A DNA stretch of 64,000 bases, taken from contig UCGV01000006.1 of the NCBI GenBank assembly GCA_900471925.1, forward strand, positions 248,001 to 312,000. Reading direction: 5' to 3'. The translations under genes were made by a program, and so were the position numbers. The notes below the pieces were generated by a model. It was not told the DNA's origin, searched no databases, and worked only from the letters and a program-made list of their open reading frames with translations. Positions 1 through 64,000 of this stretch are shown piece after piece. Position 1 is the stretch's first letter; every line of letters starts with the position of its first letter. The stretch is from Hyphomicrobiales bacterium (GTDB lineage: Bacteria; Pseudomonadota; Alphaproteobacteria; Rhizobiales; Rhizobiaceae).

Positions 1-305
1 GCTCCGATGTCCCCGACAGCCCGATCGACAAGGGCCCGATCCGCAGCGGCACCATGACGATCGCGCAGGCGGTCGAAGAAAATATGCGCACCTATTTCGC
101 AAGCTTCGGCGAGAACTTGCCGCCACCAGGTCTCTATGATCGCGTGCTGACGGAAATGGAATATCCGTTAATACTTGCGGCACTCACGGCCACACGCGGC
201 AACCAGATCAAGGCAGCAGATTTGCTGGGTTTAAACCGCAATACGCTGCGCAAAAAGATCCGCGAACTCGGTGTTTCCGTCTACAGAAGCTCGCGTACGG
301 CCTGA
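1..305 (+). CDS. ntrC: Nitrogen regulator NtrC, C-terminal end (partial)
   Basis: Reading frame open from the left edge (first full codon at base 3) to TGA at 303-305. The visible part is the end of a sigma-54 activator: a linker, then a Fis-type helix-turn-helix with the stretch [20 protein letters not shown] typical of the NtrC DNA-binding domain. The receiver and AAA+ domains lie outside the window. The assignment to NtrC rather than another sigma-54 activator rests on this HTH and on ntrY-ntrX following directly, the usual rhizobial order ntrB-ntrC-ntrY-ntrX. NtrC controls nitrogen-starvation genes. Confidence 0.9.
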
Positions 306-318
306 CCTTCGACCTTGA

Positions 319-360
319 CATTGTGGCAAGATGCGTTGCATTTTCGCCACAATGCGTTGC
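319..360. promoter_or_regulatory. Inverted repeat and CAA-N4-TTG site upstream of ntrY
   Basis: CATTGTGGC at 319-327 and GCCACAATG at 346-354 form a perfect 9-bp inverted repeat. ATGCGTTGC occurs at 331-339 and again at 352-360. CAATGCGTTG at 350-359 fits the CAA-Nx-TTG half-site pattern I recall for NtrX binding; CAAGATGCGTTG nearby is a looser match with N6. The position in the ntrC-ntrY gap suggests autoregulation of ntrYX. This is inference from motif shape. Confidence 0.4.
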
Positions 361-411
361 TTAAAGGTCACGCATAGGGTTTGGACATTCGCCCATGATC
401 GAGTCGTTCGA

Positions 412-434
412 CGCCGGTTTTTCGTAAACCGGCG
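412..434. other. Perfect hairpin upstream of ntrY
   Basis: CGCCGGTTT (412-420) and AAACCGGCG (426-434) form a 9-bp perfect stem with loop TTCGT, 43 bases before the ntrY start. No T-run follows, so it is not a standard terminator. It may attenuate read-through from ntrC or be a repeat remnant. Confidence 0.45.
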
Positions 435-476
435 GCCTTCGGTTTCGATCCAATGCGGCAAGCGAAGTGAGGCTGG

Positions 477-2744
477 ATGAACGAGGAAGGGGTTTCGCCG
501 GAAACGGCGAACGAGGCGGTGACGACGGTGACGGACCGCCGTGCGCTGTTTGCGGTGCCTGGCCTCGTCCTTGCCGGCGGCGCGCTCGTCTGCGCGACCG
601 TAACGCTCTTCGTGCTGCTCGGCGTGACACCGATTGCGCCGACCTCGCATGTCGTTATCGGTTCTGTCGTCATCAATTCCTTCTTCGTGCTTGGCTTGAT
701 CGCGCTGATCGGCCGAGAGGTAGCACGGCTTTTCAAGGCGCGTACCCGTGGCCGCGCAGCAGCGCGCCTGCACATCCGTATCGTCGTGCTGTTCTCGATC
801 GTCGCGATCACGCCGGCGATCCTGGTGGCGATCTTTGCCAGTATCACGCTGAACGCCGGCCTGGACCGCTGGTTTGCGCTGAGGACCCAGGCGATCGTCA
901 GTTCGTCCCGCAATATCGGCCAGGCCTATATGCTGGAAAATGCCAGCTATCTGCAGGGCCAGACGGTTTCCATGGCAAACGATCTGGAGCGCAACCGTGC
1001 GCTCTACAGTCTGGACAAGACGGGTTTCGGCGAGTTGATGACCCGTCAGGCAAGAGGCCGCGGCCTGCTCGGCGCCTTCCTTGTGGAGCGTGACGGCTCC
1101 GTCATCGTTCAGGCCGACATATCGACGGAAAAACCGCTGCCGGCCATCCCGCAGGATGCTCTTGAAAAGGCGGCGGCCGGTCAGCCGACACTCATTCCGC
1201 CCGGCGTGACCAACCTCGTCGGCGCCATCATCCGGCTCGAATCTATTCCCGGAACCTTCCTCTACACGGTGCGCGCGGTTGATCCCAAAGTCATGAACGC
1301 CATGCGCATGATGGAGGAAAACGCCACCGAATACCGCTCCATGGAGGCTGGCCGCGTTTCGCTGCAGATTGCCTTCGCGGTCCTCTACATCGGTTTCGCG
1401 TTGATAGTGCTTCTGGCGGCCATCTGGACTGCGATCGCGGTCGCCGATCGTATCGTACGGCCGATCCGCCTCTTGATTACCGCGGCAGACAGTGTCGCAT
1501 CCGGTAACATGGATATCGTCGTTCCCGTCCATGCCGTCGATGGCGACGTCGCGAGCCTGTCGCGCACCTTCAACAAGATGATCTCGGAAATCCGCACCCA
1601 GCGCGATGAGATCCTTGAGGCAAAGGACGAAGTGGACGACCGTCGCCGCTTCATCGAGGCAGTGCTTTCCGGCGTGACGGCAGCCGTCATCGGCGTCGAG
1701 CAGGACCGGCGCATCACCATCGTCAACAGTTCGGCCGAGGCCCTGATGGCCTCGCCGGCCGACGACATGCTCGGCAAGCAGCTTGCCGAGATCGCTCCCG
1801 AGGTCGATCAGGTGCTGACCGAGGCCGCATCGCGCTATCGCGGCGACTTCCGCAAGCAGATCGCGCTGGTGCGCGGCGGCACGGTGCGCACGCTGAGCGT
1901 CCAGGTGACCCGCGAGGAAGTGCGCGATCTGAGCGAATCCTATGTCATCACCCTGGACGACATTACCGATCTGGTGATTGCCCAGCGCTCGACCGCCTGG
2001 GGCGACGTTGCCCGCCGCATCGCCCACGAGATCAAGAACCCGCTGACCCCGATCCAGCTCTCGGCCGAGCGTATCCGTCGCCGCTACGGCAAGCAGATCG
2101 ACGAAAACGATCGTGCCGTTTTCGATCAGTGCACGGATACAATCATTCGCCAGGTCGGCGATATCGGCCGCATGGTGGACGAATTCTCGGCCTTTGCGCG
2201 CATGCCGAAGCCGACGAAGGAGCCGAGCGATCTGCGCGCCATCCTTCACGATGCGATCTTTTTGCGCGAGATGGGCAATAACCACATCACCTTCCTGCAA
2301 GAACTCGGCGACGAGCGGCTGGAAGGCGCCTTCGACAGCCGCATGCTGGGGCAGGCATTCGGAAATCTCATCAAGAATGCCGTGGAGGCGATCGAGGCCG
2401 TGCCGAGCGAGGAGCGCGAAGAACGCAAGATCCTCGTGCGCACCTCGCTGGACGAGGCACGTGACCGCTTCACCGTCGATATAATCGACAACGGTCGCGG
2501 CCTGCCCGTCGAGAACCGCCACAGCATTCTGGAACCCTATATGACGATGCGCGAGAAGGGCACGGGCCTCGGCCTCGCCATCGTGAAGAAGATTATCGAG
2601 GAACATGGCGGGCAGCTTGAACTGCATGATGCGCCCGCAGAATTTGACCAGGGAAGAGGGGCCATGATCCGCGTGCATCTGCCACGCCGGGATGTGGCCA
2701 CGGCCCCGTCAGCCAGTGACAAGGAAAGCGTTTATGGCCTCTGA
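477..2744 (+). CDS. ntrY: Nitrogen regulation sensor histidine kinase NtrY
   Basis: 755-residue membrane sensor kinase that phosphorylates NtrX. Predicted membrane segments lie near residues 24-50, 57-80, 98-123 and 295-325, with a periplasmic sensing region between the third and fourth. A HAMP linker (about 322-375) and a PAS region (about 385-490) follow. The dimerisation domain carries the phospho-acceptor His517 in ARRIAHEIKNPLTP. The ATPase domain shows the N box (NLIKNAVEA), DNGRGLP and GTGLGLAIVKKI. Length and order fit NtrY. The start is the ATG at 477, preceded by GTGAGGCTGG. It overlaps ntrX by 11 bases, which implies translational coupling. Confidence 0.95.
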   Translation: MNEEGVSPETANEAVTTVTDRRALFAVPGLVLAGGALVCATVTLFVLLGVTPIAPTSHVVIGSVVINSFFVLGLIALIGREVARLFKARTRGRAAARLHIRIVVLFSIVAITPAILVAIFASITLNAGLDRWFALRTQAIVSSSRNIGQAYMLENASYLQGQTVSMANDLERNRALYSLDKTGFGELMTRQARGRGLLGAFLVERDGSVIVQADISTEKPLPAIPQDALEKAAAGQPTLIPPGVTNLVGAIIRLESIPGTFLYTVRAVDPKVMNAMRMMEENATEYRSMEAGRVSLQIAFAVLYIGFALIVLLAAIWTAIAVADRIVRPIRLLITAADSVASGNMDIVVPVHAVDGDVASLSRTFNKMISEIRTQRDEILEAKDEVDDRRRFIEAVLSGVTAAVIGVEQDRRITIVNSSAEALMASPADDMLGKQLAEIAPEVDQVLTEAASRYRGDFRKQIALVRGGTVRTLSVQVTREEVRDLSESYVITLDDITDLVIAQRSTAWGDVARRIAHEIKNPLTPIQLSAERIRRRYGKQIDENDRAVFDQCTDTIIRQVGDIGRMVDEFSAFARMPKPTKEPSDLRAILHDAIFLREMGNNHITFLQELGDERLEGAFDSRMLGQAFGNLIKNAVEAIEAVPSEEREERKILVRTSLDEARDRFTVDIIDNGRGLPVENRHSILEPYMTMREKGTGLGLAIVKKIIEEHGGQLELHDAPAEFDQGRGAMIRVHLPRRDVATAPSASDKESVYGL

Positions 2745-4098
2745 TATTCTCGTCGTCGATGATGAACACGACATTCGCGAGATCGTTGCCGGCATCCTTT
2801 CGGATGAAGGCCACGAAACCCGCATGGCGCACGACAGCGACAGTGCGCTGGCAGCGATTTCCGACCGCGTGCCGCGCCTCGTCTTCCTCGATATCTGGAT
2901 GCAAGGCAGCAAGCTCGACGGCCTTTCGCTGCTGGACGAGATCAAGACGCGCCATCCCGATCTGCCTGTGGTGATGATATCGGGGCACGGCAATATCGAA
3001 ACGGCCGTTTCCGCCATCAAACGCGGCGCTTTCGACTTCATCGAAAAGCCGTTCAAGGCCGATCGCCTCATCCTGATCGCCGAGCGCGCGCTCGAAAACT
3101 CCAAGCTGAAGCGCGAGAACAGCGAACTGAAGCGTAGGGCTGGCGACGCACTGGAGCTGATCGGCACCTCGGTCGCCGTCTCGCAGCTGCGCCAGAATAT
3201 CGAAAAGGTCTCGCCGACCAACAGTCGCATCATGATCTTCGGCGCATCCGGTTCCGGCAAGGAACTGGTAGCGCGCATGATCCACAAGAAGTCGACGCGC
3301 GCCAACGGCCCGTTCGTGGCGATTAATGCTGCCAATATCACGCCCGACCGCATGGAAGTGGCGCTGTTCGGCACCGAGGGCGGACCGGGCCAGGCGCGCA
3401 AGATCGGCGCGCTGGAAGAGGCCCATCGCGGCATTCTCTATCTCGATGAAGTCGGCGAAATGCCGCGCGAAACGCAAAACAAGATCCTGCGTGTACTCGT
3501 CGATCAGCAGTTCGAGCGTGTGGGTGGTTCCAAGCGCGTGAAGGTCGATGTGCGCATCATCTCCTCGACCGCCTACAATCTGGAAAGCCGCATCGCCGAG
3601 GGCTGGTTCCGCGAGGATCTCTACCATCGTCTCGCCGTGGTGCCGGTGCGCGTGCCGCAGCTTGCCGAGCGCCGCGAGGATATTCCGTTCCTGGTCGATC
3701 AGCTGATGCGCCAGATTTCCGAACAGGCCGGTATCCGTCCGCGCCGCATCGGCGACGATGCGATGGCCGTGCTGCAGGCCCACGACTGGCCCGGCAATAT
3801 CCGCCAGCTGCGCAACAATATCGAGCGGCTGATGATCCTTGCCCGCACGGATGGCCCTGACTCGCCGATCACTGCCGATATGCTGCCGACCGATCTCGGC
3901 GACATGCTGCCGAAGGTTTCGGCCAAGAACGACTATCACATTATGACGCTGCCGCTGCGCGAAGCCCGTGAGATGTTCGAGAAGGATTACCTGATCGCCC
4001 AGATCAACCGCTTCGGCGGCAACATCTCCCGCACGGCCGAATTCGTCGGCATGGAGCGCTCGGCGCTTCATCGCAAGCTGAAGTCGCTCGGCGTCTGA
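2734..4098 (+). CDS. ntrX: Nitrogen regulation response regulator NtrX
   Basis: 454-residue NtrC-family regulator paired with NtrY. The receiver domain (about 1-120) has acidic residues D9/D10 and phospho-acceptor D53 in VFLDIWM. The AAA+ domain (about 140-365) has the Walker A GASGSGKE and the Walker B-type ILYLDEVGEMP. A Fis-type HTH forms the C-terminus (GGNISRTAEFVGMERSALHR). The GAFTGA loop used to contact sigma-54 is absent: where it should be, the sequence reads FGTEGGPGQARKIGALEEA. The ATG at 2734 is chosen because it starts the receiver fold at once and has AAGGAAAG upstream; an in-frame start at 2692 would add 14 unconserved residues inside ntrY. Confidence 0.95.
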   Translation: MASDILVVDDEHDIREIVAGILSDEGHETRMAHDSDSALAAISDRVPRLVFLDIWMQGSKLDGLSLLDEIKTRHPDLPVVMISGHGNIETAVSAIKRGAFDFIEKPFKADRLILIAERALENSKLKRENSELKRRAGDALELIGTSVAVSQLRQNIEKVSPTNSRIMIFGASGSGKELVARMIHKKSTRANGPFVAINAANITPDRMEVALFGTEGGPGQARKIGALEEAHRGILYLDEVGEMPRETQNKILRVLVDQQFERVGGSKRVKVDVRIISSTAYNLESRIAEGWFREDLYHRLAVVPVRVPQLAERREDIPFLVDQLMRQISEQAGIRPRRIGDDAMAVLQAHDWPGNIRQLRNNIERLMILARTDGPDSPITADMLPTDLGDMLPKVSAKNDYHIMTLPLREAREMFEKDYLIAQINRFGGNISRTAEFVGMERSALHRKLKSLGV

Positions 4099-4104
4099 TT
4101 TTCT

Positions 4105-4137
4105 CCGGCGCGATCATGCGCGCCGGCTCCCTTCTTT
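4105..4137 (+). terminator. Probable terminator of ntrYX
   Basis: CCGGCGCG (4105-4112) and CGCGCCGG (4119-4126) make a perfect 8-bp GC stem with a 6-base loop. It is followed by a pyrimidine-rich stretch containing TTCTTTT. It lies 6 bases after the ntrX stop. Confidence 0.6.
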
Positions 4138-4156
4138 TGCCCCAAGCAGGTTTTTG

Positions 4157-5020
4157 ATGCCAAGAATTGCCTATGTGAATGGACGTTATGTGCGGCATTC
4201 CGATGCCACGGTGCATGTCGAGGATCGCGGCTACCAGTTTGCTGATGGCGTCTACGAGGTCTGTGAGGTTCGTCATGGTCTGATCGTCGATCTGACCCGG
4301 CATCTGAACAGGCTCGACCGCTCGCTCGGCGAATTGCGTATCGCCTGGCCGATGAGCCGGGCGGCGCTGACTCAAGTGATTCGCGAAACCCTGCGCCGCA
4401 ATCATGTCCGTAACGGACTTTTTTATCTGCAGGTCACGCGTGGCGTTGCCCGCCGCGACCATGTCTTTCCGGCCGACGGCACGCCGCCCTCGATAGTCGT
4501 GACGGCCAAAAGCACCGATCCCTCGGTCATTGCCAGGAAGAACGCCAGCGGCATCAAGGCGATCACCGTTCTCGACAATCGCTGGGATCGCGTCGATATC
4601 AAGTCCGTCGGGCTCTTGTCGAACGCGCTTGCGCGTCAACAGGCCAAGGAAGCCGGTGCCCAGGAAGCGATCTATATCGATGCCGAGGGCATGGTGAAGG
4701 AAGGGGCCGCAACCAATGTATGGATCGTCGATGCCGACGGTACGCTGGTTACACGGCCCGCCGAACATGGCATCCTGCGTGGCATCACCCGCACGACCCT
4801 GATCGATGTCGCAGCCAAGCTCGGGGTTACTATCGTCGAGCGGAAATTCTCCGTTGCGGAGATGATGGCTGCCCGCGAGGTCTTCATCACCGCGGCCACA
4901 AGCATTTGTTTTCCAGTGGTTTCCATTGATGGACAGGCGATTGCGAACGGTCATCCGGGAAGCCTGTCACAGAATATCCGGGAAGCCTTTTTCGACGTTG
5001 CGGAAAAGATTACGATTTGA
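4157..5020 (+). CDS. dat: D-amino-acid transaminase (class IV PLP aminotransferase)
   Basis: 287 residues, full length for fold-type IV aminotransferases. The start region (YVNGRYVRHSDATVHVEDRGYQFADGVYEV) is typical of the BCAT/D-alanine aminotransferase family. Lys149 in DIKSVGLL is the expected PLP Schiff-base lysine. Further conserved features are EGAATNVWIV and GILRGITR. The likely reaction is D-alanine plus 2-oxoglutarate to pyruvate and D-glutamate, feeding peptidoglycan precursors; a branched-chain or aminodeoxychorismate-type substrate cannot be excluded. The start is the ATG at 4157 (AAGCAGG upstream); the TTG directly before it is less likely. Confidence 0.85.
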   Translation: MPRIAYVNGRYVRHSDATVHVEDRGYQFADGVYEVCEVRHGLIVDLTRHLNRLDRSLGELRIAWPMSRAALTQVIRETLRRNHVRNGLFYLQVTRGVARRDHVFPADGTPPSIVVTAKSTDPSVIARKNASGIKAITVLDNRWDRVDIKSVGLLSNALARQQAKEAGAQEAIYIDAEGMVKEGAATNVWIVDADGTLVTRPAEHGILRGITRTTLIDVAAKLGVTIVERKFSVAEMMAAREVFITAATSICFPVVSIDGQAIANGHPGSLSQNIREAFFDVAEKITI

Positions 5021-5035
5021 TACCAAGATTTGCTG

Positions 5036-5063
5036 GGCAGGTGGAATGAGGGTGCCGCCTGCC
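5036..5063. terminator. Hairpin between dat and hfq
   Basis: GGCAGGTGG (5036-5044) pairs with CCGCCTGCC (5055-5063), nine pairs including one G-U. No T-run follows, so termination is uncertain. A near-palindrome (5091-5108, CCGGCTTGATCAGGCCGG) lies further down in the hfq leader. Confidence 0.35.
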
Positions 5064-5130
5064 TTGCTGGTGAGGTTGATTAATATTCTACCGGCTTGAT
5101 CAGGCCGGCAATAAAGAAAGAAGCGGCGCG

Positions 5131-5373
5131 ATGGCGGAACGTTCTCAGAATCTGCAGGACTTATTTCTCAATACTGTACGCAAGCAAAAGATTTCCCTGA
5201 CAATCTTTCTGATTAACGGTGTAAAACTCACGGGCGTTGTCACTTCCTTCGACAATTTCTGTGTTTTGCTTCGCCGTGACGGCCATTCGCAGCTAGTGTA
5301 TAAGCATGCTATCTCGACCATCATGCCGGGCCAGCCGATGCAGATGTTCGAGAGCGAAGAAGCTGCGTCCTAA
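5131..5373 (+). CDS. hfq: RNA chaperone Hfq
   Basis: 80-residue Sm-like protein that forms a hexameric ring and joins small RNAs to mRNA targets. The Sm1 part ([20 protein letters not shown] ... GVVTSFDNF) and the Sm2 signature YKHAISTI are intact. The short acidic tail is usual for alphaproteobacterial Hfq. The gene sits 78 bases upstream of hflX, an association also found in enterobacteria (hfq-hflX). Confidence 0.98.
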
Positions 5374-5451
5374 TTAAGGTCAGTCGTCATTTCGACACGC
5401 GATACAAAGAATGATTCCATCATCCCTGAAGCCGAAAAGCACAGGGATGAT

Positions 5452-6777
5452 ATGCGCGCGACTGTCGTTGTCCCGGTTCTGAAGTCGCGCTCGCGCGGCG
5501 GCCAGACTGAGTCGGCTTCGACCCGCACTCCTGAAAGCCGTCTCGACGAAGCAACGGGTCTCGCTCAGGCGATTGATCTCGATGTCGTCAACGCCTCGAT
5601 CGTGCCGGTCAACGATCCGCGCCCTGCAACACTTCTCGGCACCGGCAAGATCGAAGAAATCAAGCATCTGCTCGATGAGCGCAATTCCGGCCTCGTCATC
5701 GTCGATCATCCGCTGACGCCGGTGCAGCAGCGCAATCTCGAAAAGGAATGGAACGCCAAGGTCATCGACCGGACGGGTCTCATTCTCGAAATCTTCGGCC
5801 GACGCGCCTCCACCAAGGAAGGCACGCTGCAGGTTGATCTCGCACATCTGAACTACCAGAAAGGCCGCCTGGTCCGCAGTTGGACCCACCTTGAGCGTCA
5901 GCGCGGCGGTGGCGGCTTCATGGGTGGTCCGGGTGAAACCCAGATCGAAGCCGACCGGCGCTTGTTGCAGGATCGCATCATCAAGCTGGAACGCGAGCTG
6001 GAGCAGGTGGTGCGTACCCGCCAGCTACATCGCGCCAAGCGCCGGAAGGTGCCGCATCCGATCGTGGCGCTCGTCGGTTATACCAATGCCGGCAAGTCGA
6101 CGCTGTTCAACCGCATCACAGGGGCAGGGGTTCTCGCCGAAGACATGCTCTTTGCGACGCTCGATCCGACACTGCGCCGCATGAAGTTGCCGCACGGCCG
6201 CACCGTCATTCTCTCCGATACCGTCGGCTTTATCTCCGACCTGCCGACCCATCTGGTCGCCGCCTTCCGCGCCACGCTGGAAGAGGTGCTGGAAGCAGAT
6301 CTCGTCCTCCATGTGCGCGATATGTCCGATGTGGACAATCAGGCTCAGAGCGCCGATGTGCTGCGCATCCTGAACGACCTCGGCATCGACGAGGCTGAAG
6401 GCCAGCGCCGCATCCTTGAAGTCTGGAACAAGATAGACCGGCTGGAGCCGGAAGCTCACGACGCCATCGTGCAGAAGGCATCGACCGCGCAGAATGTCAT
6501 TGCTGTCTCGGCGATCAGCGGCGAGGGCGTCGACAGGTTGATGGATGACATCAGCCGTCGCCTCTCGGGCATCATGACGGAAACGTCGATCACGCTGCCA
6601 GTCGACAAGTTGGCTTTGCTGCCCTGGCTCTACGACCACGCCATCGTCGACAGTCGCGAAGACAATGAGGATGGCACGGTGACGCTGGAACTGCGGCTGT
6701 CGGAAACCGAAGCCGCTGAGCTTGAGCGCCGGATCGGCAGTGGTGCCAAGCCTGCCAAGGAAGACTGGGAGCGTTAA
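5452..6777 (+). CDS. hflX: GTPase HflX
   Basis: 441-residue ribosome-associated GTPase that splits stalled or stressed 70S ribosomes. The N-terminal HflX domain contains the glycine-rich loop GGGGFMGGPGETQIEADRR, followed by a coiled segment. The G domain begins near residue 205 with G1 VGYTNAGKST, G3 DTVGFISDLP and G4 NKID. The ATG at 5452 has AGGGAT upstream. The frame stays open back to the hfq stop, but no ATG, GTG or TTG occurs there, so this start is the best supported. Confidence 0.95.
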   Translation: MRATVVVPVLKSRSRGGQTESASTRTPESRLDEATGLAQAIDLDVVNASIVPVNDPRPATLLGTGKIEEIKHLLDERNSGLVIVDHPLTPVQQRNLEKEWNAKVIDRTGLILEIFGRRASTKEGTLQVDLAHLNYQKGRLVRSWTHLERQRGGGGFMGGPGETQIEADRRLLQDRIIKLERELEQVVRTRQLHRAKRRKVPHPIVALVGYTNAGKSTLFNRITGAGVLAEDMLFATLDPTLRRMKLPHGRTVILSDTVGFISDLPTHLVAAFRATLEEVLEADLVLHVRDMSDVDNQAQSADVLRILNDLGIDEAEGQRRILEVWNKIDRLEPEAHDAIVQKASTAQNVIAVSAISGEGVDRLMDDISRRLSGIMTETSITLPVDKLALLPWLYDHAIVDSREDNEDGTVTLELRLSETEAAELERRIGSGAKPAKEDWER

Positions 6778-6795
6778 GCCGGCTTACACCGGCTT
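6776..6795. terminator. Shared stop-to-stop hairpin of hflX and mazG
   Basis: AAGCCGG (6776-6782), loop CTTACA, CCGGCTT (6789-6795). The stem starts inside the hflX stop codon (TAA 6775-6777) and ends at the first base of the mazG stop (6795-6797, minus strand). It is symmetric and could act on both convergent transcripts. Confidence 0.5.
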
Positions 6796-7643
6796 CACTC
6801 CGCCGCTCCGGCCACCACGGCTCGTTCGATAGCCTTGGCCGCCTGCCAGATTTCTTCCATGCGCTCGAGGCTCGCAGCCTCCAGCGTCTCGCCTTCGGTT
6901 TCCAGAACCTGTTCGATGTGACCGAAGCGGCGCCGGAATTTCGTATTCGTCCCGCGCAGTGCCTGTTCCGGATCGGTCTTCACATGCCGGCCGATATTGA
7001 CGACGGCAAAGATCAGGTCGCCGAGTTCGTCGCTGACCTTTGACTTGTCGCCTTCGCGCAGAGCGACGCGCAATTCATCGACCTCCTCCTCGATCTTGTC
7101 GAGGATCGGCTCTGGTGCCGACCAGTCGAAACCGACCTTGGCGGCGCGTTCCTGCAGCTTCAGTGCTTCGGTCAGTGCCGGAAAGCTGCGCTGCACCGAG
7201 CCCAGATAGCCAGCCTTGAAATCTTCGGTGATCCCACGCTGCGCCCGGCGCTCGATGCGCTCGCGTTTTTCCGCCTGCTTGATCTCGTCCCACTGCTTCT
7301 TCACGGCGTCGGGCGTATCTGCATCCGAGCGGGCAAAGACATGCGGATGGCGGCGGATCATCTTGCGGGTGATGGCTTCCACGACATCGCCGAAGGAAAA
7401 TTCGCCGGCTTCCTCGGCCATGCGCGCATGGAAAACCACCTGCAGCAGCAGGTCGCCGAGTTCGTCGCAGAGATCGTCCATATCCTTGCGCTCGATCGCA
7501 TCGGCAACCTCATAGGCTTCCTCGATCGTATAGGGCTTGATGCTCTCGAAATCCTGCTCGATATCCCACGGGCAGCCGGTTTGCGGGTTGCGAAGCGCGG
7601 CCATGATCTCGATCAGCCGTGAAATGTCTTTCGAAGGTTCCAT
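6795..7643 (-). CDS. mazG: Nucleoside triphosphate pyrophosphohydrolase MazG
   Basis: 282 residues with two tandem MazG domains. Each has the metal-binding pattern: EEAYEV ... DELGDLLLQVVFHA in the first and EEEVDELR ... DELGDLIFAV in the second. The enzyme hydrolyses NTPs and dNTPs to monophosphates and PPi, removing non-canonical nucleotides. It lies 6 bases downstream of the deaminase gene on the same strand, so the two are probably co-transcribed. Length fits the full-length E. coli type (about 263 residues). Confidence 0.95.
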   Translation of the reverse strand: MEPSKDISRLIEIMAALRNPQTGCPWDIEQDFESIKPYTIEEAYEVADAIERKDMDDLCDELGDLLLQVVFHARMAEEAGEFSFGDVVEAITRKMIRRHPHVFARSDADTPDAVKKQWDEIKQAEKRERIERRAQRGITEDFKAGYLGSVQRSFPALTEALKLQERAAKVGFDWSAPEPILDKIEEEVDELRVALREGDKSKVSDELGDLIFAVVNIGRHVKTDPEQALRGTNTKFRRRFGHIEQVLETEGETLEAASLERMEEIWQAAKAIERAVVAGAAE

Positions 7644-7649
7644 GATTTC

Positions 7650-8237
7650 TCAGTTCAGCGGAATGTCGTTGGCGCTCTTGGTGGCCTGGTAGGTGTTTGA
7701 GAGGGCGTCATAGCGCGATTTGATCCGCGTCGTCTGCGCCCTGAGCTCGGCCTTCAGCGGCTCGTTCTCGGTCTCGACCAGATCGGCGATCGCAAAGCTC
7801 TTCCAGAAGGCGTTCTGCCGCCGGTAACCGCCGGGTTCAAGCCCGAAGACTTCCTTGAGGATTTTCAGATCGTGCGGGATTGCGAAACTGTCGCGGGAAT
7901 CTTCGTGGCTGAAGAAATAATAGAAATTGTCGAAGCCGGCCCAGGTGATCGCCGACATGCACATGGTGCACGGCTCATGCGTCGAGAGGAAGATCAGATC
8001 TTTTGTCGCCGGCTTGTCGTTGAGTTCGTAGAAGCGCTTCAGAGTGTGCACTTCCCCGTGCCAGAGCGGGTTTTCGAGCTCGTTATTGGTCTCGGCCACG
8101 ACGACGGACAGATCGGATTTGCGCAGAATGGCCGCGCCGAAGACCTTGTTGCCGGCGGCAACGCCAAGTTCCGTCATCGGCAGGACGTTGTCTTCCATGA
8201 CCTGCAGCAGGCGAGCGGCAATTGTTTTCTCAGCCAT
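7650..8237 (-). CDS. Nucleoside/cytidine deaminase family protein
   Basis: 195-residue zinc deaminase of the CMP/dCMP and guanine deaminase superfamily. Zinc ligands and catalytic Glu are visible as H60-G61-E62 and P89-C90-T91-M92-C93. The usual HAE is HGE here, within WHGEVHTL. The C-terminus has an extra stretch of about 60 residues beyond the compact fold. Guanine deaminase, cytosine deaminase or another purine or pyrimidine substrate are all possible; the sequence does not settle it. Its position before mazG suggests a role in nucleotide clearance. Confidence 0.75.
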   Translation of the reverse strand: MAEKTIAARLLQVMEDNVLPMTELGVAAGNKVFGAAILRKSDLSVVVAETNNELENPLWHGEVHTLKRFYELNDKPATKDLIFLSTHEPCTMCMSAITWAGFDNFYYFFSHEDSRDSFAIPHDLKILKEVFGLEPGGYRRQNAFWKSFAIADLVETENEPLKAELRAQTTRIKSRYDALSNTYQATKSANDIPLN

Positions 8238-8524
8238 GAAAATCTCCTGTTTGGTCTATTCTATCGTCGAGTGGAAAGAAGCGGAATGCATAAGTCCTGC
8301 ACCCGAAACTTTGCCACAGGCTTTATCGCAGCGCGCACGTCGGCTGCGGGTGAAAGCTGTCATTTCGGCTCAAGATATGTGCCTTTTGCGCCGCACGGGT
8401 GAGTTTTCTCAAATCATTGATCAAGCGGGTAAAAGAATACGCGACCGGCCGCCCTTTGGAATTCTGTTTCTTCATTCGCTTGCCTGGAGAATGCATATTC
8501 GGACAACTTCGAAGTGGATTGAGA
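8238..8524. other. Divergent intergenic region between deaminase and cysG
   Basis: 287 bases with no gene I can support. It should hold both promoters. ATGCATATT at 8491-8499 lies within GAATGCATATTC (GAAT...ATTC inverted repeat), 26 bases before cysG; a partial copy GAATGCATAA lies near 8285. The 9-mer recurs upstream of fpr (42559-42567). I see no known riboswitch core. Confidence 0.5.
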
Positions 8525-9961
8525 ATGCCTCCCAGGACTGAACAGCTTTCGGTATTTCCCGCCTTCTTTCGCGTGGAAGGTCGGGTTGCGGCCGTTTTTG
8601 GCAATGGTGATGAAGCTTTTGCCAAGGTTCGCCTGCTCTTGAATACGCAGGCGCGGATCGTTGCACATGCCGATCGCCCGGAGGCCGATTATCACGCCTT
8701 CCTCATCGCCAACCGTATCGAGACTGTCCGCGCCGTCTTTGCTCCTGAACAAATCGAAGGAGCCACGCTCGTATTTGCCGCAACCGGTGATGCTGAGCAG
8801 GATCGCCGCATTGTCGATGCCGCGCGCGCTGCAAAGATCCCGGCCAATGCCGTCGATCAGCCCGATTACTGCGATTTCTTCACCCCGGCTCTTGTCAATC
8901 GTGCCCCCGTTGCCGTTGCTATCGGCACCGAAGGGGCAGGGCCGGTCCTGGCGCAGATGATCCGCGCCCAGATCGATCAGCTTCTCTCGCCCTCGCTTGG
9001 GCGTTTGGCCGCTCTGGCAACCGGTTATCGCAAGACGGTCGAGCATCTGGTTCCGCGTGGCGTTTCCCGTCGTATTTTCTGGCGCCGTTTCTTTTCTGGT
9101 CCCGTCGCCGATGCGGTTGCCAATGGCAATCTGCCGCAAGCCCACCGCGCCGCCAATGGGCTGCTGCGTTCGCTGGATCGCGTCGAAGGCCATGTCTGGC
9201 TCGTCGGTGCCGGTCCCGGTGCCGAAGATCTGCTGACTCTGCGGGCCCAGCGCGTGATGATGGAAGCCGACGTTATCGTCTATGACGCGCTCGTGCCGCA
9301 GGCGATCGTCGATATGGGCCGCCGCGATGCCGAGCGCCTTTCTGTCGGCAAGCGCAAGGGCTGCCATTCCAAGTCTCAGGAAGAGATCAACGATCTCCTG
9401 GTCGAGCTTGGTCGCCAGGGCAAGCGTGTCGTGCGGCTGAAGAGTGGCGATCCCTTGGTCTACGGCCGGGCCGGGGAGGAAATGGCCGCTCTGCGTGCTG
9501 CCGGGATCGCCTATGAGATTGTGCCGGGCATTACCTCGGCCTTTGCAGCCGCTGCCGATTTCGAGCTGCCGCTGACGCTGCGCGGTGTCGCGTCTTCGCT
9601 GGTCTTCACGACCGGGCATGATCTGACTGGTGACGTGCTCCCGGATTGGGCAAGCCTCGCCGTCTCGGGTGCGACCATCGCTGTCTATATGGGCCGCACG
9701 GTTGCGGCCTCTGTCGCCGAGCGGCTGATGCAGGCAGGCATTCCACCGGAAACCACGGTTGCCGTCATCGAGAATGCCAGCCGTTCCGATCGGCGCCTGC
9801 TCCATGGTATTCTGCGGGATCTTGCCGACCTGCAGCATCGTGACGAGTTGACGGGACCGGTCATGGTCATTATCGGCGATGCAGTCGCAGGCGCTAATTT
9901 CGAACTGTCCGAACCGCTGGTGCGCGAACGTATCAGGTTCGATGAACTTGCAAGGAGCTGA
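8525..9961 (+). CDS. cysG: Siroheme synthase CysG (dehydrogenase/ferrochelatase plus uroporphyrinogen-III methyltransferase)
   Basis: 478 residues, about the length of bifunctional CysG. The N-terminal part (about 1-110) is the precorrin-2 dehydrogenase/sirohydrochlorin ferrochelatase module with a Rossmann start (GRVAAVFGNGDEAFAKVRLL). The C-terminal part (from about residue 222) is the SAM-dependent methyltransferase, with VWLVGAGPGAEDLLTLRA, LKSGDPLVYGRAGEE and VPGITSAFAAAA. It makes the siroheme needed by the reductase encoded two genes downstream. The ATG at 8525 is chosen; a GTG at 8399 would add 42 residues without family resemblance. Confidence 0.95.
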   Translation: MPPRTEQLSVFPAFFRVEGRVAAVFGNGDEAFAKVRLLLNTQARIVAHADRPEADYHAFLIANRIETVRAVFAPEQIEGATLVFAATGDAEQDRRIVDAARAAKIPANAVDQPDYCDFFTPALVNRAPVAVAIGTEGAGPVLAQMIRAQIDQLLSPSLGRLAALATGYRKTVEHLVPRGVSRRIFWRRFFSGPVADAVANGNLPQAHRAANGLLRSLDRVEGHVWLVGAGPGAEDLLTLRAQRVMMEADVIVYDALVPQAIVDMGRRDAERLSVGKRKGCHSKSQEEINDLLVELGRQGKRVVRLKSGDPLVYGRAGEEMAALRAAGIAYEIVPGITSAFAAAADFELPLTLRGVASSLVFTTGHDLTGDVLPDWASLAVSGATIAVYMGRTVAASVAERLMQAGIPPETTVAVIENASRSDRRLLHGILRDLADLQHRDELTGPVMVIIGDAVAGANFELSEPLVRERIRFDELARS

Positions 9962-9962
9962 C

Positions 9963-10277
9963 ATGGTAGACAAGGTTCTGACCGCCAACCGCCTGACCGA
10001 CGGCATCGCCGTCTGGCTGAACGCCAATGGCGAATGGGTGACCTCGTTGCAGGAAGCACTTGTCGCCCGTCATGCCGAAGCCGTCGCCGCTCTCGAGGAA
10101 ATCGGCAAGAAATCCTACGCAGACAACAAGGTGGTCGATGTCGCCGTTGTCGAGGTGCAGGAGAACGATGGCCAGCTGTGGCCGCTGCGCCTGCGTGAGC
10201 GTATCCGCGCCCAGGGGCCGACCATGGAATATGCGCCCGGCTACAAGCCGGCCGATCCTGAATTCATTGCAGTCTGA
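9963..10277 (+). CDS. DUF2849 protein of the sulfite reduction operon
   Basis: 104 residues, starting one base after the cysG stop with AAGGAG upstream. It matches the small DUF2849 family found in alphaproteobacteria between cysG and cysI: VLTANRLTDGIAVWLNANGEW, then VVEVQENDGQLWPLRLRERIR. No catalytic motif is visible and no function is established to my knowledge. The tight coupling to cysG and cysI argues for an accessory role in siroheme or sulfite/nitrite reduction. Confidence 0.8.
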   Translation: MVDKVLTANRLTDGIAVWLNANGEWVTSLQEALVARHAEAVAALEEIGKKSYADNKVVDVAVVEVQENDGQLWPLRLRERIRAQGPTMEYAPGYKPADPEFIAV

Positions 10278-10285
10278 GGAAGACG

Positions 10286-11956
10286 ATGTACCGTTACGAC
10301 GAATTTGACCACGCCTTTGTCGCCGAGCGCGTCGAGCAGTTTCGCGATCAGGTCCAGCGCCGCCTTTCCGGCGAACTGGCCGAGGATGCATTCAAGCCGC
10401 TACGCCTGATGAACGGTGTCTACCTGCAGCTCCACGCCTACATGCTGCGTATCGCCATTCCCTATGGCACGCTGAGCTCGCGCCAGATGCGCATGCTGGC
10501 CCATATTGCCCGCACCTATGACCGCGGCTACGGCCACTTCACGACGCGCCAGAACCTGCAGTTCAACTGGCCGAAGCTGTCTGATATGCCTGATGTTCTG
10601 GCCGAACTTGCGACGGTCGAAATGCACGCCATGCAGACATCGGGCAACTGCATTCGAAACGTGACGGCGGACCATTTCGCCGGTGCTGCCGCAGATGAAG
10701 TCGCCGATCCGCGCCCCTATGCCGAGATCCTGCGCCAGTGGTCATCCGTTCACCCGGAATTCTCCTTCCTGCCGCGCAAGTTCAAGATTGCCGTCACAGG
10801 TGCCGAGCGTGACCGCGCCGCCATCCAGGTCCATGATATCGGCCTGCATCTGAAGAAGAACGACAAGGGCGAGATTGGTTTCGCCGTTTATGTCGGTGGC
10901 GGTCAGGGCCGAACGCCGATGGTCGCCAAGCTGATCCGCGACTTCCTGCCGGAAGAGGATCTCCTCTCTTACACGACCGCCGTCATGCGCGTTTACAACC
11001 TGCATGGCCGCCGCGACAACAAGTACAAGGCCCGTATCAAGATCCTCGTCCACGAGACCGGTGCCGAAGAACTTGCCCGTCAGGTCGAGGTCGAATTCGC
11101 GCAGCTGAAGGATAGCGAGCTGAAGCTGCCGGAACAGGACGTGCAGGCCATCACCGCCTACTTCGCCCCGCCGGCCCTGCCGCAGCGTGCCGAGGGTTGG
11201 GAAAACCTCGCTCGCTGGAAGAAGGCCGATCCGGCTTTCGCCCGCTGGGTTCAGCAGAATGTCCAGCCGCACAAGAACCCCGACTACGGCATGGTGACGA
11301 TCTCGCTGAAGCCGATCGGCGGCATTCCTGGTGACGCCTCCGATTCTCAGATGGATGCCATTGCCGATATCGCCGAGGAATATGCCTTCGACGAAATCCG
11401 CGTCAGCCATGAGCAGAACCTCATCCTGCCGCATGTGGCGCTGGCCGATCTCGAAGCTGTCTATCGCGGCCTCGTCGCGATCAATCTCGCAGAAGCCAAT
11501 GCCGGCCTGATCACCGATATCATCGCCTGTCCGGGGCTCGATTATTGCGCGCTTGCCAATGCGCGCTCCATTCCGGTCGCGCAGGAAATCTCCCGCCGCT
11601 TCGGCGATCCGGCCCGCCAGGCCGAGATCGGCGAGCTGAAGATCAAGATCTCCGGCTGCATCAACGCCTGCGGTCATCACCATGTCGGCCATATTGGCCT
11701 GCTGGGCGTGGAAAAGAAGGGCGCCGAACTCTACCAGATCACGCTTGGCGGTTCCGGCGATGAGCACACTTCGATCGGCGAAATCATCGGCCGCGGTTTC
11801 GAGCCGGAAAAGGTGACGGATGCGATCGAGACGATCGTCGACACCTATCTGCGTCTGCGCCTCGATCCCTCGGAAATCTTCCTTGCCGCCTATCGCCGCC
11901 TTGGTCCGCAGCCTTTCAAGGAAGCGCTCTACGGCTCGGCAGCGGAAGCGGCGTAA
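10286..11956 (+). CDS. cysI: Nitrite/sulfite reductase, hemoprotein (CysI-type)
   Basis: 556-residue siroheme and [4Fe-4S] reductase with duplicated ferredoxin-like and siroheme domains. The cluster ligands are C415 and C421 (CPGLDYC) and C458 and C462 (GCINAC). The first half contains TTRQNLQFNW and SGNCIRN, typical of the family. It reduces sulfite to sulfide (or nitrite to ammonia) with six electrons. No CysJ flavoprotein is encoded nearby, so ferredoxin is the likely donor. The preceding cysG supplies siroheme, which supports an assimilatory sulfite role, but nitrite cannot be excluded. Confidence 0.9.
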   Translation: MYRYDEFDHAFVAERVEQFRDQVQRRLSGELAEDAFKPLRLMNGVYLQLHAYMLRIAIPYGTLSSRQMRMLAHIARTYDRGYGHFTTRQNLQFNWPKLSDMPDVLAELATVEMHAMQTSGNCIRNVTADHFAGAAADEVADPRPYAEILRQWSSVHPEFSFLPRKFKIAVTGAERDRAAIQVHDIGLHLKKNDKGEIGFAVYVGGGQGRTPMVAKLIRDFLPEEDLLSYTTAVMRVYNLHGRRDNKYKARIKILVHETGAEELARQVEVEFAQLKDSELKLPEQDVQAITAYFAPPALPQRAEGWENLARWKKADPAFARWVQQNVQPHKNPDYGMVTISLKPIGGIPGDASDSQMDAIADIAEEYAFDEIRVSHEQNLILPHVALADLEAVYRGLVAINLAEANAGLITDIIACPGLDYCALANARSIPVAQEISRRFGDPARQAEIGELKIKISGCINACGHHHVGHIGLLGVEKKGAELYQITLGGSGDEHTSIGEIIGRGFEPEKVTDAIETIVDTYLRLRLDPSEIFLAAYRRLGPQPFKEALYGSAAEAA

Positions 11957-11966
11957 GGAGGGGACG

Positions 11967-12479
11967 ATGACGAAGATCTGGAGAGAAACCGGTTTTGTCG
12001 AAAACGATCCCTGGGTGATCGAGACCGACGACGTGAAAGCCACGGAAGATCAGAAGCCGCTGCTGACGCTGGATGAGCTGATCGCCAAGGCTGACGAGAG
12101 CAATGATGTCGGCTTCGGCGTGGTCATCAAGCCGGCCGACGATGTGCTGAAGCTTGAACCCTATCTCTATCGCCTGGAGATCGTCGCTGTTGCATTTCCG
12201 GCATTCAATGACGGTCGCGCCTTCAGCCATGCGTCGCTGCTGCGCCAGCGTCTTGGCTTCACCAACGAGCTGCGTGCCGTCGGCGACGTCCTGATCGATC
12301 AGGTGCCGCTGATGCTGCGCGTCGGTATCGACAGTTTCGCCGTCACCAACGAGACAGCGATCCGGCGCTTGTCGGAAAAGCGCCTGCCGGCCATTCCGCA
12401 TCATTATCAGCCGGCGGTGCGTGACGCCGAAGCCGGCAAGGGCTATAGTTGGCGCCGTCAGGCAAAGCCGGCCGTCTGA
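11967..12479 (+). CDS. DUF934 protein, sulfite reduction operon
   Basis: 170 residues, ten bases after cysI with GGAGGGG before the ATG at 11967. It belongs to the DUF934 family, often encoded beside CysI or CysH (FPAFNDGRAFSHASLLRQRLGF and ELRAVGDVLIDQ are the conserved core). No known catalytic motif. The frame also opens upstream inside cysI (from 11820), but only the 11967 start has a ribosome site and family similarity. A cysH gene, which sometimes lies in such operons, is not present here. Confidence 0.85.
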   Translation: MTKIWRETGFVENDPWVIETDDVKATEDQKPLLTLDELIAKADESNDVGFGVVIKPADDVLKLEPYLYRLEIVAVAFPAFNDGRAFSHASLLRQRLGFTNELRAVGDVLIDQVPLMLRVGIDSFAVTNETAIRRLSEKRLPAIPHHYQPAVRDAEAGKGYSWRRQAKPAV

Positions 12480-12520
12480 GGCTGCCGGTTCTGCCGTCTT
12501 TTTGATGACGGAACGATAGC

Positions 12521-13732
12521 ATGAGCAAATTCGAAGTGGCGGTGATCGGTGGCGGTCTCGCCGGCATGATCGCTGCAGTCGCCTTGGCGCGCGGCGGTCG
12601 CAATGTGGCGCTGATCGCCCCTCCGTCTCCCAGGGAAGATCGCCGCACCACGGCACTGATGGACCAGTCGATTCGCTTCCTGGATCGCCTGACGCTCTGG
12701 GAAAAGCTTCGCCCGGCCGCCGCTCCGCTCACCAGCATGCGCATCATAGACGGCACCAATCGCCTGCTGCGCGCGCCGACCACGAATTTCCGTTCCGCCG
12801 AAGTCGGGCTGGACGCTTTCGGCTACAATTTCCCCAACAAGGCGCTGATGGATGTGCTTGAAGCTGCCGCGGCCGCTGAGGGCAATATCACTCGTTTCAC
12901 CGACATGGCTGAAACGATCGCCATCACACCCGATGTCGTCACGATCACCCTCGCAGGTGGCGCGGAACTGACCGCCGATTTCGCCATCGGTGCCGATGGC
13001 CGCAAGTCGAAGCTGCGCGAGTCGGCTGGTATCGATGTGCGCACCTGGTCCTATCCGCAATCGGCTATGGTGCTGAATTTTGCACATACGCTGCCACATC
13101 AGAATATCTCCACAGAGTTCCACACGGAGCATGGCCCCTTCACCCAGGTGCCGCTGCCGGGCAATCGCTCCAGCCTCGTCTGGGTACAGAATCCTTCGGA
13201 TGCCGCAGCTCGCGTCGAGCTTTCGCTTGCCGAACTCGGGAATGTCGTGGAAGAGCGCATGCAGTCCATGCTTGGCAAAGTCACTGTCGAAGAGGGCGTT
13301 CAGATCTGGCCGCTTTCGGGCATGATGGCGCATCGCTTCGGCAAGGAACGAATCGCACTGATCGGCGAGGCTGCGCACGTCTTTCCGCCGATCGGCGCAC
13401 AGGGCCTCAACCTCAGCCTGCGCGATATCATGGCGCTGACGGATCTCCTTTGCGCACGGGCGGAATTGCCGGTTGCAGCGGACGCTGGCAGCAGCTTCGA
13501 CCGCAAGCGCCGCGCCGATATCATGACGCGTACCGCAAGCGTCGATCTGTTGAATCGTTCGCTGCTCTCTGACTTCCTTCCCGTCCAGATGCTGCGTGCC
13601 ACCGGCCTGCATGTCCTCTCGGCCATCCCGCCGCTGCGCAACATCGTCATGCGCGAAGGCATCGAGCCGGGACGCGGCTTGCGTGACATTCCGGAAGCGA
13701 TCAAGGAGCGGCTGACGCGGAAGAAGGCCTGA
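12521..13732 (+). CDS. UbiH/UbiF/COQ6-type FAD-dependent hydroxylase
   Basis: 403 residues of the class A flavin monooxygenase family. The dinucleotide-binding motif is VIGGGLAGMIAAVALARGG at residues 7-25. The second FAD motif is near residue 285 (IALIGEAAHVFPPIGAQGLNLSLRD), in the form typical of ubiquinone-ring hydroxylases. The expected role is one of the ring hydroxylations of ubiquinone biosynthesis at the inner membrane; which carbon is modified cannot be read from sequence. It lies 41 bases after the DUF934 gene and may share its transcript. Convergent with ccdA. Confidence 0.85.
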   Translation: MSKFEVAVIGGGLAGMIAAVALARGGRNVALIAPPSPREDRRTTALMDQSIRFLDRLTLWEKLRPAAAPLTSMRIIDGTNRLLRAPTTNFRSAEVGLDAFGYNFPNKALMDVLEAAAAAEGNITRFTDMAETIAITPDVVTITLAGGAELTADFAIGADGRKSKLRESAGIDVRTWSYPQSAMVLNFAHTLPHQNISTEFHTEHGPFTQVPLPGNRSSLVWVQNPSDAAARVELSLAELGNVVEERMQSMLGKVTVEEGVQIWPLSGMMAHRFGKERIALIGEAAHVFPPIGAQGLNLSLRDIMALTDLLCARAELPVAADAGSSFDRKRRADIMTRTASVDLLNRSLLSDFLPVQMLRATGLHVLSAIPPLRNIVMREGIEPGRGLRDIPEAIKERLTRKKA

Positions 13733-13739
13733 GACCTTC

Positions 13740-14489
13740 TCAGCCGATCTGCATCAGGATCGGAAAGGTCTGCTGGAACCAGATCGCCACATTGCTGACC
13801 CAGCCGAGCAGGAAGGCGAGGCCGGTCAGCACCAGGAATACGCCCATGATCTTTTCCACCGTGCCGAGATGCCGGCGGAAGCGTGACAGAAAGCGCATGA
13901 ACGCCCCGGAAAACCCGGCGGCGATCCAGAACGGTATCGCAAGGCCGAGCGAGTAGATGGCAAGCAGCCCGGCGCCCGAGCCGACCGTCTCGCGTGATGC
14001 TGCAACCCCGAGGATTGCTCCGAGAACCGGCCCGATGCAGGGCGTCCAGCCGAAGGCGAAAGCGAGGCCCATGATATAGGCGCCGGTCAATGTTGCCGGC
14101 TTGCCATTGCCCTGGAAACGGGCCTCCCGCGCCAGCAGGCCGATCCGGAAAAGCCCGAGAAAATTCAGCCCCATCACAATGATGATCAGGCCGCCTATCT
14201 TGGCGAGCAGATCGAGATGCTGGCGAAGCACCATGCCGATGGTCGATGCGCCGGCGCCAAGGGCCACGAAGACGGTGGCAAAACCAAGCGTGAAGAACAG
14301 TGCCGAGAAAAGCACGCCCCGCCGCATATCCGGTGCCGCTGCAACCGTTCCGCCGCCGCGGAATTGCTCGACGGAGATGCCGGCCATATAACAGAGATAA
14401 GGCGGAACGAGCGGAAGCACGCAGGGCGACAGGAAGGAAAGCGCTCCGGCAAGCAGCGCGCTCCAAAGGGAAATATCGGCTATCGACAC
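13740..14489 (-). CDS. ccdA: Cytochrome c biogenesis protein CcdA
   Basis: 249-residue polytopic membrane protein with about six helices, the short CcdA form of the DsbD family. The redox-active cysteines are C23 in LSPCVLP and C151 in GWTPCIGP. It carries electrons from cytoplasmic thioredoxin across the membrane to periplasmic thioredoxin-like partners for cytochrome c maturation. The start is GTG at 14487-14489, preceded by GGAGAG at good spacing. The frame runs further upstream, to 14921, but that extension has no membrane or family character. Confidence 0.9.
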   Translation of the reverse strand: MSIADISLWSALLAGALSFLSPCVLPLVPPYLCYMAGISVEQFRGGGTVAAAPDMRRGVLFSALFFTLGFATVFVALGAGASTIGMVLRQHLDLLAKIGGLIIIVMGLNFLGLFRIGLLAREARFQGNGKPATLTGAYIMGLAFAFGWTPCIGPVLGAILGVAASRETVGSGAGLLAIYSLGLAIPFWIAAGFSGAFMRFLSRFRRHLGTVEKIMGVFLVLTGLAFLLGWVSNVAIWFQQTFPILMQIG

Positions 14490-14824
14490 GCATTCTCTCC
14501 GGCAGCAATCGAGCGATGTTCCTAACGCCGAGGAGGGGTGATTGCCAATCACCTTTTCGCGCTGAACGCGACAGCCGGCTATCTCCAATATCGCCACCTT
14601 GTCATGGCGGTGACATGCCGGGTGTCGTCCGAGGCGGGGAGCGCCAGGATATTGAACGCAGGGTGACCACCAGCGGCTCCGAGAATCAGCTCGAATCATC
14701 TGTGGTGGCGACTTCAGCCAGGTAGTTACGAGCGGTGCACCGCGGATGATGCGAAAAGGTGGCTTGGGAAAACTGGGCGTCAGCAAGAAATGTGCCCAAT
14801 GCGATGGATAAGAAGATTTTTCGG
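14490..14824. other. Gene-free region upstream of tRNA-Lys
   Basis: No supported gene. Reading frames here are short and unlike the neighbours in composition. The right part should carry the ccdA promoter (minus strand) and leads into the tRNA promoter. Confidence 0.5.
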
Positions 14825-14853
14825 TTGACCGCGATAGGTCGCCTGCATATGTT
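14825..14853 (+). promoter_or_regulatory. Putative promoter of tRNA-Lys
   Basis: TTGACC (14825-14830) and TATGTT (14848-14853) are separated by 17 bases, a good sigma-70 layout. The tRNA begins 41 bases after the -10 element. Confidence 0.5.
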
Positions 14854-14894
14854 CCGCGCACTTCCAGCCGGGGTGTCTCGCACCCGCGGAGAGG

Positions 14895-14970
14895 GAGAGC
14901 GTAGCTCAGCCGGTAGAGCAACTGACTTTTAATCAGTAGGTCATGGGTTCGAACCCCATCGCTCTCACCA
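14895..14970 (+). tRNA. tRNA-Lys (anticodon TTT)
   Basis: 76 bases including an encoded CCA. Acceptor GAGAGCG pairs with CGCTCTC. The D arm contains GCTCAGCCGGTAGAGC. The anticodon stem ACTGA/TCAGT encloses loop CTTTTAA with anticodon TTT. The T arm is GGGTTCGAACCCC type. All arms pair. Confidence 0.98.
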
Positions 14971-15021
14971 CTATCCCTTTATTTGAGAGTTTTCTGGCGC
15001 CCGAAGGGGCTGGAGGTTTAA

Positions 15022-15294
15022 ATGCCAAAGAAAATCAAAGAACCGAAGCTCGAACATTCCGATTTTTCCGGCGAGTTCGAAGACGATGGCGTGACCGTGC
15101 TCGTCGATATATTCCGACCGGCTGGCACGAATGGCGATTGGACCCTTGAGGTCATTTCGCAGACCGAAGTCGTGACGACCTGGGAAGATGGATTCGCCAC
15201 AGATCAGGATGCCTGGGAGGAATTTCTGGCCACCGCTGAACGCGATGGCGTCAAAAGCTTCCTTGAGGATGATGATGAGCCGCAGGTGCACTGA
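15022..15294 (+). CDS. Small acidic conserved hypothetical protein
   Basis: 90 residues, strongly acidic toward the C-terminus (SFLEDDDEPQ). A ribosome site GGAGG lies 7 bases before the ATG. The sequence has alternating hydrophobic stretches (VTVLVDIFRP, WTLEVISQTEVVTTW) that suggest a small beta-rich fold, with a helical end (DQDAWEEFLATAERDGV). I recognise it only as a rhizobial small protein and assign no function. It directly follows tRNA-Lys and could be read from the tRNA promoter or its own. Confidence 0.7.
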   Translation: MPKKIKEPKLEHSDFSGEFEDDGVTVLVDIFRPAGTNGDWTLEVISQTEVVTTWEDGFATDQDAWEEFLATAERDGVKSFLEDDDEPQVH

Positions 15295-15349
15295 CCCGGC
15301 ATGCCGGTATGGACGGCCGGAATAAACTCATGCACCGCTTATCAAGCGA

Positions 15350-15529
15350 TCAATAGCTGCATGAACGACCATCACTGGGCCTGAAACCATCCGCGCAGGC
15401 AGGGTTCATCGAATCGCCCGGCACATAAGCCGAGGCAGAACCATATGAATTCATCGGAGCTCCACATCCCGTCAGCAGCGAGATGCTGACCACAGCTCCG
15501 ACCACGGCAAACGCCCGAAATTTCTTCAT
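15350..15529 (-). CDS. Small putative lipoprotein
   Basis: 59 residues. The N-terminus is a lipoprotein signal: MKKFRAFAVVGAVVSISLL followed by lipobox LTGC with Cys at about residue 22. The mature peptide of under 40 residues is Ser/Gly/Pro-rich with two more cysteines near the end (PACADGF and GRSCSY) that could form a disulfide. ATG at 15529 with AGGGA upstream; a TTG one codon earlier is an alternative. No known family assigned. Confidence 0.6.
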   Translation of the reverse strand: MKKFRAFAVVGAVVSISLLTGCGAPMNSYGSASAYVPGDSMNPACADGFRPSDGRSCSY

Positions 15530-15860
15530 CAAACTTATCCCTCGTGGATTCCCTGATATCTTCTATATGGGGACACCAGCATCTTCCGCCAGCAGGCGAT
15601 CGCGATGGCGGGTATCTTTTATCCGCAACAATATTGCCGGCCATTGCATAGCGCCAAACGCTGATGTCGTTTGGTAGAAAATCGCCTTATCCGTGAAGAG
15701 ATGCAACTTCTGGCATTGCGCCATTAGCAGTCCGTTAGCCAACCAGGGCGTTTAACAAGAGGTATGAACGGCCAGACCCGGAGAGGGGCTGGGGCATGAT
15801 GCTTGGTGCCGTCAACCGGTAGAACGCCGGATAAGTTCTCAGATTCTTGGCGGTGAGACG
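15530..15860. other. Gene-free region before the flagellin gene
   Basis: 331 bases without a supported gene. A perfect 7-bp inverted repeat CCAAACG (15654-15660) / CGTTTGG (15668-15674) with a 7-base spacer could be an operator or a weak hairpin. The flagellin promoter should lie to its right; I do not see a clear sigma-28 consensus. GGTGAGA before 15861 is the ribosome site. Confidence 0.5.
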
Positions 15861-16799
15861 ATGACCAGCATCCATACGAACAATTCTGCGATCGCAGCAC
15901 TGGCGACACTGCGCAATGTCAACAAGCAGCTTGCCGAAACACAGCAGCGCATAGCGACGGGTTATCGAATCAACAAGGCCTCGGACAACCCCGCCTATTG
16001 GTCGATCGCCACGACGATGCGCTCTGATGACAAGGCCCTGTCTGCAGTTCAGGATGCGCTCGGGCTTGGCGCCGCCAAGATCGACACCGCCTATACGGCC
16101 ATGTCCAGCGCCATCGATGTGGTTGATGAAATCAAGGCCAAGCTTGTTGCCGCCACCGAAAAGGGTGCGGATAAGGGCAAGATCCAGGACGAAATCAGCC
16201 AGCTTCAGTCCCAGCTTCTGAGCATTGCTCAATCCGCTTCCTTCGCGGGTGAAAACTGGTTGGTCGGTGGCAGCAGCACCACCAAGAGCGTGATATCCTC
16301 CTTTGTCAGGGATGGCAGCGGTGGCGTCAGCATCAAAACGACGGACTATGTGTTGAACAGCACTACCAGCGGCAATGTGCTGTTCGGCCTCAATCCCAAC
16401 GGCACCGTCGATACGGCCTCCGGCCTGCTGGGCTCTTCCATCGTCGGCTCCTATGGCGGCGTCTCCATCACGATGCCCTCGATTTATTCGATGGATATCA
16501 CCAACATGACGCTCGGTGATCTGCAGGTGGCGCTTCAGGGAGCAGACCTCACCATCGGCAAGATGACGGATGCCGCTTCCCAGATGGGTTCGATGCAGAA
16601 GCGCATCGAGATGCAGCAGAATTTCACCAGCGATCTCAGGGATTCCATCCAATCCGGCATCGGCCGGCTCGTCGATGCCGATATGGAAGCGGAATCGGCC
16701 AGGCTTGCAGCGCTTCAGACGCAGCAGCAGCTTGCCCTTCAGGTTCTCTCAATCGCCAACTCCTCAGCCCAGAATATCCTGCAGTTGTTCCGCAACTAA
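15861..16799 (+). CDS. Flagellin
   Basis: 312 residues, the usual size for Rhizobium flagellins. The conserved N-terminal D0/D1 region is present (LRNVNKQLAETQQRIATGYRINKASDNPAYWSIA), as is the C-terminal helical region ending SSAQNILQLFRN. The middle is short and variable, rich in Ser, Gly and Thr. Exported by the flagellar type III apparatus and assembled into the filament. No other flagellar gene is in the window, so it is detached from the main motility cluster. Which fla paralogue it is cannot be said. Confidence 0.95.
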   Translation: MTSIHTNNSAIAALATLRNVNKQLAETQQRIATGYRINKASDNPAYWSIATTMRSDDKALSAVQDALGLGAAKIDTAYTAMSSAIDVVDEIKAKLVAATEKGADKGKIQDEISQLQSQLLSIAQSASFAGENWLVGGSSTTKSVISSFVRDGSGGVSIKTTDYVLNSTTSGNVLFGLNPNGTVDTASGLLGSSIVGSYGGVSITMPSIYSMDITNMTLGDLQVALQGADLTIGKMTDAASQMGSMQKRIEMQQNFTSDLRDSIQSGIGRLVDADMEAESARLAALQTQQQLALQVLSIANSSAQNILQLFRN

Positions 16800-16818
16800 A
16801 GGACTGGACATTCGGCAG

Positions 16819-16842
16819 CCGCCGGTCGGATTGGACCGGCGG
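16819..16842. terminator. Hairpin after flagellin gene
   Basis: CCGCCGGTC (16819-16827), loop GGATTG, GACCGGCGG (16834-16842): a perfect 9-bp stem 20 bases after the flagellin stop. No T-run follows, so it may protect the mRNA end or terminate with a factor. Confidence 0.5.
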
Positions 16843-16885
16843 GTGCACGTGCGTCGCGAAATGTGGAAGTTTGTGTGACTTTGAG

Positions 16886-16903
16886 GATGTAAACAAAAAC
16901 ATC
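16886..16903. promoter_or_regulatory. Candidate operator upstream of the DeoR-type gene
   Basis: GATGT (16886-16890) and ACATC (16899-16903) form an inverted repeat around an A-rich spacer, inside an A-rich stretch that is unusual for this GC-rich sequence. It lies about 70 bases before the regulator start, a natural position for DeoR-type autoregulation. Confidence 0.35.
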
Positions 16904-16972
16904 AAAAAACTGTCACGGCATTGAAACATGCCGGGCCTAGAAACGCCTCGTCATCAAGGCGAGCAACGTTTC

Positions 16973-17800
16973 ATGTCCAAGCTTCCTGCGGCCAGTCGTC
17001 ATCAGACCATCATCCGTCTCATCAATGGCGGCAGCGGCATGTCGATCAGCGCGATCGCCGAGACTTTCGGCGTGTCGACGGAGACGATCCGCCGCGATCT
17101 CGTGGCGCTGGAGCGTGGCGGTTCGCTGCAGCGCGTCTATGGCGGCGCAATCCCCTCCGGCCGCGAGGCGGCGCTCGATGAACGCGTCAACATGGAGCGT
17201 GCCGAAAAGCAGGCGATCGGAAATCTCGTCGCGGCAATGATCCAGCCGGATCAATGGATATTTATGACAGGCGGAAGCTCGGTCCTTGCCGTTGCCCAGG
17301 CCATGCGCAATGGCCCGCCGGTCACCGTCATGACCAATATGCCGGCCATCGGCGAGGCGCTGCAGGCAGGGCTGCGGCACAAGGTCATCCTGACCGGCGG
17401 CGAATATGACTTCACCGGCAAGACGCTGCTCGGAGACGAAGTCTTCGAGGCGATCCGCGATTGCAGTTTCGATCTGTCCATCATCGGCGTTTACGGCCTG
17501 GATGCGGAATACGGGCTGGTCGAACGCACCAAGCATTACATGCAGCTCAAGACACGGCTGGCGGCGCAGAGCCGTTCCAATGTCTACGTAGCCGACCACA
17601 CGAAGATTGGCGCGGTCGGCCGCTACCGCAGCATTCCATTTTCCGAAATCGAGACTTTCGTCACGGATCAGCCGCTGGAAGAACCCTTTGTGCGCCTGCT
17701 GACCGAGGCCGGCGCGAGCGTGCTCTATCCCCAAAACGTCAATGACAATGCCGGTCCAGCCGGCGCGACAATCGAAGAGAAGGTGAATGAAGATGACTGA
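16973..17800 (+). CDS. DeoR/GlpR-family transcriptional regulator
   Basis: 275 residues. The N-terminal winged HTH (about residues 22-45, ISAIAETFGVSTETIRRDLVALE) has the DeoR signature. The C-terminal DeoR sensor domain, which binds phosphorylated sugars, shows TGGSSVLAVAQAM, TGGEYDFTGKTLLG and VADHTKIGAVG. The start at 16973 (MSKLPAAS) is preferred to 16928 because of AAGGCGAG upstream. Its end overlaps the phosphodiesterase gene by 14 bases, so it heads the operon and probably represses it until a phosphorylated breakdown product binds. Confidence 0.9.
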   Translation: MSKLPAASRHQTIIRLINGGSGMSISAIAETFGVSTETIRRDLVALERGGSLQRVYGGAIPSGREAALDERVNMERAEKQAIGNLVAAMIQPDQWIFMTGGSSVLAVAQAMRNGPPVTVMTNMPAIGEALQAGLRHKVILTGGEYDFTGKTLLGDEVFEAIRDCSFDLSIIGVYGLDAEYGLVERTKHYMQLKTRLAAQSRSNVYVADHTKIGAVGRYRSIPFSEIETFVTDQPLEEPFVRLLTEAGASVLYPQNVNDNAGPAGATIEEKVNEDD

Positions 17801-19334
17801 TGTCCGCCATGTCATCGTGCTCGGCGTCGACGGCCTGCGGCCGGATATGATCGATGCCACGACCATGCCCAATCTGTCTGCCCTAAAGGCATCAGGTGTG
17901 TCGAGCCGCGATCACCGAACGGTTTTCCCGAGCGAAACGCGCGGTGCGCTGACGGCGCTTGCCAGCGGCGCGCGTCCGGAAACGACCGGCGTCCTCGGCA
18001 ATGAATTCTATTCGCGCGACGGCTCCGGCCGCCTGACCGGCACCGATACGATCCATGACTGGCGGGCCGGCGACCGGCGCCTCGTCGGCGGCATGGCGAC
18101 GGCGACCAACCTTTCCGAAACTCTCGCCAAGCATGGCCTTTCCTTCGCCAACGTCACATCGAGCGGGCAGGGCTCATTTACTGCATTGAACTGGAAGGGC
18201 GCGGACTGGGGGCAGGCGGGCTACAATGTTCGCCATCCGGCTGTCGCCTTTCCGCCGGAACTGGCCGTAGAGATTGCTGAGCGGCATTCCGTTCCGGCGA
18301 CCGGTTTCAATCGCGGCGCCGAACGACGTGCGATCTCGGTCTTCACTGACAGCGTCTGGCCGGCCAGAAAGCCGTCGGCTTCGATCATCTGGCTGACCGA
18401 AGTCGATAGCGCTTCGCACGTTCACGGCCTCGGCGCCGAAGGCATGCTGGCCTCGATGCGCGATTGCGACGCGGCGATCGGCGACCTCATGGAATGGCGC
18501 GACCGTCAGCCGGAGCGCGATTCCATCGCGATCTTCGTCACGTCGGATCACGGTCACTCCACCTCGGCCAAATTCATTTCCGTCGGTGCGGCATTGAAGG
18601 AAGCTGGTATTTCGGCGGATCACCATTTCGATAATGGCGCCGACATTCTCTATCGCGGCGGCCGCGCTCCCGGCTTCTGGTTGCGCAAGTTCGACCGCGG
18701 CCTGCTGCTGGCGGCCTTCGATGTGCTGACCGCGCAGGAATGGTACGGTGCAACCTTTACGCGGGCGATTGCGCCGGGCGCGAGCGAAGGCATCATTGCC
18801 GGCACCTTGGCGCTGGAACTGTCGGGTGCCGCACATCGTCGCGCACCGGATCTCTACATCAACCTGAAGGGCGACAATGACAGCAACGCCCATGGCGTTC
18901 CCGGCACGTCCTACTGCGATGCCGGAAACTACAACATTCCTGTCGGAGGCGGCACCCATGGTGGCCTGCACGCGACCGAACTTGCCGCCGTGCTTGTCGG
19001 CGGTGGTGCCGGTATCCGCAGCGGCGGCGAGGTGATTTCATCACGCACCGGTATCTACGACATCGCCCCGACGGTGCTGCATCTTCTCGGCATCGAACCG
19101 GCCGCGACGATGACCGGCCGCGTCATGCATGAACTGCTGGAGGGCGGTCAGCTGGTGCCGGCGCCCGTCGTGACTCACTTTACCGCATCGGCCGGCGACA
19201 AGGTCTCGCGTATCGCCATCGCCCGCGTCGGAGCCCATAATTATATCGACGAAGCCGATCTCGTCCTCGAAGGCCAGCCGGCGGCAGAGCCGGTGCGCCG
19301 GGAAGATCTGAAGGTCGAACGCCAGATCGCTTAA
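17787..19334 (+). CDS. Type I phosphodiesterase / nucleotide pyrophosphatase family hydrolase
   Basis: 515-residue member of the alkaline phosphatase superfamily. Metal ligand and nucleophile sites are visible: D15 in LGVDGLRPD and nucleophile T51 in FPSETRGAL. Two-metal ligands follow in EVDSASHVHG, TSDHGHS and GGTHGGLHATE. No signal peptide is evident, so it should act in the cytoplasm on an imported substrate. It could cleave a phosphodiester, a nucleotide-type pyrophosphate or, like phosphonoacetate hydrolase, a C-P bond. Its coupling to a DeoR repressor, an uptake system and a second phosphatase points to a sugar phosphodiester. Confidence 0.85.
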   Translation: MKMTDVRHVIVLGVDGLRPDMIDATTMPNLSALKASGVSSRDHRTVFPSETRGALTALASGARPETTGVLGNEFYSRDGSGRLTGTDTIHDWRAGDRRLVGGMATATNLSETLAKHGLSFANVTSSGQGSFTALNWKGADWGQAGYNVRHPAVAFPPELAVEIAERHSVPATGFNRGAERRAISVFTDSVWPARKPSASIIWLTEVDSASHVHGLGAEGMLASMRDCDAAIGDLMEWRDRQPERDSIAIFVTSDHGHSTSAKFISVGAALKEAGISADHHFDNGADILYRGGRAPGFWLRKFDRGLLLAAFDVLTAQEWYGATFTRAIAPGASEGIIAGTLALELSGAAHRRAPDLYINLKGDNDSNAHGVPGTSYCDAGNYNIPVGGGTHGGLHATELAAVLVGGGAGIRSGGEVISSRTGIYDIAPTVLHLLGIEPAATMTGRVMHELLEGGQLVPAPVVTHFTASAGDKVSRIAIARVGAHNYIDEADLVLEGQPAAEPVRREDLKVERQIA

Positions 19335-19350
19335 GCATTTTCATCGGACT

Positions 19351-19372
19351 GCGCCCCGGTCGATCGGGGCGC
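19351..19372. other. Intercistronic hairpin before the binding-protein gene
   Basis: GCGCCCCG (19351-19358), loop GTCGAT, CGGGGCGC (19365-19372): a perfect 8-bp GC stem in the 140-base gap between the phosphodiesterase and the binding-protein genes. It may mark an mRNA processing or partial termination point that sets transporter stoichiometry. Confidence 0.5.
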
Positions 19373-19474
19373 CTCATCAGATCCCGCACGCAGGCCAGCT
19401 GAGGAGCGGCAGGCGAACGGCGAAGCCATGCCGTCTTTCAAAGCCGGCGCCATTTTCCGAACGGAGACATCGAC

Positions 19475-21121
19475 ATGAATATGAATTTCAGAACATTGTC
19501 ACTGACATCGATCCTTCTTGCCACCACCGTCCTCGGCTTCAACCAGGTTGCACGTGCCGAAGATCGCCCGACCATCAATGTCGCGCTGCAGAGCATGGGT
19601 CTGGCCGGCACGCTCGATACGACGGACAATACGGGCACAGCTCCCCGCAAATATCAGAACGACATTTTCGAGCAGTTGATCGCGCTCGATCTTGCCGATC
19701 CGAACCTTCCGGCCAAGCCGGGCCTTGCCACCGAATGGAAGTGGGTTTCGCCCGAGATCCTGGAAGTGAAGCTGCGCCACGGCGTGAAGTTCCACAACGG
19801 CGACGAGATGAAGGCTGATGATGTGGTCTTCTCCTTTTCCGACGAGCGCTACGGCCTGCTACCGGAACAGGCAAAGGCCCGCGAAGCCAACCTGCCGACC
19901 TTCACGCGTGCTGATGGCACGATCGGTATCGTTCCGCCGGCACTGACCGCCGGTGGCCGCAAGTCCGAATGGCCGCTGCTGAAGTCGGTCGAAAAGGTCG
20001 ACGACTATACCGTCCGCTTCGTCATGCAGAAGTCGACGCTCGACACCGAAGCGCGTCTGGCCCGCGTCAACTACGCCGCAATTATTTCCAAGCGTGCCTT
20101 CCAGAGCGCCAAGTCCTGGCAGGACTACGCCCTGCATCCGGTCGCAACCGGCCCCTACAAGGTCGAAAGCGTCGATCAGGGTTCGGCCATCCATCTCGTC
20201 GCCAATGACGATTACTGGGGTGGCAAGCCGCCGATCGCCAAGTTGAATTTCAATGTCGTTCCCGAAGCGGCAAGCCGCATCAACGGCCTGCTGTCAGGCG
20301 AATATGACATCGTCAGCGACGTCGGTCCCGACCAGGTTCCGATGATCAAGGGCAATTCCGACTTTGAAGTCGTCGGCGGCCCGGTTGCCAACATCCGCTT
20401 CATCGCGCTCGACACCAATAACGGCCCGCTGAAGAACAAGCTGATCCGTCAGGCGCTGTCGCACTCGATCGATCGCCAGACGATCGTCGACTCGCTGTGG
20501 GGCGGCCAGACCGCCGTGGCGCAGGGCTTCCAGCACAAGCTCTTCGGCGATCTCTTCATCGATGATTTCAAGTCGCCGGCCTATGATCCGGAACTTGCCA
20601 AGAAGCTGCTGGCCGAAGCCGGCTACAAGGGCGAGCCGATCACCTACCGCGTCCACAACGACTATTATCCGAACGAACTGACGGTCGCCCAGTTCGACCT
20701 CGATAACCTGCGTAAGATCGGCTTCAACATCGATTTCGCGGTTGTCGACAATCCGAACGACCCGGCTCCGGATCGTATGATGCAGGATCTGTCGAACACG
20801 GCCTATTTCGCCTATCCGGTTTCGCTGCTCGCCAACAATTGCCCCTACGGCTCTTACAACAGCGGCACGAACCCGAAGACCGGCATGTGGAAGAACGAGG
20901 AGTTCGACAAGCTCTGCAACGTGCTGAACACGTCGACCGACAAGGCTGAAGTCAAGAAGGCCTTTGCCCGCGCGCTCGAAATCATCGAAGTCGAAGATCC
21001 GGCCATGATCGTTCTGCATCAGAACGCCATCCTCTACGGCAAGCGCGCCGACATCCAGTGGAAGCCCTCTGCCATGTTCGTCATGGATTTTCGTCCGGGT
21101 TCCTTCTCGATCAAGAAGTAA
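19475..21121 (+). CDS. ABC transporter substrate-binding protein (peptide/opine type, SBP_bac_5)
   Basis: 548 residues with a Sec signal peptide (about 1-28, ending VARAED). The mature protein is a large cluster C binding protein like DppA, OppA or AccA, with VSPEILEVKLRHGVKFHNGDEM and LIRQALSHSIDRQTIV. It binds the substrate in the periplasm and delivers it to the two permeases encoded downstream. Family members bind peptides, opines, nickel chelates and oligosaccharides. The ligand cannot be read from sequence; the neighbouring phosphodiesterase suggests a phosphate ester. Confidence 0.9.
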   Translation: MNMNFRTLSLTSILLATTVLGFNQVARAEDRPTINVALQSMGLAGTLDTTDNTGTAPRKYQNDIFEQLIALDLADPNLPAKPGLATEWKWVSPEILEVKLRHGVKFHNGDEMKADDVVFSFSDERYGLLPEQAKAREANLPTFTRADGTIGIVPPALTAGGRKSEWPLLKSVEKVDDYTVRFVMQKSTLDTEARLARVNYAAIISKRAFQSAKSWQDYALHPVATGPYKVESVDQGSAIHLVANDDYWGGKPPIAKLNFNVVPEAASRINGLLSGEYDIVSDVGPDQVPMIKGNSDFEVVGGPVANIRFIALDTNNGPLKNKLIRQALSHSIDRQTIVDSLWGGQTAVAQGFQHKLFGDLFIDDFKSPAYDPELAKKLLAEAGYKGEPITYRVHNDYYPNELTVAQFDLDNLRKIGFNIDFAVVDNPNDPAPDRMMQDLSNTAYFAYPVSLLANNCPYGSYNSGTNPKTGMWKNEEFDKLCNVLNTSTDKAEVKKAFARALEIIEVEDPAMIVLHQNAILYGKRADIQWKPSAMFVMDFRPGSFSIKK

Positions 21122-21122
21122 T

Positions 21123-21224
21123 GCCTCAAGCATGTCGCGCAGAAGTGCGCAGCGGTTTTGCGATCACGACATGCGAGAACAAAAGCCTGAGGCGTGGCAA
21201 GCGATCCGAAGGGTCGTGCCACGC
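21123..21224. repeat. Rhizobial intergenic palindromic repeat with adjoining hairpin
   Basis: Just after the binding-protein stop. CATGTCG (21131-21137) pairs with CGACATG (21167-21173), and GCCTCA (from 21123) with TGAGGC (to 21193). The core resembles a short mosaic repeat that I recall as common between Rhizobium genes. A second hairpin follows: GCGTGGCA (21192-21199) and TGCCACGC (21217-21224), perfect 8 bp. No gene within. Confidence 0.6.
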
Positions 21225-21279
21225 TTCAAACGGCGGGGTGCTGGTCATCCCGCCCTCCATTTTGCCAAGGATACATTTG

Positions 21280-22110
21280 ATGATTGCCCCGATGCGTCGC
21301 TTTCTGCCTATCGACAGGATGGATGGCGACTGGCCTGAATTCGACAATGCCAACTCCGCCGTTACCGGCGTCAGCCGGATCTATGCGATCGGCGATATCC
21401 ACGGTTACGATGATCTCCTCGAGGCCATGCAACAGGCAATCGTCGCCGATCTGGAATGCCACCCTTCAGAGCAGGCGCTGATCATCTATCTGGGCGACAT
21501 CATCGATCGCGGGCCAAGTTCGCTTGATGTGATCGACATGATCATCGGTCACCAGGCAAACCCGCCAGCCGGTACGCAGGTAATGTGCCTCAGAGGCAAC
21601 CACGACGAATGGCTGATCAATTTTATCGACGATGCGAGCGTTATTTCTCCCTGGGCTCTAAAGGGCGGTCTCGAAACGCTCGCCTCCTACGGGCTCCCGG
21701 AAGACGATGTGCTCGCAGCCGTTGCCGATCCTGGTTGTGCCGAGCCATTGCGGCAGCAATTTCTGTCTGCGCTTCCCGAACGTCACAAGGATTTCATGCT
21801 CTCGCTGCCATTGTCGCACAGCGAGGGCGATTATTTCTTCGCCCATGCCGGGGTCGATCCCGATCGCCCGCTCGCCGACCAGCGGCGTGAGGATCTGACA
21901 TGGATACGCGACAAGTTTCTGTTCTCGCGAAAGAATTTCGGCAAGGTCGTCGTGCACGGGCACAGCCACCGCGACGCCGTCGAAAGCCTTCCGAACCGCA
22001 TCAATGTCGATACCGGCTCCTATGTGCAGCAGGTCTTGAGCTGCGTCATCCTGGAAGGGGCGGCGCGTTACACCCTGCAGGTCGGCAATATCCAGAAGCA
22101 AGAGTTCTAG
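21280..22110 (+). CDS. Metallophosphoesterase of the PPP (serine/threonine phosphatase) family
   Basis: 276 residues with the full calcineurin-like metal-site set: GDIHGYDD, LGDIIDRGP, RGNHDEW, FAHAGVDPDRP and VVHGHSHRD. Bacterial relatives include ApaH-, PrpE- and PphA-type enzymes. The ATG at 21280 has AAGGAT upstream; the longer frame from 21058 overlaps the binding-protein gene and the repeat and is not supported. It lies inside the ABC operon, 17 bases before the first ATPase gene. It may remove phosphate from the product of the phosphodiesterase. Confidence 0.85.
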   Translation: MIAPMRRFLPIDRMDGDWPEFDNANSAVTGVSRIYAIGDIHGYDDLLEAMQQAIVADLECHPSEQALIIYLGDIIDRGPSSLDVIDMIIGHQANPPAGTQVMCLRGNHDEWLINFIDDASVISPWALKGGLETLASYGLPEDDVLAAVADPGCAEPLRQQFLSALPERHKDFMLSLPLSHSEGDYFFAHAGVDPDRPLADQRREDLTWIRDKFLFSRKNFGKVVVHGHSHRDAVESLPNRINVDTGSYVQQVLSCVILEGAARYTLQVGNIQKQEF

Positions 22111-22126
22111 TCAGGGAGAAGCGAGC

Positions 22127-23164
22127 ATGAGCACGCCGTCGAGCCTCGTCGACATCCGCAATCTCTCGGTCGACTTCGAGAGCAATCGCCATTTCACCCG
22201 TGCTCTGCATGGCATCGACCTGACGCTGTCGCGCGGCGAAGCGCTTGGCATCGTCGGCGAATCCGGTTGCGGCAAGTCGATCACATGGATGGCGGCACTC
22301 GGTCTGCTCGGGCGCAATGCCCGCGTGAATGGGTCCGTGACGCTCGAGGGTCGGGAAATTCTCGGCGCCGACGAAGCGACGCTCAGCACGGTTCGCGGCG
22401 GGCGCATCGCCATGATTTTCCAGGATCCGTCGAGCTCGCTCAATCCGCTGCACAAGATCGGCTGGCAGCTCACCGAAGCGCTCAGGCTGCATCAGGGCAT
22501 GCGGGGTGAGGTTGCCCGCAGGGAGGCCGAGCGGTTGATAGATCGTGTCGGCATCGCCAACGCCCGCCAGCGGCTCGGCGAATATCCGCATGAATTTTCC
22601 GGCGGCATGAACCAGCGCGTCATGATCGCGATGGCGCTCGCCGGCAATCCCGATCTTCTTGTCGCCGATGAGCCGACGACGGCGCTCGATGCGACGATCC
22701 AGGCGCAGATCCTCGACCTGCTCGACGATATCAGGCGTGAGCGCGGAATGGCTCTGGTGCTGATCTCGCACGATCTCGGCATGGTGGCGGAAATGACCGA
22801 ACGTGTCGCCGTCATGTATTGCGGTCGCATCGTTGAGGACAGCCCGACGTCGGATCTCTTTGCCAATCCTGCCCATCCCTACACGCGCGGCCTGATCGCT
22901 GCCCTGCCGCGTATCGATGGCCCGCGCCAGCGCCTGATCGCCATACCCGGCACGGTGCCGCCGCCAAGCGCACTGCCGCCCGGCTGCACTTTTTCACCGC
23001 GCTGCATGCTGGCGGATGAGGACTGCCTGCATTCCGTGCCGTCCATGCGCGCAGTGGGGAAGGATGACAGGCACCTGGCTGCCTGTGTGCATCTCGGCGA
23101 CGTCTCGTCCTTCGTGCCAAAGGCTTCGGCCGCCACCCACGCAAGTGCTGCAGGAGTGATCTGA
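22127..23164 (+). CDS. Oligopeptide-type ABC transporter ATP-binding protein (DppD/OppD-like)
   Basis: 345 residues. Walker A GESGCGKS, Q-loop FQDPSSSLNP, signature FSGGMNQRV and Walker B LLVADEPTTALD. The C-terminal oligopeptide/dipeptide extension contains the cysteine cluster CTFSPRCMLADEDC. It energises the permease pair together with the next gene product. The stop codon overlaps the next ATG by one base. Confidence 0.93.
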   Translation: MSTPSSLVDIRNLSVDFESNRHFTRALHGIDLTLSRGEALGIVGESGCGKSITWMAALGLLGRNARVNGSVTLEGREILGADEATLSTVRGGRIAMIFQDPSSSLNPLHKIGWQLTEALRLHQGMRGEVARREAERLIDRVGIANARQRLGEYPHEFSGGMNQRVMIAMALAGNPDLLVADEPTTALDATIQAQILDLLDDIRRERGMALVLISHDLGMVAEMTERVAVMYCGRIVEDSPTSDLFANPAHPYTRGLIAALPRIDGPRQRLIAIPGTVPPPSALPPGCTFSPRCMLADEDCLHSVPSMRAVGKDDRHLAACVHLGDVSSFVPKASAATHASAAGVI

Positions 23165-24159
23165 TGAAGGGGGCGCTCTCCGTCCGCGCGCTGAAGCGGC
23201 ACTATACGCTGCGCCAGTGCAGCGGCCTGTTCTCGTCGGCAAAAACTCTCAAGGCGGTCGATGGCCTGACCTTCGATGTGGCGCCGGGCGAAATGTTCGG
23301 CATCGTCGGCGAAAGCGGCAGTGGCAAGTCGACGACCGCGCGGCTGCTGCTCGGCCATATTCCGCCGACTTCGGGCGAAGTCCGGTTCGGTGGCGAGAAG
23401 GTTGGCGCGGTGCCGAATGCTGAGTGGCGGCGCATGCGAAAACGCATGCAGATGATCTATCAGGATCCGCTCGGCGCGCTTGATCCGCGCATCGCCGTCG
23501 CCGGACAGATCGAGGAACCTCTGATCATCCATAATCCCGAAATGACGCCAGCCGATCGCAAGGGCCGTGTGGCCGAAGTGATGGCCGCCGTCGGTCTGAT
23601 CGCGCATCACGGCAGCCGCTATCCGCATGAACTCTCGGGCGGGCAGCGCCAGCGCGTCATCATTGCGCGCGCCCTTTCCATGGAGCCGGAACTGCTGGTC
23701 TGCGATGAGCCGGTCTCGGCACTCGACGTCTCGGTGCAGGCGCAGGTACTGAACGTCTTCGAGGATATCCTTGCCCGCACCAACTTTACCGGCGTCTTTA
23801 TCAGTCATGATCTGAAGGTCGTGCGCCAGGTCGCCGATCGTGTGGCGGTGATGTATCTCGGCAGTATCGTCGAGATGGGCACGCCGGAAGATATCCTGCA
23901 AGCGCCAGCACACCCCTACACGAAGGCGCTGGTATCGGCCGTGCCGCAGCCGGGAAGACCGGCGCGCGGCCGCATCATCCTGACCGGCGATCCACCCAAT
24001 CCGGTCAACGTGCCCTCGGGCTGTCCCTTCCACACGCGCTGCCCGGAGGTGCGTCCAACCTGCCGTTCGATCAAACCCGAACTCATCGCCGACGGCGGCC
24101 GTTCCGTCGCCTGCCATCTCGTCAACAATCCGTCGCTATCGGGCGGGGAGGCGGCCTGA
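23164..24159 (+). CDS. Oligopeptide-type ABC transporter ATP-binding protein (DppF/OppF-like)
   Basis: 331 residues. Walker A GESGSGKS, Q-loop YQDPLGALDP, signature LSGGQRQRV, Walker B LLVCDEPVSALD. The C-terminal extension again has the Cys-containing segment (CPFHTRCPEVRPTC). It forms a heterodimer with the preceding ATPase. The permease gene follows after a single base. Confidence 0.93.
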   Translation: MKGALSVRALKRHYTLRQCSGLFSSAKTLKAVDGLTFDVAPGEMFGIVGESGSGKSTTARLLLGHIPPTSGEVRFGGEKVGAVPNAEWRRMRKRMQMIYQDPLGALDPRIAVAGQIEEPLIIHNPEMTPADRKGRVAEVMAAVGLIAHHGSRYPHELSGGQRQRVIIARALSMEPELLVCDEPVSALDVSVQAQVLNVFEDILARTNFTGVFISHDLKVVRQVADRVAVMYLGSIVEMGTPEDILQAPAHPYTKALVSAVPQPGRPARGRIILTGDPPNPVNVPSGCPFHTRCPEVRPTCRSIKPELIADGGRSVACHLVNNPSLSGGEAA

Positions 24160-24160
24160 C

Positions 24161-25099
24161 ATGCTGCAATTCATTCTCACGCGCCTGTTGCGCGCACTCG
24201 TGACGCTCTTCATCATCGTCACCTTCACATTTATCATCCTGCGTGTCGCCGGCGATCCCGCGACGCGCTTCTTCGATCCGGCGCAGACGCAGCCCGAGGT
24301 GATCGAAGCCTTCCGGAAGCAATGGGGTCTCGATCAGCCGCTCTGGGTGCAGTTCTACAAGTATCTGCTCGCCATCATTCACGGCGATCTCGGAAACTCG
24401 ATGCGCGAGAACCGCTCGGCAATCGAGACCGTGCTGGCGAAGCTGCCGGCCACACTTCAGATCATGGTGCCGACGCTCTTCATCAAGACCGCGCTCGGGA
24501 TTGCGGCCGGTGTCACGGCGGCCCTGCATCGCAATTCCTTCTTCGATCGCTTCATCATGTCGCTTTCGGTTCTCGGCTTCACGGTACCGACCTTCGTGCT
24601 CGGCCTCGTGCTGGCGCTGATCTTTGCCGTGCAGCTGCGTTGGCTGCCATCGGGCGGCTATTCCACCTATTCGCATATGATCCTGCCGATCGCGACACTC
24701 AGCATTGCCGGTGCGGCGATCATCGCCCGCTACACGCGCTCGGCCATGATCGAGGTGATCGGCCGTCCCTTCGTACGCACGGCAGCGGCCAAGGGCGTGC
24801 GGTCCTCCGATATCGTCACGCGCCATGTGCTGCCGAATGCCGCTGTGCCGATCGTCACCATCTTCGGCTTCATGATGGGCAGCCTCGTCGGCGGCGCCGT
24901 CATCGTCGAAAGCGTCTTCTCCTGGCCGGGCATCGGCCGCTTGCTCGTTTCCTCGGTACAGGCACGCGATCTCGCGGTCGTGCAGGTCATCGTGCTTCTG
25001 ATCGGCGTGATGATGGTGATATCCAACCTCGTGGTCGATCTTCTCTACGGGATGATCGATCCGCGCATGCGCGGTCGCGGCCGCGGCGCAACAGCGTGA
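24161..25099 (+). CDS. Oligopeptide-type ABC permease (DppB/OppB-like)
   Basis: 312-residue inner-membrane permease with six predicted helices; the first is LLRALVTLFIIVTFTFIILRV. The DppB-type N-terminus (LQFILTRLLRA, DPATRFF) is followed by the EAA-like cytoplasmic loop (VRTAAAKGVRSSDIVTRHVLPNA) that contacts the ATPases. The usual partner of the permease encoded next. Confidence 0.92.
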   Translation: MLQFILTRLLRALVTLFIIVTFTFIILRVAGDPATRFFDPAQTQPEVIEAFRKQWGLDQPLWVQFYKYLLAIIHGDLGNSMRENRSAIETVLAKLPATLQIMVPTLFIKTALGIAAGVTAALHRNSFFDRFIMSLSVLGFTVPTFVLGLVLALIFAVQLRWLPSGGYSTYSHMILPIATLSIAGAAIIARYTRSAMIEVIGRPFVRTAAAKGVRSSDIVTRHVLPNAAVPIVTIFGFMMGSLVGGAVIVESVFSWPGIGRLLVSSVQARDLAVVQVIVLLIGVMMVISNLVVDLLYGMIDPRMRGRGRGATA

Positions 25100-25110
25100 G
25101 GGAGAAGAAC

Positions 25111-26004
25111 ATGGCTCTCGACCAGCAAATCGCCGCAAGCGGCAGCGTCATCGAAGAGAAGAAGAAGTTTAGGGCATTTATCGAGGCCTGGCCGCCGGCG
25201 GTTCTCATCGCGATTTTCTGGCTTGCTCTGGTGATCCTCATCGCCGTGATCGCGCCGCTGATCGTGCCTTATGACTTCATGGCCGTTGACGTGCATGCTC
25301 GCCTGAAACCGCCCGTCTTCTTCGGCGGTGATTTCGCCCATATCCTCGGGACGGATCAACTCGGTCGCGACGTCTTTTCGCGGGCGCTGATCTCGATCCG
25401 CATCTCGCTGACGATCGCCATCTGCGCCACGCTGCTGTCGACGGTCGTCGGCGTGACGCTCGGCTTCATCGCAGCCTATTTCCGTGGCTGGGTCGATCAG
25501 ATCATCCTGACCCTGGTCGATGCACAGCTCGCCATGCCCTTCATGATCATTGCCATCGCCGTCCTCGCCTTCCTCGGCAACTCGCTGACGATCTTCATCA
25601 TGCTGCTCGGCCTCTATGGCTGGGAACAGGTGACCCGTATCGCCCGGGGTCTCGCGATTTCAGCCAGTGCGCAAGGCTATGCGGCAGCGGCGCGCGATAT
25701 CGGTGCCTCGCCCTGGCGCATCTATCTGCGTCACATCCTTCCCAATATCTCTGCCATGATCGTCATCGCCATGACGCTCAACATTCCCGCCGTCATCCTG
25801 CTCGAATCAAGCCTGTCCTTTCTCGGCATCGGCCTGCAGCCGCCACAGACGAGCCTCGGCAATATGGTCGGCTATGGGCGCGACTATATCCAGTCGGCGC
25901 CGTGGATCATGCTGATGCCCGCGGCTGTAATCGTCATCACGACACTCTCCGTCTCCGTCGTCGGCGACTGGCTGCGCGACAGGCTGGACCCGACGCTGCG
26001 CTAA
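25111..26004 (+). CDS. Oligopeptide-type ABC permease (DppC/OppC-like)
   Basis: 297-residue permease with the DppC N-terminal segment before the first helix, the motif LGTDQLGRDVFSR, and the EAA loop (YAAAARDIGASPWRIYLRHILPN). ATG at 25111 with GGGAGAAG upstream. Last gene of the operon. Its stop overlaps the stop of the convergent EamA gene by three bases. Confidence 0.92.
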   Translation: MALDQQIAASGSVIEEKKKFRAFIEAWPPAVLIAIFWLALVILIAVIAPLIVPYDFMAVDVHARLKPPVFFGGDFAHILGTDQLGRDVFSRALISIRISLTIAICATLLSTVVGVTLGFIAAYFRGWVDQIILTLVDAQLAMPFMIIAIAVLAFLGNSLTIFIMLLGLYGWEQVTRIARGLAISASAQGYAAAARDIGASPWRIYLRHILPNISAMIVIAMTLNIPAVILLESSLSFLGIGLQPPQTSLGNMVGYGRDYIQSAPWIMLMPAAVIVITTLSVSVVGDWLRDRLDPTLR

Positions 26005-26867
26005 CCCTTCCGCCGCTCCAGAAAGGCAACCGCCTGCAGTGTTGCGATGATGACGACGATGCCGATCAAGGTGCGCAGGTCAGGCATTTCGTCGAAGAAG
26101 ACATAGCCGCTGGCCGTCGCGAAGACGATCGAGAGATAGCCGAAGGGCGCAAGCAGGCTGGCGCTGGCAATCTGGTAAGCCCGCAGGAAGCAGAATTGTC
26201 CGAGCTGCGCCAAGAGCCCGATGCCGATAAGGGCAGGCCAGTCCTCGCCACGCACGGGCTGCCAGGTGAAGAGTGCCGGGATGACGGTGATGACCGTCAG
26301 GCCCGCCGTATAGAAAACCATCATCACGGTAGTATTCTCGTAATGCAGCATCCGCGTCTGGATCGTCGCCAGTGCCCCGAAGACGATGGAAAGCAGTACC
26401 GCGACAAGCCCAAGATTCCAGGCGAAGGTGTCGGGCGCGAGCATGATCAGCACGCCGACAAAGGCAAAGATGGCGCCGATCCACCGCCAGCGGCTGACCC
26501 TTTCGCCGAGCATCGCGACGGCCATCAGCATCGAAACCAATGGCCGCGTGAAACCGAGCGCATTGACGAGTACCAGCGGCAACATCGTGACCGCCACGAA
26601 ATTGCTGGTCAGCGCAACGGCATTGCAGCTGATGCGCATGATATTGCGCAGCGGATCCCTGGAATGGATGAGCTGCCGGCGATGCCGCCAGATCATCGGC
26701 AGGATGAGGATGAGCCCGATCAGCGCGCGGATGAAGACGAGCTGGATTGCCGGATAGGATGAGCCCTGCATCTTCACCAGCACCGTCATCCCGGTCACCA
26801 GTGTCGTGTCGGAGAGCAGCCAGACGATGCCGAAACGGCTGTCCCTGGCTGCTGTCGATGCATCCAT
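26001..26867 (-). CDS. EamA-family (DMT) transporter
   Basis: 288-residue membrane protein with about ten helices arranged as two EamA repeats; the second repeat begins near LGLVAVLLSIVFGALATIQTRML. Members move metabolites such as amino acids, nucleotides or sugars, often outward. It follows the PIG-L deacetylase gene by ten bases on the same strand and is probably the last gene of the ROK-PIG-L-EamA operon. The substrate is unknown. Confidence 0.85.
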   Translation of the reverse strand: MDASTAARDSRFGIVWLLSDTTLVTGMTVLVKMQGSSYPAIQLVFIRALIGLILILPMIWRHRRQLIHSRDPLRNIMRISCNAVALTSNFVAVTMLPLVLVNALGFTRPLVSMLMAVAMLGERVSRWRWIGAIFAFVGVLIMLAPDTFAWNLGLVAVLLSIVFGALATIQTRMLHYENTTVMMVFYTAGLTVITVIPALFTWQPVRGEDWPALIGIGLLAQLGQFCFLRAYQIASASLLAPFGYLSIVFATASGYVFFDEMPDLRTLIGIVVIIATLQAVAFLERRKG

Positions 26868-26877
26868 TTCCGCCGTC

Positions 26878-29274
26878 TCAGACAGGCTGGACGAGATTGG
26901 CGATCAGCCGGAAGGCGCCTGGTGTCAGCTTGTCGAGCTGGTGATGCAGCACGAGGCTCGTATGCGTATGCCGCCCCTTGCCGATTTCAGCTGAAATCAG
27001 CGCACCCTTGAGCGGCTGCTCTTCAGGATCGTGCATGGCAAGCAGTGGCACATAGGCATCGTCCCAGCGAGCGGCGAAATAGAGGCCGCGTTCCTTGTCC
27101 CAACTGTCCCAGTCGGCGGACGTGATCGTGTTCGGCCCCTTGAGCAGCGGATGATCGGGCACGAGCATGGTCACCTCGGCTGTCGGATCGGTCACGCGCC
27201 AGCGCACCGAGGGCGAGCCGATATGGATCCGCTTCGGCGGCGTGGCATCCGGCTGCCAGCCATCGCTGGGGCGATGATAGAGGGTCAGCAGATGCCCGCC
27301 ATTTTCGACGAAGCGATGCAGCCGGGCCGTCGCGGCCGCAAGATCCTTGCGGATACCGAAGGCGAAGATACCGACGACGATGGTGGTGAAGCGCGACAGA
27401 TCGCCCGACAGGGCTTGCGCATCGAGTTCGGTGACATCGAGCCCCATGCGGCCAAGCCAGAGCCCGACCCGATCGGCACCGCCGCCGACATAGCCGATCC
27501 TGGCACCCTTTGGCAGTTTGAGTTCGAGCGCCAGTACGCGCAGCAGTTCCGGTTCCCGGAAGCTGGTGCGGCCGATATGTGGATAGGCAATCGGCGAGAT
27601 ACGCATCGCCGGCTGACCATCGACGAGCGGTGTGATGGTGACGAGACCGGGCGCGATCGAAGCGGGCGGCGAAAGCGTAAGTGCCCCGTCAGCCGCCTTG
27701 ATCGTCCAGCCGGCCGGTGTGGAAAAGCCGACACGACCCGCCGATGCAGTCTTGACCACCATCTCCGGCCTCTCGCCGTCTACGGGGATGATGAAGGCAT
27801 TGGGCTGAAGGCTCAGCACGTGCTGCGGAGCGACCGTCAGCGGCTCCTCGAGATCGAGTGTCACCGTCACCGAACGACCGCCGATCTGTGCCCTGACATC
27901 GACGGAGGCGTTGCCATTGCCGCCAAGGCTCGACCATCCCGGCTGAAATTGCCGTGTAAGCGGTGCGTCCGTCGCGACCGCGAGGTCATAAACGATCCGC
28001 TGCGGCAAGGTTTCCTTGAGGCTTGCCGAAACGCCTTCCGGCAACAGAATATCGGCATCGACAACTGCGGTCCCTGCGTTGCCGCTGAGATGAAGGATCA
28101 GTGTCCCACCGGCTCCCGGCGAAAGCGCTGCAGGATAGGCGACCGCCCGCACGAAGACCTGTTCGGCTTCGCAAAGGGCCGCATCGATTTCCACGCGCTT
28201 GCGCCGCAGGCGATGCCCATGCGTCTCGATGAAGGCTACGGGCGCCTCCTCCAGCGCCTTGTCGATCTGATGCGCCGCCTGCAGCAATGCATCGACGATG
28301 GCGGATCGTTCCGGAAAGCGCTCGATCGCCTTGCCGATCGCGCCGTCCGCCCGCATCAGCGCATCGACGACACCCTGCGGCAGCTCCGTCTCGCGGGCGA
28401 GGTCGGCGAGCGTCGAGGGGAGCGAATCGAGGATGGATGTTTCCGCTAGAGAGCCTTGAGCGCTGAGCTTCAGATGCAGCGGCCATTCGGTGTCGCCGAC
28501 ATCGGACCAGCGGCCCATGCCCTGAGAGGCATGGTAATACCGTGACCATTCGCCGATATGGTCATAGCTCACACCGCTGACGGGTTCGAGGCTGGTGGCC
28601 TCGAGCGGCAGCGTCATGACCGGTGGCGGAACTTCGTCATCATAGGTATCGCCACCGCCGGACCAGGCGGGCAGATAGAATTTTGCAACCTGCCAGGGCG
28701 TCAGACCCTCGTCGAAATGTTCTGGAAAGGCTGAAGGATCGGCGGCAAGCCCTACAGCAGTTTCCGCCGCACGTGTCATGGCGCGGTGATGCCCATGCTG
28801 TCCCGGCACGTCGAGGAAGGTCGGCAGCACGATATCGGGACGTTCAGTGCGGTAGGCCCGCACCAGCCGCTCGACGATGCGCTTTTCGCCCCAACGGTCG
28901 AAGGTCCGGTCGCCGTTCTTGGAGAAACCGAAATCATGGATCGGATCTTCCGGACCGTGCCCGAGCCAATGCACGTCGGCATCCAGTTCAAACGCGGCCT
29001 CTTCCATCTCGCGGCTGCGCATGATGCCGAGCGCGCCGAGCCGTTCCGGTCCGAGCGCATTCTGTCCGCCTTCGCCGCGCGTCGAGCAGGCGACGATGAC
29101 GCGCATGCCGAGGCCGAGCCGCAGATAGGCGAGCAGGCCGTTGTGCTCGTCATCGGGATGGGCGCCGGTATTCATCATAGTGACGGTCGAGGTCAGGCGG
29201 GACAGCGCCCGGTGCAGCCGCGTGAGCGAAAGGCTCCGCTTCTGTTTCTCAATACGGTCTCGATCGGTCAGCAT
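26878..29274 (-). CDS. Large PIG-L (LmbE) family deacetylase with C-terminal domains
   Basis: 798 residues. The N-terminal LmbE domain carries the zinc motif H39-P-D-D-E43 and CSTRGEGGQN; members remove N-acetyl groups from GlcNAc-containing small molecules such as GlcNAc-inositol or GlcNAc-malate. A helical linker follows, then beta-sandwich segments resembling NEW3/CARDB domains. The last third looks like a class I glutamine-amidotransferase-like Rossmann fold (KGARIGYVGGGADRVG, FVENGGHLLTLYHRP). No signal peptide, so it is cytoplasmic. The substrate is probably an N-acylated amino-sugar conjugate brought in by the divergent ABC operon; that is inference. Confidence 0.8.
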   Translation of the reverse strand: MLTDRDRIEKQKRSLSLTRLHRALSRLTSTVTMMNTGAHPDDEHNGLLAYLRLGLGMRVIVACSTRGEGGQNALGPERLGALGIMRSREMEEAAFELDADVHWLGHGPEDPIHDFGFSKNGDRTFDRWGEKRIVERLVRAYRTERPDIVLPTFLDVPGQHGHHRAMTRAAETAVGLAADPSAFPEHFDEGLTPWQVAKFYLPAWSGGGDTYDDEVPPPVMTLPLEATSLEPVSGVSYDHIGEWSRYYHASQGMGRWSDVGDTEWPLHLKLSAQGSLAETSILDSLPSTLADLARETELPQGVVDALMRADGAIGKAIERFPERSAIVDALLQAAHQIDKALEEAPVAFIETHGHRLRRKRVEIDAALCEAEQVFVRAVAYPAALSPGAGGTLILHLSGNAGTAVVDADILLPEGVSASLKETLPQRIVYDLAVATDAPLTRQFQPGWSSLGGNGNASVDVRAQIGGRSVTVTLDLEEPLTVAPQHVLSLQPNAFIIPVDGERPEMVVKTASAGRVGFSTPAGWTIKAADGALTLSPPASIAPGLVTITPLVDGQPAMRISPIAYPHIGRTSFREPELLRVLALELKLPKGARIGYVGGGADRVGLWLGRMGLDVTELDAQALSGDLSRFTTIVVGIFAFGIRKDLAAATARLHRFVENGGHLLTLYHRPSDGWQPDATPPKRIHIGSPSVRWRVTDPTAEVTMLVPDHPLLKGPNTITSADWDSWDKERGLYFAARWDDAYVPLLAMHDPEEQPLKGALISAEIGKGRHTHTSLVLHHQLDKLTPGAFRLIANLVQPV

Positions 29275-29309
29275 GGTTCCTCCGTTGGGGCAGACCGGCG
29301 GCTAGCATC

Positions 29310-30527
29310 TTATGCTGCGTTATCGGCGGCGGTCGGTGATATGTCGAGTTTTGGGGTAACGGCTTCGAAAAGCGGCAGTGCCGCGGCGCCAAGGGCCGCC
29401 GTCAGCTGGCCGGTCTGGCCGCGGATGACACGCGGCAGAGCGCGCGTGCGCCGGCTGGCGACGGAGACGGGAAGCGTCTGCATGGCTGCGACGATTTCGT
29501 CTATGATGGCATCGGGCAGGGCGCCGCCGAGGATGACGGTCTCCGGATCGAGAACGTTTTCCAGCATCGCCACCATTGGCGAAAGATAGTCCGCGGTCTC
29601 CGCAATCCATTCCTTTACGACGGCGTTGCCCTCCCGGTGCAGCCCTTCGATCGCCGCAAAATCGGTATTCTCGTAACCGGCCTCGGTGAGTTTTTCCTTC
29701 AGTGCATGCAGTGAAGCGTACCGCTCGAGACAGCCGCGCTGGCCGCAGGGGCAGGGCTTGCCGCGTGGCGCGACAACGACATGGCCGATTTCGCCGGCAT
29801 TGCCGAAGGCGCCACGGAAGGGTGCGCCATCATGGATCAGGCCGAGACCGACACCGACACCAAAATAGATCATGCAGAAATTGGAGATCGCGCGGCCCGC
29901 ACCGAACAGTCGCTCGCCGACGGCCGCCGCGTTCGCATCGTTTTCGACGATGACGGTCTCGCCGCTCGCCTCGCTCAGCACTTCCGCCGGATTGATGCTG
30001 CTCCAGCCGGGCAGGGTGGTCGGGCCGACCGAACTCATCCCTTCGATCTCGAAAGGACCGGGCATGACGACGCCGATGCCGAGAAGCTTGGAAGGAAAGC
30101 GCTTGCGAACCTTCCTCACCTCGCCGGCAAACAGCGGAACGATATGTTCCGGGCTGGTATTCTCGACCGGCATGATCGTTTCCGAGCGCACCTTGCCGGA
30201 AAGGTCCAGCACCGTCGTCACCATGTGGTCGGCGGCGATTTCGACACCGATGGTGACGGCGCCGTCTGGGTTGACGGCAAACTGAATCGGCGGCTGGCCG
30301 CGGCCGGAGCGAAGCCTTCCGATTTCCATCAGCAGCTCTTCGCTGACAAGCTCATCGACAATGTTGGCAACTGCCTGCGCGGTCAGGTGCGTGAGCTTGG
30401 CGATATGCATGCGGCCGAGCGAACCGTGCATGCGCACGACATCGAGCACGACGCGACGATTGTGGTCGCGGCTGCGCTCGGGGTTCTTACCCATCGCGAT
30501 CTGCTGCTTGCCGGATTGCCGTGTCAT
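29310..30527 (-). CDS. ROK/NagC-family transcriptional regulator
   Basis: 405 residues. N-terminal winged HTH (about 35-65, GRMHIAKLTHLTAQAVANIVDEL), then a ROK sugar-binding domain. The zinc motif CPCGQRGCLE near residues 255-270 and GHVVVAPRG are the family signature. ROK repressors respond to sugars or sugar phosphates such as GlcNAc-6-P or xylose. It is divergent from the sugar ABC operon (259-base gap) and upstream of the PIG-L gene, so it probably controls both. Confidence 0.9.
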   Translation of the reverse strand: MTRQSGKQQIAMGKNPERSRDHNRRVVLDVVRMHGSLGRMHIAKLTHLTAQAVANIVDELVSEELLMEIGRLRSGRGQPPIQFAVNPDGAVTIGVEIAADHMVTTVLDLSGKVRSETIMPVENTSPEHIVPLFAGEVRKVRKRFPSKLLGIGVVMPGPFEIEGMSSVGPTTLPGWSSINPAEVLSEASGETVIVENDANAAAVGERLFGAGRAISNFCMIYFGVGVGLGLIHDGAPFRGAFGNAGEIGHVVVAPRGKPCPCGQRGCLERYASLHALKEKLTEAGYENTDFAAIEGLHREGNAVVKEWIAETADYLSPMVAMLENVLDPETVILGGALPDAIIDEIVAAMQTLPVSVASRRTRALPRVIRGQTGQLTAALGAAALPLFEAVTPKLDISPTAADNAA

Positions 30528-30586
30528 CTCTCCGCCCTCGTCTCTGCCGATATGGATAGCGCCGATATCATGAAATGAGCAATAGA

Positions 30587-30604
30587 ATAATTAAACTAAA
30601 TTAT
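30587..30604. promoter_or_regulatory. AT-rich inverted repeat, candidate ROK operator
   Basis: ATAATT (30587-30592), spacer AAACTA, AATTAT (30599-30604), in a markedly AT-rich patch between the two divergent operons. TTGACA at 30609-30614 directly follows and could be a -35 element of the rightward operon, though no good -10 is visible. NagC/Mlc-type operators are AT-rich imperfect palindromes. Confidence 0.45.
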
Positions 30605-30786
30605 CTTATTGACAAAACCCTCCGTCCGAACCAGCCTGAAGAGGTCGCAATGCGATGCCGAGGAAGAGGAGCCTCAGTTCCATCTTCCCGAGCCAATCAA
30701 ATCGGGGCGCTGTTGATTTGCGGGATGCCCTGGGGAACCGGATAAGCGCGAGCGGCTCGAATGCCGGCTCGGCAATGGAGGATAAT

Positions 30787-32043
30787 ATGCGTCGCGGAAT
30801 TTTATTTGCCGGCCTGTTTGCAGGCATCAGCATGGTCGCGGCCAATAGTGCCCAGGCGGTCGAAATCGAATATTGGCAGTATGTCTACGATACGCGCGTC
30901 AAGGCGATGGACCAGCTGATCGCCAATTTCGAAAAGGCCAATCCCGACATTACCGTCAAGCAGACGACCTTCCCTTATGCCGATTACCAGACGCGCGTCG
31001 TCGCCGCCAATCTCGCCGGCAATGGCCCTGATGTCATGCAGCTCTTCTATGGCTGGCTCGATCAGTTCATCGCCGGCGGCCTGCTGCAGCCGCTGCCGAC
31101 GGATGCTTTCGCGCATGACCAGATCGAGAAGGATTTCTTCCCGATCGTCACAGCCATGAAGCGTGGCGACGATTACTACGGCCTGCCGACCGCCGTGCGT
31201 TCGCTGGCGCTCTTCTACAACAAGAAGCTCTTCCAGGAAGCCGGTCTTGATCCGAACAAGCCGCCGCAGACGGTCGATGAATTCGTTGCCGCCGCCGAAA
31301 AGACCGTCAAGCACGATGCCGCAGGTAATATTACCGTTGAAGGCACGACGCTCGACATGGGCGGCCAGGATCACCAGTGGTGGCGTGAAGTGCTGATCCG
31401 CCAGTATGGAGGCGAGCCCTATACGGCTGATTATTCCAAGGTCACCTACAACAGCGATGCCGGTATCAAGGCACTGAAGTTCTACACCAGCCTGCAGACC
31501 GAAAAGAAGGTCGGCCAGACCGGCTTCATGGATGAAGGTCAGGCTGCCTTCCGCGGCGGCAAGGCGGCGATGACGATCGACGGCACGTTCCGTCTCGGCT
31601 CCTTCGGCAGCATCAAGGATTTCGAATGGGGCGTCACCGAACTGCCGGCCAATGCCGACGGCCTGCGCTCCAACTATGCGAGCTATTTCGCGAACGGCAT
31701 CGGCGCCAAGGTTTCGGGCGAAAAGCTGGAGGCTTCCAAGAAGTTCCTCGCCTACGTGACCTCGCCGGAAGCCATGAAGGTCTGGCTCGGCACGGTCGGC
31801 GAACTGCCGGCTCGCCGCGAAGCTGCTCTCACCGACGAAAACCTCAAGAACCCGATCTATGCGCCGTTCCTGAAGGCCCTCGCATACGCACACACCTCGC
31901 TCTTCGTGGATGAAGCCGGCCAGCGCCAGAACGCCATCGACATGGTCAATCGCGTTCTCCTCGAGGGACAGTCGCCCGAGGATTCCATTGCTCAGGCCGC
32001 AACCGCCGAGCAGGAAATCATCGACAATGCCAAGAGCAAATAA
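30787..32043 (+). CDS. Sugar ABC transporter substrate-binding protein (SBP_bac_1)
   Basis: 418 residues. Signal peptide about 1-23 (RGILFAGLFAGISMVAANSAQA). Cluster D binding protein of the MalE/UgpB type: WQYVYDTRVKAMDQLIANFEKANPDI, VVAANLAGNGPDVMQLFYGW, and GKAAMTIDGTF. The ATG at 30787 is preceded by GGAGG six bases away; upstream in-frame starts (from 30655) lack one and would spoil the signal peptide. It delivers a mono- or oligosaccharide-like ligand to the permeases encoded next. Confidence 0.92.
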   Translation: MRRGILFAGLFAGISMVAANSAQAVEIEYWQYVYDTRVKAMDQLIANFEKANPDITVKQTTFPYADYQTRVVAANLAGNGPDVMQLFYGWLDQFIAGGLLQPLPTDAFAHDQIEKDFFPIVTAMKRGDDYYGLPTAVRSLALFYNKKLFQEAGLDPNKPPQTVDEFVAAAEKTVKHDAAGNITVEGTTLDMGGQDHQWWREVLIRQYGGEPYTADYSKVTYNSDAGIKALKFYTSLQTEKKVGQTGFMDEGQAAFRGGKAAMTIDGTFRLGSFGSIKDFEWGVTELPANADGLRSNYASYFANGIGAKVSGEKLEASKKFLAYVTSPEAMKVWLGTVGELPARREAALTDENLKNPIYAPFLKALAYAHTSLFVDEAGQRQNAIDMVNRVLLEGQSPEDSIAQAATAEQEIIDNAKSK

Positions 32044-32052
32044 GGGACGGCC

Positions 32053-33000
32053 ATGAGCTCCGCACCCGCGAATACGGAAGGGGCGGCTATCAGCCGTCCC
32101 GCCGGATCGTTCTGGGATCGGCTGACGATGCGCCAGAAGCGCCTCGTCTGGGTCTGGACATTCCTCGCCCTGCCGATCCTGTTTTACTGCGTGATCCGTT
32201 TTTATCCGACGCTGCAGGCCTTCTACCTGTCCTTCACCAATTGGAACCTGATGAAACCGCCGAAATTCATCGGCGTTGCCAATTACGTGAAGCTCTATAA
32301 CGACCCGCAGTTCTGGAAGGTATTTCGCAACACCTTCACCTATCTCATCATCGGCACACCGCTGAGCCTCATCATCTCTTTCGTCGTGGCCTTCTTCCTG
32401 GATCGCGTGCGTTTCCTGCACGGGCTGATCCGCGCGCTTTATTTCCTGCCGTTCCTGACGACGGCCGCCGCAATGGCCTGGGTCTGGCGCTGGTTCTACC
32501 AGCCGGCCCCGATCGGCGTTATCAATGATGTGCTCGGCATGATCGGCCTGCCGCAGCAGCAGTTCATCCGCTCCGTCGATCAGGCGCTGCCGTCGATCAT
32601 GGTGACCTCCATCTGGGCCGGCCTCGGCTTCCAGATCATCATCTTCATGGCTGGCCTTCGCGCCATTCCGAGCACCTTCTACGAGGCTGCGAAGATCGAT
32701 GGTCTTGGTGAATGGCCGATCCTGTGGAAGATCACGCTGCCGCTCCTGAAGCCGACGACCGTCTTCCTCGTCGTCTTCTCCTCGATCGGCTTCCTGCGCA
32801 TCTTCGACCAGGTCTACAACATGACGACCAACGATCCCGGCGGCCCGCTCGGATCGACCAAACCTCTGGTTCTCATGATCTACCAGACGGCCTTTTCATC
32901 CTACAACATGGGTTATGCAGCGGCTCAAACCGTGGTGCTCTTCGCCATCCTGCTCTGTGTCTCCCTGCTGCAGCTCTGGATCCTGAGGGAGCGCAAATGA
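32053..33000 (+). CDS. Sugar ABC permease (MalF/UgpA type)
   Basis: 315 residues, about six helices. The EAA loop reads TFYEAAKIDGLGEWPILWKI. The N-terminal segment before the first helix (FWDRLTMRQKRLVW) is typical. The stop overlaps the next start as ATGA. Confidence 0.92.
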   Translation: MSSAPANTEGAAISRPAGSFWDRLTMRQKRLVWVWTFLALPILFYCVIRFYPTLQAFYLSFTNWNLMKPPKFIGVANYVKLYNDPQFWKVFRNTFTYLIIGTPLSLIISFVVAFFLDRVRFLHGLIRALYFLPFLTTAAAMAWVWRWFYQPAPIGVINDVLGMIGLPQQQFIRSVDQALPSIMVTSIWAGLGFQIIIFMAGLRAIPSTFYEAAKIDGLGEWPILWKITLPLLKPTTVFLVVFSSIGFLRIFDQVYNMTTNDPGGPLGSTKPLVLMIYQTAFSSYNMGYAAAQTVVLFAILLCVSLLQLWILRERK

Positions 33001-33854
33001 GTGCCGTGACGACAAACAACGCGGCACCGCTGCCGAAAGCCAATATTCGCCCCGGCGCCATCATCACCTGGACGCTTCTCTTCATCGGCGGCCTCATCAT
33101 GGTCTCGCCGCTGCTCTTCATGTTTTCGACCTCGCTGAAGACCGCAGGCCAGGTCTATGACCTGCGCCTCATTCCGGCCGAGCCGACCCTGCAGAATTAC
33201 ATCACCGTTCTCTCGGACGGCCGCTTCATGCGCTGGTTCCTGAATTCGACGATCGTTGCCTGCACGGTGACGCTCTCGAACGTCTTCTTCGACAGCTTGG
33301 TCGGCTATACGCTTGCCAAGTTCGAGTTCCGCGGCCGCTACCTCATCTTCCTCGCGATCCTCTCGACCCTGATGATCCCGACGGAAATGCTGGTCATTCC
33401 CTGGTATCTGATGTCGGCACAGCTCGGCTGGCTCGACAGTTATTGGGGCATCATGTTCCCCGGCATGATGACGGCCTTCGGCACCTTCCTCATGAAGCAG
33501 TTCTTCGAGACGGTCCCGAACGACTTTCTGGAAGCGGCCCGCATCGATGGCCTCAACGAATTCCAGATCTGGTGGAAAGTGGCGATGCCGCTGGTGACAC
33601 CTGCACTGTCGGCGCTGGCGATCTTCACCTTCCTCGGCAACTGGACGGCTTTCTTCTGGCCGTTGATCGTCACCACCAGCCGCGAACTCTACACGCTGCC
33701 GGTCGGCCTCTCGAGCTTTGCCGTCGAGCAATCCATCCAATGGGAAATGATCATGACCGGTGCGGCGCTCGCGACATTGCCGACGCTCATCGTCTTCCTG
33801 GTGCTGCAGCGCTACATCGTGCGCGGCGTCATGCTGGCCGGTCTGAAGGGATAA
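32997..33854 (+). CDS. Sugar ABC permease (MalG/UgpE type)
   Basis: 285 residues, about six helices, EAA loop FLEAARIDGLNEFQIWWKVAMP. It starts at the ATG overlapping the stop of the preceding permease. The C-terminus ends VMLAGLKG, common for this family. The lyase gene follows after three bases. Confidence 0.92.
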   Translation: MSAVTTNNAAPLPKANIRPGAIITWTLLFIGGLIMVSPLLFMFSTSLKTAGQVYDLRLIPAEPTLQNYITVLSDGRFMRWFLNSTIVACTVTLSNVFFDSLVGYTLAKFEFRGRYLIFLAILSTLMIPTEMLVIPWYLMSAQLGWLDSYWGIMFPGMMTAFGTFLMKQFFETVPNDFLEAARIDGLNEFQIWWKVAMPLVTPALSALAIFTFLGNWTAFFWPLIVTTSRELYTLPVGLSSFAVEQSIQWEMIMTGAALATLPTLIVFLVLQRYIVRGVMLAGLKG

Positions 33855-33857
33855 GAC

Positions 33858-35372
33858 ATGACCGAAACCAATCCACGCCTTGCCGACAGGAGCGTCTTTC
33901 CTGATCCGGTCTATAAGGAAACGGTGCTGAAGCCGCTTTTCGATGGCGCCAAGACCCACCATGTCGATGGCTTCCGCCGCATCGATCGCGCCCATCTCGT
34001 CATGCTGGTCGAAACCGGCATTCTCGACCGCGAACAGGCCGGCAAGATCGCCGCAGCTCTCGAAGCGATCGATCGCGACATCGACCCGGAAAAGCTCGTC
34101 TATACCGGCGAAGTCGAGGATTTCTTCTTTCTCATCGAGAAGGAACTGAAGGCCCGTATCGGCGTCGATATCGCAGGCCGCCTGCACACGGCGCGCTCGC
34201 GCAACGATATCGACCAAACGCTGTTCAAGCTCGGCCTGAAGGAGCGCATCGACGCGCTGATGGTCAAGGCACGCAAGCTGCTCGATGCGATGATCGCCAC
34301 GGCCGACTGGGAAAAGGAGACGCTGATCGTCGCCTACACCCATGGCCAGCCGGCCCAGCCGACCACCTTCGGCCATTATCTCGCAGCAGCGATCGAGGTG
34401 CTGATCCGCGATATCGAGCGCTTTGCCGAAGCCCGCGAGATCGTCAACCTGAGCCCGATGGGCGCTGCGGCGATCACCACATCCGGATTCCCGATCGACC
34501 GTGCCCGCGTCGCCGAACTGCTGGGCTTTGCCGCGCCTCTGCGCAATTCCTATAGCTGTATTGCAGCCGTCGATTATACGACGTCGACCTACAGCGCGAT
34601 CGAGCTGATGTTCCTGCATCTCGGCCGCCTGATCCAGGATTTCCAGTTCTGGACGAGCTTCGAGGTCGGCCAGATCTATGTGCCGAATGCGCTGGTGCAG
34701 ATCTCCTCGATCATGCCGCAGAAGCGCAATCCGGTGCCGATCGAGCATATGCGCCATCTCGCGAGCCAGACCTTCGGTCGCGCCCGCACCGTGCTCGACG
34801 TCATGCACAATACGCCCTTCACCGACATGAACGACAGCGAGGGCGAAACGCAGGGCATGGGCTACGAAGCCTTCCACGCGGCCGGCCGTGTGCTCGATCT
34901 GCTGGCCGCCTTCGTCGCTCAGATCAGCATCGATCCGCAGCGCGTGGCAGATAATATCCGCCGCTCATGCATCACCATCACCGAGCTCGCGGATTCGCTG
35001 GTGCGCCTCGAAGGGCTTTCCTTCCGGCAGGCGCATGAGATTGCCGCAACGGTCGCCCGCGCCGTGGTTGCCAAGGGCGGTGGTCTCTCGGATGACGGCT
35101 ATGAGCCTTTCCTCGCAGCATTCGAGGAACTGGCCGGCCGCAGACCCGGCGTCGACAAGGCACAATTTGCCGAGATCGTCTCGCCGGAACATTTCGTTGC
35201 CGTCCGCGCCCGCTTCGGCGGTCCCGCGCCGGCACCGATGGCGGATGCGCTTGCAGCCTACCAGGAAAAGGCTGCCGCATTCGCCACACAGGCACAGGAG
35301 AATGCAGCGCGCGAAGCCGCCGCTGCCGAGGAACTTCACACCAGATTTACAGCATTGATGGGGGCCGCCTGA
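33858..35372 (+). CDS. Argininosuccinate-lyase-like enzyme, divergent (fumarase/aspartase superfamily)
   Basis: 504 residues, longer than biosynthetic ArgH (about 460). Superfamily motifs are present: LHTARSRND near residue 110, [15 protein letters not shown], and the signature loop [11 protein letters not shown] at 282-292 with the expected catalytic serine S283 and K289. Several positions differ from true ArgH: the loop starts with I instead of G, KKNPD is KRNPV, and the SDRD-type segment is AAVDYTTS. The gene sits inside a sugar ABC operon, not with arg genes. It most likely eliminates fumarate from an N-substituted aspartate-like substrate, as EDDS lyase does; the substrate is unknown. 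Confidence 0.8.
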
Positions 35373-36403
35373 TGGCAAATATCGAACTGCAGGGGCTCGT
35401 CAAACGCTATGGCAAGCTGGATGTCGTCCACGGCATCGATCTTTCGATCGCTGATGGCGAGTTCGTCGTCTTCGTCGGCCCGTCCGGCTGCGGCAAGTCC
35501 ACGACGCTGCGCATGATCGCAGGCCTCGAAGATATCTCCGGCGGCACGCTGAAGATTGGCGGCGAGGTGGTGAACGAGCGCGAGCCGAAACAGCGCAACA
35601 TCGCCATGGTGTTCCAGAACTACGCCATCTATCCGCATATGAGCGTGCGCCAGAATATCGGCTTTGGCCTCTACACGTCTAAGCTCTCGCAGTCGGAAAA
35701 GGACAAGCGCATCGACGAGACGGCGCAGATCCTCGGGCTGACGGACTATCTCGCCCGTCGTCCGGCGGCACTTTCCGGCGGCCAGCGCCAGCGTGTCGCG
35801 ATCGGTCGTGCCATGGTGCGCAATCCCTCCGCCTTCCTCTTCGACGAACCCTTGTCGAACCTCGATGCCCAGCTGCGCACGCAGATGCGCATCGAGATCA
35901 AGCGCCTGCACCAGCGCCTGGGCACGACGATCGTATACGTCACCCACGATCAGGTCGAAGCCATGACGATGGCTGACCGCATCGTCGTCATGAAGGATGG
36001 CCATATTCTGCAGGCGGGAACGCCGATGGATCTCTATGAGAACCCGGTCGACGTCTTCACCGCGCGCTTCATCGGCAGCCCGTCGATGAACCTTCTGCCC
36101 GGCACCGCTGCCACCGATGGTTTGCGCATCGGGCAGGGCGGGCCGCACCTGATCGGCGTGCGTCCGCACGACCTTGTCATCGGCGAGGGGGCGGGCGTCC
36201 TGTCCTTGTCGGGCACGGTAACGGCTGTCGAGCCGCTCGGCGCCGAAACGCTGGTGCATTTCGATGTGGCGGGAACATCGGTGATTGCAACCGCACCCGG
36301 TAAGGTGATACCGGCCGTCGGCAGCGCCGTGACTGCCAATGCCGCCGCCGGTGCTCTCTATGTTTTCGATGCAAAAACGGAAAAGGCCCTCGGGCGCCAA
36401 TGA
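35372..36403 (+). CDS. Sugar ABC ATP-binding protein (UgpC/MsmK/MalK type)
   Basis: 343 residues. Walker [11 protein letters not shown]-loop [10 protein letters not shown], signature LSGGQRQRV, Walker [13 protein letters not shown]-loop YVTHDQ. The C-terminal regulatory beta domain is present ([12 protein letters not shown]). ATG overlaps the lyase stop (TGATG). It powers the MalF/MalG-type permeases encoded upstream. Confidence 0.93.
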
Positions 36404-37296
36404 CATCTGATAATGACATGCGATCCGCGGTGCTCAGCATCGGCCGGATCTACTGCGACCTGATATTCACGGGGCTGGAGACCATGCCCGTGCTCGGGCG
36501 TGAGCTCTTTGCCGATGACCTGCGAATTGCGGCAGGTGGCGGCGCATTCATCATGGCCGCCTATTCCGCCCATATCGGCCGCAAGACGGTGCTGCTTTCC
36601 CGCCTCGGCACTGATGGACTTTCCAATGGCCTGACAGGGGAACTGCAGGCAAGCGGCGTGGACCTGCGCTTTCTCGACCGTGCCGCCGACGCCGGTCCGC
36701 AGGTTACCGTTGCCATCAACAATGGCGAGGAGCGGGCATTCCTGTCCCGTCGGGCCGGCGGCGCGGAGCCGGCGACGCTCGCCGAGGCGCTTGCCTGGAA
36801 CGAGGCGCGACATCTGCACATTGCCGAATTCGCGACACTTGCGGAAATCCCCGGCCTTGTCGGAAAGGCGAGGGAATGTGGCCTCACCGTATCGCTCGAT
36901 CCAAGCTGGGACGAGACTCTGATCTACCGGCCGGATTTCCTTGATCGCTGTCAGGGTGTCGATCTCTTCCTGCCGAATGTCGAGGAAGCCGTTGCCATCA
37001 CAGGATGTTCCGATCCGGCCGAAGCGTTGGAAAGGCTCGCCCGGCACTTCCCGGCTGTGGCGTTGAAAGCCGGTGCGGGCGGTGCCTATTTCGCGGCCGG
37101 CGAGCTCAGGCTCCATCAGGCCGCCCCGACCGTCAAGGTCGTGGATACGACCGGGGCAGGCGATGCCTTCAATGCCGGGCTGATCCACGCCTGGCTTGGC
37201 GGCGCGAGCGCCGATATTTTTCTGCGTGAAGGCATTGCCATGGGCAGCCTCGCGGTCCAGGCCGCCGGCGGCGCTGCGATCCTGCCCGCACGCTAG
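36400..37296 (+). CDS. PfkB-family carbohydrate kinase
   Basis: 298 residues of the ribokinase fold. N-terminal substrate region ([35 protein letters not shown]) and C-terminal signature [12 protein letters not shown] near residues 249-260 with catalytic Asp. It phosphorylates a sugar or sugar derivative released from the imported compound. It overlaps the ATPase gene by four bases and is last in the operon. FrlD-type (fructosamine), KdgK and fructokinase relatives are all possible. Confidence 0.88.
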
Positions 37297-37308
37297 AAGG
37301 CGATTGAT

Positions 37309-37333
37309 GCCGTGGCTCTTTCTGGGCCACGGC
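37309..37333 (+). terminator. Hairpin after the sugar ABC operon
   Basis: GCCGTGGC (37309-37316) and GCCACGGC (37326-37333) form a perfect 8-bp stem with a 9-base loop, 13 bases after the kinase stop. The tail TACTTCC is only weakly T-rich. The remaining gap to 37561 shows nothing else I can name apart from the ribosome site GAGGATGAC before macA. Confidence 0.5.
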
Positions 37334-37561
37334 TACTTCCGCGAATGAGTGCTGCAACCCTGGGTGTGGTATTCCAGTCTGCAAAATCTTGCTGAACTGC
37401 TTTCACTGCGGCCGCCATCCAGCTGTTTCCTTACGAATGTTTCATGTTTTCAGCCGCATTTCCGTGCCATCGTCGGGGCAACGGTAATGTTGGGTTCATT
37501 TTCGTTGTGATTATTCTGGCGCGAACAAGCCAGACATGGCGAAGCGTATATCGAGGATGAC

Positions 37562-38860
37562 ATGGACAATCTGGAGCCTGGCAAAGAGACCGGTTCTGTA
37601 ACGGGTGCCAATGCCGACCTGGCTGCGGTGCTGGCTGTCGGCAAGCGGAGCAGGGGGCGTCGTTGGCGCGGGCGCCTCATCGTTCTGTTGCTCCTGATCC
37701 TCGCTGGTGCCGCCGCCGCCTATTTCTACTCGGGCCGCAGCCGCGCCGAAGTGAGCTATACGACCCAGCCGGCCAAGCGTGGAGACCTGACGGTACTCGT
37801 CACGGCCACCGGTTCTGTCCAGCCGACGGAGCAGGTGGATATATCGAGCGAATTGTCGGGCACGATGCGCGACGTCAATGTCGATTACAACAGCACCGTC
37901 AAGGCGGGCGATGTTCTCGCCGTCCTCGACACGAACAAGCTGGAAGCCGACGTCAAAAGCTCGCGTGCCAAGCTGAACTCGGCAAAGGCCAACGTCGTCA
38001 AGGCGAATGCCGATCTGCAGTCGGCCGCGACCTCGCTCGAACGCCTGAAAAGCCTTGTCAAAGGCAATGTCACGACCCAGCAGAGCGTCGATGACGGAAC
38101 CTATAAGTATGACTCGGCCGTTGCCGCCAAGGATATCAACGAGGCCGAGGTGCTGGCCTCGGAGGCCGACCTGCAGCTCGCTGAAGTCAATCTCGCCAAG
38201 GCAAAGATCGTCTCGCCGATCGACGGCGTGATCCTGACGCGCTCCGTCGATCCGGGCGCCACGGTCGCCGCCTCCTTGTCGGCGCCTGTTCTTTTCACCA
38301 TTGCCGGCGATCTGAAGAAGATGGAGCTGCAGGTGGATGTCGATGAGGCCGATGTCGGCCAGATCGCCGTCGGCCAGAAGGCGAGCTTCACGGTCGATGC
38401 TTATCCGGATCGTACCTTCCCGGCCGTCATCGAGCAGATCCGCTTCGCCTCCGAAGTCGTCAACAATGTCGTCACCTACAAGGCTGTTCTTACGGTTGAT
38501 AACGCCGACCTGCTGCTGCGCCCCGGCATGACGGCGACGGCCGATATCACCGTCGAGGCCGTCAAGGATACGCTGATGGTGCCGAATGCCGCCCTTCGTT
38601 ACGCTCCCCCGCAGGCGGAGGGGCGCGGCGGTCGCGGTATCTTCAGCCTGTTCCGTGCCCCGCGTCCGCCGCGCAGCGGCGGTGGCGGTGACGCCAAACT
38701 GACCGGCACGCAGCGCCGCATCTTTGTGCTGCGCAACGGCCACCCGGCACCTGTGGTGATCCAGGTCGGTTCCTCGGATGGCCAGTTCACGCAGGTCACC
38801 TCGGGAGAACTGACCGACAAGGATGCTGTGATCACCGATGCCTCGGCGCGGACGAACTGA
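37562..38860 (+). CDS. MacA/HlyD-type periplasmic adaptor subunit
   Basis: 432 residues. A single membrane anchor lies near residues 37-55 (LIVLLLLILAGAAAAYFYSG) after a cytoplasmic N-terminus. Lipoyl, coiled-coil and beta-barrel regions of the RND/MacA adaptor family follow (GDLTVLVTATGSVQPTEQVDISSELSG; AKIVSPIDGVILTRSVDPG). A Gly/Arg/Pro-rich low-complexity insert lies between the barrel and C-terminal domains. With the two genes downstream it should form a MacAB-type tripartite exporter. No outer-membrane channel gene is present, so a TolC is recruited from elsewhere. Confidence 0.9.
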   Translation: MDNLEPGKETGSVTGANADLAAVLAVGKRSRGRRWRGRLIVLLLLILAGAAAAYFYSGRSRAEVSYTTQPAKRGDLTVLVTATGSVQPTEQVDISSELSGTMRDVNVDYNSTVKAGDVLAVLDTNKLEADVKSSRAKLNSAKANVVKANADLQSAATSLERLKSLVKGNVTTQQSVDDGTYKYDSAVAAKDINEAEVLASEADLQLAEVNLAKAKIVSPIDGVILTRSVDPGATVAASLSAPVLFTIAGDLKKMELQVDVDEADVGQIAVGQKASFTVDAYPDRTFPAVIEQIRFASEVVNNVVTYKAVLTVDNADLLLRPGMTATADITVEAVKDTLMVPNAALRYAPPQAEGRGGRGIFSLFRAPRPPRSGGGGDAKLTGTQRRIFVLRNGHPAPVVIQVGSSDGQFTQVTSGELTDKDAVITDASARTN

Positions 38861-38869
38861 CGGGAGCCG

Positions 38870-39589
38870 ATGATGGAACGCCCGCCGCTTCTCGAATTCA
38901 GGCATGTCTCGAAAATCTATGGCGAGGGCGATGCGGCCATCCGCGCGCTCGACCGCGTCGATCTTACGATCCGCACGCATGAATTCGTTGCGATCATGGG
39001 GCCGTCCGGCTCCGGCAAATCGACGGCCATGAACATTCTCGGCTGCCTCGATGTGCCGACCTCTGGCGACTATGTCTTCCAGGGCATTTCCACCAGCGGC
39101 TTCGACCGTGGCCAGCTGACGCTGCTGCGCCGACATATGCTGGGTTTCGTTTTCCAGGGCTTCAACCTGTTGCCGCGCACCTCGGCCGTCGAAAATGTCG
39201 AACTGCCGCTGATCTATCGTGGCATGGCGGTCGGCGAGCGGCGCAAGCGGGCGAGAGAAGCTTTGGGCCTTGTCGGACTGTCGGGCCGGGAGCATCACAA
39301 GACGCAGGAACTCTCCGGCGGCCAGCAGCAGCGCGTGGCGATCGCCCGCGCCATCGTCACCGAGCCGGCTCTGCTGCTCGCCGACGAGCCGACCGGCAAT
39401 CTCGATACAAAGACCAGCATGGAGATCATGGATCTGATGACGCGCCTCAACCGCGAGCAGGGCATCACCATCGTCATGGTCACGCACGAACCTGACATTG
39501 CCGCCTATGCGGGGCGCCTGCTGCGCTTCGTCGATGGCAAACTGGAAACCGAGGCGGCGCATCAGCGGAGGGCGGAACATGTTCTTTGA
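38870..39589 (+). CDS. MacB-type ABC exporter ATP-binding protein
   Basis: 239 residues, LolD/MacB ATPase class. Walker [10 protein letters not shown], signature [14 protein letters not shown], Walker [14 protein letters not shown]-loop MVTHEPD. In E. coli MacB the ATPase is fused to its membrane part; here it is a separate gene overlapping the permease gene by 11 bases. Two adjacent ATGs begin it; the ribosome site GGGAG precedes both. Confidence 0.92.
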
Positions 39590-40781
39590 AACGCTGAAGC
39601 TCGCTCTGCGCGCCATCAGCCGCAATCTGCTGCGGTCCTTCCTGACCGTGCTCGGCGTCGTCATCGGTGTCGCCGCCGTCATCGCCCTTGTCACCATCGG
39701 CAACGGCACGACGGCTCAGGTCTCGACGGAGCTCTCGCGCCTCGGCACCAACATGCTCTTCGTGCGCCCCGGCCAGTTCGGTCCCGGCCGCGCCAGCTCC
39801 GAGGCGCGGCGGTTCTCGCTGAAGGATGTCGCGGCGATCCGTGACCAGGTCTCGGGCCTGCGGGCAGTCGCACCGTCAAACCAGTCGACTGCAACCGTCA
39901 TCTTCGGCGGTCAGAACCATTCGACCACCGTATACGGCACGACCAACGACTATTTTATTGCGCAGGATTGGGATCTGGCGCTCGGTCGTGAGTTTACCCC
40001 GGCAGAGGAGCGCGGCCAGTCACGCTGCATTATTGGCGAGACAGTACGCGAACAGCTTTTCGGCGCCGCCGATCCGACCGGCCTGCAGATCCGCGTCGGC
40101 AAGGTGTCCTGCCCGGTCATCGGCGTGCTCGCAAAGCGCGGCCAGTCCGGCATGGGCACCGATCAGGACGATGTAGTCATCATGCCGGTCAAGGTCTTCC
40201 AGCGCCGTATCAGCGGCAGTTCCAACGTGCCGACGATTCTCATCTCGGCGCGCGACGGCGTTTCGACGTCGAAGGTGCAGGCCGATGTCGAAAACCTGCT
40301 GCGCGAACGCCGCAAGATCATTCCCGGTCGTCAGGACGATTTCAACGTCAACGACATGACACAGATCGCCGAGGCCATGACTGGTACCACGACGCTGTTG
40401 ACCGGGCTTCTCGGCGCCGTCGCTGCCGTCAGCCTGCTCGTCGGCGGCATCGGCATCATGAATATCATGCTGGTCTCGGTGACCGAGCGCACCCGCGAGA
40501 TCGGCATCCGCCTTGCGATCGGCGCCCTCGAAAACCAGGTGCTGACGCAATTCCTCGTCGAAGCCGTCGCCCTGTCCCTGTTCGGCGGCATTGCCGGCAT
40601 CATGCTGGGGCTTGGGCTTGCCTATACCGCGGTCAGCTTCCTCAACGTGCCCTTCGTCGTCAGCCCGCTCATCATCTTCGTCGCCTTCGTCTTCTCGGCA
40701 GCGATCGGCATGATCTTCGGCTTCTTTCCGGCAAGGCGGGCCGCGCAGCTCAATCCGATCGAGGCGCTGCGTCACGAATAG
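39579..40781 (+). CDS. MacB-type ABC exporter permease (FtsX-like)
   Basis: 400 residues. One N-terminal helix (SFLTVLGVVIGVAAVIALVTI), a MacB periplasmic core domain (about 45-270), then three C-terminal helices of the FtsX domain (LLTGLLGAVAAVSLLVGGIGIMN and following) and the ending PARRAAQLNPIEALRHE. Start chosen at 39579, with GGAGGGCGG upstream, inside the ATPase gene end. Candidates for cargo include macrolides, peptides and siderophores; not determinable. Confidence 0.92.
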   Translation: MFFETLKLALRAISRNLLRSFLTVLGVVIGVAAVIALVTIGNGTTAQVSTELSRLGTNMLFVRPGQFGPGRASSEARRFSLKDVAAIRDQVSGLRAVAPSNQSTATVIFGGQNHSTTVYGTTNDYFIAQDWDLALGREFTPAEERGQSRCIIGETVREQLFGAADPTGLQIRVGKVSCPVIGVLAKRGQSGMGTDQDDVVIMPVKVFQRRISGSSNVPTILISARDGVSTSKVQADVENLLRERRKIIPGRQDDFNVNDMTQIAEAMTGTTTLLTGLLGAVAAVSLLVGGIGIMNIMLVSVTERTREIGIRLAIGALENQVLTQFLVEAVALSLFGGIAGIMLGLGLAYTAVSFLNVPFVVSPLIIFVAFVFSAAIGMIFGFFPARRAAQLNPIEALRHE

Positions 40782-40821
40782 GCAGCGCGTGGTCGGAAAT
40801 ATGCTCGCGCGACGCAGGGCT

Positions 40822-40833
40822 TTGATATATCAC
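40822..40833. promoter_or_regulatory. GntR operator candidate, distal copy
   Basis: TTGATATATCAC, eleven of twelve bases identical to the perfect palindrome 46 bases downstream. Together they form a two-site arrangement upstream of the GntR gene. Confidence 0.6.
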
Positions 40834-40867
40834 GATTACTTGCCCTCGGCATCCAACAGTGCCAGTA

Positions 40868-40879
40868 TTGATATATCAA
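40868..40879. promoter_or_regulatory. GntR operator candidate, proximal copy
   Basis: TTGATATATCAA, a perfect 12-bp palindrome ending 21 bases before the chosen start at 40901. FCD-type GntR proteins bind such short palindromes as dimers. It would lie inside the coding region if the GTG at 40859 were used, which supports the later start. Confidence 0.65.
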
Positions 40880-40900
40880 TGCGAAGACGGATTCGCCCGC

Positions 40901-41515
40901 ATGCAGGAATCGCTAAGCCATCTCGCCTATCTGGCGCTTGAGCACGCTGTCGTGACGCTGGCTTTGGCGCCGGGCGCGATGGTCACGGAAAAGCAGCTCA
41001 TCGATCTCGCGGGCCACGGGCGCACGCCGGTGCGCGAAGCGATCCAGAAGCTCGCCTGGCAGGGCCTGATCGTGGTCAAGCCGCGCGTCGGTCTGCAGAT
41101 TGCGGAGATCAGCGCCGAAGACCATGCCAATGTCATGCAGGTGCGCCGCAAGCTGGAGCCGATGGCGGCAGCGCTGGTTGCGGACGCTGCCAACGAAGAG
41201 CAGCGCTCTCGGCTCGTCGGCTGCGCCCGCGCGATGGAAGAGTGCGCCGCCAGCGGTGATCTCCAGGGCTTTTTCGCTGCCGACAAGGCGTTTGACGAAA
41301 TCCTCGAGGATGCCTGCCCGAACCGGTTCATCACTGCGGCACTCGGGCCGGTCCAGACCCATTCCCGTCGTCTCTGGTTCAAGACCGCCAATCCCGAGCG
41401 CATGGATCGCTCCATCGCGCATCATGTCGCGGTCATCAGGGCCATCCATCAGGGTGAGGTCGAGCAGGCGCGCGAAACCATGGCCGACCTCATCGACTAT
41501 CTGATCCAGAAATAA
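40901..41515 (+). CDS. GntR-family transcriptional regulator (FCD domain)
   Basis: 204 residues from the ATG at 40901. The N-terminal winged HTH (VTEKQLIDLAGHGRTPVREAIQKLAWQGLIVV) is followed by an all-helical FCD ligand domain of about 130 residues with likely metal-binding positions (DKAFDEIL, HHVAVIRAI). Two TTGATATATCA sites upstream suggest autoregulation. Target genes are uncertain: neighbours are an exporter operon upstream and convergent fpr. An in-frame GTG at 40859 is an alternative start. Confidence 0.85.
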   Translation: MQESLSHLAYLALEHAVVTLALAPGAMVTEKQLIDLAGHGRTPVREAIQKLAWQGLIVVKPRVGLQIAEISAEDHANVMQVRRKLEPMAAALVADAANEEQRSRLVGCARAMEECAASGDLQGFFAADKAFDEILEDACPNRFITAALGPVQTHSRRLWFKTANPERMDRSIAHHVAVIRAIHQGEVEQARETMADLIDYLIQK

Positions 41516-41540
41516 AAACGGCCCCGTTTCCGGAGCCGTT
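41512..41540 (-). terminator. Intrinsic terminator of fpr (minus strand)
   Basis: Read on the minus strand, AACGGCTCCGG pairs with the GCCGTT-ending arm (stem 41517-41540, one internal mismatch) and is followed directly by TTTTATT. It lies 24 bases past the fpr stop. The GntR gene ends inside the T-tract, so the hairpin may serve both transcripts. Confidence 0.75.
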
Positions 41541-41563
41541 GTTGGGAGCCATTGTTTGTCGGG

Positions 41564-42376
41564 TCAGCCGACGAAGGCGCGTTCGATCACGAATTGGGCA
41601 GGCTTGCTGTTGGCGCCTTCTTCGAGGCCTGCCTTTTCCAGCAGTTCCTTGGTGTCCTTCAGCATGGCGGACGACCCGCAGATCATGCCGCGGTCAGTTG
41701 CCGGATCGATGGGCGGAACGCCGAGATCGGTGAAGAGCTTGCCGGAAGCGATCAGGTCGGTGATACGGCCGCGATATTCGAAGTCTTCGCGGGTCACGGT
41801 CGCATAGTGGCGCAGCTTGTCGCCGACGACTTCCTGGAGAAGTTCGTCATTGCGGATCTCGTGAACAAGATCGAAGCCGTATTTCAGCTCGGAAACCTCG
41901 CGCGCCGTATGGGTGAGGATGACCTCGTCGAACTTTTCATAGGTCTCCGGATCGCGGATGAGGCTTGCGAAAGGCGCAACGCCCGTGCCGGTGGAGAACA
42001 TGTAGAGGCGCTTGCCGGGGGTCAGCGCATCGAGAACCAGTGTGCCCGTCGGCTTCTTGCGCATCAGTACCTGGTCGCCCGGCTTGATCGCCTGAAGATG
42101 CGAGGTCAGCGGACCGTCCGGCACCTTGATGGAGAAGAATTCCAGCTCCTCGGCCCAGGCCGGGCTTGCGATCGAATAGGCGCGGAAAATCGGCTTGCCT
42201 TCGACCATCAGGCCGATCATCGCAAACTCGCCCGAGCGGAAACGGAAGCCATCTGGCCGGGTCATCGTGAAGCGGAAGAGCCGGTCTGTATAATGCGTCA
42301 CGCTCAGTACCGTCTCGGCATAGACGCCGGCGGGAATGGCGGAGGCGAATTCTTCGGTCTTTGCAGGAGCGTTCAT
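41564..42376 (-). CDS. fpr: Ferredoxin--NADP reductase
   Basis: 270 residues, the bacterial FPR class. FAD site R65-A-Y-S68 in FRAYSIASP; NADP site STGTGVAPFASLIRDP; C-terminus ERAFVG typical of subclass I bacterial enzymes. It exchanges electrons between NADPH and ferredoxin/flavodoxin and can feed ferredoxin-dependent reductases such as the CysI-type enzyme at 10.3 kb. Start chosen at 42376 (MNAPAKTEE); upstream in-frame residues to 42523 lack similarity. Confidence 0.93.
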   Translation of the reverse strand: MNAPAKTEEFASAIPAGVYAETVLSVTHYTDRLFRFTMTRPDGFRFRSGEFAMIGLMVEGKPIFRAYSIASPAWAEELEFFSIKVPDGPLTSHLQAIKPGDQVLMRKKPTGTLVLDALTPGKRLYMFSTGTGVAPFASLIRDPETYEKFDEVILTHTAREVSELKYGFDLVHEIRNDELLQEVVGDKLRHYATVTREDFEYRGRITDLIASGKLFTDLGVPPIDPATDRGMICGSSAMLKDTKELLEKAGLEEGANSKPAQFVIERAFVG

Positions 42377-42623
42377 TTCGATATCGGGCTCGTCGTTCTC
42401 AACGTGATTATCTGATGCGAGGCAGATATTACAAAACCTCGCTAAATTAAAGGCAATCCATTCCATCGCAGGGCTGGGGCGCGAAATATGCATGTCACCC
42501 TCAGTATTTCCGGCTGGTAGCAAACCATCGCTTTTGCGCTGGCTAACCTGTTCAAAGGATGCATATTAAGCGAAAAACGACGCCCCGCCTCGACGCGGGC
42601 GCGACAGGTGGTTACGGGGGAAC

Positions 42624-43349
42624 ATGAAAATCTTCAATTACAAGCGCGTTCCTTACGCGGAGATGCGCGCATTCTCCGTCCATATTCTGACGGCCTCCGG
42701 CTCGTTTCTCGCATTTCTCGGTGTGGTTGCCGCTGCCGAGCACCGTTTCGTAGACATGTTCTGGTGGCTGGGGCTGGCGCTTCTGGTCGATGGCATCGAT
42801 GGCCCGATTGCCCGCAAGGTGCGCGTCAAGGAAGTCCTGCCGAACTGGTCCGGCGATACGCTCGACAACATTATCGACTACGTGACCTACGTTCTTCTGC
42901 CGGCCTTCGCGCTCTACCAGAGCGGCATGATCGGCGAGCCCTGGTCCTTCGTCGCCGCCGGCATGATCGTCGTCTCCAGTGCCATCTACTATGCCGATAT
43001 GGGCATGAAGACGGAGGAATATTTCTTCTCGGGCTTCCCCGTCGTCTGGAACATGGTGATCTTCACGCTCTTCGTCATGCATGCGAGCGAGATGACTGCC
43101 TTTATCGTCGTCCTGGTGTCGGTAGTCCTCACCTTCCTGCCGATCAATTTCCTGCACCCGGTGCGGGTCCAGCGTCTGCGCCCGCTCAATCTCGGAATTT
43201 TCCTGCTCTGGTCGGCGCTCGGCGCCTATTCGCTGGTCATGCATTTCGACATGCCGCAATGGGCCGTCGTTCTCTTCATCGTGAGCGGCATCTATCTTTA
43301 CGTCATCGGTGCCGTGCTCCAGTTCTTCCCGGCGCTCGGACGCAAGTGA
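42624..43349 (+). CDS. pcs: Phosphatidylcholine synthase
   Basis: 241-residue membrane enzyme that condenses CDP-diacylglycerol with choline to give phosphatidylcholine directly. The CDP-alcohol phosphotransferase signature begins at D59 (DGPIAR) and continues GDTLDNIID; the 12-residue spacing between AR and G is the lengthened form I recall for Pcs. About eight helices. Typical of rhizobia, where PC is required for host interaction. GGGGGAA precedes the ATG. The 247-base gap to fpr holds AATATGCAT (42485-42493) and its inverse ATGCATATT (42559-42567). Confidence 0.95.
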   Translation: MKIFNYKRVPYAEMRAFSVHILTASGSFLAFLGVVAAAEHRFVDMFWWLGLALLVDGIDGPIARKVRVKEVLPNWSGDTLDNIIDYVTYVLLPAFALYQSGMIGEPWSFVAAGMIVVSSAIYYADMGMKTEEYFFSGFPVVWNMVIFTLFVMHASEMTAFIVVLVSVVLTFLPINFLHPVRVQRLRPLNLGIFLLWSALGAYSLVMHFDMPQWAVVLFIVSGIYLYVIGAVLQFFPALGRK

Positions 43350-43359
43350 GGTGAGCAGA

Positions 43360-44340
43360 ATGGCAAAGACGAAGGCGGTTTCTTTCTCCAGAAACGGTGG
43401 CCCTGAAGTTCTCGAATATGTCGATATCGATCTGCCGTCGCCTGCCGAGGGGCAGGTACAGATCCGCCAGGAAGCGGTCGGCCTGAATTTTATCGACGTC
43501 TATTTTCGTGACGGCACCTACAAGGCGCCGCATCTGCCCTTCGTTACCGGCAAGGAAGCCGCCGGCACCGTGACCTCGGTCGGTCCCGGTGTCACGGATT
43601 TCACCGTCGGCGACCGCGTTGCCTACGCAAGTGCCGATGGCGCCTATAGCGTCGAGCGCAATATCGACACGAAACATCTGGTCAAGGTGCCAGAAGGCAT
43701 CAGCCTGGAAACGGCCGCCGCCATGATGCTGAAAGGCATGACGGCCGAATATCTCCTGAACCGCACCTTCAAGGTCGGTCCTGAAACCGTGCTGCTCTTC
43801 CATGCCGCGGCGGGCGGTGTCGGCCTCATTGCCGGCCAGTGGGCCAAGATGCTCGGCGCCACGGTTATCGGCACGGCAGGTTCCGCAGACAAGGTGCAAC
43901 TGGCTCTTGAGCATGGCTATGACCATGTCATCAACTACAAGACCGAAAATTTCGCCGAACGCGTGCGGGAAATCACCGGCGGCAAGGGTGTGGACGTGGT
44001 CTATGACTCGATCGGTCGTGACACCTTTCCGCAATCGCTGGATTGCCTCAAGCCGCGCGGCCTCTTTGCCTCTTTCGGTCAATCCTCTGGCGCGATTGAG
44101 AATTTCACCATGGCGCATCTCGCCCAGAGGGGCTCGCTCTATGCCACGCGCCCGACGCTCTTCACCTACATCGCGTCGCGCCAGGAGCTTACCGATTGTG
44201 CAAACCATCTATTTGATGTTGTGCGCAGCAACAAAGTCAGTATCAATATCAATCAAACCTATCCGCTGCGTGAGGTTGGGCGGGCCCACGCGGATCTGGA
44301 AACAAGAAAAACAACCGGAACGACGCTGCTGATACCATGA
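43360..44340 (+). CDS. NADPH:quinone oxidoreductase (zeta-crystallin-like MDR)
   Basis: 326 residues of the medium-chain dehydrogenase family without structural zinc cysteines. N-terminal GroES-like part (LNFIDVYFRDGTY, VTGKEAAGTV) and a Rossmann part with HAAAGGVGLIAGQWAKMLGA. It reduces quinones or other alpha,beta-unsaturated carbonyls with NADPH. ATG at 43360 with GAGGTGAG upstream, ten bases after pcs, so it may be co-transcribed with pcs. Confidence 0.9.
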   Translation: MAKTKAVSFSRNGGPEVLEYVDIDLPSPAEGQVQIRQEAVGLNFIDVYFRDGTYKAPHLPFVTGKEAAGTVTSVGPGVTDFTVGDRVAYASADGAYSVERNIDTKHLVKVPEGISLETAAAMMLKGMTAEYLLNRTFKVGPETVLLFHAAAGGVGLIAGQWAKMLGATVIGTAGSADKVQLALEHGYDHVINYKTENFAERVREITGGKGVDVVYDSIGRDTFPQSLDCLKPRGLFASFGQSSGAIENFTMAHLAQRGSLYATRPTLFTYIASRQELTDCANHLFDVVRSNKVSININQTYPLREVGRAHADLETRKTTGTTLLIP

Positions 44341-44379
44341 GATCCGAACGGACCGGTCGGCAGAAGAAATGAGGGGAAC

Positions 44380-45945
44380 GTGTCGCCATTGAATGTGCCG
44401 GCTTTCGGCGCGTTACTATCGGTACAGAAGCTGACGAAGTTCTTCGGTAGCTTTGCCGCCTGCAACGAAATCGATCTCGATATAGCGCCGGGCGAAATTC
44501 ATGCGCTTCTCGGCGAAAATGGCGCAGGCAAATCCACACTGGTCAAGATGCTCTTCGGCGTTCTGGAGCCGACGGACGGGCAAATCCTCTGGGAGGGCAG
44601 GCCGGTCACGATTACCTCGCCCGGCGAAGCCCGCAAGCTCGGCATCGGCATGGTCTTCCAGCATTTCTCGCTGTTCGAGGCCCTGACCGTCGCCGAAAAC
44701 ATCGCTCTTTCCCTGGATGACAGCATACCGATCGGCAAGATAGCCGAGGAGGCGAGGGCGCTGTCGCAGGCCTATGGCCTGCCGCTCGATCCGCATGCCC
44801 ATGTCGCCGATCTCTCGGTCGGCGAACGCCAGCGCATCGAAATCGTCCGCGCCCTGCTGCAGAATCCCAAGCTCATCATTCTCGACGAACCGACCTCGGT
44901 GCTGACGCCGCAGGAAGCCGACAGGCTCTTCGAAACCCTCTTCAAGCTACGCGCCGAAGGCCGCTCCGTTCTCTATATCAGCCACCGCCTGGAAGAGGTC
45001 CAGCGCATCTGCGACCGCGCCACCGTGCTGCGCCACGGCCGTGTGACCGGCGCCTGCGACCCGAAGCAGGAAACGCCTGCCTCTCTCGCCCGCATGATGG
45101 TCGGCAGCGAGGTCGCTGCTGTCACCCATCCCGAGCGCAGCGACAAGGGCGAGGTGCAGCTTGCCGTTTCGAACCTCTCGGTCGGCGCGCGCACGCCCTT
45201 TGCCATGCCGCTGCGCGATGTCTCGTTGACCGTGCGATCAGGCGAAATCCTTGCGATCGCCGGTGTCGCGGGCAATGGTCAGAGCGAGCTATTCGATGCG
45301 CTGTCAGGCGAGTATCCGGTCTCGACTGCCGAAGCTGTCATCATCAGGAAAAAGCCGGTCGGCACACAAGGCATCACAGCCCGTCGTCTGCTCGGTGCCG
45401 GTTTCGTGCCGGAAGAGCGGCATGGTCACGCTGCCGTTTCCGCGATGAAACTCTCCGACAATCTGGTATTGGCCCGCAGCCAGTCTGATCGCAAGGCCTT
45501 CCTCGGCCTCCTTGGCATCATCCGCTACAGCGCGGTAAAGTCAGCGGCACGGCGCATTTCGCAGGCCATGGACGTACGCAAGAGTGGCGATGATCCGGCG
45601 GCGGGCTCGCTTTCCGGCGGCAATCTGCAGAAATTCATCGTCGGTCGGGAACTCGACCGTCAGCCCTCCGTTCTCGTCGTCAATCAACCGACCTGGGGTG
45701 TGGATGCCGGTGCCGCAAGCCGCATCCGCCAGGCGCTGGTGGATCTGGCGAAAGCCGGGTCGGCAGTCGTCGTCATCAGCCAGGACCTCGACGAGATCTT
45801 CGAGGTGGCGACCGATATCGCGGTGATCTCCGAAGGACGTCTTTCCCGGCCCTATGCGGCCGGCGAATTGACGCGCGAAAAGATCGGGCTGCTGATGGGT
45901 GGCCTGCATGAAGCCAGGCATGCGGAGGCTGCTGATGCGCATTGA
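44380..45945 (+). CDS. Nucleoside-type ABC transporter ATP-binding protein (two ATPase domains)
   Basis: 521 residues with two fused ATPase domains. The first has Walker A GENGAGKST and signature LSVGERQRIEIVRA; the second has a degenerate P-loop GVAGNGQSEL and signature LSGGNLQKFIVGREL. This matches NupO/RnsB-type ATPases of BMP-family transporters. It starts at GTG 44380 with GAGGGG at correct spacing; the ATG at 44369 is out of frame. Its end overlaps the next gene by 11 bases. Confidence 0.9.
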   Translation: MSPLNVPAFGALLSVQKLTKFFGSFAACNEIDLDIAPGEIHALLGENGAGKSTLVKMLFGVLEPTDGQILWEGRPVTITSPGEARKLGIGMVFQHFSLFEALTVAENIALSLDDSIPIGKIAEEARALSQAYGLPLDPHAHVADLSVGERQRIEIVRALLQNPKLIILDEPTSVLTPQEADRLFETLFKLRAEGRSVLYISHRLEEVQRICDRATVLRHGRVTGACDPKQETPASLARMMVGSEVAAVTHPERSDKGEVQLAVSNLSVGARTPFAMPLRDVSLTVRSGEILAIAGVAGNGQSELFDALSGEYPVSTAEAVIIRKKPVGTQGITARRLLGAGFVPEERHGHAAVSAMKLSDNLVLARSQSDRKAFLGLLGIIRYSAVKSAARRISQAMDVRKSGDDPAAGSLSGGNLQKFIVGRELDRQPSVLVVNQPTWGVDAGAASRIRQALVDLAKAGSAVVVISQDLDEIFEVATDIAVISEGRLSRPYAAGELTREKIGLLMGGLHEARHAEAADAH

Positions 45946-47020
45946 GCTTGAAAAGCGCCCGCAAGTCTCGAAACTCTACGCCTTCGTTTCACCGCTTTTA
46001 GCCCTTGCCCTGACGCTGATATTTGGCGCCGTCATGTTCGCCATGCTCGGCAAGGATCCGGTCGAGGCGCTGGATGCCTTCTTCCTCGAGCCACTGCTGG
46101 AAGTCTGGTCGCTGCACGAATTGGCAGTCAAGGCGGCTCCGCTGATCCTGATCGCCGTTGGTCTTGCCGTCTGTTATCGCTCCAACAACTGGAATATCGG
46201 TGCCGAAGGCCAGTTCACCATCGGAGCGATCACCGGCTCCTACATCCCGATCATCTTCTACGACTGGCATTCGCCGCTCGTACTGCCGCTGATGCTGATC
46301 CTCGGTGCGCTTGGCGGTGCATTGTTTGCAGCCATTCCGGCGCTCTTGAAGGCGCATTTCAACACCAACGAGATCCTGACCTCGTTGATGCTGGTCTATA
46401 TCGCCCAGCTCTTCCTCGACTGGCTGATCCGAGGCGCATGGCGTGATCCCAAGGGCTTCAACTTCCCGGTCTCGCGCGACTTTGCGCCGGAAGCGATCGT
46501 GCCTGCGATCTGGGAAGAATCCGGACGCGCCCATTGGGCTTTCATCTTCGCGATCGTTGCGGCGATCCTCGTCTGGTTCATGCTGCGTTTCACGCTGAAG
46601 GGCTTCGAGGTGGTCGTGCTCGGCCAGTCTGAACGGGCAGGGCGCTTCGCAGGCTTCTCCTCGAAGAAAATGATCTGGTTCAGCTTCCTCTTTTCCGGGG
46701 CGCTTGCCGGCCTTGCCGGCATCTGCGAGGTCTCCGGTTCCATCGGTCACCTGCAGCCGGCGATTTCGCCGGGCTACGGTTTCACTGCCATCATCGTCGC
46801 CTTCCTCGGCCGCCTCAATCCGCTCGGCATCATCGCTTCGGGTCTGGTGCTGGCACTGACCTATCTGGGCGGTGAGGCTGCGCAGCTTTCGATCGGCGTT
46901 TCCGACAAGGTCACTCGCGTCTTCCAGGGGCTGATCCTCTTCTTCGTGCTCTCCTGCGACACGCTGATCTACTACAAAATCCGCATCGTCTGGTCGCGGG
47001 TCAGGGGGAATGCGGCATGA
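45935..47020 (+). CDS. Nucleoside-type ABC permease, first subunit
   Basis: 361 residues, BPD_transp_2 family, about nine helices. Motif NNWNIGAEGQFTIGAITGS is typical of the NupP/YufP subfamily. ATG at 45935 with GGAGG upstream, inside the ATPase gene end. The stop overlaps the next ATG by four bases. Confidence 0.9.
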   Translation: MRIELEKRPQVSKLYAFVSPLLALALTLIFGAVMFAMLGKDPVEALDAFFLEPLLEVWSLHELAVKAAPLILIAVGLAVCYRSNNWNIGAEGQFTIGAITGSYIPIIFYDWHSPLVLPLMLILGALGGALFAAIPALLKAHFNTNEILTSLMLVYIAQLFLDWLIRGAWRDPKGFNFPVSRDFAPEAIVPAIWEESGRAHWAFIFAIVAAILVWFMLRFTLKGFEVVVLGQSERAGRFAGFSSKKMIWFSFLFSGALAGLAGICEVSGSIGHLQPAISPGYGFTAIIVAFLGRLNPLGIIASGLVLALTYLGGEAAQLSIGVSDKVTRVFQGLILFFVLSCDTLIYYKIRIVWSRVRGNAA

Positions 47021-47937
47021 GCATTTTCGAAGCCATTCTTCTGACCGTCATCACCGCCTCCACGCCGCTCGTCATCGCAGCCCTCGGTGAACTTGTGACG
47101 GAGCGTTCCGGCGTCCTCAATCTCGGTGTCGAGGGCATGATGATCATGGGCGCGGTCGCCGCTTTTGCCGGCGCGCAGATATCAGGTTCGCCCTATGTCG
47201 GTATCATCTGCGGCATCGTCGCAGGCGCTCTCTTTTCGCTGCTCTTCGCCTTCCTGACGCTAACGCTGGTGGCGAACCAGGTGGCGACCGGTCTGGCGCT
47301 GACGCTTCTCGGCCTTGGCCTCTCCGGCCAGCTTGGCGAGCCCTATGTCAGCGTGCCCGGCATCCAGTTGAAGGAGATCGTCGTTCCGTTTCTCTCCGAT
47401 ATCCCGGTTCTCGGCCCGGTTCTCTTCAAGCAGGATCTGATCTTCTACCTGTCGATCGCCTTGCTGCTGGGGGTGAGCTGGTTCCTGTTCAAAAGCCGTG
47501 CCGGCCTCAAGCTCAGGGCGATCGGCGACAGCCATGGCTCGGCCCATGCGCTCGGCATTCACGTCATTCGCACGCGCTATCTGGCCGTGATGTTCGGTGG
47601 CGCCTGCGCGGGTCTCGCCGGCGCGCAGCTGTCGCTCGTCTATACGCCGCAATGGGTGGAAAACATGTCGGCCGGCCGCGGCTGGATCACGCTGGCGCTG
47701 GTTGTCTTCGCCTCCTGGCGTCCGTGGCGCGTCTTTGCGGGCGGCTATCTGTTCGGAGCGGTCACGATCCTGCAGCTTCATGCGCAGGCCTTCGGTCTCG
47801 GCATTCCCGCGCAGTTCCTCTCGATGCTACCCTATGCCGCAACTATTGTGGTTCTCATCATCATTTCTCATAATCGACGCACGACGTTGATCAATACGCC
47901 CGCGTCGCTTGGAAAAGCCTTCGTACCGGAGCGATAG
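47017..47937 (+). CDS. Nucleoside-type ABC permease, second subunit
   Basis: 306 residues, BPD_transp_2 family, about eight helices. Contains TERSGVLNLGVEGMMIMGAV, the hallmark of NupQ/YufQ-type subunits, and GGACAGLAGAQLSL. Pairs with the preceding permease. The binding-protein gene follows after 54 bases. Confidence 0.9.
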   Translation: MSIFEAILLTVITASTPLVIAALGELVTERSGVLNLGVEGMMIMGAVAAFAGAQISGSPYVGIICGIVAGALFSLLFAFLTLTLVANQVATGLALTLLGLGLSGQLGEPYVSVPGIQLKEIVVPFLSDIPVLGPVLFKQDLIFYLSIALLLGVSWFLFKSRAGLKLRAIGDSHGSAHALGIHVIRTRYLAVMFGGACAGLAGAQLSLVYTPQWVENMSAGRGWITLALVVFASWRPWRVFAGGYLFGAVTILQLHAQAFGLGIPAQFLSMLPYAATIVVLIIISHNRRTTLINTPASLGKAFVPER

Positions 47938-47991
47938 AACAAGAACACCAGGACGGGTTTCCGGAAAATCTTCAAACCAACAGGGGTCATC

Positions 47992-49068
47992 ATGAAGAAG
48001 TTCGCACTCACTCTTGCCGCATCGGCCGCAGCCGTGATCGGCATCACCTCTGCCGCAGCGGCAGCGGACAAGACGAAGGTCTGCTTCGTCTATGTCGGCG
48101 CACACAACGACGGTGGCTATTCGCAGGCCCACGATGTCGGCCGCCAGCAGGTCCAGGCCGAATTCGGCGACAAGATCGAAACGCCTTATCTCGAAAACGT
48201 TCCGGAAGGCCCGGATGCCGAGCGCGCCATCGAGCGCCTTGCCCGCTCCGGCTGCAAGCTGATCTTCACGACGTCCTTCGGCTTCATGGACGCGACGGTC
48301 AAGGTTGCGGCCAAGTTCCCGGACGTCAAGTTCGAGCATGGCACCGGTTACAAGTCCGGCCCCAACCTCGCGACCTACAACTCGCGCTTCTATGAAGGCC
48401 GCTACATCCTCGGCCAGATCGCCGCCAAGACCTCGAAGAACCACGGCGCTGCCTACATCGCTTCCTTCCCGATCCCGGAAGTCGTGATGGGCATCAACTC
48501 CTTCGAGCAGGGCGCTCGTTCGATCGACCCGAGCTTCAAGCTGAAGGTCATCTGGGTCAACACCTGGTTCGACCCCGGCAAGGAAGCCGACGCCGCCAAG
48601 GCCATGATCGACCAGGGCGTCGACGTGCTGACGCAGCATACCGACACGACTGCCCCGATGCAGGTTGCCGAAGAGCGCGGCATCCACGCATTCGGTCAGG
48701 CATCCGACATGATCGCAGCCGGCCCGAAGGCGCAGCTGACGGCAATCGTCGATACCTGGGGCAACTACTACTCCAAGCGCATTCATGCGCTTCTGGACGG
48801 AACCTGGAAGTCCGAGCAGAGCTGGGACGGCCTGAAGGACGGCATCCTGAAGATGGCGCCCTACACGAACATGCCTGATGACGTGAAGAAGATGGCCGAG
48901 GAAACCGAAGCCAAGATCAAGTCCGGCGAACTGCATCCCTTCACCGGCCCTATCAACAAGCAGGACGGTACGCCCTGGCTGAAGGCCGGCGAAAAGGCTG
49001 ATGACGGCACGCTGCTCGGCATGAACTTCTACATCGAAGGCGTGGACGACAAGCTTCCGGCGCAATAA
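47992..49068 (+). CDS. BMP-family (basic membrane protein) substrate-binding protein
   Basis: 358 residues. Sec signal peptide about 1-24 (KKFALTLAASAAAVIGITSAAAA). The mature BMP fold binds purine nucleosides in characterised members (PnrA, Med-like). Conserved elements include YVGAHNDGGYSQAHDVGR, FTTSFGFMDATVKVAAKFPDVKFEHGTG and HTDTTAPMQVAEERG. No lipobox, so it is a soluble periplasmic protein. It is last in a four-gene operon that ends in the strong terminator at 49098. Nucleoside or another base-like ligand is the best guess. Confidence 0.9.
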   Translation: MKKFALTLAASAAAVIGITSAAAAADKTKVCFVYVGAHNDGGYSQAHDVGRQQVQAEFGDKIETPYLENVPEGPDAERAIERLARSGCKLIFTTSFGFMDATVKVAAKFPDVKFEHGTGYKSGPNLATYNSRFYEGRYILGQIAAKTSKNHGAAYIASFPIPEVVMGINSFEQGARSIDPSFKLKVIWVNTWFDPGKEADAAKAMIDQGVDVLTQHTDTTAPMQVAEERGIHAFGQASDMIAAGPKAQLTAIVDTWGNYYSKRIHALLDGTWKSEQSWDGLKDGILKMAPYTNMPDDVKKMAEETEAKIKSGELHPFTGPINKQDGTPWLKAGEKADDGTLLGMNFYIEGVDDKLPAQ

Positions 49069-49097
49069 CGACTGAAACTGTAACTCGCAGTTGCGAA

Positions 49098-49125
49098 AAG
49101 GCGCTCTGAAAAGAGCGCCTTTTTT
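49098..49125 (+). terminator. Intrinsic terminator of the BMP operon
   Basis: AAGGCGCTCT (49098-49107), GAAA tetraloop, AGAGCGCCTT (49112-49121), then T's to 49125: a perfect 10-bp stem with T-tract, 30 bases past the stop. The clearest Rho-independent terminator in the window. Confidence 0.92.
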
Positions 49126-49158
49126 GCTGCAGTGCATGACGGAATGCTCATTTACAAA

Positions 49159-49167
49159 AGTATTACT
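49159..49167. promoter_or_regulatory. Candidate operator/promoter of the sugar ABC operon
   Basis: AGTATTACT, a perfect AGTA-T-TACT palindrome, overlaps an AT-rich stretch with TATGAT at 49169-49174 as a possible -10. It lies 50 bases before the binding-protein gene and could be the target of the GntR regulator encoded at the end of this operon. Confidence 0.35.
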
Positions 49168-49216
49168 ATATGATTTTTTGATCCTGCGCCGCGAGGAGCG
49201 GCATTGGGAGGAAATC

Positions 49217-50179
49217 ATGAAATTGAAGACTGCACTTTTGAGTGCCACGATTTTGGCTGCCTGCATGTTTGGTTCGGCATCGGCCGCAGGTCTGACTGTC
49301 GGCTTTTCGCAGATCGGCTCGGAATCGGGCTGGCGCGCGGCTGAAACGACCGTGACCAAGCAGCAGGCCGAAAAGCGCGGCATCGACCTCAAGTTTGCCG
49401 ATGCCCAGCAGAAGCAGGAAAATCAGATCAAGGCTCTCCGCTCGTTCATTGCCCAGGGCGTAGATGCCATCCTCATTGCTCCCGTCGTCGAAACCGGCTG
49501 GGATGATGTTCTCAAGGAAGCCAAGGAAGCCAATATCCCGGTCATCCTTCTCGACCGCACGATCAAGGCTCCCGAAGACCTCTATCTGACGGCAGTCACC
49601 TCCGACCAGGTTCATGAAGGCAAGGTTGCCGGTGATTGGCTGGTCAAGACCGTCGGCGACAAGAAGTGTAACGTCGTCGAGCTTCAGGGCACGACCGGTT
49701 CGTCGCCGGCCATCGCCCGCAAGAAGGGATTCGAGGACGCGATCAAGGGTCACGACAACTTCAAGATCGTTCGCAGCCAGACCGGTGACTTTACCCGCAC
49801 CAAGGGCAAGGAAGTCATGGAAAGCTTCCTGAAGGCTGAAAATGGCGGCAAGGATATCTGCGCCCTCTACGCCCATAACGATGATATGGCCGTCGGCGGC
49901 ATCCAGGCGATCAAGGAAGCCGGCCTGAAGCCCGGCAAGGACATCCTGATCGTCTCGATCGACTCCGTGCCTGACATCTTCAAGGCCATGTCCGAAGGCG
50001 AAGCAAACGCTACCGTCGAGCTGACGCCGAACATGGCAGGTCCGGCCTTCGACGCGCTGGACGCTTACCTCAAGGACAAGAAGGCTCCGCCGAAGTGGAT
50101 CCAGACGGAATCCAAGCTCTACACGCAGGCTGACGATCCGACGAAGGTCTACGAAGAAAAGAAGGGTCAGGGCTACTGA
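49217..50179 (+). CDS. Sugar ABC substrate-binding protein (YtfQ-like)
   Basis: 320 residues. Signal peptide about 1-23 (LKTALLSATILAACMFGSASA). Cluster B periplasmic fold of the ribose/galactofuranose class: VGFSQIGSESGWRAAETTVTK and HNDDMAVGGIQAIKEAG match YtfQ closely. In E. coli YtfQ binds galactofuranose. ATG at 49217 with GGGAGGAA upstream; the longer frame from 49091 includes the terminator of the previous operon. Followed by a 12-bp hairpin that separates it from the membrane-component genes. Confidence 0.9.
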   Translation: MKLKTALLSATILAACMFGSASAAGLTVGFSQIGSESGWRAAETTVTKQQAEKRGIDLKFADAQQKQENQIKALRSFIAQGVDAILIAPVVETGWDDVLKEAKEANIPVILLDRTIKAPEDLYLTAVTSDQVHEGKVAGDWLVKTVGDKKCNVVELQGTTGSSPAIARKKGFEDAIKGHDNFKIVRSQTGDFTRTKGKEVMESFLKAENGGKDICALYAHNDDMAVGGIQAIKEAGLKPGKDILIVSIDSVPDIFKAMSEGEANATVELTPNMAGPAFDALDAYLKDKKAPPKWIQTESKLYTQADDPTKVYEEKKGQGY

Positions 50180-50191
50180 TTGAAGCTGGAA

Positions 50192-50220
50192 CCGCACCGG
50201 TCCGTCATGGACCGGTGCGG
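50192..50220. other. Strong intercistronic hairpin after the ytfQ-like gene
   Basis: CCGCACCGGTCC (50192-50203), loop GTCAT, GGACCGGTGCGG (50209-50220): a perfect 12-bp stem, no T-run. It lies between the binding-protein gene and the ATPase gene of one operon, where such hairpins stabilise the upstream message and give excess binding protein. Confidence 0.7.
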
Positions 50221-50297
50221 AACCGCCGGTGCCATCAAGACATCATGTCCGTTTCTGGCACGGGCTAAGGGCGCAATATCAGGAAACAGCAACCCTC

Positions 50298-51821
50298 ATG
50301 GTTCACAATTTCGAGAATATCCTTGCAGCGACGGGCATATCGAAATTCTTCCCAGGTGCCATCGCCCTAGATAAGGTGGATTTCACGCTGCGGCGGGGTG
50401 AGGTACATGCATTGCTCGGCGAAAACGGCGCCGGCAAATCGACGCTCATCAAATGCATCACCGGTGCCTATCGCCGCGACGGCGGCAGCCTGACGCTCGA
50501 AGGCAACGAGATCGATCCGGCCGATACGCTGGCCGCCCAGAAGCTCGGCATCGGCACCGTCTACCAGGAGGTCAATCTCCTCTCCAATCTGAGCGTTGCG
50601 GAAAACCTGTTCCTCGGCCGCCAGCCGAAGCGATTCGGCATGATCGATGCCCGCACCATGAACCGCAACGCCCGCGAACTTCTGGCAGGTTACGGCCTCG
50701 ATATCGACGTGACGGCGCAGCTCGATCGCTTCTCGGTTGCCGTCCAGCAGATCGTGGCGATCGCCCGGGCCGTCGATCTCTCCGGCAAGGTTCTCATTCT
50801 CGATGAGCCGACAGCCAGCCTGGATACGCACGAAGTCGAGATGCTCTTTCGCATCATCAATGACTTGAAGAAACGCGGATTAGGAATTGTCTTCATTACG
50901 CATTTCCTGGAACAAGTCTATGCGGTCAGCGATCGCATCACCGTCCTGCGAAACGGCCGTTTGGTCGGCACCCATGATGCTGCCGAATTGCCGCGCCAGA
51001 ACCTGATTGCGATGATGCTCGGGCGCGAACTCGCCCAGACAGAACACGCCGCCAAGGAACGCAGCATTGATGCCGGCGAGGTCAAATATGCCTTCGAGGG
51101 CTATGGAAAGCGCGGCAAGGTAAAACCTTTCGACCTCCAAGTTCGCGTCGGAGAAGTCGTGGGCATTGCCGGTCTTCTCGGTTCGGGGCGCACGGAAACC
51201 GCTGAACTCATGTTCGGCATCGAAAGCGCGGATAGCGGCATTGCCAAAATCGATGGAAAGCCGGTGACGCTGTCGAGCCCGCGTGCCGCGATCGGCAAGG
51301 GTTTCGGCTTCTGCCCGGAGGATCGCAAGACCGACGGCATCATCGGCGACCTGTCGATCCGCGAAAACATCGCACTTGCGCTTCAGGCGCGCCGCGGCTG
51401 GGCACGACCGCTGTCGCGTGCCGAACAGAATGCGATTGCCGACGAATATATCAAGGCGCTCGATATCCGCACCACCGACCGCGAAAAGCCGATACGGCTG
51501 CTGTCAGGCGGCAATCAGCAGAAGGCGATCCTTGCACGCTGGCTCGCCACCAATCCGGATTTCCTGATCCTCGACGAGCCCACCCGTGGCATCGATGTCG
51601 GGGCACATGCCGAGATCATCAAGCTGATCGAACAGCTCTGTGCCCGTGGCATGTCGCTGATCGTGATATCGTCGGAGTTGGAGGAGCTTGTTGCCTATAG
51701 CTCACGTGTCATCGTACTGCGCGACCGCGAGCATATTGCCGAGCTGACCGGTGAGCGCATTACCGCTGCCGGCATCGTCGATGCCATCGCGGCAGCCGAC
51801 AAACGAACGGAGGATGCATGA
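50298..51821 (+). CDS. Sugar ABC ATP-binding protein (YtfR/RbsA-like, two domains)
   Basis: 507 residues with tandem ATPase domains. First domain: Walker A GENGAGKST, Walker B LILDEPTASLD. Second domain: degenerate P-loop GLLGSGRTE, CPEDRKTDGI, signature LSGGNQQKAILARWL, LILDEPTRGIDVGAH. Closest in style to YtfR/MglA. ATG at 50298; an in-frame ATG at 50229 has no similarity or ribosome site. It overlaps the next gene by four bases. Confidence 0.92.
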   Translation: MVHNFENILAATGISKFFPGAIALDKVDFTLRRGEVHALLGENGAGKSTLIKCITGAYRRDGGSLTLEGNEIDPADTLAAQKLGIGTVYQEVNLLSNLSVAENLFLGRQPKRFGMIDARTMNRNARELLAGYGLDIDVTAQLDRFSVAVQQIVAIARAVDLSGKVLILDEPTASLDTHEVEMLFRIINDLKKRGLGIVFITHFLEQVYAVSDRITVLRNGRLVGTHDAAELPRQNLIAMMLGRELAQTEHAAKERSIDAGEVKYAFEGYGKRGKVKPFDLQVRVGEVVGIAGLLGSGRTETAELMFGIESADSGIAKIDGKPVTLSSPRAAIGKGFGFCPEDRKTDGIIGDLSIRENIALALQARRGWARPLSRAEQNAIADEYIKALDIRTTDREKPIRLLSGGNQQKAILARWLATNPDFLILDEPTRGIDVGAHAEIIKLIEQLCARGMSLIVISSELEELVAYSSRVIVLRDREHIAELTGERITAAGIVDAIAAADKRTEDA

Positions 51822-52828
51822 CTGCCTCGCTAAGGGCGCTGGGTTTTCGTCTTGCGCCGCAATTGATTGCGCTTTTGGTTGTTCTTCTATTGAATTTCAG
51901 CTTCTTCCCGCAATTTCTTAATGTAATTGTTCAAAATGACAGGCTTTATGGCAGCTTGATCGACGTGCTCAATCGCGGCGCGCCTGTGGCGCTGCTTGCC
52001 ATCGGCATGACGCTGGTGATCGCCACCAAGGGCATCGATCTTTCGGTCGGCGCCGTGATCGCCATCTGTGGCGCCGTCGCAGCCTCTTCGACTGTCGAGG
52101 GAAACTGGCTTGCCTATACGCTGGTGCTGACTGTCTTCATCGGTATCCTCTGCGGCGTCTGGAACGGCTTTCTCGTTGCCGTCCTCAATATCCAGCCGAT
52201 CATCGCAACCCTCGTTCTCATGGTCGCCGGTCGAGGCATCGCGCAGCTGATCACCGAAGGCGTTATCCTGACCTTCAACGATGACGGGCTGATCTTCTTC
52301 GGCAGCGGCTCCTTCGCCTTCCTTCCCATGCCCGTCGTCATCTGGATGCTCGTCGGTTTGCTGGTCATTCTGCTCGTTCGCCGTACCGCGCTCGGCATGC
52401 TGATCGAGGCTGTTGGCATCAACAGGCGCGCCAGCACGCTCTCGGGCGTGCAGACGCCGGTGTTGCTGATGGCTGTCTATATGCTGAGCGGTCTCTGTGC
52501 CTCCATCGCCGGCATCATCGTCGCGGCCGACATCAAGGGCGCGGATGCCAACAATGCCGGCCTCTGGCTGGAGCTCGATGCCATCCTTGCCGTTGTCGTC
52601 GGCGGCAATTCGCTGCTCGGCGGGCGCTTCAGCATCATCGGCTCACTGATCGGCGCAATGATCATTCAGGCGGTCAACACCGGCATTCTGTTGTCCGGCT
52701 TTCCGCCGGAGTTCAACCTCATCATCAAGGCGGTCATCATTATCGTGATCCTGGTCATCCAGTCGCCGGCGATGCAATCGCTCGCCGGTTTCCTCACGCG
52801 CAAGACGGATGCAGGAGGGCGCAAATGA
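51818..52828 (+). CDS. Sugar ABC permease (YtfT-like)
   Basis: 336 residues, BPD_transp_2 family, about eight to ten helices. Motifs ALLAIGMTLVIATKGIDLSVGAV and LDAILAVVVGGNSLLGGRF are those of RbsC-type subunits. ATGA overlap with the ATPase gene before it and with the next permease after it. Confidence 0.92.
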   Translation: MTASLRALGFRLAPQLIALLVVLLLNFSFFPQFLNVIVQNDRLYGSLIDVLNRGAPVALLAIGMTLVIATKGIDLSVGAVIAICGAVAASSTVEGNWLAYTLVLTVFIGILCGVWNGFLVAVLNIQPIIATLVLMVAGRGIAQLITEGVILTFNDDGLIFFGSGSFAFLPMPVVIWMLVGLLVILLVRRTALGMLIEAVGINRRASTLSGVQTPVLLMAVYMLSGLCASIAGIIVAADIKGADANNAGLWLELDAILAVVVGGNSLLGGRFSIIGSLIGAMIIQAVNTGILLSGFPPEFNLIIKAVIIIVILVIQSPAMQSLAGFLTRKTDAGGRK

Positions 52829-53793
52829 ACTCCAAATATCTGCCGCTCCTGGCAACGATCGTCATCTTCATCCTCGCCTATGCGGTCTGTACCCTGCAAT
52901 ATCCGAACATGCTGTCGACGCGCGTGATCGGCAACCTTCTGACTGACAACGCCTTTCTCGGCATTGCCGCCGTCGGCATGACCTTCGTCATCATTTCAGG
53001 CGGCATCGATCTGTCGATCGGTTCCGTCATCGCCTTCACCGGTGTCTTTCTGGCCGTGATCCTGCAGAATACCAGCATTCATCCGCTGGCCGCGTTCGTG
53101 ATCGTACTCGTCATCACCACTGCGTTCGGCGCGGTCATGGGCATCATCATCCATTTCCTGCAGATGCCGCCCTTCATCGTCACGCTTGCCGGGATGTTCC
53201 TGGCCCGCGGCATGGCCTACGTGCTCTCGATCGACAGCATTCCGATCAATCACGAATATTATTCGACGCTGACGAGCCTCTATTACCGCCTGCCGGGTGG
53301 CGGCCGCCTGACGTTGATCGGCGGCATCATGCTGATCGTCTTTGCGGCCGGCATCTTCATCGCCCACCGCACCCGCTTCGGCACCAATGTCTATGCGCTG
53401 GGTGGCGGAGTGCAGACGGCGCAGCTGATGGGCGTTCCGGTGGCGCGCACGACGATCCAGATCTATGCGCTGTCGGGTTTTCTGGCGGGCCTATCCGGAA
53501 TCGTTTTTTCTCTATACACGTCTGCCGGATATTCTCTTGCGGCGGTGGGCGTTGAACTCGATGCCATCGCGGCAGTCGTCATCGGAGGGACGCTGCTGAC
53601 AGGAGGAGCGGGATTCGTGGCAGGGACCTTCATCGGTCTCCTGATCCAGGGGCTCATTCAGACTTACATCACCTTCGACGGTACGCTGTCGAGCTGGTGG
53701 ACGAAAATCCTGATTGGCCTGCTGCTTTTCGCATTCATGGTAATGCAGAAGGCCATCCTTTTCCTTTCCAGTCTGAACAGGAGATACGGCTAG
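52825..53793 (+). CDS. Sugar ABC permease (YjfF-like)
   Basis: 322 residues, second BPD_transp_2 subunit, similar in layout to YjfF: GMTFVIISGGIDLSIGSVIAFTGVF and AVVIGGTLLTGGAGFVAGTFIG. Having two different permeases is the mark of the YtfQRT-YjfF transporter as opposed to the ribose system. The GntR gene follows after 13 bases. Confidence 0.92.
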   Translation: MNSKYLPLLATIVIFILAYAVCTLQYPNMLSTRVIGNLLTDNAFLGIAAVGMTFVIISGGIDLSIGSVIAFTGVFLAVILQNTSIHPLAAFVIVLVITTAFGAVMGIIIHFLQMPPFIVTLAGMFLARGMAYVLSIDSIPINHEYYSTLTSLYYRLPGGGRLTLIGGIMLIVFAAGIFIAHRTRFGTNVYALGGGVQTAQLMGVPVARTTIQIYALSGFLAGLSGIVFSLYTSAGYSLAAVGVELDAIAAVVIGGTLLTGGAGFVAGTFIGLLIQGLIQTYITFDGTLSSWWTKILIGLLLFAFMVMQKAILFLSSLNRRYG

Positions 53794-53806
53794 GAGGAGT
53801 GACGGA

Positions 53807-54580
53807 TTGCGCAACAGACTGCTTGAAACCCGGAAGGCAGGGCGAAGAACCCGCACAAGCCACGCGCATGTCGTCGATGAACTCGGCCGGGCAATCGTCG
53901 CCGGCACCTATCCGGTCGGCACGATCCTTCCCGGCGACGGCGAGCTGGCGCAACGCTTCAAGGTTTCACGCACGGTGCTGCGCGAAACGATGAAGACCTT
54001 GGCCGCCAAGGGCATGGTCGTCGCCAAGGCGCGTGTCGGCACGCGTGTGACCGAAAAGAACTTCTGGAACATGTTCGACACCGAAATCATCGCCTGGCAT
54101 TTCGCCAACGGTGTCAGCGAAGAATTCCTCCTGCAGCTTTACGACATCCGTCTGGCCTTCGAGCCTTTCGCCGCCGGTCTCGTGGCCGAGCGGGCAAACC
54201 CCGCCGAGATCGAATTGCTGCGCGGCCTGGCGCTCGACATGGCGGCCAGCGGCCACACCTCGGACAGCCTGGCGCTGGCTGACCTGCGCTTCCATCTCGC
54301 AGTATCGGAAGCCTCCCACAATCCCTTCATGCGCACGCTCGGCGGGCTGATCGAGGCGGCGCTCGTCGGCATGTTCCGCATGAGCACGCCGCCCTCGCAG
54401 AATGGTTTTGCCAATATCGCCGAAACCCATATGCGCATCGTCGATGCCATCGCGGCGGGCAATGCCGTAGCGGCACGCAAGGCGATGGAGGATGTCATCG
54501 TCGAGGGCAGGGTGCACGTCCACGAGGCCTTCGCGTCGCTTCCTGAGCCCATCATCTCCCTGCCGATTACGTCTTTTTGA
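53807..54580 (+). CDS. GntR-family regulator (FadR subfamily, FCD domain)
   Basis: 257 residues. The N-terminal winged HTH (DELGRAIVAGTYPVGTILPGDGELAQRFKVSRTVLRETMKTLAAKGMV) is FadR-type; the C-terminal FCD domain is full length (LYDIRLAFEPFAAGLVAERANPAE; FHLAVSEASHNPFM; HMRIVDAIAAGN). The start is a TTG with the strong site GGAGGAG; no ATG lies before the HTH. Encoded last in the operon, it probably represses the ytfQ-like promoter in response to the sugar or a derivative. Confidence 0.85.
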   Translation: MRNRLLETRKAGRRTRTSHAHVVDELGRAIVAGTYPVGTILPGDGELAQRFKVSRTVLRETMKTLAAKGMVVAKARVGTRVTEKNFWNMFDTEIIAWHFANGVSEEFLLQLYDIRLAFEPFAAGLVAERANPAEIELLRGLALDMAASGHTSDSLALADLRFHLAVSEASHNPFMRTLGGLIEAALVGMFRMSTPPSQNGFANIAETHMRIVDAIAAGNAVAARKAMEDVIVEGRVHVHEAFASLPEPIISLPITSF

Positions 54581-54643
54581 AGCCTCGGCTTGCTGCTATG
54601 AGCGGCAGGAACACCGCCTAGCAATGGATTCTCGGAGCCTGCC

Positions 54644-56005
54644 ATGGAACGCACCTGCCTTGCCGTCATTCTCGCCGCCGGCGACAGCACGCGAATGAAA
54701 TCCGCAAAGTCGAAGGTACTGCATGAGGTGGCCGCCCGGCCGATGATCGCCCATGTGGTCGATGCCGTGGCCGCAACGGGCGTTTCCTCCGTCGCTCTCG
54801 TCGTCGGTCGCGATGCCGACAAAGTGGCGAAGGCCGCTGATATCGGCGGCGTCACGATCAAATCTTATCTGCAGGAACAGCGTCTCGGCACCGGCCACGC
54901 CGTTCTCGCCGCTCGTGAAGCGATCGCAGAGGGCTATGACGATATCCTTGTGACTTACGGCGACGTACCGCTGCAGACATCAGGTCCGTTGCTCGAAGCG
55001 CGGAAAGCCTTGGCCGAAGGCAGCGATATCGTCGTCATCGGCTTCCACACGGATCGCCCGACCGGTTACGGCCGCCTGCTCGTCAAGGACGGTGAGTTGA
55101 TCGCCATCCGCGAGGAGAAGGACGCGACGGATGCCGAGCGCGCCGTCAAATGGTGCAATAGCGGCCTCATGGCGATCAACGGCCGCAAGGCGCTTGATCT
55201 GCTGGCGCGCATCGGCAACAGCAATGCCAAGGGCGAATATTATCTGACCGATCTCGTCGAGATCGCCCGCTCGCTGGGCGGTCGCGTCACTGCCGTCGAC
55301 GCACCCGAAGTCGAGATGGCCGGCTGCAACAACCGCGCCGAACTTGCAGAGATCGAACGCTTCTGGCAGGAGCGCCGCCGCCACGAGCTGATGCTCTCCG
55401 GTGTGACGATGATCGCCCCGGAAACAGTTTTCCTCTCCTACGATACGGTCATCGGCCAAGATGCGCTGATCGAGCCGAACGTCGTCTTCGGCCCCGGTGC
55501 GGTCATCGATGGCGGTGCCGTCATCCATGCCTTCTCCCATATCGAGGGCGCGCATGTCAGCGAAGGCGCGACAGTCGGTCCTTTCGCCCGCCTGCGTCCG
55601 GGCGCGGATCTATCCGTCGGCTCCAAGGTTGGCAATTTCTGCGAGGTCAAGAACGGCAAGATCGGCGAGGGCGCGAAAGTCAACCACCTGACCTATATCG
55701 GCGACGCCATCATCGGATCGGGCACCAATATCGGCGCCGGCACCATCACCTGCAATTATGACGGTGTGAACAAGTTCGAGACCGTCATCGGCAAGGATGC
55801 CTTTATCGGTTCGAACTCCGCGCTGGTTGCGCCCGTAACCATAGGCGACAGCGCCTATATTGCTTCAGGCAGCGTCATCACCGCAGATGTGCCGGCTGAT
55901 GCGCTCGCCTTCGGTCGTGCCCGGCAGGAGATCAAGCCCGAGCGGGCAAATGTTCTGCGCGAACGTGCGCTTGCCATCAAGGCTGCAAAAAAGGCCAAGT
56001 CTTGA
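54644..56005 (+). CDS. glmU: Bifunctional GlmU (UDP-GlcNAc pyrophosphorylase / GlcN-1-P acetyltransferase)
   Basis: 453 residues, normal length. The N-terminal uridyltransferase begins [25 protein letters not shown] (the usual GxGTRM loop is GDSTRM here). The C-terminal left-handed beta-helix acetyltransferase has hexapeptide repeats (about 250-430), with [20 protein letters not shown] and GTITCNYDG. It makes UDP-GlcNAc for peptidoglycan, lipid A and Nod factor. 108 bases upstream of glmS, which supplies its substrate pathway. Confidence 0.97.
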
Positions 56006-56081
56006 GCCTTCTTCCGTAACGTGCGGAAACCGAAAGTGACCGCGCTACCAATTGAGAAATAAGCGAGAATCGCTAGGACTG

Positions 56082-56106
56082 GCCTCACTGATGAGGCTTG
56101 AGGGGG
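56082..56106 (+). promoter_or_regulatory. glmS leader: hairpin with competing pairing to the ribosome site
   Basis: GCCTCA (56082-56087), loop CTGA, TGAGGC (56092-56097) form a hairpin directly before the ribosome site AGGGGG (56101-56106). CCTCA could instead pair with the second TGAGG copy at 56099-56103, which overlaps the ribosome site. This would allow two alternative states, one with the site covered. Confidence 0.4.
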
Positions 56107-56113
56107 TATTTGC

Positions 56114-57940
56114 ATGTGCGGAATTGTAGGGATCGTCGGAAATGCGCCGGTTGCGAGCCGTCTTGTCGATGCGCTGAAGCGGCTGGAATATCGCGGTTAC
56201 GATTCCGCCGGGGTCGCGACCGTACATGAGGGCGTCATGGATCGCCGCCGCGCAGAGGGCAAACTCTTCAATCTGGAAAAGCGCCTCGATAGCGAACCCC
56301 TGCCGGGGACAACCGGCATTGCCCATACGCGCTGGGCCACCCATGGCGTGCCGAACGAGACCAATGCCCACCCGCATTTCGTCGAAGGCGTTGCCGTCGT
56401 CCATAACGGCATTATCGAGAATTTCTCCGAACTCCGCGATGAACTGACCCACGAAGGCGCGGCCTTTCAGAGCCAGACCGATACGGAAGTCGTTGCCCAT
56501 CTCATGGCGAAATATCTGCACGAGGGCCTGTCTCCGCGCGAAGCCATGCTGACGATGCTGAACCGCGTCACCGGCGCCTATGCGCTCGCCGTCATGCTGA
56601 AGAGTGATCCAGGCACGATCATGGCCGCCCGTTCCGGCCCGCCGCTCGCCATCGGCTATGGCAAGGGCGAGATGTTTCTGGGCTCGGATGCCATTGCGCT
56701 GTCGCCCTTCACCAACGAGATCACCTACCTCGTCGATGGCGATTGGGCTGTTATCACCCGCGACAGCGCAACGGTGCTCGATTTTTCCGGCAAGGTCGTC
56801 AAGCGCCCGCGCCAGATTTCCCAGGCGACCGCCTACGTGGTCGACAAGGGCAATCATCGCCATTTCATGGAAAAGGAAATCTACGAGCAGCCGGAGGTCA
56901 TCTCCCACGCACTCAGCCACTATGTGAATTTCGCTGCCAACACGATCAGCCCCAATGCATCGGCTATCGACTTCAAGGCGGCAACCGGTCTTGCCATCTC
57001 CGCCTGCGGCACTGCCTATCTTGCCGGCCTGGTCGGCAAATACTGGTTCGAGCGTTATGCCCGCCTGCCTGTCGAAATCGATGTCGCCTCGGAATTCCGC
57101 TACCGCGAAATGCCGCTGCAGCCCACGCAGGCGGCGCTCTTCATCTCGCAGTCGGGCGAGACCGCCGATACACTGGCATCGCTGCGTTATTGCAAGGAAA
57201 ACGGTCTGAAGATCGGCGCCGTCGTCAATGTGCGGGAATCGACCATCGCCCGCGAATCCGATGCCGTCTTCCCGATCATGGCCGGCCCGGAAATCGGCGT
57301 CGCCTCCACCAAGGCTTTCACCTGCCAGCTTGCCGTTCTGGCGTCGCTCGCGATCGGTGCCGGTCGTGCCCGTGGCACGATCAGCGCCGATGACGAGAAG
57401 GCTTTGGTACGGCACCTGGCCGAAATGCCCCGCATCATGAGCCGCGTCCTCAATCTCATCCAGCCGCAGATGGAAGGCCTGTCGCGCGAACTTTCCAAAT
57501 GCAAGGACGTGCTCTATCTCGGCCGCGGCACCAGCTTCCCTCTCGCCATGGAAGGCGCGCTCAAGCTCAAGGAAATCTCCTATATCCACGCCGAAGGCTA
57601 CGCCGCAGGCGAGTTGAAGCATGGTCCGATCGCATTGATCGACGAAAACATGCCCGTCATCGTCATTGCGCCCTACGACCGCTTCTTCGAAAAGACCGTT
57701 TCCAACATGCAGGAAGTAGCTGCCCGTGGCGGTCGCATCATCTTCATCACCGATGAAGCCGGCGCAGCGGCCTCGAAACTGCCGACCATGGCGACGATCA
57801 CGCTTCCGAATGTGGATGAAATCATCGCGCCGATGATCTTTTCGCTCCCGATCCAGCTGCTCGCCTACCACACGGCAGTCTTCATGGGGACGGACGTCGA
57901 TCAGCCGCGCAACCTCGCGAAATCGGTAACTGTGGAGTGA
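56114..57940 (+). CDS. glmS: Glutamine--fructose-6-phosphate aminotransferase GlmS
   Basis: 608 residues, canonical length. N-terminal glutaminase with nucleophile C2 (MCGIVGIVG) and HTRWATHG, HPHF and HNGIIEN. The two SIS domains of the isomerase follow (SACGTAYLAGLVGKYWFERYA; SQSGETADTLASLRYCK; LGRGTSFPLAMEGALKLKE), ending NLAKSVTVE. It converts fructose-6-P and glutamine to glucosamine-6-P, the first step toward UDP-GlcNAc. Confidence 0.98.
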   Translation: MCGIVGIVGNAPVASRLVDALKRLEYRGYDSAGVATVHEGVMDRRRAEGKLFNLEKRLDSEPLPGTTGIAHTRWATHGVPNETNAHPHFVEGVAVVHNGIIENFSELRDELTHEGAAFQSQTDTEVVAHLMAKYLHEGLSPREAMLTMLNRVTGAYALAVMLKSDPGTIMAARSGPPLAIGYGKGEMFLGSDAIALSPFTNEITYLVDGDWAVITRDSATVLDFSGKVVKRPRQISQATAYVVDKGNHRHFMEKEIYEQPEVISHALSHYVNFAANTISPNASAIDFKAATGLAISACGTAYLAGLVGKYWFERYARLPVEIDVASEFRYREMPLQPTQAALFISQSGETADTLASLRYCKENGLKIGAVVNVRESTIARESDAVFPIMAGPEIGVASTKAFTCQLAVLASLAIGAGRARGTISADDEKALVRHLAEMPRIMSRVLNLIQPQMEGLSRELSKCKDVLYLGRGTSFPLAMEGALKLKEISYIHAEGYAAGELKHGPIALIDENMPVIVIAPYDRFFEKTVSNMQEVAARGGRIIFITDEAGAAASKLPTMATITLPNVDEIIAPMIFSLPIQLLAYHTAVFMGTDVDQPRNLAKSVTVE

Positions 57941-58063
57941 GCCCCTGGGGGCCGAAAGATGTTGTGCGACAAGGCGAATTCTGGCAATTTTGAGCCTGCG
58001 GACACAGGGGGAAGGCCGGTGAAACGGCCTGTCTAGAGACTGAAACGGAGTTCATCAGAAAAG

Positions 58064-58747
58064 ATGACCGAGAAGGCCCCCCGAGTGCCGGTCGCCATGC
58101 GACTGCGGAATAATTTTCTCGCCGGATTGATCATCTGCGCGCCGATCGCGATCACCATCTGGCTGACATGGACCTTCATCCACTGGTCGGACAGCTGGGT
58201 ACGGCCCTATATCCCGGCGCGATGGAATCCGGAAAGCTATCTGAATTTCGCCATTCCAGGTTTCGGCCTGCTGACTGCCGTGATCCTGATCACCATTGTC
58301 GGTTTTCTCGGAAAGAACCTGATCGGCCAGAGCATCGTCCGATTCGGTGAGTCCATCGTCCAGCGTATGCCGCTGGTGCGCACCGTCTACAGAAGCGTCA
58401 AGCAGATCTTCGAAACCGTGCTGAAGGAACAGTCCAACTCCTTCAAGAAGGTCGGTCTCATCGAGTATCCCGGACCTGGCCTCTGGGCGCTTGTCTTCGT
58501 GGCCACCGATGCCAAGGGCGAGATTGCCTCGAAGTTCAATGCAATGGGCCAGGACATGGTCGCCGTGTTCATGCCACCGACCCCGGTTCCGACGGCAGGT
58601 TTCCTGATCTTCGTCGCGCGCGAGAAAATCACCATGCTCGACATGAGCCCGGAAGATGCAGCGAAGTTCCTGATTTCGGGTGGCCTCGTTGCGCCGGAAC
58701 ACCTGCCGGTCGTGCGCCCGAAACCGCTTCTGTCCAAGGTGGATTAG
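58064..58747 (+). CDS. DUF502 family membrane protein
   Basis: 227 residues. Two N-terminal membrane helices (NFLAGLIICAPIAITIWLTWTFI and LNFAIPGFGLLTAVILITIVGFLG) are followed by a soluble part (VRTVYRSVKQIFETVL, GLWALVFVATDAKG, MPPTPVPTAGFL). The family is widespread and of unknown role. The gap from glmS (57941-58063) contains the hairpin AGGCCG/CGGCCT at 58013-58030. The TAG stop abuts the left end of the inverted-repeat element. Confidence 0.88.
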   Translation: MTEKAPRVPVAMRLRNNFLAGLIICAPIAITIWLTWTFIHWSDSWVRPYIPARWNPESYLNFAIPGFGLLTAVILITIVGFLGKNLIGQSIVRFGESIVQRMPLVRTVYRSVKQIFETVLKEQSNSFKKVGLIEYPGPGLWALVFVATDAKGEIASKFNAMGQDMVAVFMPPTPVPTAGFLIFVAREKITMLDMSPEDAAKFLISGGLVAPEHLPVVRPKPLLSKVD

Positions 58748-59014
58748 AGCCTTTCCTGGTTAGCTTGAAGCATTCTGCCGGAGCAGATTTGTGTTAGGGC
58801 AAAGGCGATTGGCGAAGGGCATACCCCAAGGTACGTCCGAGCCGATTGCCTTTGATACTAGCGCAAATATGCCCGGCCCTTCGGGTTGGCTGAAACGGGC
58901 CGCCTGATCGACCGGCCGGCTTGGCCGTAGATCTGGCTACGACGCGCGCCGGCCGGTCGACCATTCGACTCCATTTGAGCCAACAGAATGCTTCAATCTA
59001 ACCAGGAAAGGCTC
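58747..59014. mobile_element. MITE-like element with 31-bp terminal inverted repeats
   Basis: Left arm 58747-58777 and right arm 58984-59014 are inverted copies with 30 of 31 bases matching; arms begin GAGCCTTTCCTGG. Each end is flanked by TA. Two internal hairpins: 58800-58813 with 58841-58854 (14 pairs including two G-U), and 58906-58920 with 58948-58962 (14 of 15), the latter enclosing CGTAG/CTACG. No coding region. The size, arms and TA target fit a Tc1/IS630-type MITE; a rhizobial intergenic mosaic element (RIME) is an alternative label. Both flanking stop codons (TAG) use the element's terminal G. Confidence 0.75.
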
Positions 59015-61119
59015 TAACCCGCTCTCAGGAACCGGATCGCTTCGTCACGACGGAAAAGGTAAAGCAGGGTGCGCACCGCTTCGCCTCGTTCGCTCGTCAG
59101 ATCAGGATCGCGCTCGATCAGATAGGCCGCATCCTTGCGGGCGATCTCCAGGAGATCGGCATGCGCCTCGAGGCTGGCGATCCGGAAGCCCGGCGTTCCT
59201 GATTGCCGCGTACCCAGAAGTTCGCCTTCGCCCCTGAGCTTCAGATCCTCTTCCGCAATCCGGAAACCGTCTTCCGTCTCACGCATGATCGACAGGCGCG
59301 CATGCCCGGTTTCGCCGAGCGGTCCCTTGTAGAGCAGGATGCAGGTAGAGGCCTCGTCGCCGCGCCCGACACGTCCGCGCAGCTGGTGCAACTGCGCCAG
59401 CCCGAAACGCTCGGCATGTTCGATCACCATGATCGTCGCGTCAGGCACATCGACGCCGACTTCGACGACGGTGGTCGCGACCAGCAGGCGCAATTCGCCG
59501 CTCTTGAAGGAGAGCATCACGGTATCCTTCTCAGGCCCGCTCATGCGCCCGTGAATAAGGCCGATGCCGGGCCCGAGAGCAGAGACCAGCGTTGCGTGCC
59601 GCTCCTCTGCAGACATGAGTTCCAGCTCTTCGGATTCCTCTACCAGCGGGCAGATCCAGTAGGCCTTTTTGCCCTCGGCAAGCGCGCTCTTCAGCCGTCC
59701 GACGACATCACCGGTGCGCTCGGTCGGGATAGTGATGGTCTGGATCGGTTTTCTGCCGGCGGGCTTCTCCGTCAACTTCGAGACATCCATGTCGCCGAAG
59801 GCTGCCAGTACCAGCGTACGCGGGATCGGCGTTGCGGTCATGACCAGCATATGCGGCGAGATACCCTTTGCCGTCAGCCTCAGGCGCTGGTGCACACCGA
59901 AGCGGTGCTGCTCGTCGACGACGGCCAGCATCAGGTTTTTGTAGTTGACGCTATCCTGAAAGAGCGCGTGCGTACCGATGATGATCTGTGCCTCGCCGGA
60001 GGCGATACGCTCGAGAATATCATCGCGTTCGCGACCTTTGGTGCGCCCCGTGAGCACCTCGACGCGAAGTCCTGCCTCCGCCGCATATTTCGAGATCGTC
60101 GCATGATGCTGGCGCGCAAGGATTTCCGTCGGCGCCATCAGCACGGCCTGTCCGCCGCTCTCGATGACCGCAGCCATCGACAGCAGCGCCACCAGCGTCT
60201 TGCCGGAGCCGACATCGCCCTGAAGCAGCCGCAGCATGCGGTCCGTGCCGGCCATGTCCTTGAGGACATCGGCAACAGCTTCGGTCTGGCTGCGCGTCGG
60301 CGAAAAGGGCAGGCTCTGCAATATCTGTCTGCTGATCTTTCCCGTTGGGTGAACCGGCTGTCCCGCGACCTTGCGAAGCCTCTGGCGCACCAGCGAGAGC
60401 GACAGTTGGCCGGCCAGGAATTCATCATAAGCAAGCCGGCGCCGGGCAGGGGTCTGTGGATCGATATCGGACGTATCGCGCGGCTCGTGCAACATGTGGA
60501 AGCTGTCGCGGATCGACGGCAGGCTCTGCTTCTGCGCCAGCGCAAGATCGATCCATTCCGGCAGTTCCGGCATGCGCGGCAGCGCCGCTTCGATGATCTT
60601 GCGTAACGTCTTCGGTGAAAGCCCTGCCGTCAGCGGATAGATCGGCTCGACCAGCGGCAGGTTCTCGCCCTCGCTCGCCTTGACGATATAATCAGGGTGA
60701 ACCATCGAGGCGCGGCCGTTGAACCAGTCCACCTTGCCGCTGACCGTGACTTCCTCGTCGATCGGCAATTGTTTTTCCAGCCACGCCGCTTGCCCTCGGA
60801 AGAAGACCAGCGTCAGCTCACCTGTCTCGTCGTGGAGAAAAACCCGGTAGGGAACACTGCGATTGCCGCGTGGCGGCGCCTGGTGCCGGTCGACACGCGC
60901 CGTGATCGTGACGATCGCGCCTTGCGGCGCACGCGCAATGCCCGGCTGGTTGCGCCGATCGACCAGCGAGGAGGGCGCGTGGAACAGGAGATCGATCACC
61001 CGGCAATCCTCGGGCGTCTCGCGTCCGAGCAGCTTGACGAAGAGTTCCGAGATTTTCGGGCCGACGCCTGGAAGGCCCGAAACGGGAGAAAATAGCGGAT
61101 CGAGAATGGCGGGACGCAT
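59014..61119 (-). CDS. recG: ATP-dependent DNA helicase RecG
   Basis: 701 residues, near the usual 690-700. N-terminal wedge domain (GLPGVGPKISELFVKLLGRE; DGIVTI-type OB fold as GAIVTITARVDRHQ), then SF2 motifs: GDVGSGKTLVALLSM, DEQHRFG, MTATPIPRTL, GRVGRGDEAS. It remodels stalled replication forks and Holliday junctions. Start at 61119 (MRPAILDPLFSPVS) preferred over 61200, whose extra residues are unlike the family. Divergent from sdhE. Confidence 0.96.
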   Translation of the reverse strand: MRPAILDPLFSPVSGLPGVGPKISELFVKLLGRETPEDCRVIDLLFHAPSSLVDRRNQPGIARAPQGAIVTITARVDRHQAPPRGNRSVPYRVFLHDETGELTLVFFRGQAAWLEKQLPIDEEVTVSGKVDWFNGRASMVHPDYIVKASEGENLPLVEPIYPLTAGLSPKTLRKIIEAALPRMPELPEWIDLALAQKQSLPSIRDSFHMLHEPRDTSDIDPQTPARRRLAYDEFLAGQLSLSLVRQRLRKVAGQPVHPTGKISRQILQSLPFSPTRSQTEAVADVLKDMAGTDRMLRLLQGDVGSGKTLVALLSMAAVIESGGQAVLMAPTEILARQHHATISKYAAEAGLRVEVLTGRTKGRERDDILERIASGEAQIIIGTHALFQDSVNYKNLMLAVVDEQHRFGVHQRLRLTAKGISPHMLVMTATPIPRTLVLAAFGDMDVSKLTEKPAGRKPIQTITIPTERTGDVVGRLKSALAEGKKAYWICPLVEESEELELMSAEERHATLVSALGPGIGLIHGRMSGPEKDTVMLSFKSGELRLLVATTVVEVGVDVPDATIMVIEHAERFGLAQLHQLRGRVGRGDEASTCILLYKGPLGETGHARLSIMRETEDGFRIAEEDLKLRGEGELLGTRQSGTPGFRIASLEAHADLLEIARKDAAYLIERDPDLTSERGEAVRTLLYLFRRDEAIRFLRAG

Positions 61120-61214
61120 GGGCGCCAAAATGCGATGAACAATAGGGCCTTGGCAAGGCTGACAAGCCGCTTTCGAGGGTCTATAGAGGCGCATCAACAA
61201 AGAAGGTGAATGCC

Positions 61215-61514
61215 ATGACAGGTGTAACGCTCACGAGCGCCGGTCTCGACCCCCGCCGCCGCCGGATCCTTTTCCGCTGCTGGCACCGTGGCATCCGCGA
61301 GATGGACCTTGTCTTCGGTCAGTTTGCCGAAAACGAACTTCCCACCATGAGCGAGGCCGAGCTCGACGAGTTCGAGAGCATCATGGCCGAGGAAGACAAT
61401 GACCTCGTGCGCTGGATCATGGGAACCTGGCCGACGCCGGAGCATTTACAGACGCCCATGTTCGCTCGCGTTGCTGCCTACAAGCCCGATTTCGATACGC
61501 CCCGGAAGCCTTGA
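61215..61514 (+). CDS. sdhE: FAD assembly factor SdhE (succinate dehydrogenase assembly factor 2)
   Basis: 99 residues with the family motif RGIREMD in CWHRGIREMDLVFGQFAE and WIMGTWPTPE. It promotes covalent FAD attachment to SdhA. ATG at 61215 with AAGGTG upstream; GTG at 61206 would add three residues. Its stop overlaps the mfd start (TGATG). The recG-sdhE-mfd order is common in Rhizobiales. Confidence 0.93.
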   Translation: MTGVTLTSAGLDPRRRRILFRCWHRGIREMDLVFGQFAENELPTMSEAELDEFESIMAEEDNDLVRWIMGTWPTPEHLQTPMFARVAAYKPDFDTPRKP

Positions 61515-64000
61515 TGATCCCTGGATTTGACGCCAAGAAGTTTGCAGCCGCCGCCGAGCCGCTGACGATCGGCAATGTGCCTGCGGGCATGGAGCCGCTG
61601 CTGCTGGCCGATCTCGCCCGCAACGGCGAGCCGGTGGCCTATGTCCTTTCGGACGGCCACCGCATGGCCGATCTGGAGCAGATGCTGAGCTTCGTGGCGC
61701 CGGATATTCCTGTCCTGACGCTGCCCGCCTGGGACTGTCTTCCCTATGACCGCGTATCGCCGAGCGCCGATACGTCGGCTCGCCGTCTCGCCGCACTTTC
61801 AGGTCTGATTGCCCATCGCAAGAAGCCGCATGCGGCGATCGTGCTGGTCACTGCCAATGCCATGCTGCAGAAGGTGGCGCCGCAGGATGTTATCGAAAGC
61901 CTGGCCTTCTCCGCACGTCCCGGCAATCAGGTCCGCATGGACGATATAGCCGGCCGGCTGGAGCGCAACGGTTTCGAGCGCGTCGCAACCGTGCGCGAAG
62001 TCGGCGAATATGCCGTGCGCGGCGGTATTCTCGATGTTTTCGTGCCTGGTTCCGAGGAGCCTGTCCGCCTCGATTTCTTTGGCGATACGCTCGAATCGAT
62101 CCGCAGCTTCGATCCGGCCAGCCAGCGCACGATCGGCCAGGTGCGCTCTCTCGATCTCAACCCGATGAGCGAAGTGACGCTGACGCCGGATACGATCAGC
62201 CGCTTCCGCAAGAATTACCTGTCCACCTTCGGCGCCGCCACGCGCGACGATGCGCTTTACCTCGCTGTCTCCGAAGGTCGCCGCTATCCCGGCATGGAAC
62301 ATTGGCTGCCGCTTTTCTACGAGAAGCTGGATACGGTGTTCGATTACCTCTCCGGTTTCCGCATCGTGACCGATCATACGGTGCGTGAGGCGGCCGAAGA
62401 GCGCTCGAAGCTTGTCTATGATTATTATGAAGCGCGCCAGAATTCCGGTCAGCAGGGCAAGGGCCAGATGGCGCAGGGCACGCCCTACAAGCCGGTCTCG
62501 CCCGGCCAGCTCTATCTCGACAGCAAGACCTTCACGCGCACGCTGGATGCGATCAACGCAATCAGGGTCTCGCCATTCAACGAGCATGAAGGCGAGGCAC
62601 GCCGCGTCGTCAATCTCGATGCGCGCCAAGGACAACGCTGGGCGCGATCAAATGCCGAAGGTGCGGGGGACGCGGAACGCGTCAACGTCTTCGACCTGGT
62701 AGTCAAATACATCGCCGACAAGCGCGCTGGCGGTGCGAAGGTCGTCATTACCGCCTGGACTGAAGGTTCGCTTGAACGCCTGCTGCAGGTCTTGAACGAA
62801 CACGGTCTCGAACGGGTCAAGCCGATCACTGCACTGAAGGATCTCGGTAGCCTGGCAAAGGGTGAGGCGGCAGCGGCCGTATTCAGCCTCGAATCCGGCT
62901 TTGAAACCGGCGATCTGATCGTTATCGGCGAGCAGGATATTCTCGGCGATCGCATGGTGCGCCGCTCGCGTCGTCGCAAGCGCGCCGCCGACTTCATCTC
63001 CGAAGTCGCGGGCCTCGACGAAGGCTCGATCGTCGTCCACGCCGAACACGGCATCGGCCGTTTCGTCGGCTTGCGCACCATCGAGGCGGCCGGCGCTCCG
63101 CATGCCTGCCTCGAGCTGCAATATGCCGACGACGCCAAGCTCTTCCTGCCGGTCGAAAACATCGATCTTCTGTCGCGGTTCGGCGGTGAGGGCACGGAAG
63201 TACAGCTCGACAAGCTCGGTGGCGGCGCATGGCAGATGCGCAAGGCCAAGCTCAAGAAGCGTCTGCTCGACATGGCCGACGCGCTGATCCGCATCGCAGC
63301 CGAACGCCTGACACGCCACGCGCCCATGCTGACGACGCCGGAAGGTCTCTATGACGAGTTCGCTGCCCGTTTCCCTTACGATGAAACGGAAGATCAGGAA
63401 AACGCCATCGAGGCCGTGCGTGGCGATCTCGGCGCCGGCCGCCCGATGGACCGCCTCGTCTGCGGCGACGTCGGCTTCGGCAAGACGGAAGTGGCGCTGC
63501 GCGCCGCCTTCGTTGCTGCCATGAACGGTGTGCAGGTCGCTGTCGTCGTGCCGACGACGCTGCTTGCCCGCCAGCATTTCAAGACCTTCTCCGAGCGTTT
63601 CCGCGGCCTGCCGATCCGTGTGCAGCAGGCATCGCGCCTCGTCGGCTCCAAGGAACTGGCACTGACGAAGAAGGAAGTGGCCGATGGCAAGACGGATATC
63701 GTCGTCGGCACCCATGCGCTGCTCGGTACCGGCATCAAGTTCGCCAATCTCGGCCTGCTGATCATCGACGAAGAGCAGCATTTTGGCGTCAAGCACAAGG
63801 AGCGGCTGAAGGAACTGAAGAGCGATGTGCATGTGTTGACGCTCTCGGCAACCCCGATCCCGCGCACGCTGCAGCTTGCCATGACCGGAGTGCGCGAGCT
63901 TTCGCTCATCACCACGCCGCCCGTCGACCGTATGGCGGTGCGTACCTTCATCTCCCCCTTCGACAGTCTCGTCATCCGCGAGACGCTGATGCGTGAGCAC
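61514..64000 (+). CDS. mfd: Transcription-repair coupling factor Mfd (partial, runs off right edge)
   Basis: 829 codons open from ATG 61514 to the edge; full-length Mfd is about 1150-1170 residues. N-terminal UvrB-like domains (LPAWDCLPYDRVSPSADTSARRLAAL; YAVRGGILDVFVPG). The RNA polymerase-interacting CarD-like domain follows (VVHAEHGIGRFVGL; FLPVENIDLLSRF). The translocase begins with Walker A CGDVGFGKTEVALRAAF and has DEEQHFGVKHKE and LSATPIPRTLQ. It removes RNA polymerase stalled at lesions and recruits UvrA. Confidence 0.96.
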   Translation, partial: MIPGFDAKKFAAAAEPLTIGNVPAGMEPLLLADLARNGEPVAYVLSDGHRMADLEQMLSFVAPDIPVLTLPAWDCLPYDRVSPSADTSARRLAALSGLIAHRKKPHAAIVLVTANAMLQKVAPQDVIESLAFSARPGNQVRMDDIAGRLERNGFERVATVREVGEYAVRGGILDVFVPGSEEPVRLDFFGDTLESIRSFDPASQRTIGQVRSLDLNPMSEVTLTPDTISRFRKNYLSTFGAATRDDALYLAVSEGRRYPGMEHWLPLFYEKLDTVFDYLSGFRIVTDHTVREAAEERSKLVYDYYEARQNSGQQGKGQMAQGTPYKPVSPGQLYLDSKTFTRTLDAINAIRVSPFNEHEGEARRVVNLDARQGQRWARSNAEGAGDAERVNVFDLVVKYIADKRAGGAKVVITAWTEGSLERLLQVLNEHGLERVKPITALKDLGSLAKGEAAAAVFSLESGFETGDLIVIGEQDILGDRMVRRSRRRKRAADFISEVAGLDEGSIVVHAEHGIGRFVGLRTIEAAGAPHACLELQYADDAKLFLPVENIDLLSRFGGEGTEVQLDKLGGGAWQMRKAKLKKRLLDMADALIRIAAERLTRHAPMLTTPEGLYDEFAARFPYDETEDQENAIEAVRGDLGAGRPMDRLVCGDVGFGKTEVALRAAFVAAMNGVQVAVVVPTTLLARQHFKTFSERFRGLPIRVQQASRLVGSKELALTKKEVADGKTDIVVGTHALLGTGIKFANLGLLIIDEEQHFGVKHKERLKELKSDVHVLTLSATPIPRTLQLAMTGVRELSLITTPPVDRMAVRTFISPFDSLVIRETLMREH

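Follow-up and report, generated by a model that had tools for sequence, protein, structure and literature searches.

The window, by which we mean the whole stretch of 64,000 nucleotides analysed, carries a conserved unit in which genes for a ROK regulator and a PIG-L hydrolase, with an optional EamA transporter, diverge from genes for an ABC importer, an argininosuccinate-lyase-like enzyme and a PfkB kinase. This cassette probably serves the regulated import and breakdown of a conjugate between N-acylated glucosamine, or a close amino sugar, and a succinate-type C4 dicarboxylate, a reading drawn from sequence to which we assign a probability of about 0.6. Observed are the gene content and its linkage, intact catalytic-type motifs, a changed pocket motif in the lyase, a conserved inverted repeat, and variants with deaminases and ROK kinases. 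The components of the cassette are as follows.

26001..26867, minus strand: EamA/DMT transporter, optional member (Pfam EamA, 4.3e-28)
26878..29274, minus strand: large PIG-L/LmbE-type metal hydrolase, predicted N-acylglucosamine amidase (Pfam PIG-L, 4e-16)
29310..30527, minus strand: ROK-family transcriptional regulator (Pfam ROK, 5.1e-47)
30580..30611, no strand: candidate ROK operator, a 32-base AT-rich inverted repeat, CAATAGAATAATTAAACTAAATTATCTTATTG, putative and based on conservation between the arms
30787..32043, plus strand: extracellular sugar-type solute-binding protein (SBP_bac_1, 3.3e-37)
32053..33000, plus strand: MalF-type permease (BPD_transp_1, 4e-15)
32997..33854, plus strand: MalG-type permease (BPD_transp_1, 7.8e-19, scored on a longer open reading frame)
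33858..35372, plus strand: argininosuccinate-lyase-like enzyme of a separate subfamily, predicted to release fumarate (Pfam Lyase_1 and ASL_C2)
35372..36403, plus strand: MalK/UgpC-type importer ATPase (ABC_tran and TOBE_2; NCBIfam UgpC 458 bits, cut-off 432)
36400..37296, plus strand: PfkB-family sugar kinase, predicted amino-sugar 6-kinase (PfkB, 6.4e-37)

The nine genes at 26001-37296 belong to the families named in the first-pass annotation (Pfam), with two starts corrected. The binding protein most likely begins at ATG 30787, where a ribosome-binding site and a signal peptide are found; the resulting 418-residue protein matches an annotated Aminobacter copy in length, and the frame from 30655 is a longer reading of the same gene. 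The MalG-type permease starts at ATG 32997, overlapping the MalF gene by 4 bases. The importer, claimed to be a complete MalEFGK-type system, indeed has all parts of a MalEFGK/UgpABCE-type transporter: an SBP_bac_1 protein, two BPD permeases and a MalK/UgpC ATPase with TOBE (Pfam, NCBIfam).

Among the best 80 of 203 relatives, hereafter the near loci, gene order and orientation are kept in nearly all, EamA excepted, and the flanks otherwise differ. The ROK gene is found in 77 of 78 near loci and PIG-L in 74 of the 78 testable ones (72 at more than 95% coverage, 2 truncated where the contig stops), so that both stay with the ABC-lyase-kinase genes in near relatives. PfkB is present in 73/79 and missing in 6/79. 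EamA, which the first-pass annotation had counted as part of the set, occurs in just 44 of the 76 near loci with enough flank and was rejected as a core gene, as were the downstream efflux genes (37562-40781), whose high identity is confined to the seven nearest loci among the 80.

The linkage of PIG-L and lyase extends to distant genomes. In a 385-genome sample, all 10 genomes with a cassette-type PIG-L fall among the 12 with a cassette-type lyase (Fisher p 4e-18 by genome and 6e-14 by genus, shared ancestry ignored), and in a 398-genome phylum sample the five PIG-L genomes all lie inside the six lyase genomes. In one genus (L124-L126), the two genes remain adjacent beside an Opp-type importer. 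On the synteny in the 80 loci and the linkage in distant genomes, we reject chance adjacency. The place of PIG-L in the set thus holds for near loci, but some distant cassettes do without it, including 5 of the 16 plasmid neighbourhoods opened from 27 plasmid matches (3 of the 16 are unannotated and were read by tblastn alone). Neither PIG-L nor a deaminase lies in the stretch read of L127, L133, L166, L172 and L175; in L127, PIG-L sits on another contig. The cassettes of L166, L172 and L175 consist of importer and lyase only, and L172 and L175 show a LacI-type regulator and no kinase in the stretch read. The carriers are relatives of Rhizobium from soil and marine habitats.

For the pathway we infer the following reactions, step order and substrate. 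The conjugate would be taken in by the ABC importer, its N-acyl group removed by PIG-L, and its dicarboxylate released as fumarate by the lyase via beta-elimination. The freed amino sugar would then be phosphorylated by PfkB, or by a ROK kinase elsewhere, and the glucosamine-6-phosphate would enter glycolysis through a glucosamine-6-phosphate deaminase, either the housekeeping enzyme of the cell or one encoded in the cassette. In loci that have EamA, this transporter may carry a by-product of the breakdown out of the cell, and cassettes lacking PIG-L would use the non-acylated compound. As the lead substrate we consider N-acylated glucosamine-O-malate, namely bacillithiol (Cys-GlcN-malate), its conjugates, or GlcNAc-malate. 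Glucosamine-malate, the bacillithiol core, is our leading guess, and a tentative one; our results single out neither malate as the dicarboxylate nor a C-O over a C-N bond. With about equal probability, the same scheme may act on another plant or microbial conjugate, in which aspartate is N-linked to an N-acyl amino sugar or the amino sugar is not glucosamine. This alternative shares all support for the preferred reading except the identity of malate, but we know of no such natural compound.

The PIG-L protein was described in the first-pass annotation as three-part, and its AlphaFold model (mean pLDDT 84.5) bears this out at the level of prediction: an LmbE domain (residues ~28-290) leads through a helical segment to beta-sandwich domains (~371-584), and a ThuA-like domain (589-798) forms the C-terminal part. 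The HXDD and distal histidine metal site is complete (H39-P40-D41-D42 and H163). H39, D41, D42, R86, H160 and H163 are invariant in 44/44 rows of the structure alignment (43 of 72 usable rows plus the window) and in 13/13 rows comprising the window and 12 distant proteins. The N-terminal fold matches LnmX, MshB, diacetylchitobiose deacetylase and BshB at Z 16-19, the first three being closest and BshB at Z 16.4; GalB, a hydratase, matches at Z 16.0, and PIG-L folds are therefore not all deacylases. The cassette protein shares its metal-ligand motif and N-terminal domain fold with MshB, BshB, Mca and Bca, but differs from them in its length of ~800 residues and its beta-sandwich and ThuA-like domains, and it matches the Mca, MshB and BshB2 models far below cut-off. 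PMC4101496 describes the LmbE/PIG-L family as acting on N-acylglucosamine, and the cassette enzyme is predicted to be an N-acylglucosamine amidase.

The kinase is uninformative on the substrate, because the HMMs that it matches best are generic ones and its scores fall far short of their cut-offs. In L131, L165, L170, L171 and L177, a ROK kinase occupies the PfkB position. Among the 6 near loci without PfkB, we scanned some neighbours in L090 and L099 for a local replacement, and the proline dehydrogenase, PPK2, PhoX and DAO oxidoreductase found there are unrelated. Several variants encode a deaminase. A NagB-II-like protein occurs in L070, L083, L087, L089, L132, L165 and L169, none of which has PIG-L in the stretch; the five scanned score 305-317 bits, below the cut-off of 430. 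Paroceanicella L170 and Loktanella L171 instead encode an unrelated protein, NagB (242 and 251 bits, TIGR00502 equivalog cut-off 236.9), which raises our confidence in the general scheme. Paroceanicella lacks PIG-L; Loktanella carries NagB beside it, so PIG-L and deaminase are not strict alternatives, although the rule holds for NagB-II in the loci read. A second NagB-II copy lies elsewhere in 3 of 4 near genomes with a cassette NagB-II (survey of 17 of 18 genomes), and the cassette form may therefore prefer another amino-sugar phosphate. The N-acyl amino sugar and the kinase step proposed in the first-pass annotation gain further support from these glucosamine-6-phosphate deaminase genes.

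An Amadori pathway resembling frl/fra would assign these genes differently: fructosyl-aspartate or fructosyl-asparagine would be imported, the lyase or PIG-L would split the sugar-amine part, and PfkB would be a fructosamine 6-kinase. The B. subtilis frl operon likewise combines a sugar-type ABC importer with a PfkB kinase. The kinases give low scores against the fructoselysine 6-kinase model (42 bits for the window copy, 61 for that of L087), and the lyase could free fumarate from an N-substituted aspartate. We nevertheless regard this pathway as improbable: a Pfam scan of the window cassette reveals no SIS deglycase, the SIS proteins of the variants match NagB-II far above fructoselysine-6-phosphate deglycase (26-40 bits), true NagB occurs in two lineages, and ROK kinases take the place of PfkB. 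Nor is a role for PIG-L in Amadori breakdown known to us. Compared with the frl operon, the subject of PMC12632257, the cassette lacks a deglycase, has an extra lyase and PIG-L, and shows glucosamine-6-phosphate deaminases in its variants.

The lyase shares with ArgH (TIGR00838) its fold, the SRND, TH and SSIMPQK-NP signatures, and its length class. It retains H162, S283, K289, N291 and E296, which are of catalytic type by the residue roles in delta-crystallin numbering. In contrast to ArgH, it belongs to an import operon, reads THGQPAQP where the ArgH of the same genome reads THLQTAQP, and replaces KGLPLAYSKDMQEDKE of that ArgH with 14 other residues. The motif Y-(N/S)-(K/R)-D-x-Q-E-D-K, which we take to be the leaving-group side of ArgH, is present in the genome's own ArgH and three solved ArgHs, the four compared, and missing from all 15 lyase-family rows. 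Where ArgH has YSKDMQEDKE, the cassette lyase has a different 10-residue stretch, in which D323, N325, D326 and E328 are kept in 14/14 distant rows; its D-x-N-D part also occurs in the C46 homologue of the same genome and is thus not unique. The structure alignment of the lyase covered 40 of 79 usable rows plus the window.

The best Foldseek match of the lyase is EDDS lyase (6g3d, E 3.3e-23), at 24-25% identity. Another proposal would have the lyase act, like EDDS lyase, on a small iminodisuccinate-type chelator or another N-substituted aspartate, with PIG-L, kinase and deaminase belonging to a distinct sugar route that shares its regulation. The cassettes holding importer and lyase alone fit this proposal, yet we give it little credence: by sequence the lyase is nearer to solved ArgHs (190-171 bits) than to EDDS lyase (167-163 bits), the linkage of PIG-L and lyase persists across lineages and importer types, and the pocket differs, since D290 and Y320, the positions changed in the EDDS-lyase variant D290M/Y320M, align with V293 and M324 here.

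The lyase is very unlikely to be an additional working ArgH that was recruited next to a sugar operon: it scores 309.6 bits, above the TIGR00838 cut-off of 279.5, and is named argininosuccinate lyase in 13/13 annotated plasmid records opened and on 22 of the 27 plasmid matches (the other 5 have no annotated feature there), but by that model it ranks third in its own genome, behind proteins of 614 and 380 bits. It is not the genome's own ArgH, because the 614-bit ArgH lies elsewhere and the YNKDxQEDK stretch is replaced. The possibility of a functional ArgH, raised in the first-pass annotation, is thus disfavoured by sequence, and the cassette lyase, which belongs to a separate subfamily, is predicted to release fumarate from an amino-sugar conjugate.

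The top NCBIfam matches of the ROK regulator are the NagC and Mlc models, both below cut-off. The inverted repeat is kept between the divergent arms in 71 of 77 loci and found nowhere else in them, the scanned consensus having been drawn from the same 77 loci; a consensus scan did not find it in L123-L136. Its palindrome score (9-12 of 13) overlaps the shuffle maxima (9-11), and the case for the repeat therefore rests on conservation. The repeat is a candidate operator, from which the ROK protein would repress both arms. The ROK regulator, and in variants a kinase with NagB or NagB-II, recall nag-type amino sugar operons, from which the cassette differs in lacking NagA and in its extra fumarate-type lyase.

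A dedicated catabolism of bacillithiol or its core is possible, though less likely than not. PIG-L would convert Cys-GlcN-malate (or GlcNAc-malate) to GlcN-malate, which the lyase, as a 'glucosaminyl-malate lyase', would split into glucosamine and fumarate ahead of the kinase and deaminase; the freed cysteine would leave through EamA or, in a single relative, undergo oxidation by a thiol dioxygenase. In this relative, Roseinatronobacter L173, the genes for PIG-L and EamA are followed on their own strand by one for a protein related to thiol dioxygenases. Among solved structures this protein matches 3-mercaptopropionate dioxygenase and cysteine dioxygenase best (E 9e-14 to 1e-10); it has no Pfam or NCBIfam match and was found in 1 of the 111 loci searched. 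BshC, taken as the marker of bacillithiol biosynthesis, had no match in the genome of the window; the same search finds it in 3 of 14 control genomes. We know of no catabolic pathway for bacillithiol in other bacteria. Our literature search found no paper joining PIG-L with argininosuccinate lyase and none pairing EDDS lyase with argininosuccinate lyase. Among the matches listed, no title or opening of an abstract concerned bacillithiol catabolism by other bacteria, and the available parts of PMC12817932 and PMC6282198 contain nothing on it.

The conserved gene set spans Hyphomicrobiales, Rhodobacterales and Rhodospirillales. If the proposed scheme is true, the annotation as argininosuccinate lyase would be wrong for this subfamily, which would instead represent a new reaction, the release of fumarate from an amino-sugar conjugate, and GlcN-malate would be a directly testable candidate for how bacteria consume bacillithiol. 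Should the bacillithiol reading hold, the cassette would constitute an undescribed route by which Gram-negatives eat a Gram-positive thiol cofactor, and the C-O elimination of a glycoside would be a new reaction in the aspartase/fumarase superfamily.

The cassette (26001-37296), in a genome of 7.16 Mb, consists of two divergent arms: a minus arm encoding EamA, PIG-L, and ROK, and a plus arm encoding a binding protein (SBP), MalF, MalG, the lyase, MalK, and PfkB. Each gene named in the first-pass annotation was confirmed by Pfam, and the families stand as named, while two gene starts were corrected. The binding protein and MalF are separated by 9 bases, and MalF through PfkB are joined by overlaps of 1-4 bases or gaps of 3 bases.

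26878-29274, minus strand: PIG-L, a large PIG-L/LmbE-type metal hydrolase
30580-30611, ROK-SBP gap: 32-base inverted repeat, candidate operator
30787, plus strand: corrected start of the binding protein, with ribosome-binding site and signal peptide
32997, plus strand: corrected start of MalG
33858-35372, plus strand: argininosuccinate-lyase-like enzyme (lyase)

Elsewhere in the window, a row of genes just upstream of the cassette (17787-25099; five scanned) encodes a type I phosphodiesterase, an SBP_bac_5 binding protein, a calcineurin-like phosphoesterase, and an ATPase and permease of an Opp-type ABC system; it looks like a system that takes up a phosphodiester compound and cleaves it. A PnrA-like (nucleoside-type) binding protein lies near a double ABC ATPase at 44380-51821, with a second double ABC ATPase nearby. 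The glmU-like and glmS-like genes at 54644-57940 lie at a distance of 17 kb and have the look of housekeeping genes.

The cassette is conserved. Lyases of 95-97% identity were found by a genome-contig scan in Rhizobium sp. BK418 and BK316, which suggests that the host is Rhizobium-like. The near loci, the best 80 of 203 lyase relatives from genome contigs, span Rhizobium, Neorhizobium, Agrobacterium, Aminobacter, Brucella, Mesorhizobium, Devosia, Microvirga, and other genera. Among these best 80, counting only loci whose contig extends far enough, the binding protein is present in 78/78, MalF, MalG, and MalK in 79/79 each, PfkB in 73/79, and EamA in 44/76. The two arms, proposed earlier as a single locus, stay together: ROK is kept in 77 of 78 and PIG-L in 74 of 78 (72 nearly full length, two truncated by contig ends). 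Other recurrent ORF clusters, omitting those positioned like opposite-strand or split versions of cassette genes, each occur in at most 11/80 loci, and the cassette is therefore self-contained. The inverted repeat recurs with up to 6 mismatches in 71/77 divergent regions, a count inflated by near kinship, including those of the four NagB-II variants, and has no other occurrence within those 77 loci. Thalassospira (L164) carries it with 2 mismatches; L123-L136 and L165-L167 gave no match at up to 9 mismatches. Distribution is patchy within the genus, with a copy at ≥81% identity in 5 of 37 genomes (own genome counted), and the cassette is present on 27 plasmid records. A record titled Bacillus subtilis SK6B4 (L066), with cassette identities similar to those of Pseudochrobactrum (L062, L067), is probably a mislabelled or contaminated assembly.

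The lyase and PIG-L belong together. In a class sample of 385 genomes, 12 carry the lyase (E up to 1e-85) and 10 carry this PIG-L (E up to 1e-40), each of the 10 being one of those 12; PIG-L adjoins the cassette in nine, lies on a separate contig in one (G483), and is absent from two, G658 and G653, the latter with a NagB-II-like gene. Fisher p for this co-occurrence, with shared ancestry ignored, is 4e-18 when genomes are counted and 6e-14 when genera are. A phylum sample of 398 genomes yielded the lyase in six, none of them labelled as belonging to a class other than that of the window, and PIG-L in five of these and no other genome. The sixth, G437 (L169), has a NagB-II-like gene 3' of PfkB, and PIG-L was not found within the stretch read at that locus. 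Three genomes from a single genus (L124-L126) keep the two genes adjacent and divergent but have no sugar importer next to them; an SBP_bac_5 (Opp/Dpp-type) binding protein adjoins the pair in two, and an Opp-type permease lies downstream in the third. Of 16 plasmid neighbourhoods opened, 11 hold PIG-L, two (L165, L170) a deaminase instead, and three (L166, L172, L175) neither.

The lyase is predicted to be distinct from the genome's ArgH, since a 614-bit ArgH (TIGR00838) is encoded elsewhere and the ArgH motif is replaced; the window lyase scores 309 bits. Residues H162, S283, K289, N291, and E296, whose roles we take from delta-crystallin, are kept in a 41-row alignment and in 14 distant members. 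Whereas the genome's ArgH and three solved ArgHs read Y-(N/S)-(K/R)-D-x-Q-E-D-K, the lyase has a different stretch there, and its D323, N325, D326, and E328 are kept in 14/14 distant rows. From these residues we infer that a cationic leaving group may take the place of arginine. D-x-N-D is shared with the genome's second homologue, which speaks against uniqueness. That homologue (L003, C46:5181-6461; 380 bits), in which ALADVNDG replaces the ArgH motif, is possibly another mislabelled lyase. The top match of the window lyase is EDDS lyase by Foldseek and solved ArgHs by phmmer; at the two positions altered in the EDDS-lyase variant D290M/Y320M, the aligned residues of the window lyase are V293 and M324.

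In PIG-L, the metal site (H39, D41, D42, H163) and R86 are invariant in 44-row and 13-row alignments. The structure model is fair (mean pLDDT 84.5), but has weak segments at 107-116, 154-159, and 205-217, some of this sequence lying close to the active site. In this model, the N-terminal domain resembles LnmX (Z 19.0), MshB (18.7), diacetylchitobiose deacetylase (17.5), and BshB (16.4), and the C-terminal domain resembles ThuA-like proteins (Z 15.1). The family acts on N-acylglucosamine according to PMC4101496, but this rule has exceptions for the fold, because GalB (Z 16.0 to the N-terminal domain) is a hydratase.

Cassette variants point to glucosamine-6-phosphate. A NagB-II-like SIS protein is encoded directly 3' of PfkB in four of the 78 near loci (L070, L083, L087, L089), and these are precisely the ones that lack PIG-L; two that were scanned reach 305 and 317 bits against the NagB-II model, below its cut-off of 430. 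The same family occurs in L132 (311 bits), Roseomonas L165 (313), and L169 (316), all without PIG-L. In two further lineages this function is predicted to fall to NagB, an unrelated family, encoded 3' of a ROK kinase in Paroceanicella L170, without PIG-L, and beside PIG-L in Loktanella L171 and its near-copy L177. The L170 and L171 proteins score 242 and 251 bits (TIGR00502 cut-off 236.9) and fall far below the 6-phosphogluconolactonase model cut-off. A ROK kinase replaces PfkB in L131, L165, L170, L171, and L177; an Asp/Glu/hydantoin racemase family gene adjoins the L131 variant (6109-7155). A NagB-II-like gene lies elsewhere in 12/13 genomes with a PIG-L cassette, the own genome having one (279 bits), and a second copy occurs in 3/4 near genomes lacking cassette PIG-L. 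These second copies speak against the idea that the cassette copy simply fills a gap.

A hint of thiol chemistry comes from Roseinatronobacter (L173), where ROK, PIG-L, and EamA are followed, on their own strand, by a gene whose annotation reads cysteine dioxygenase family. Among solved structures, its product is most similar to 3-mercaptopropionate dioxygenase, cysteine dioxygenase type I, and mercaptosuccinate dioxygenase; Pfam and NCBIfam gave no match, and no such gene was found in other loci among 111 searched. It is a single case, yet one expected of a cysteine-releasing PIG-L. Close to the Loktanella cassette (L171:13194-14642) lies a class V aminotransferase-fold PLP enzyme, which would suit a pathway that releases cysteine if it acts on sulfur amino acids; a similarly named gene lies near the Aminobacter cassette.

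As a whole, the cassette is real and conserved, probably catabolic, and undescribed within the literature searched. The proposed route would comprise import of the substrate, N-deacylation, fumarate release, phosphorylation, and deamination. Among compounds known to us, the bacillithiol backbone (glucosaminyl malate) is an N-acylated glucosamine with a group potentially removable by an aspartase/fumarase-type enzyme, and we consider it a tentative substrate, at roughly three chances in ten. BshB and Bca are PIG-L enzymes according to PMC4101496, and PMC6282198 argues that no bacterial thiols are more widespread than bacillithiol derivatives. There is fairly good support for an amino-sugar route with glucosamine-6-phosphate as its end point. 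As BshC is absent from the own genome, the bacillithiol reading would mean consumption, not synthesis.
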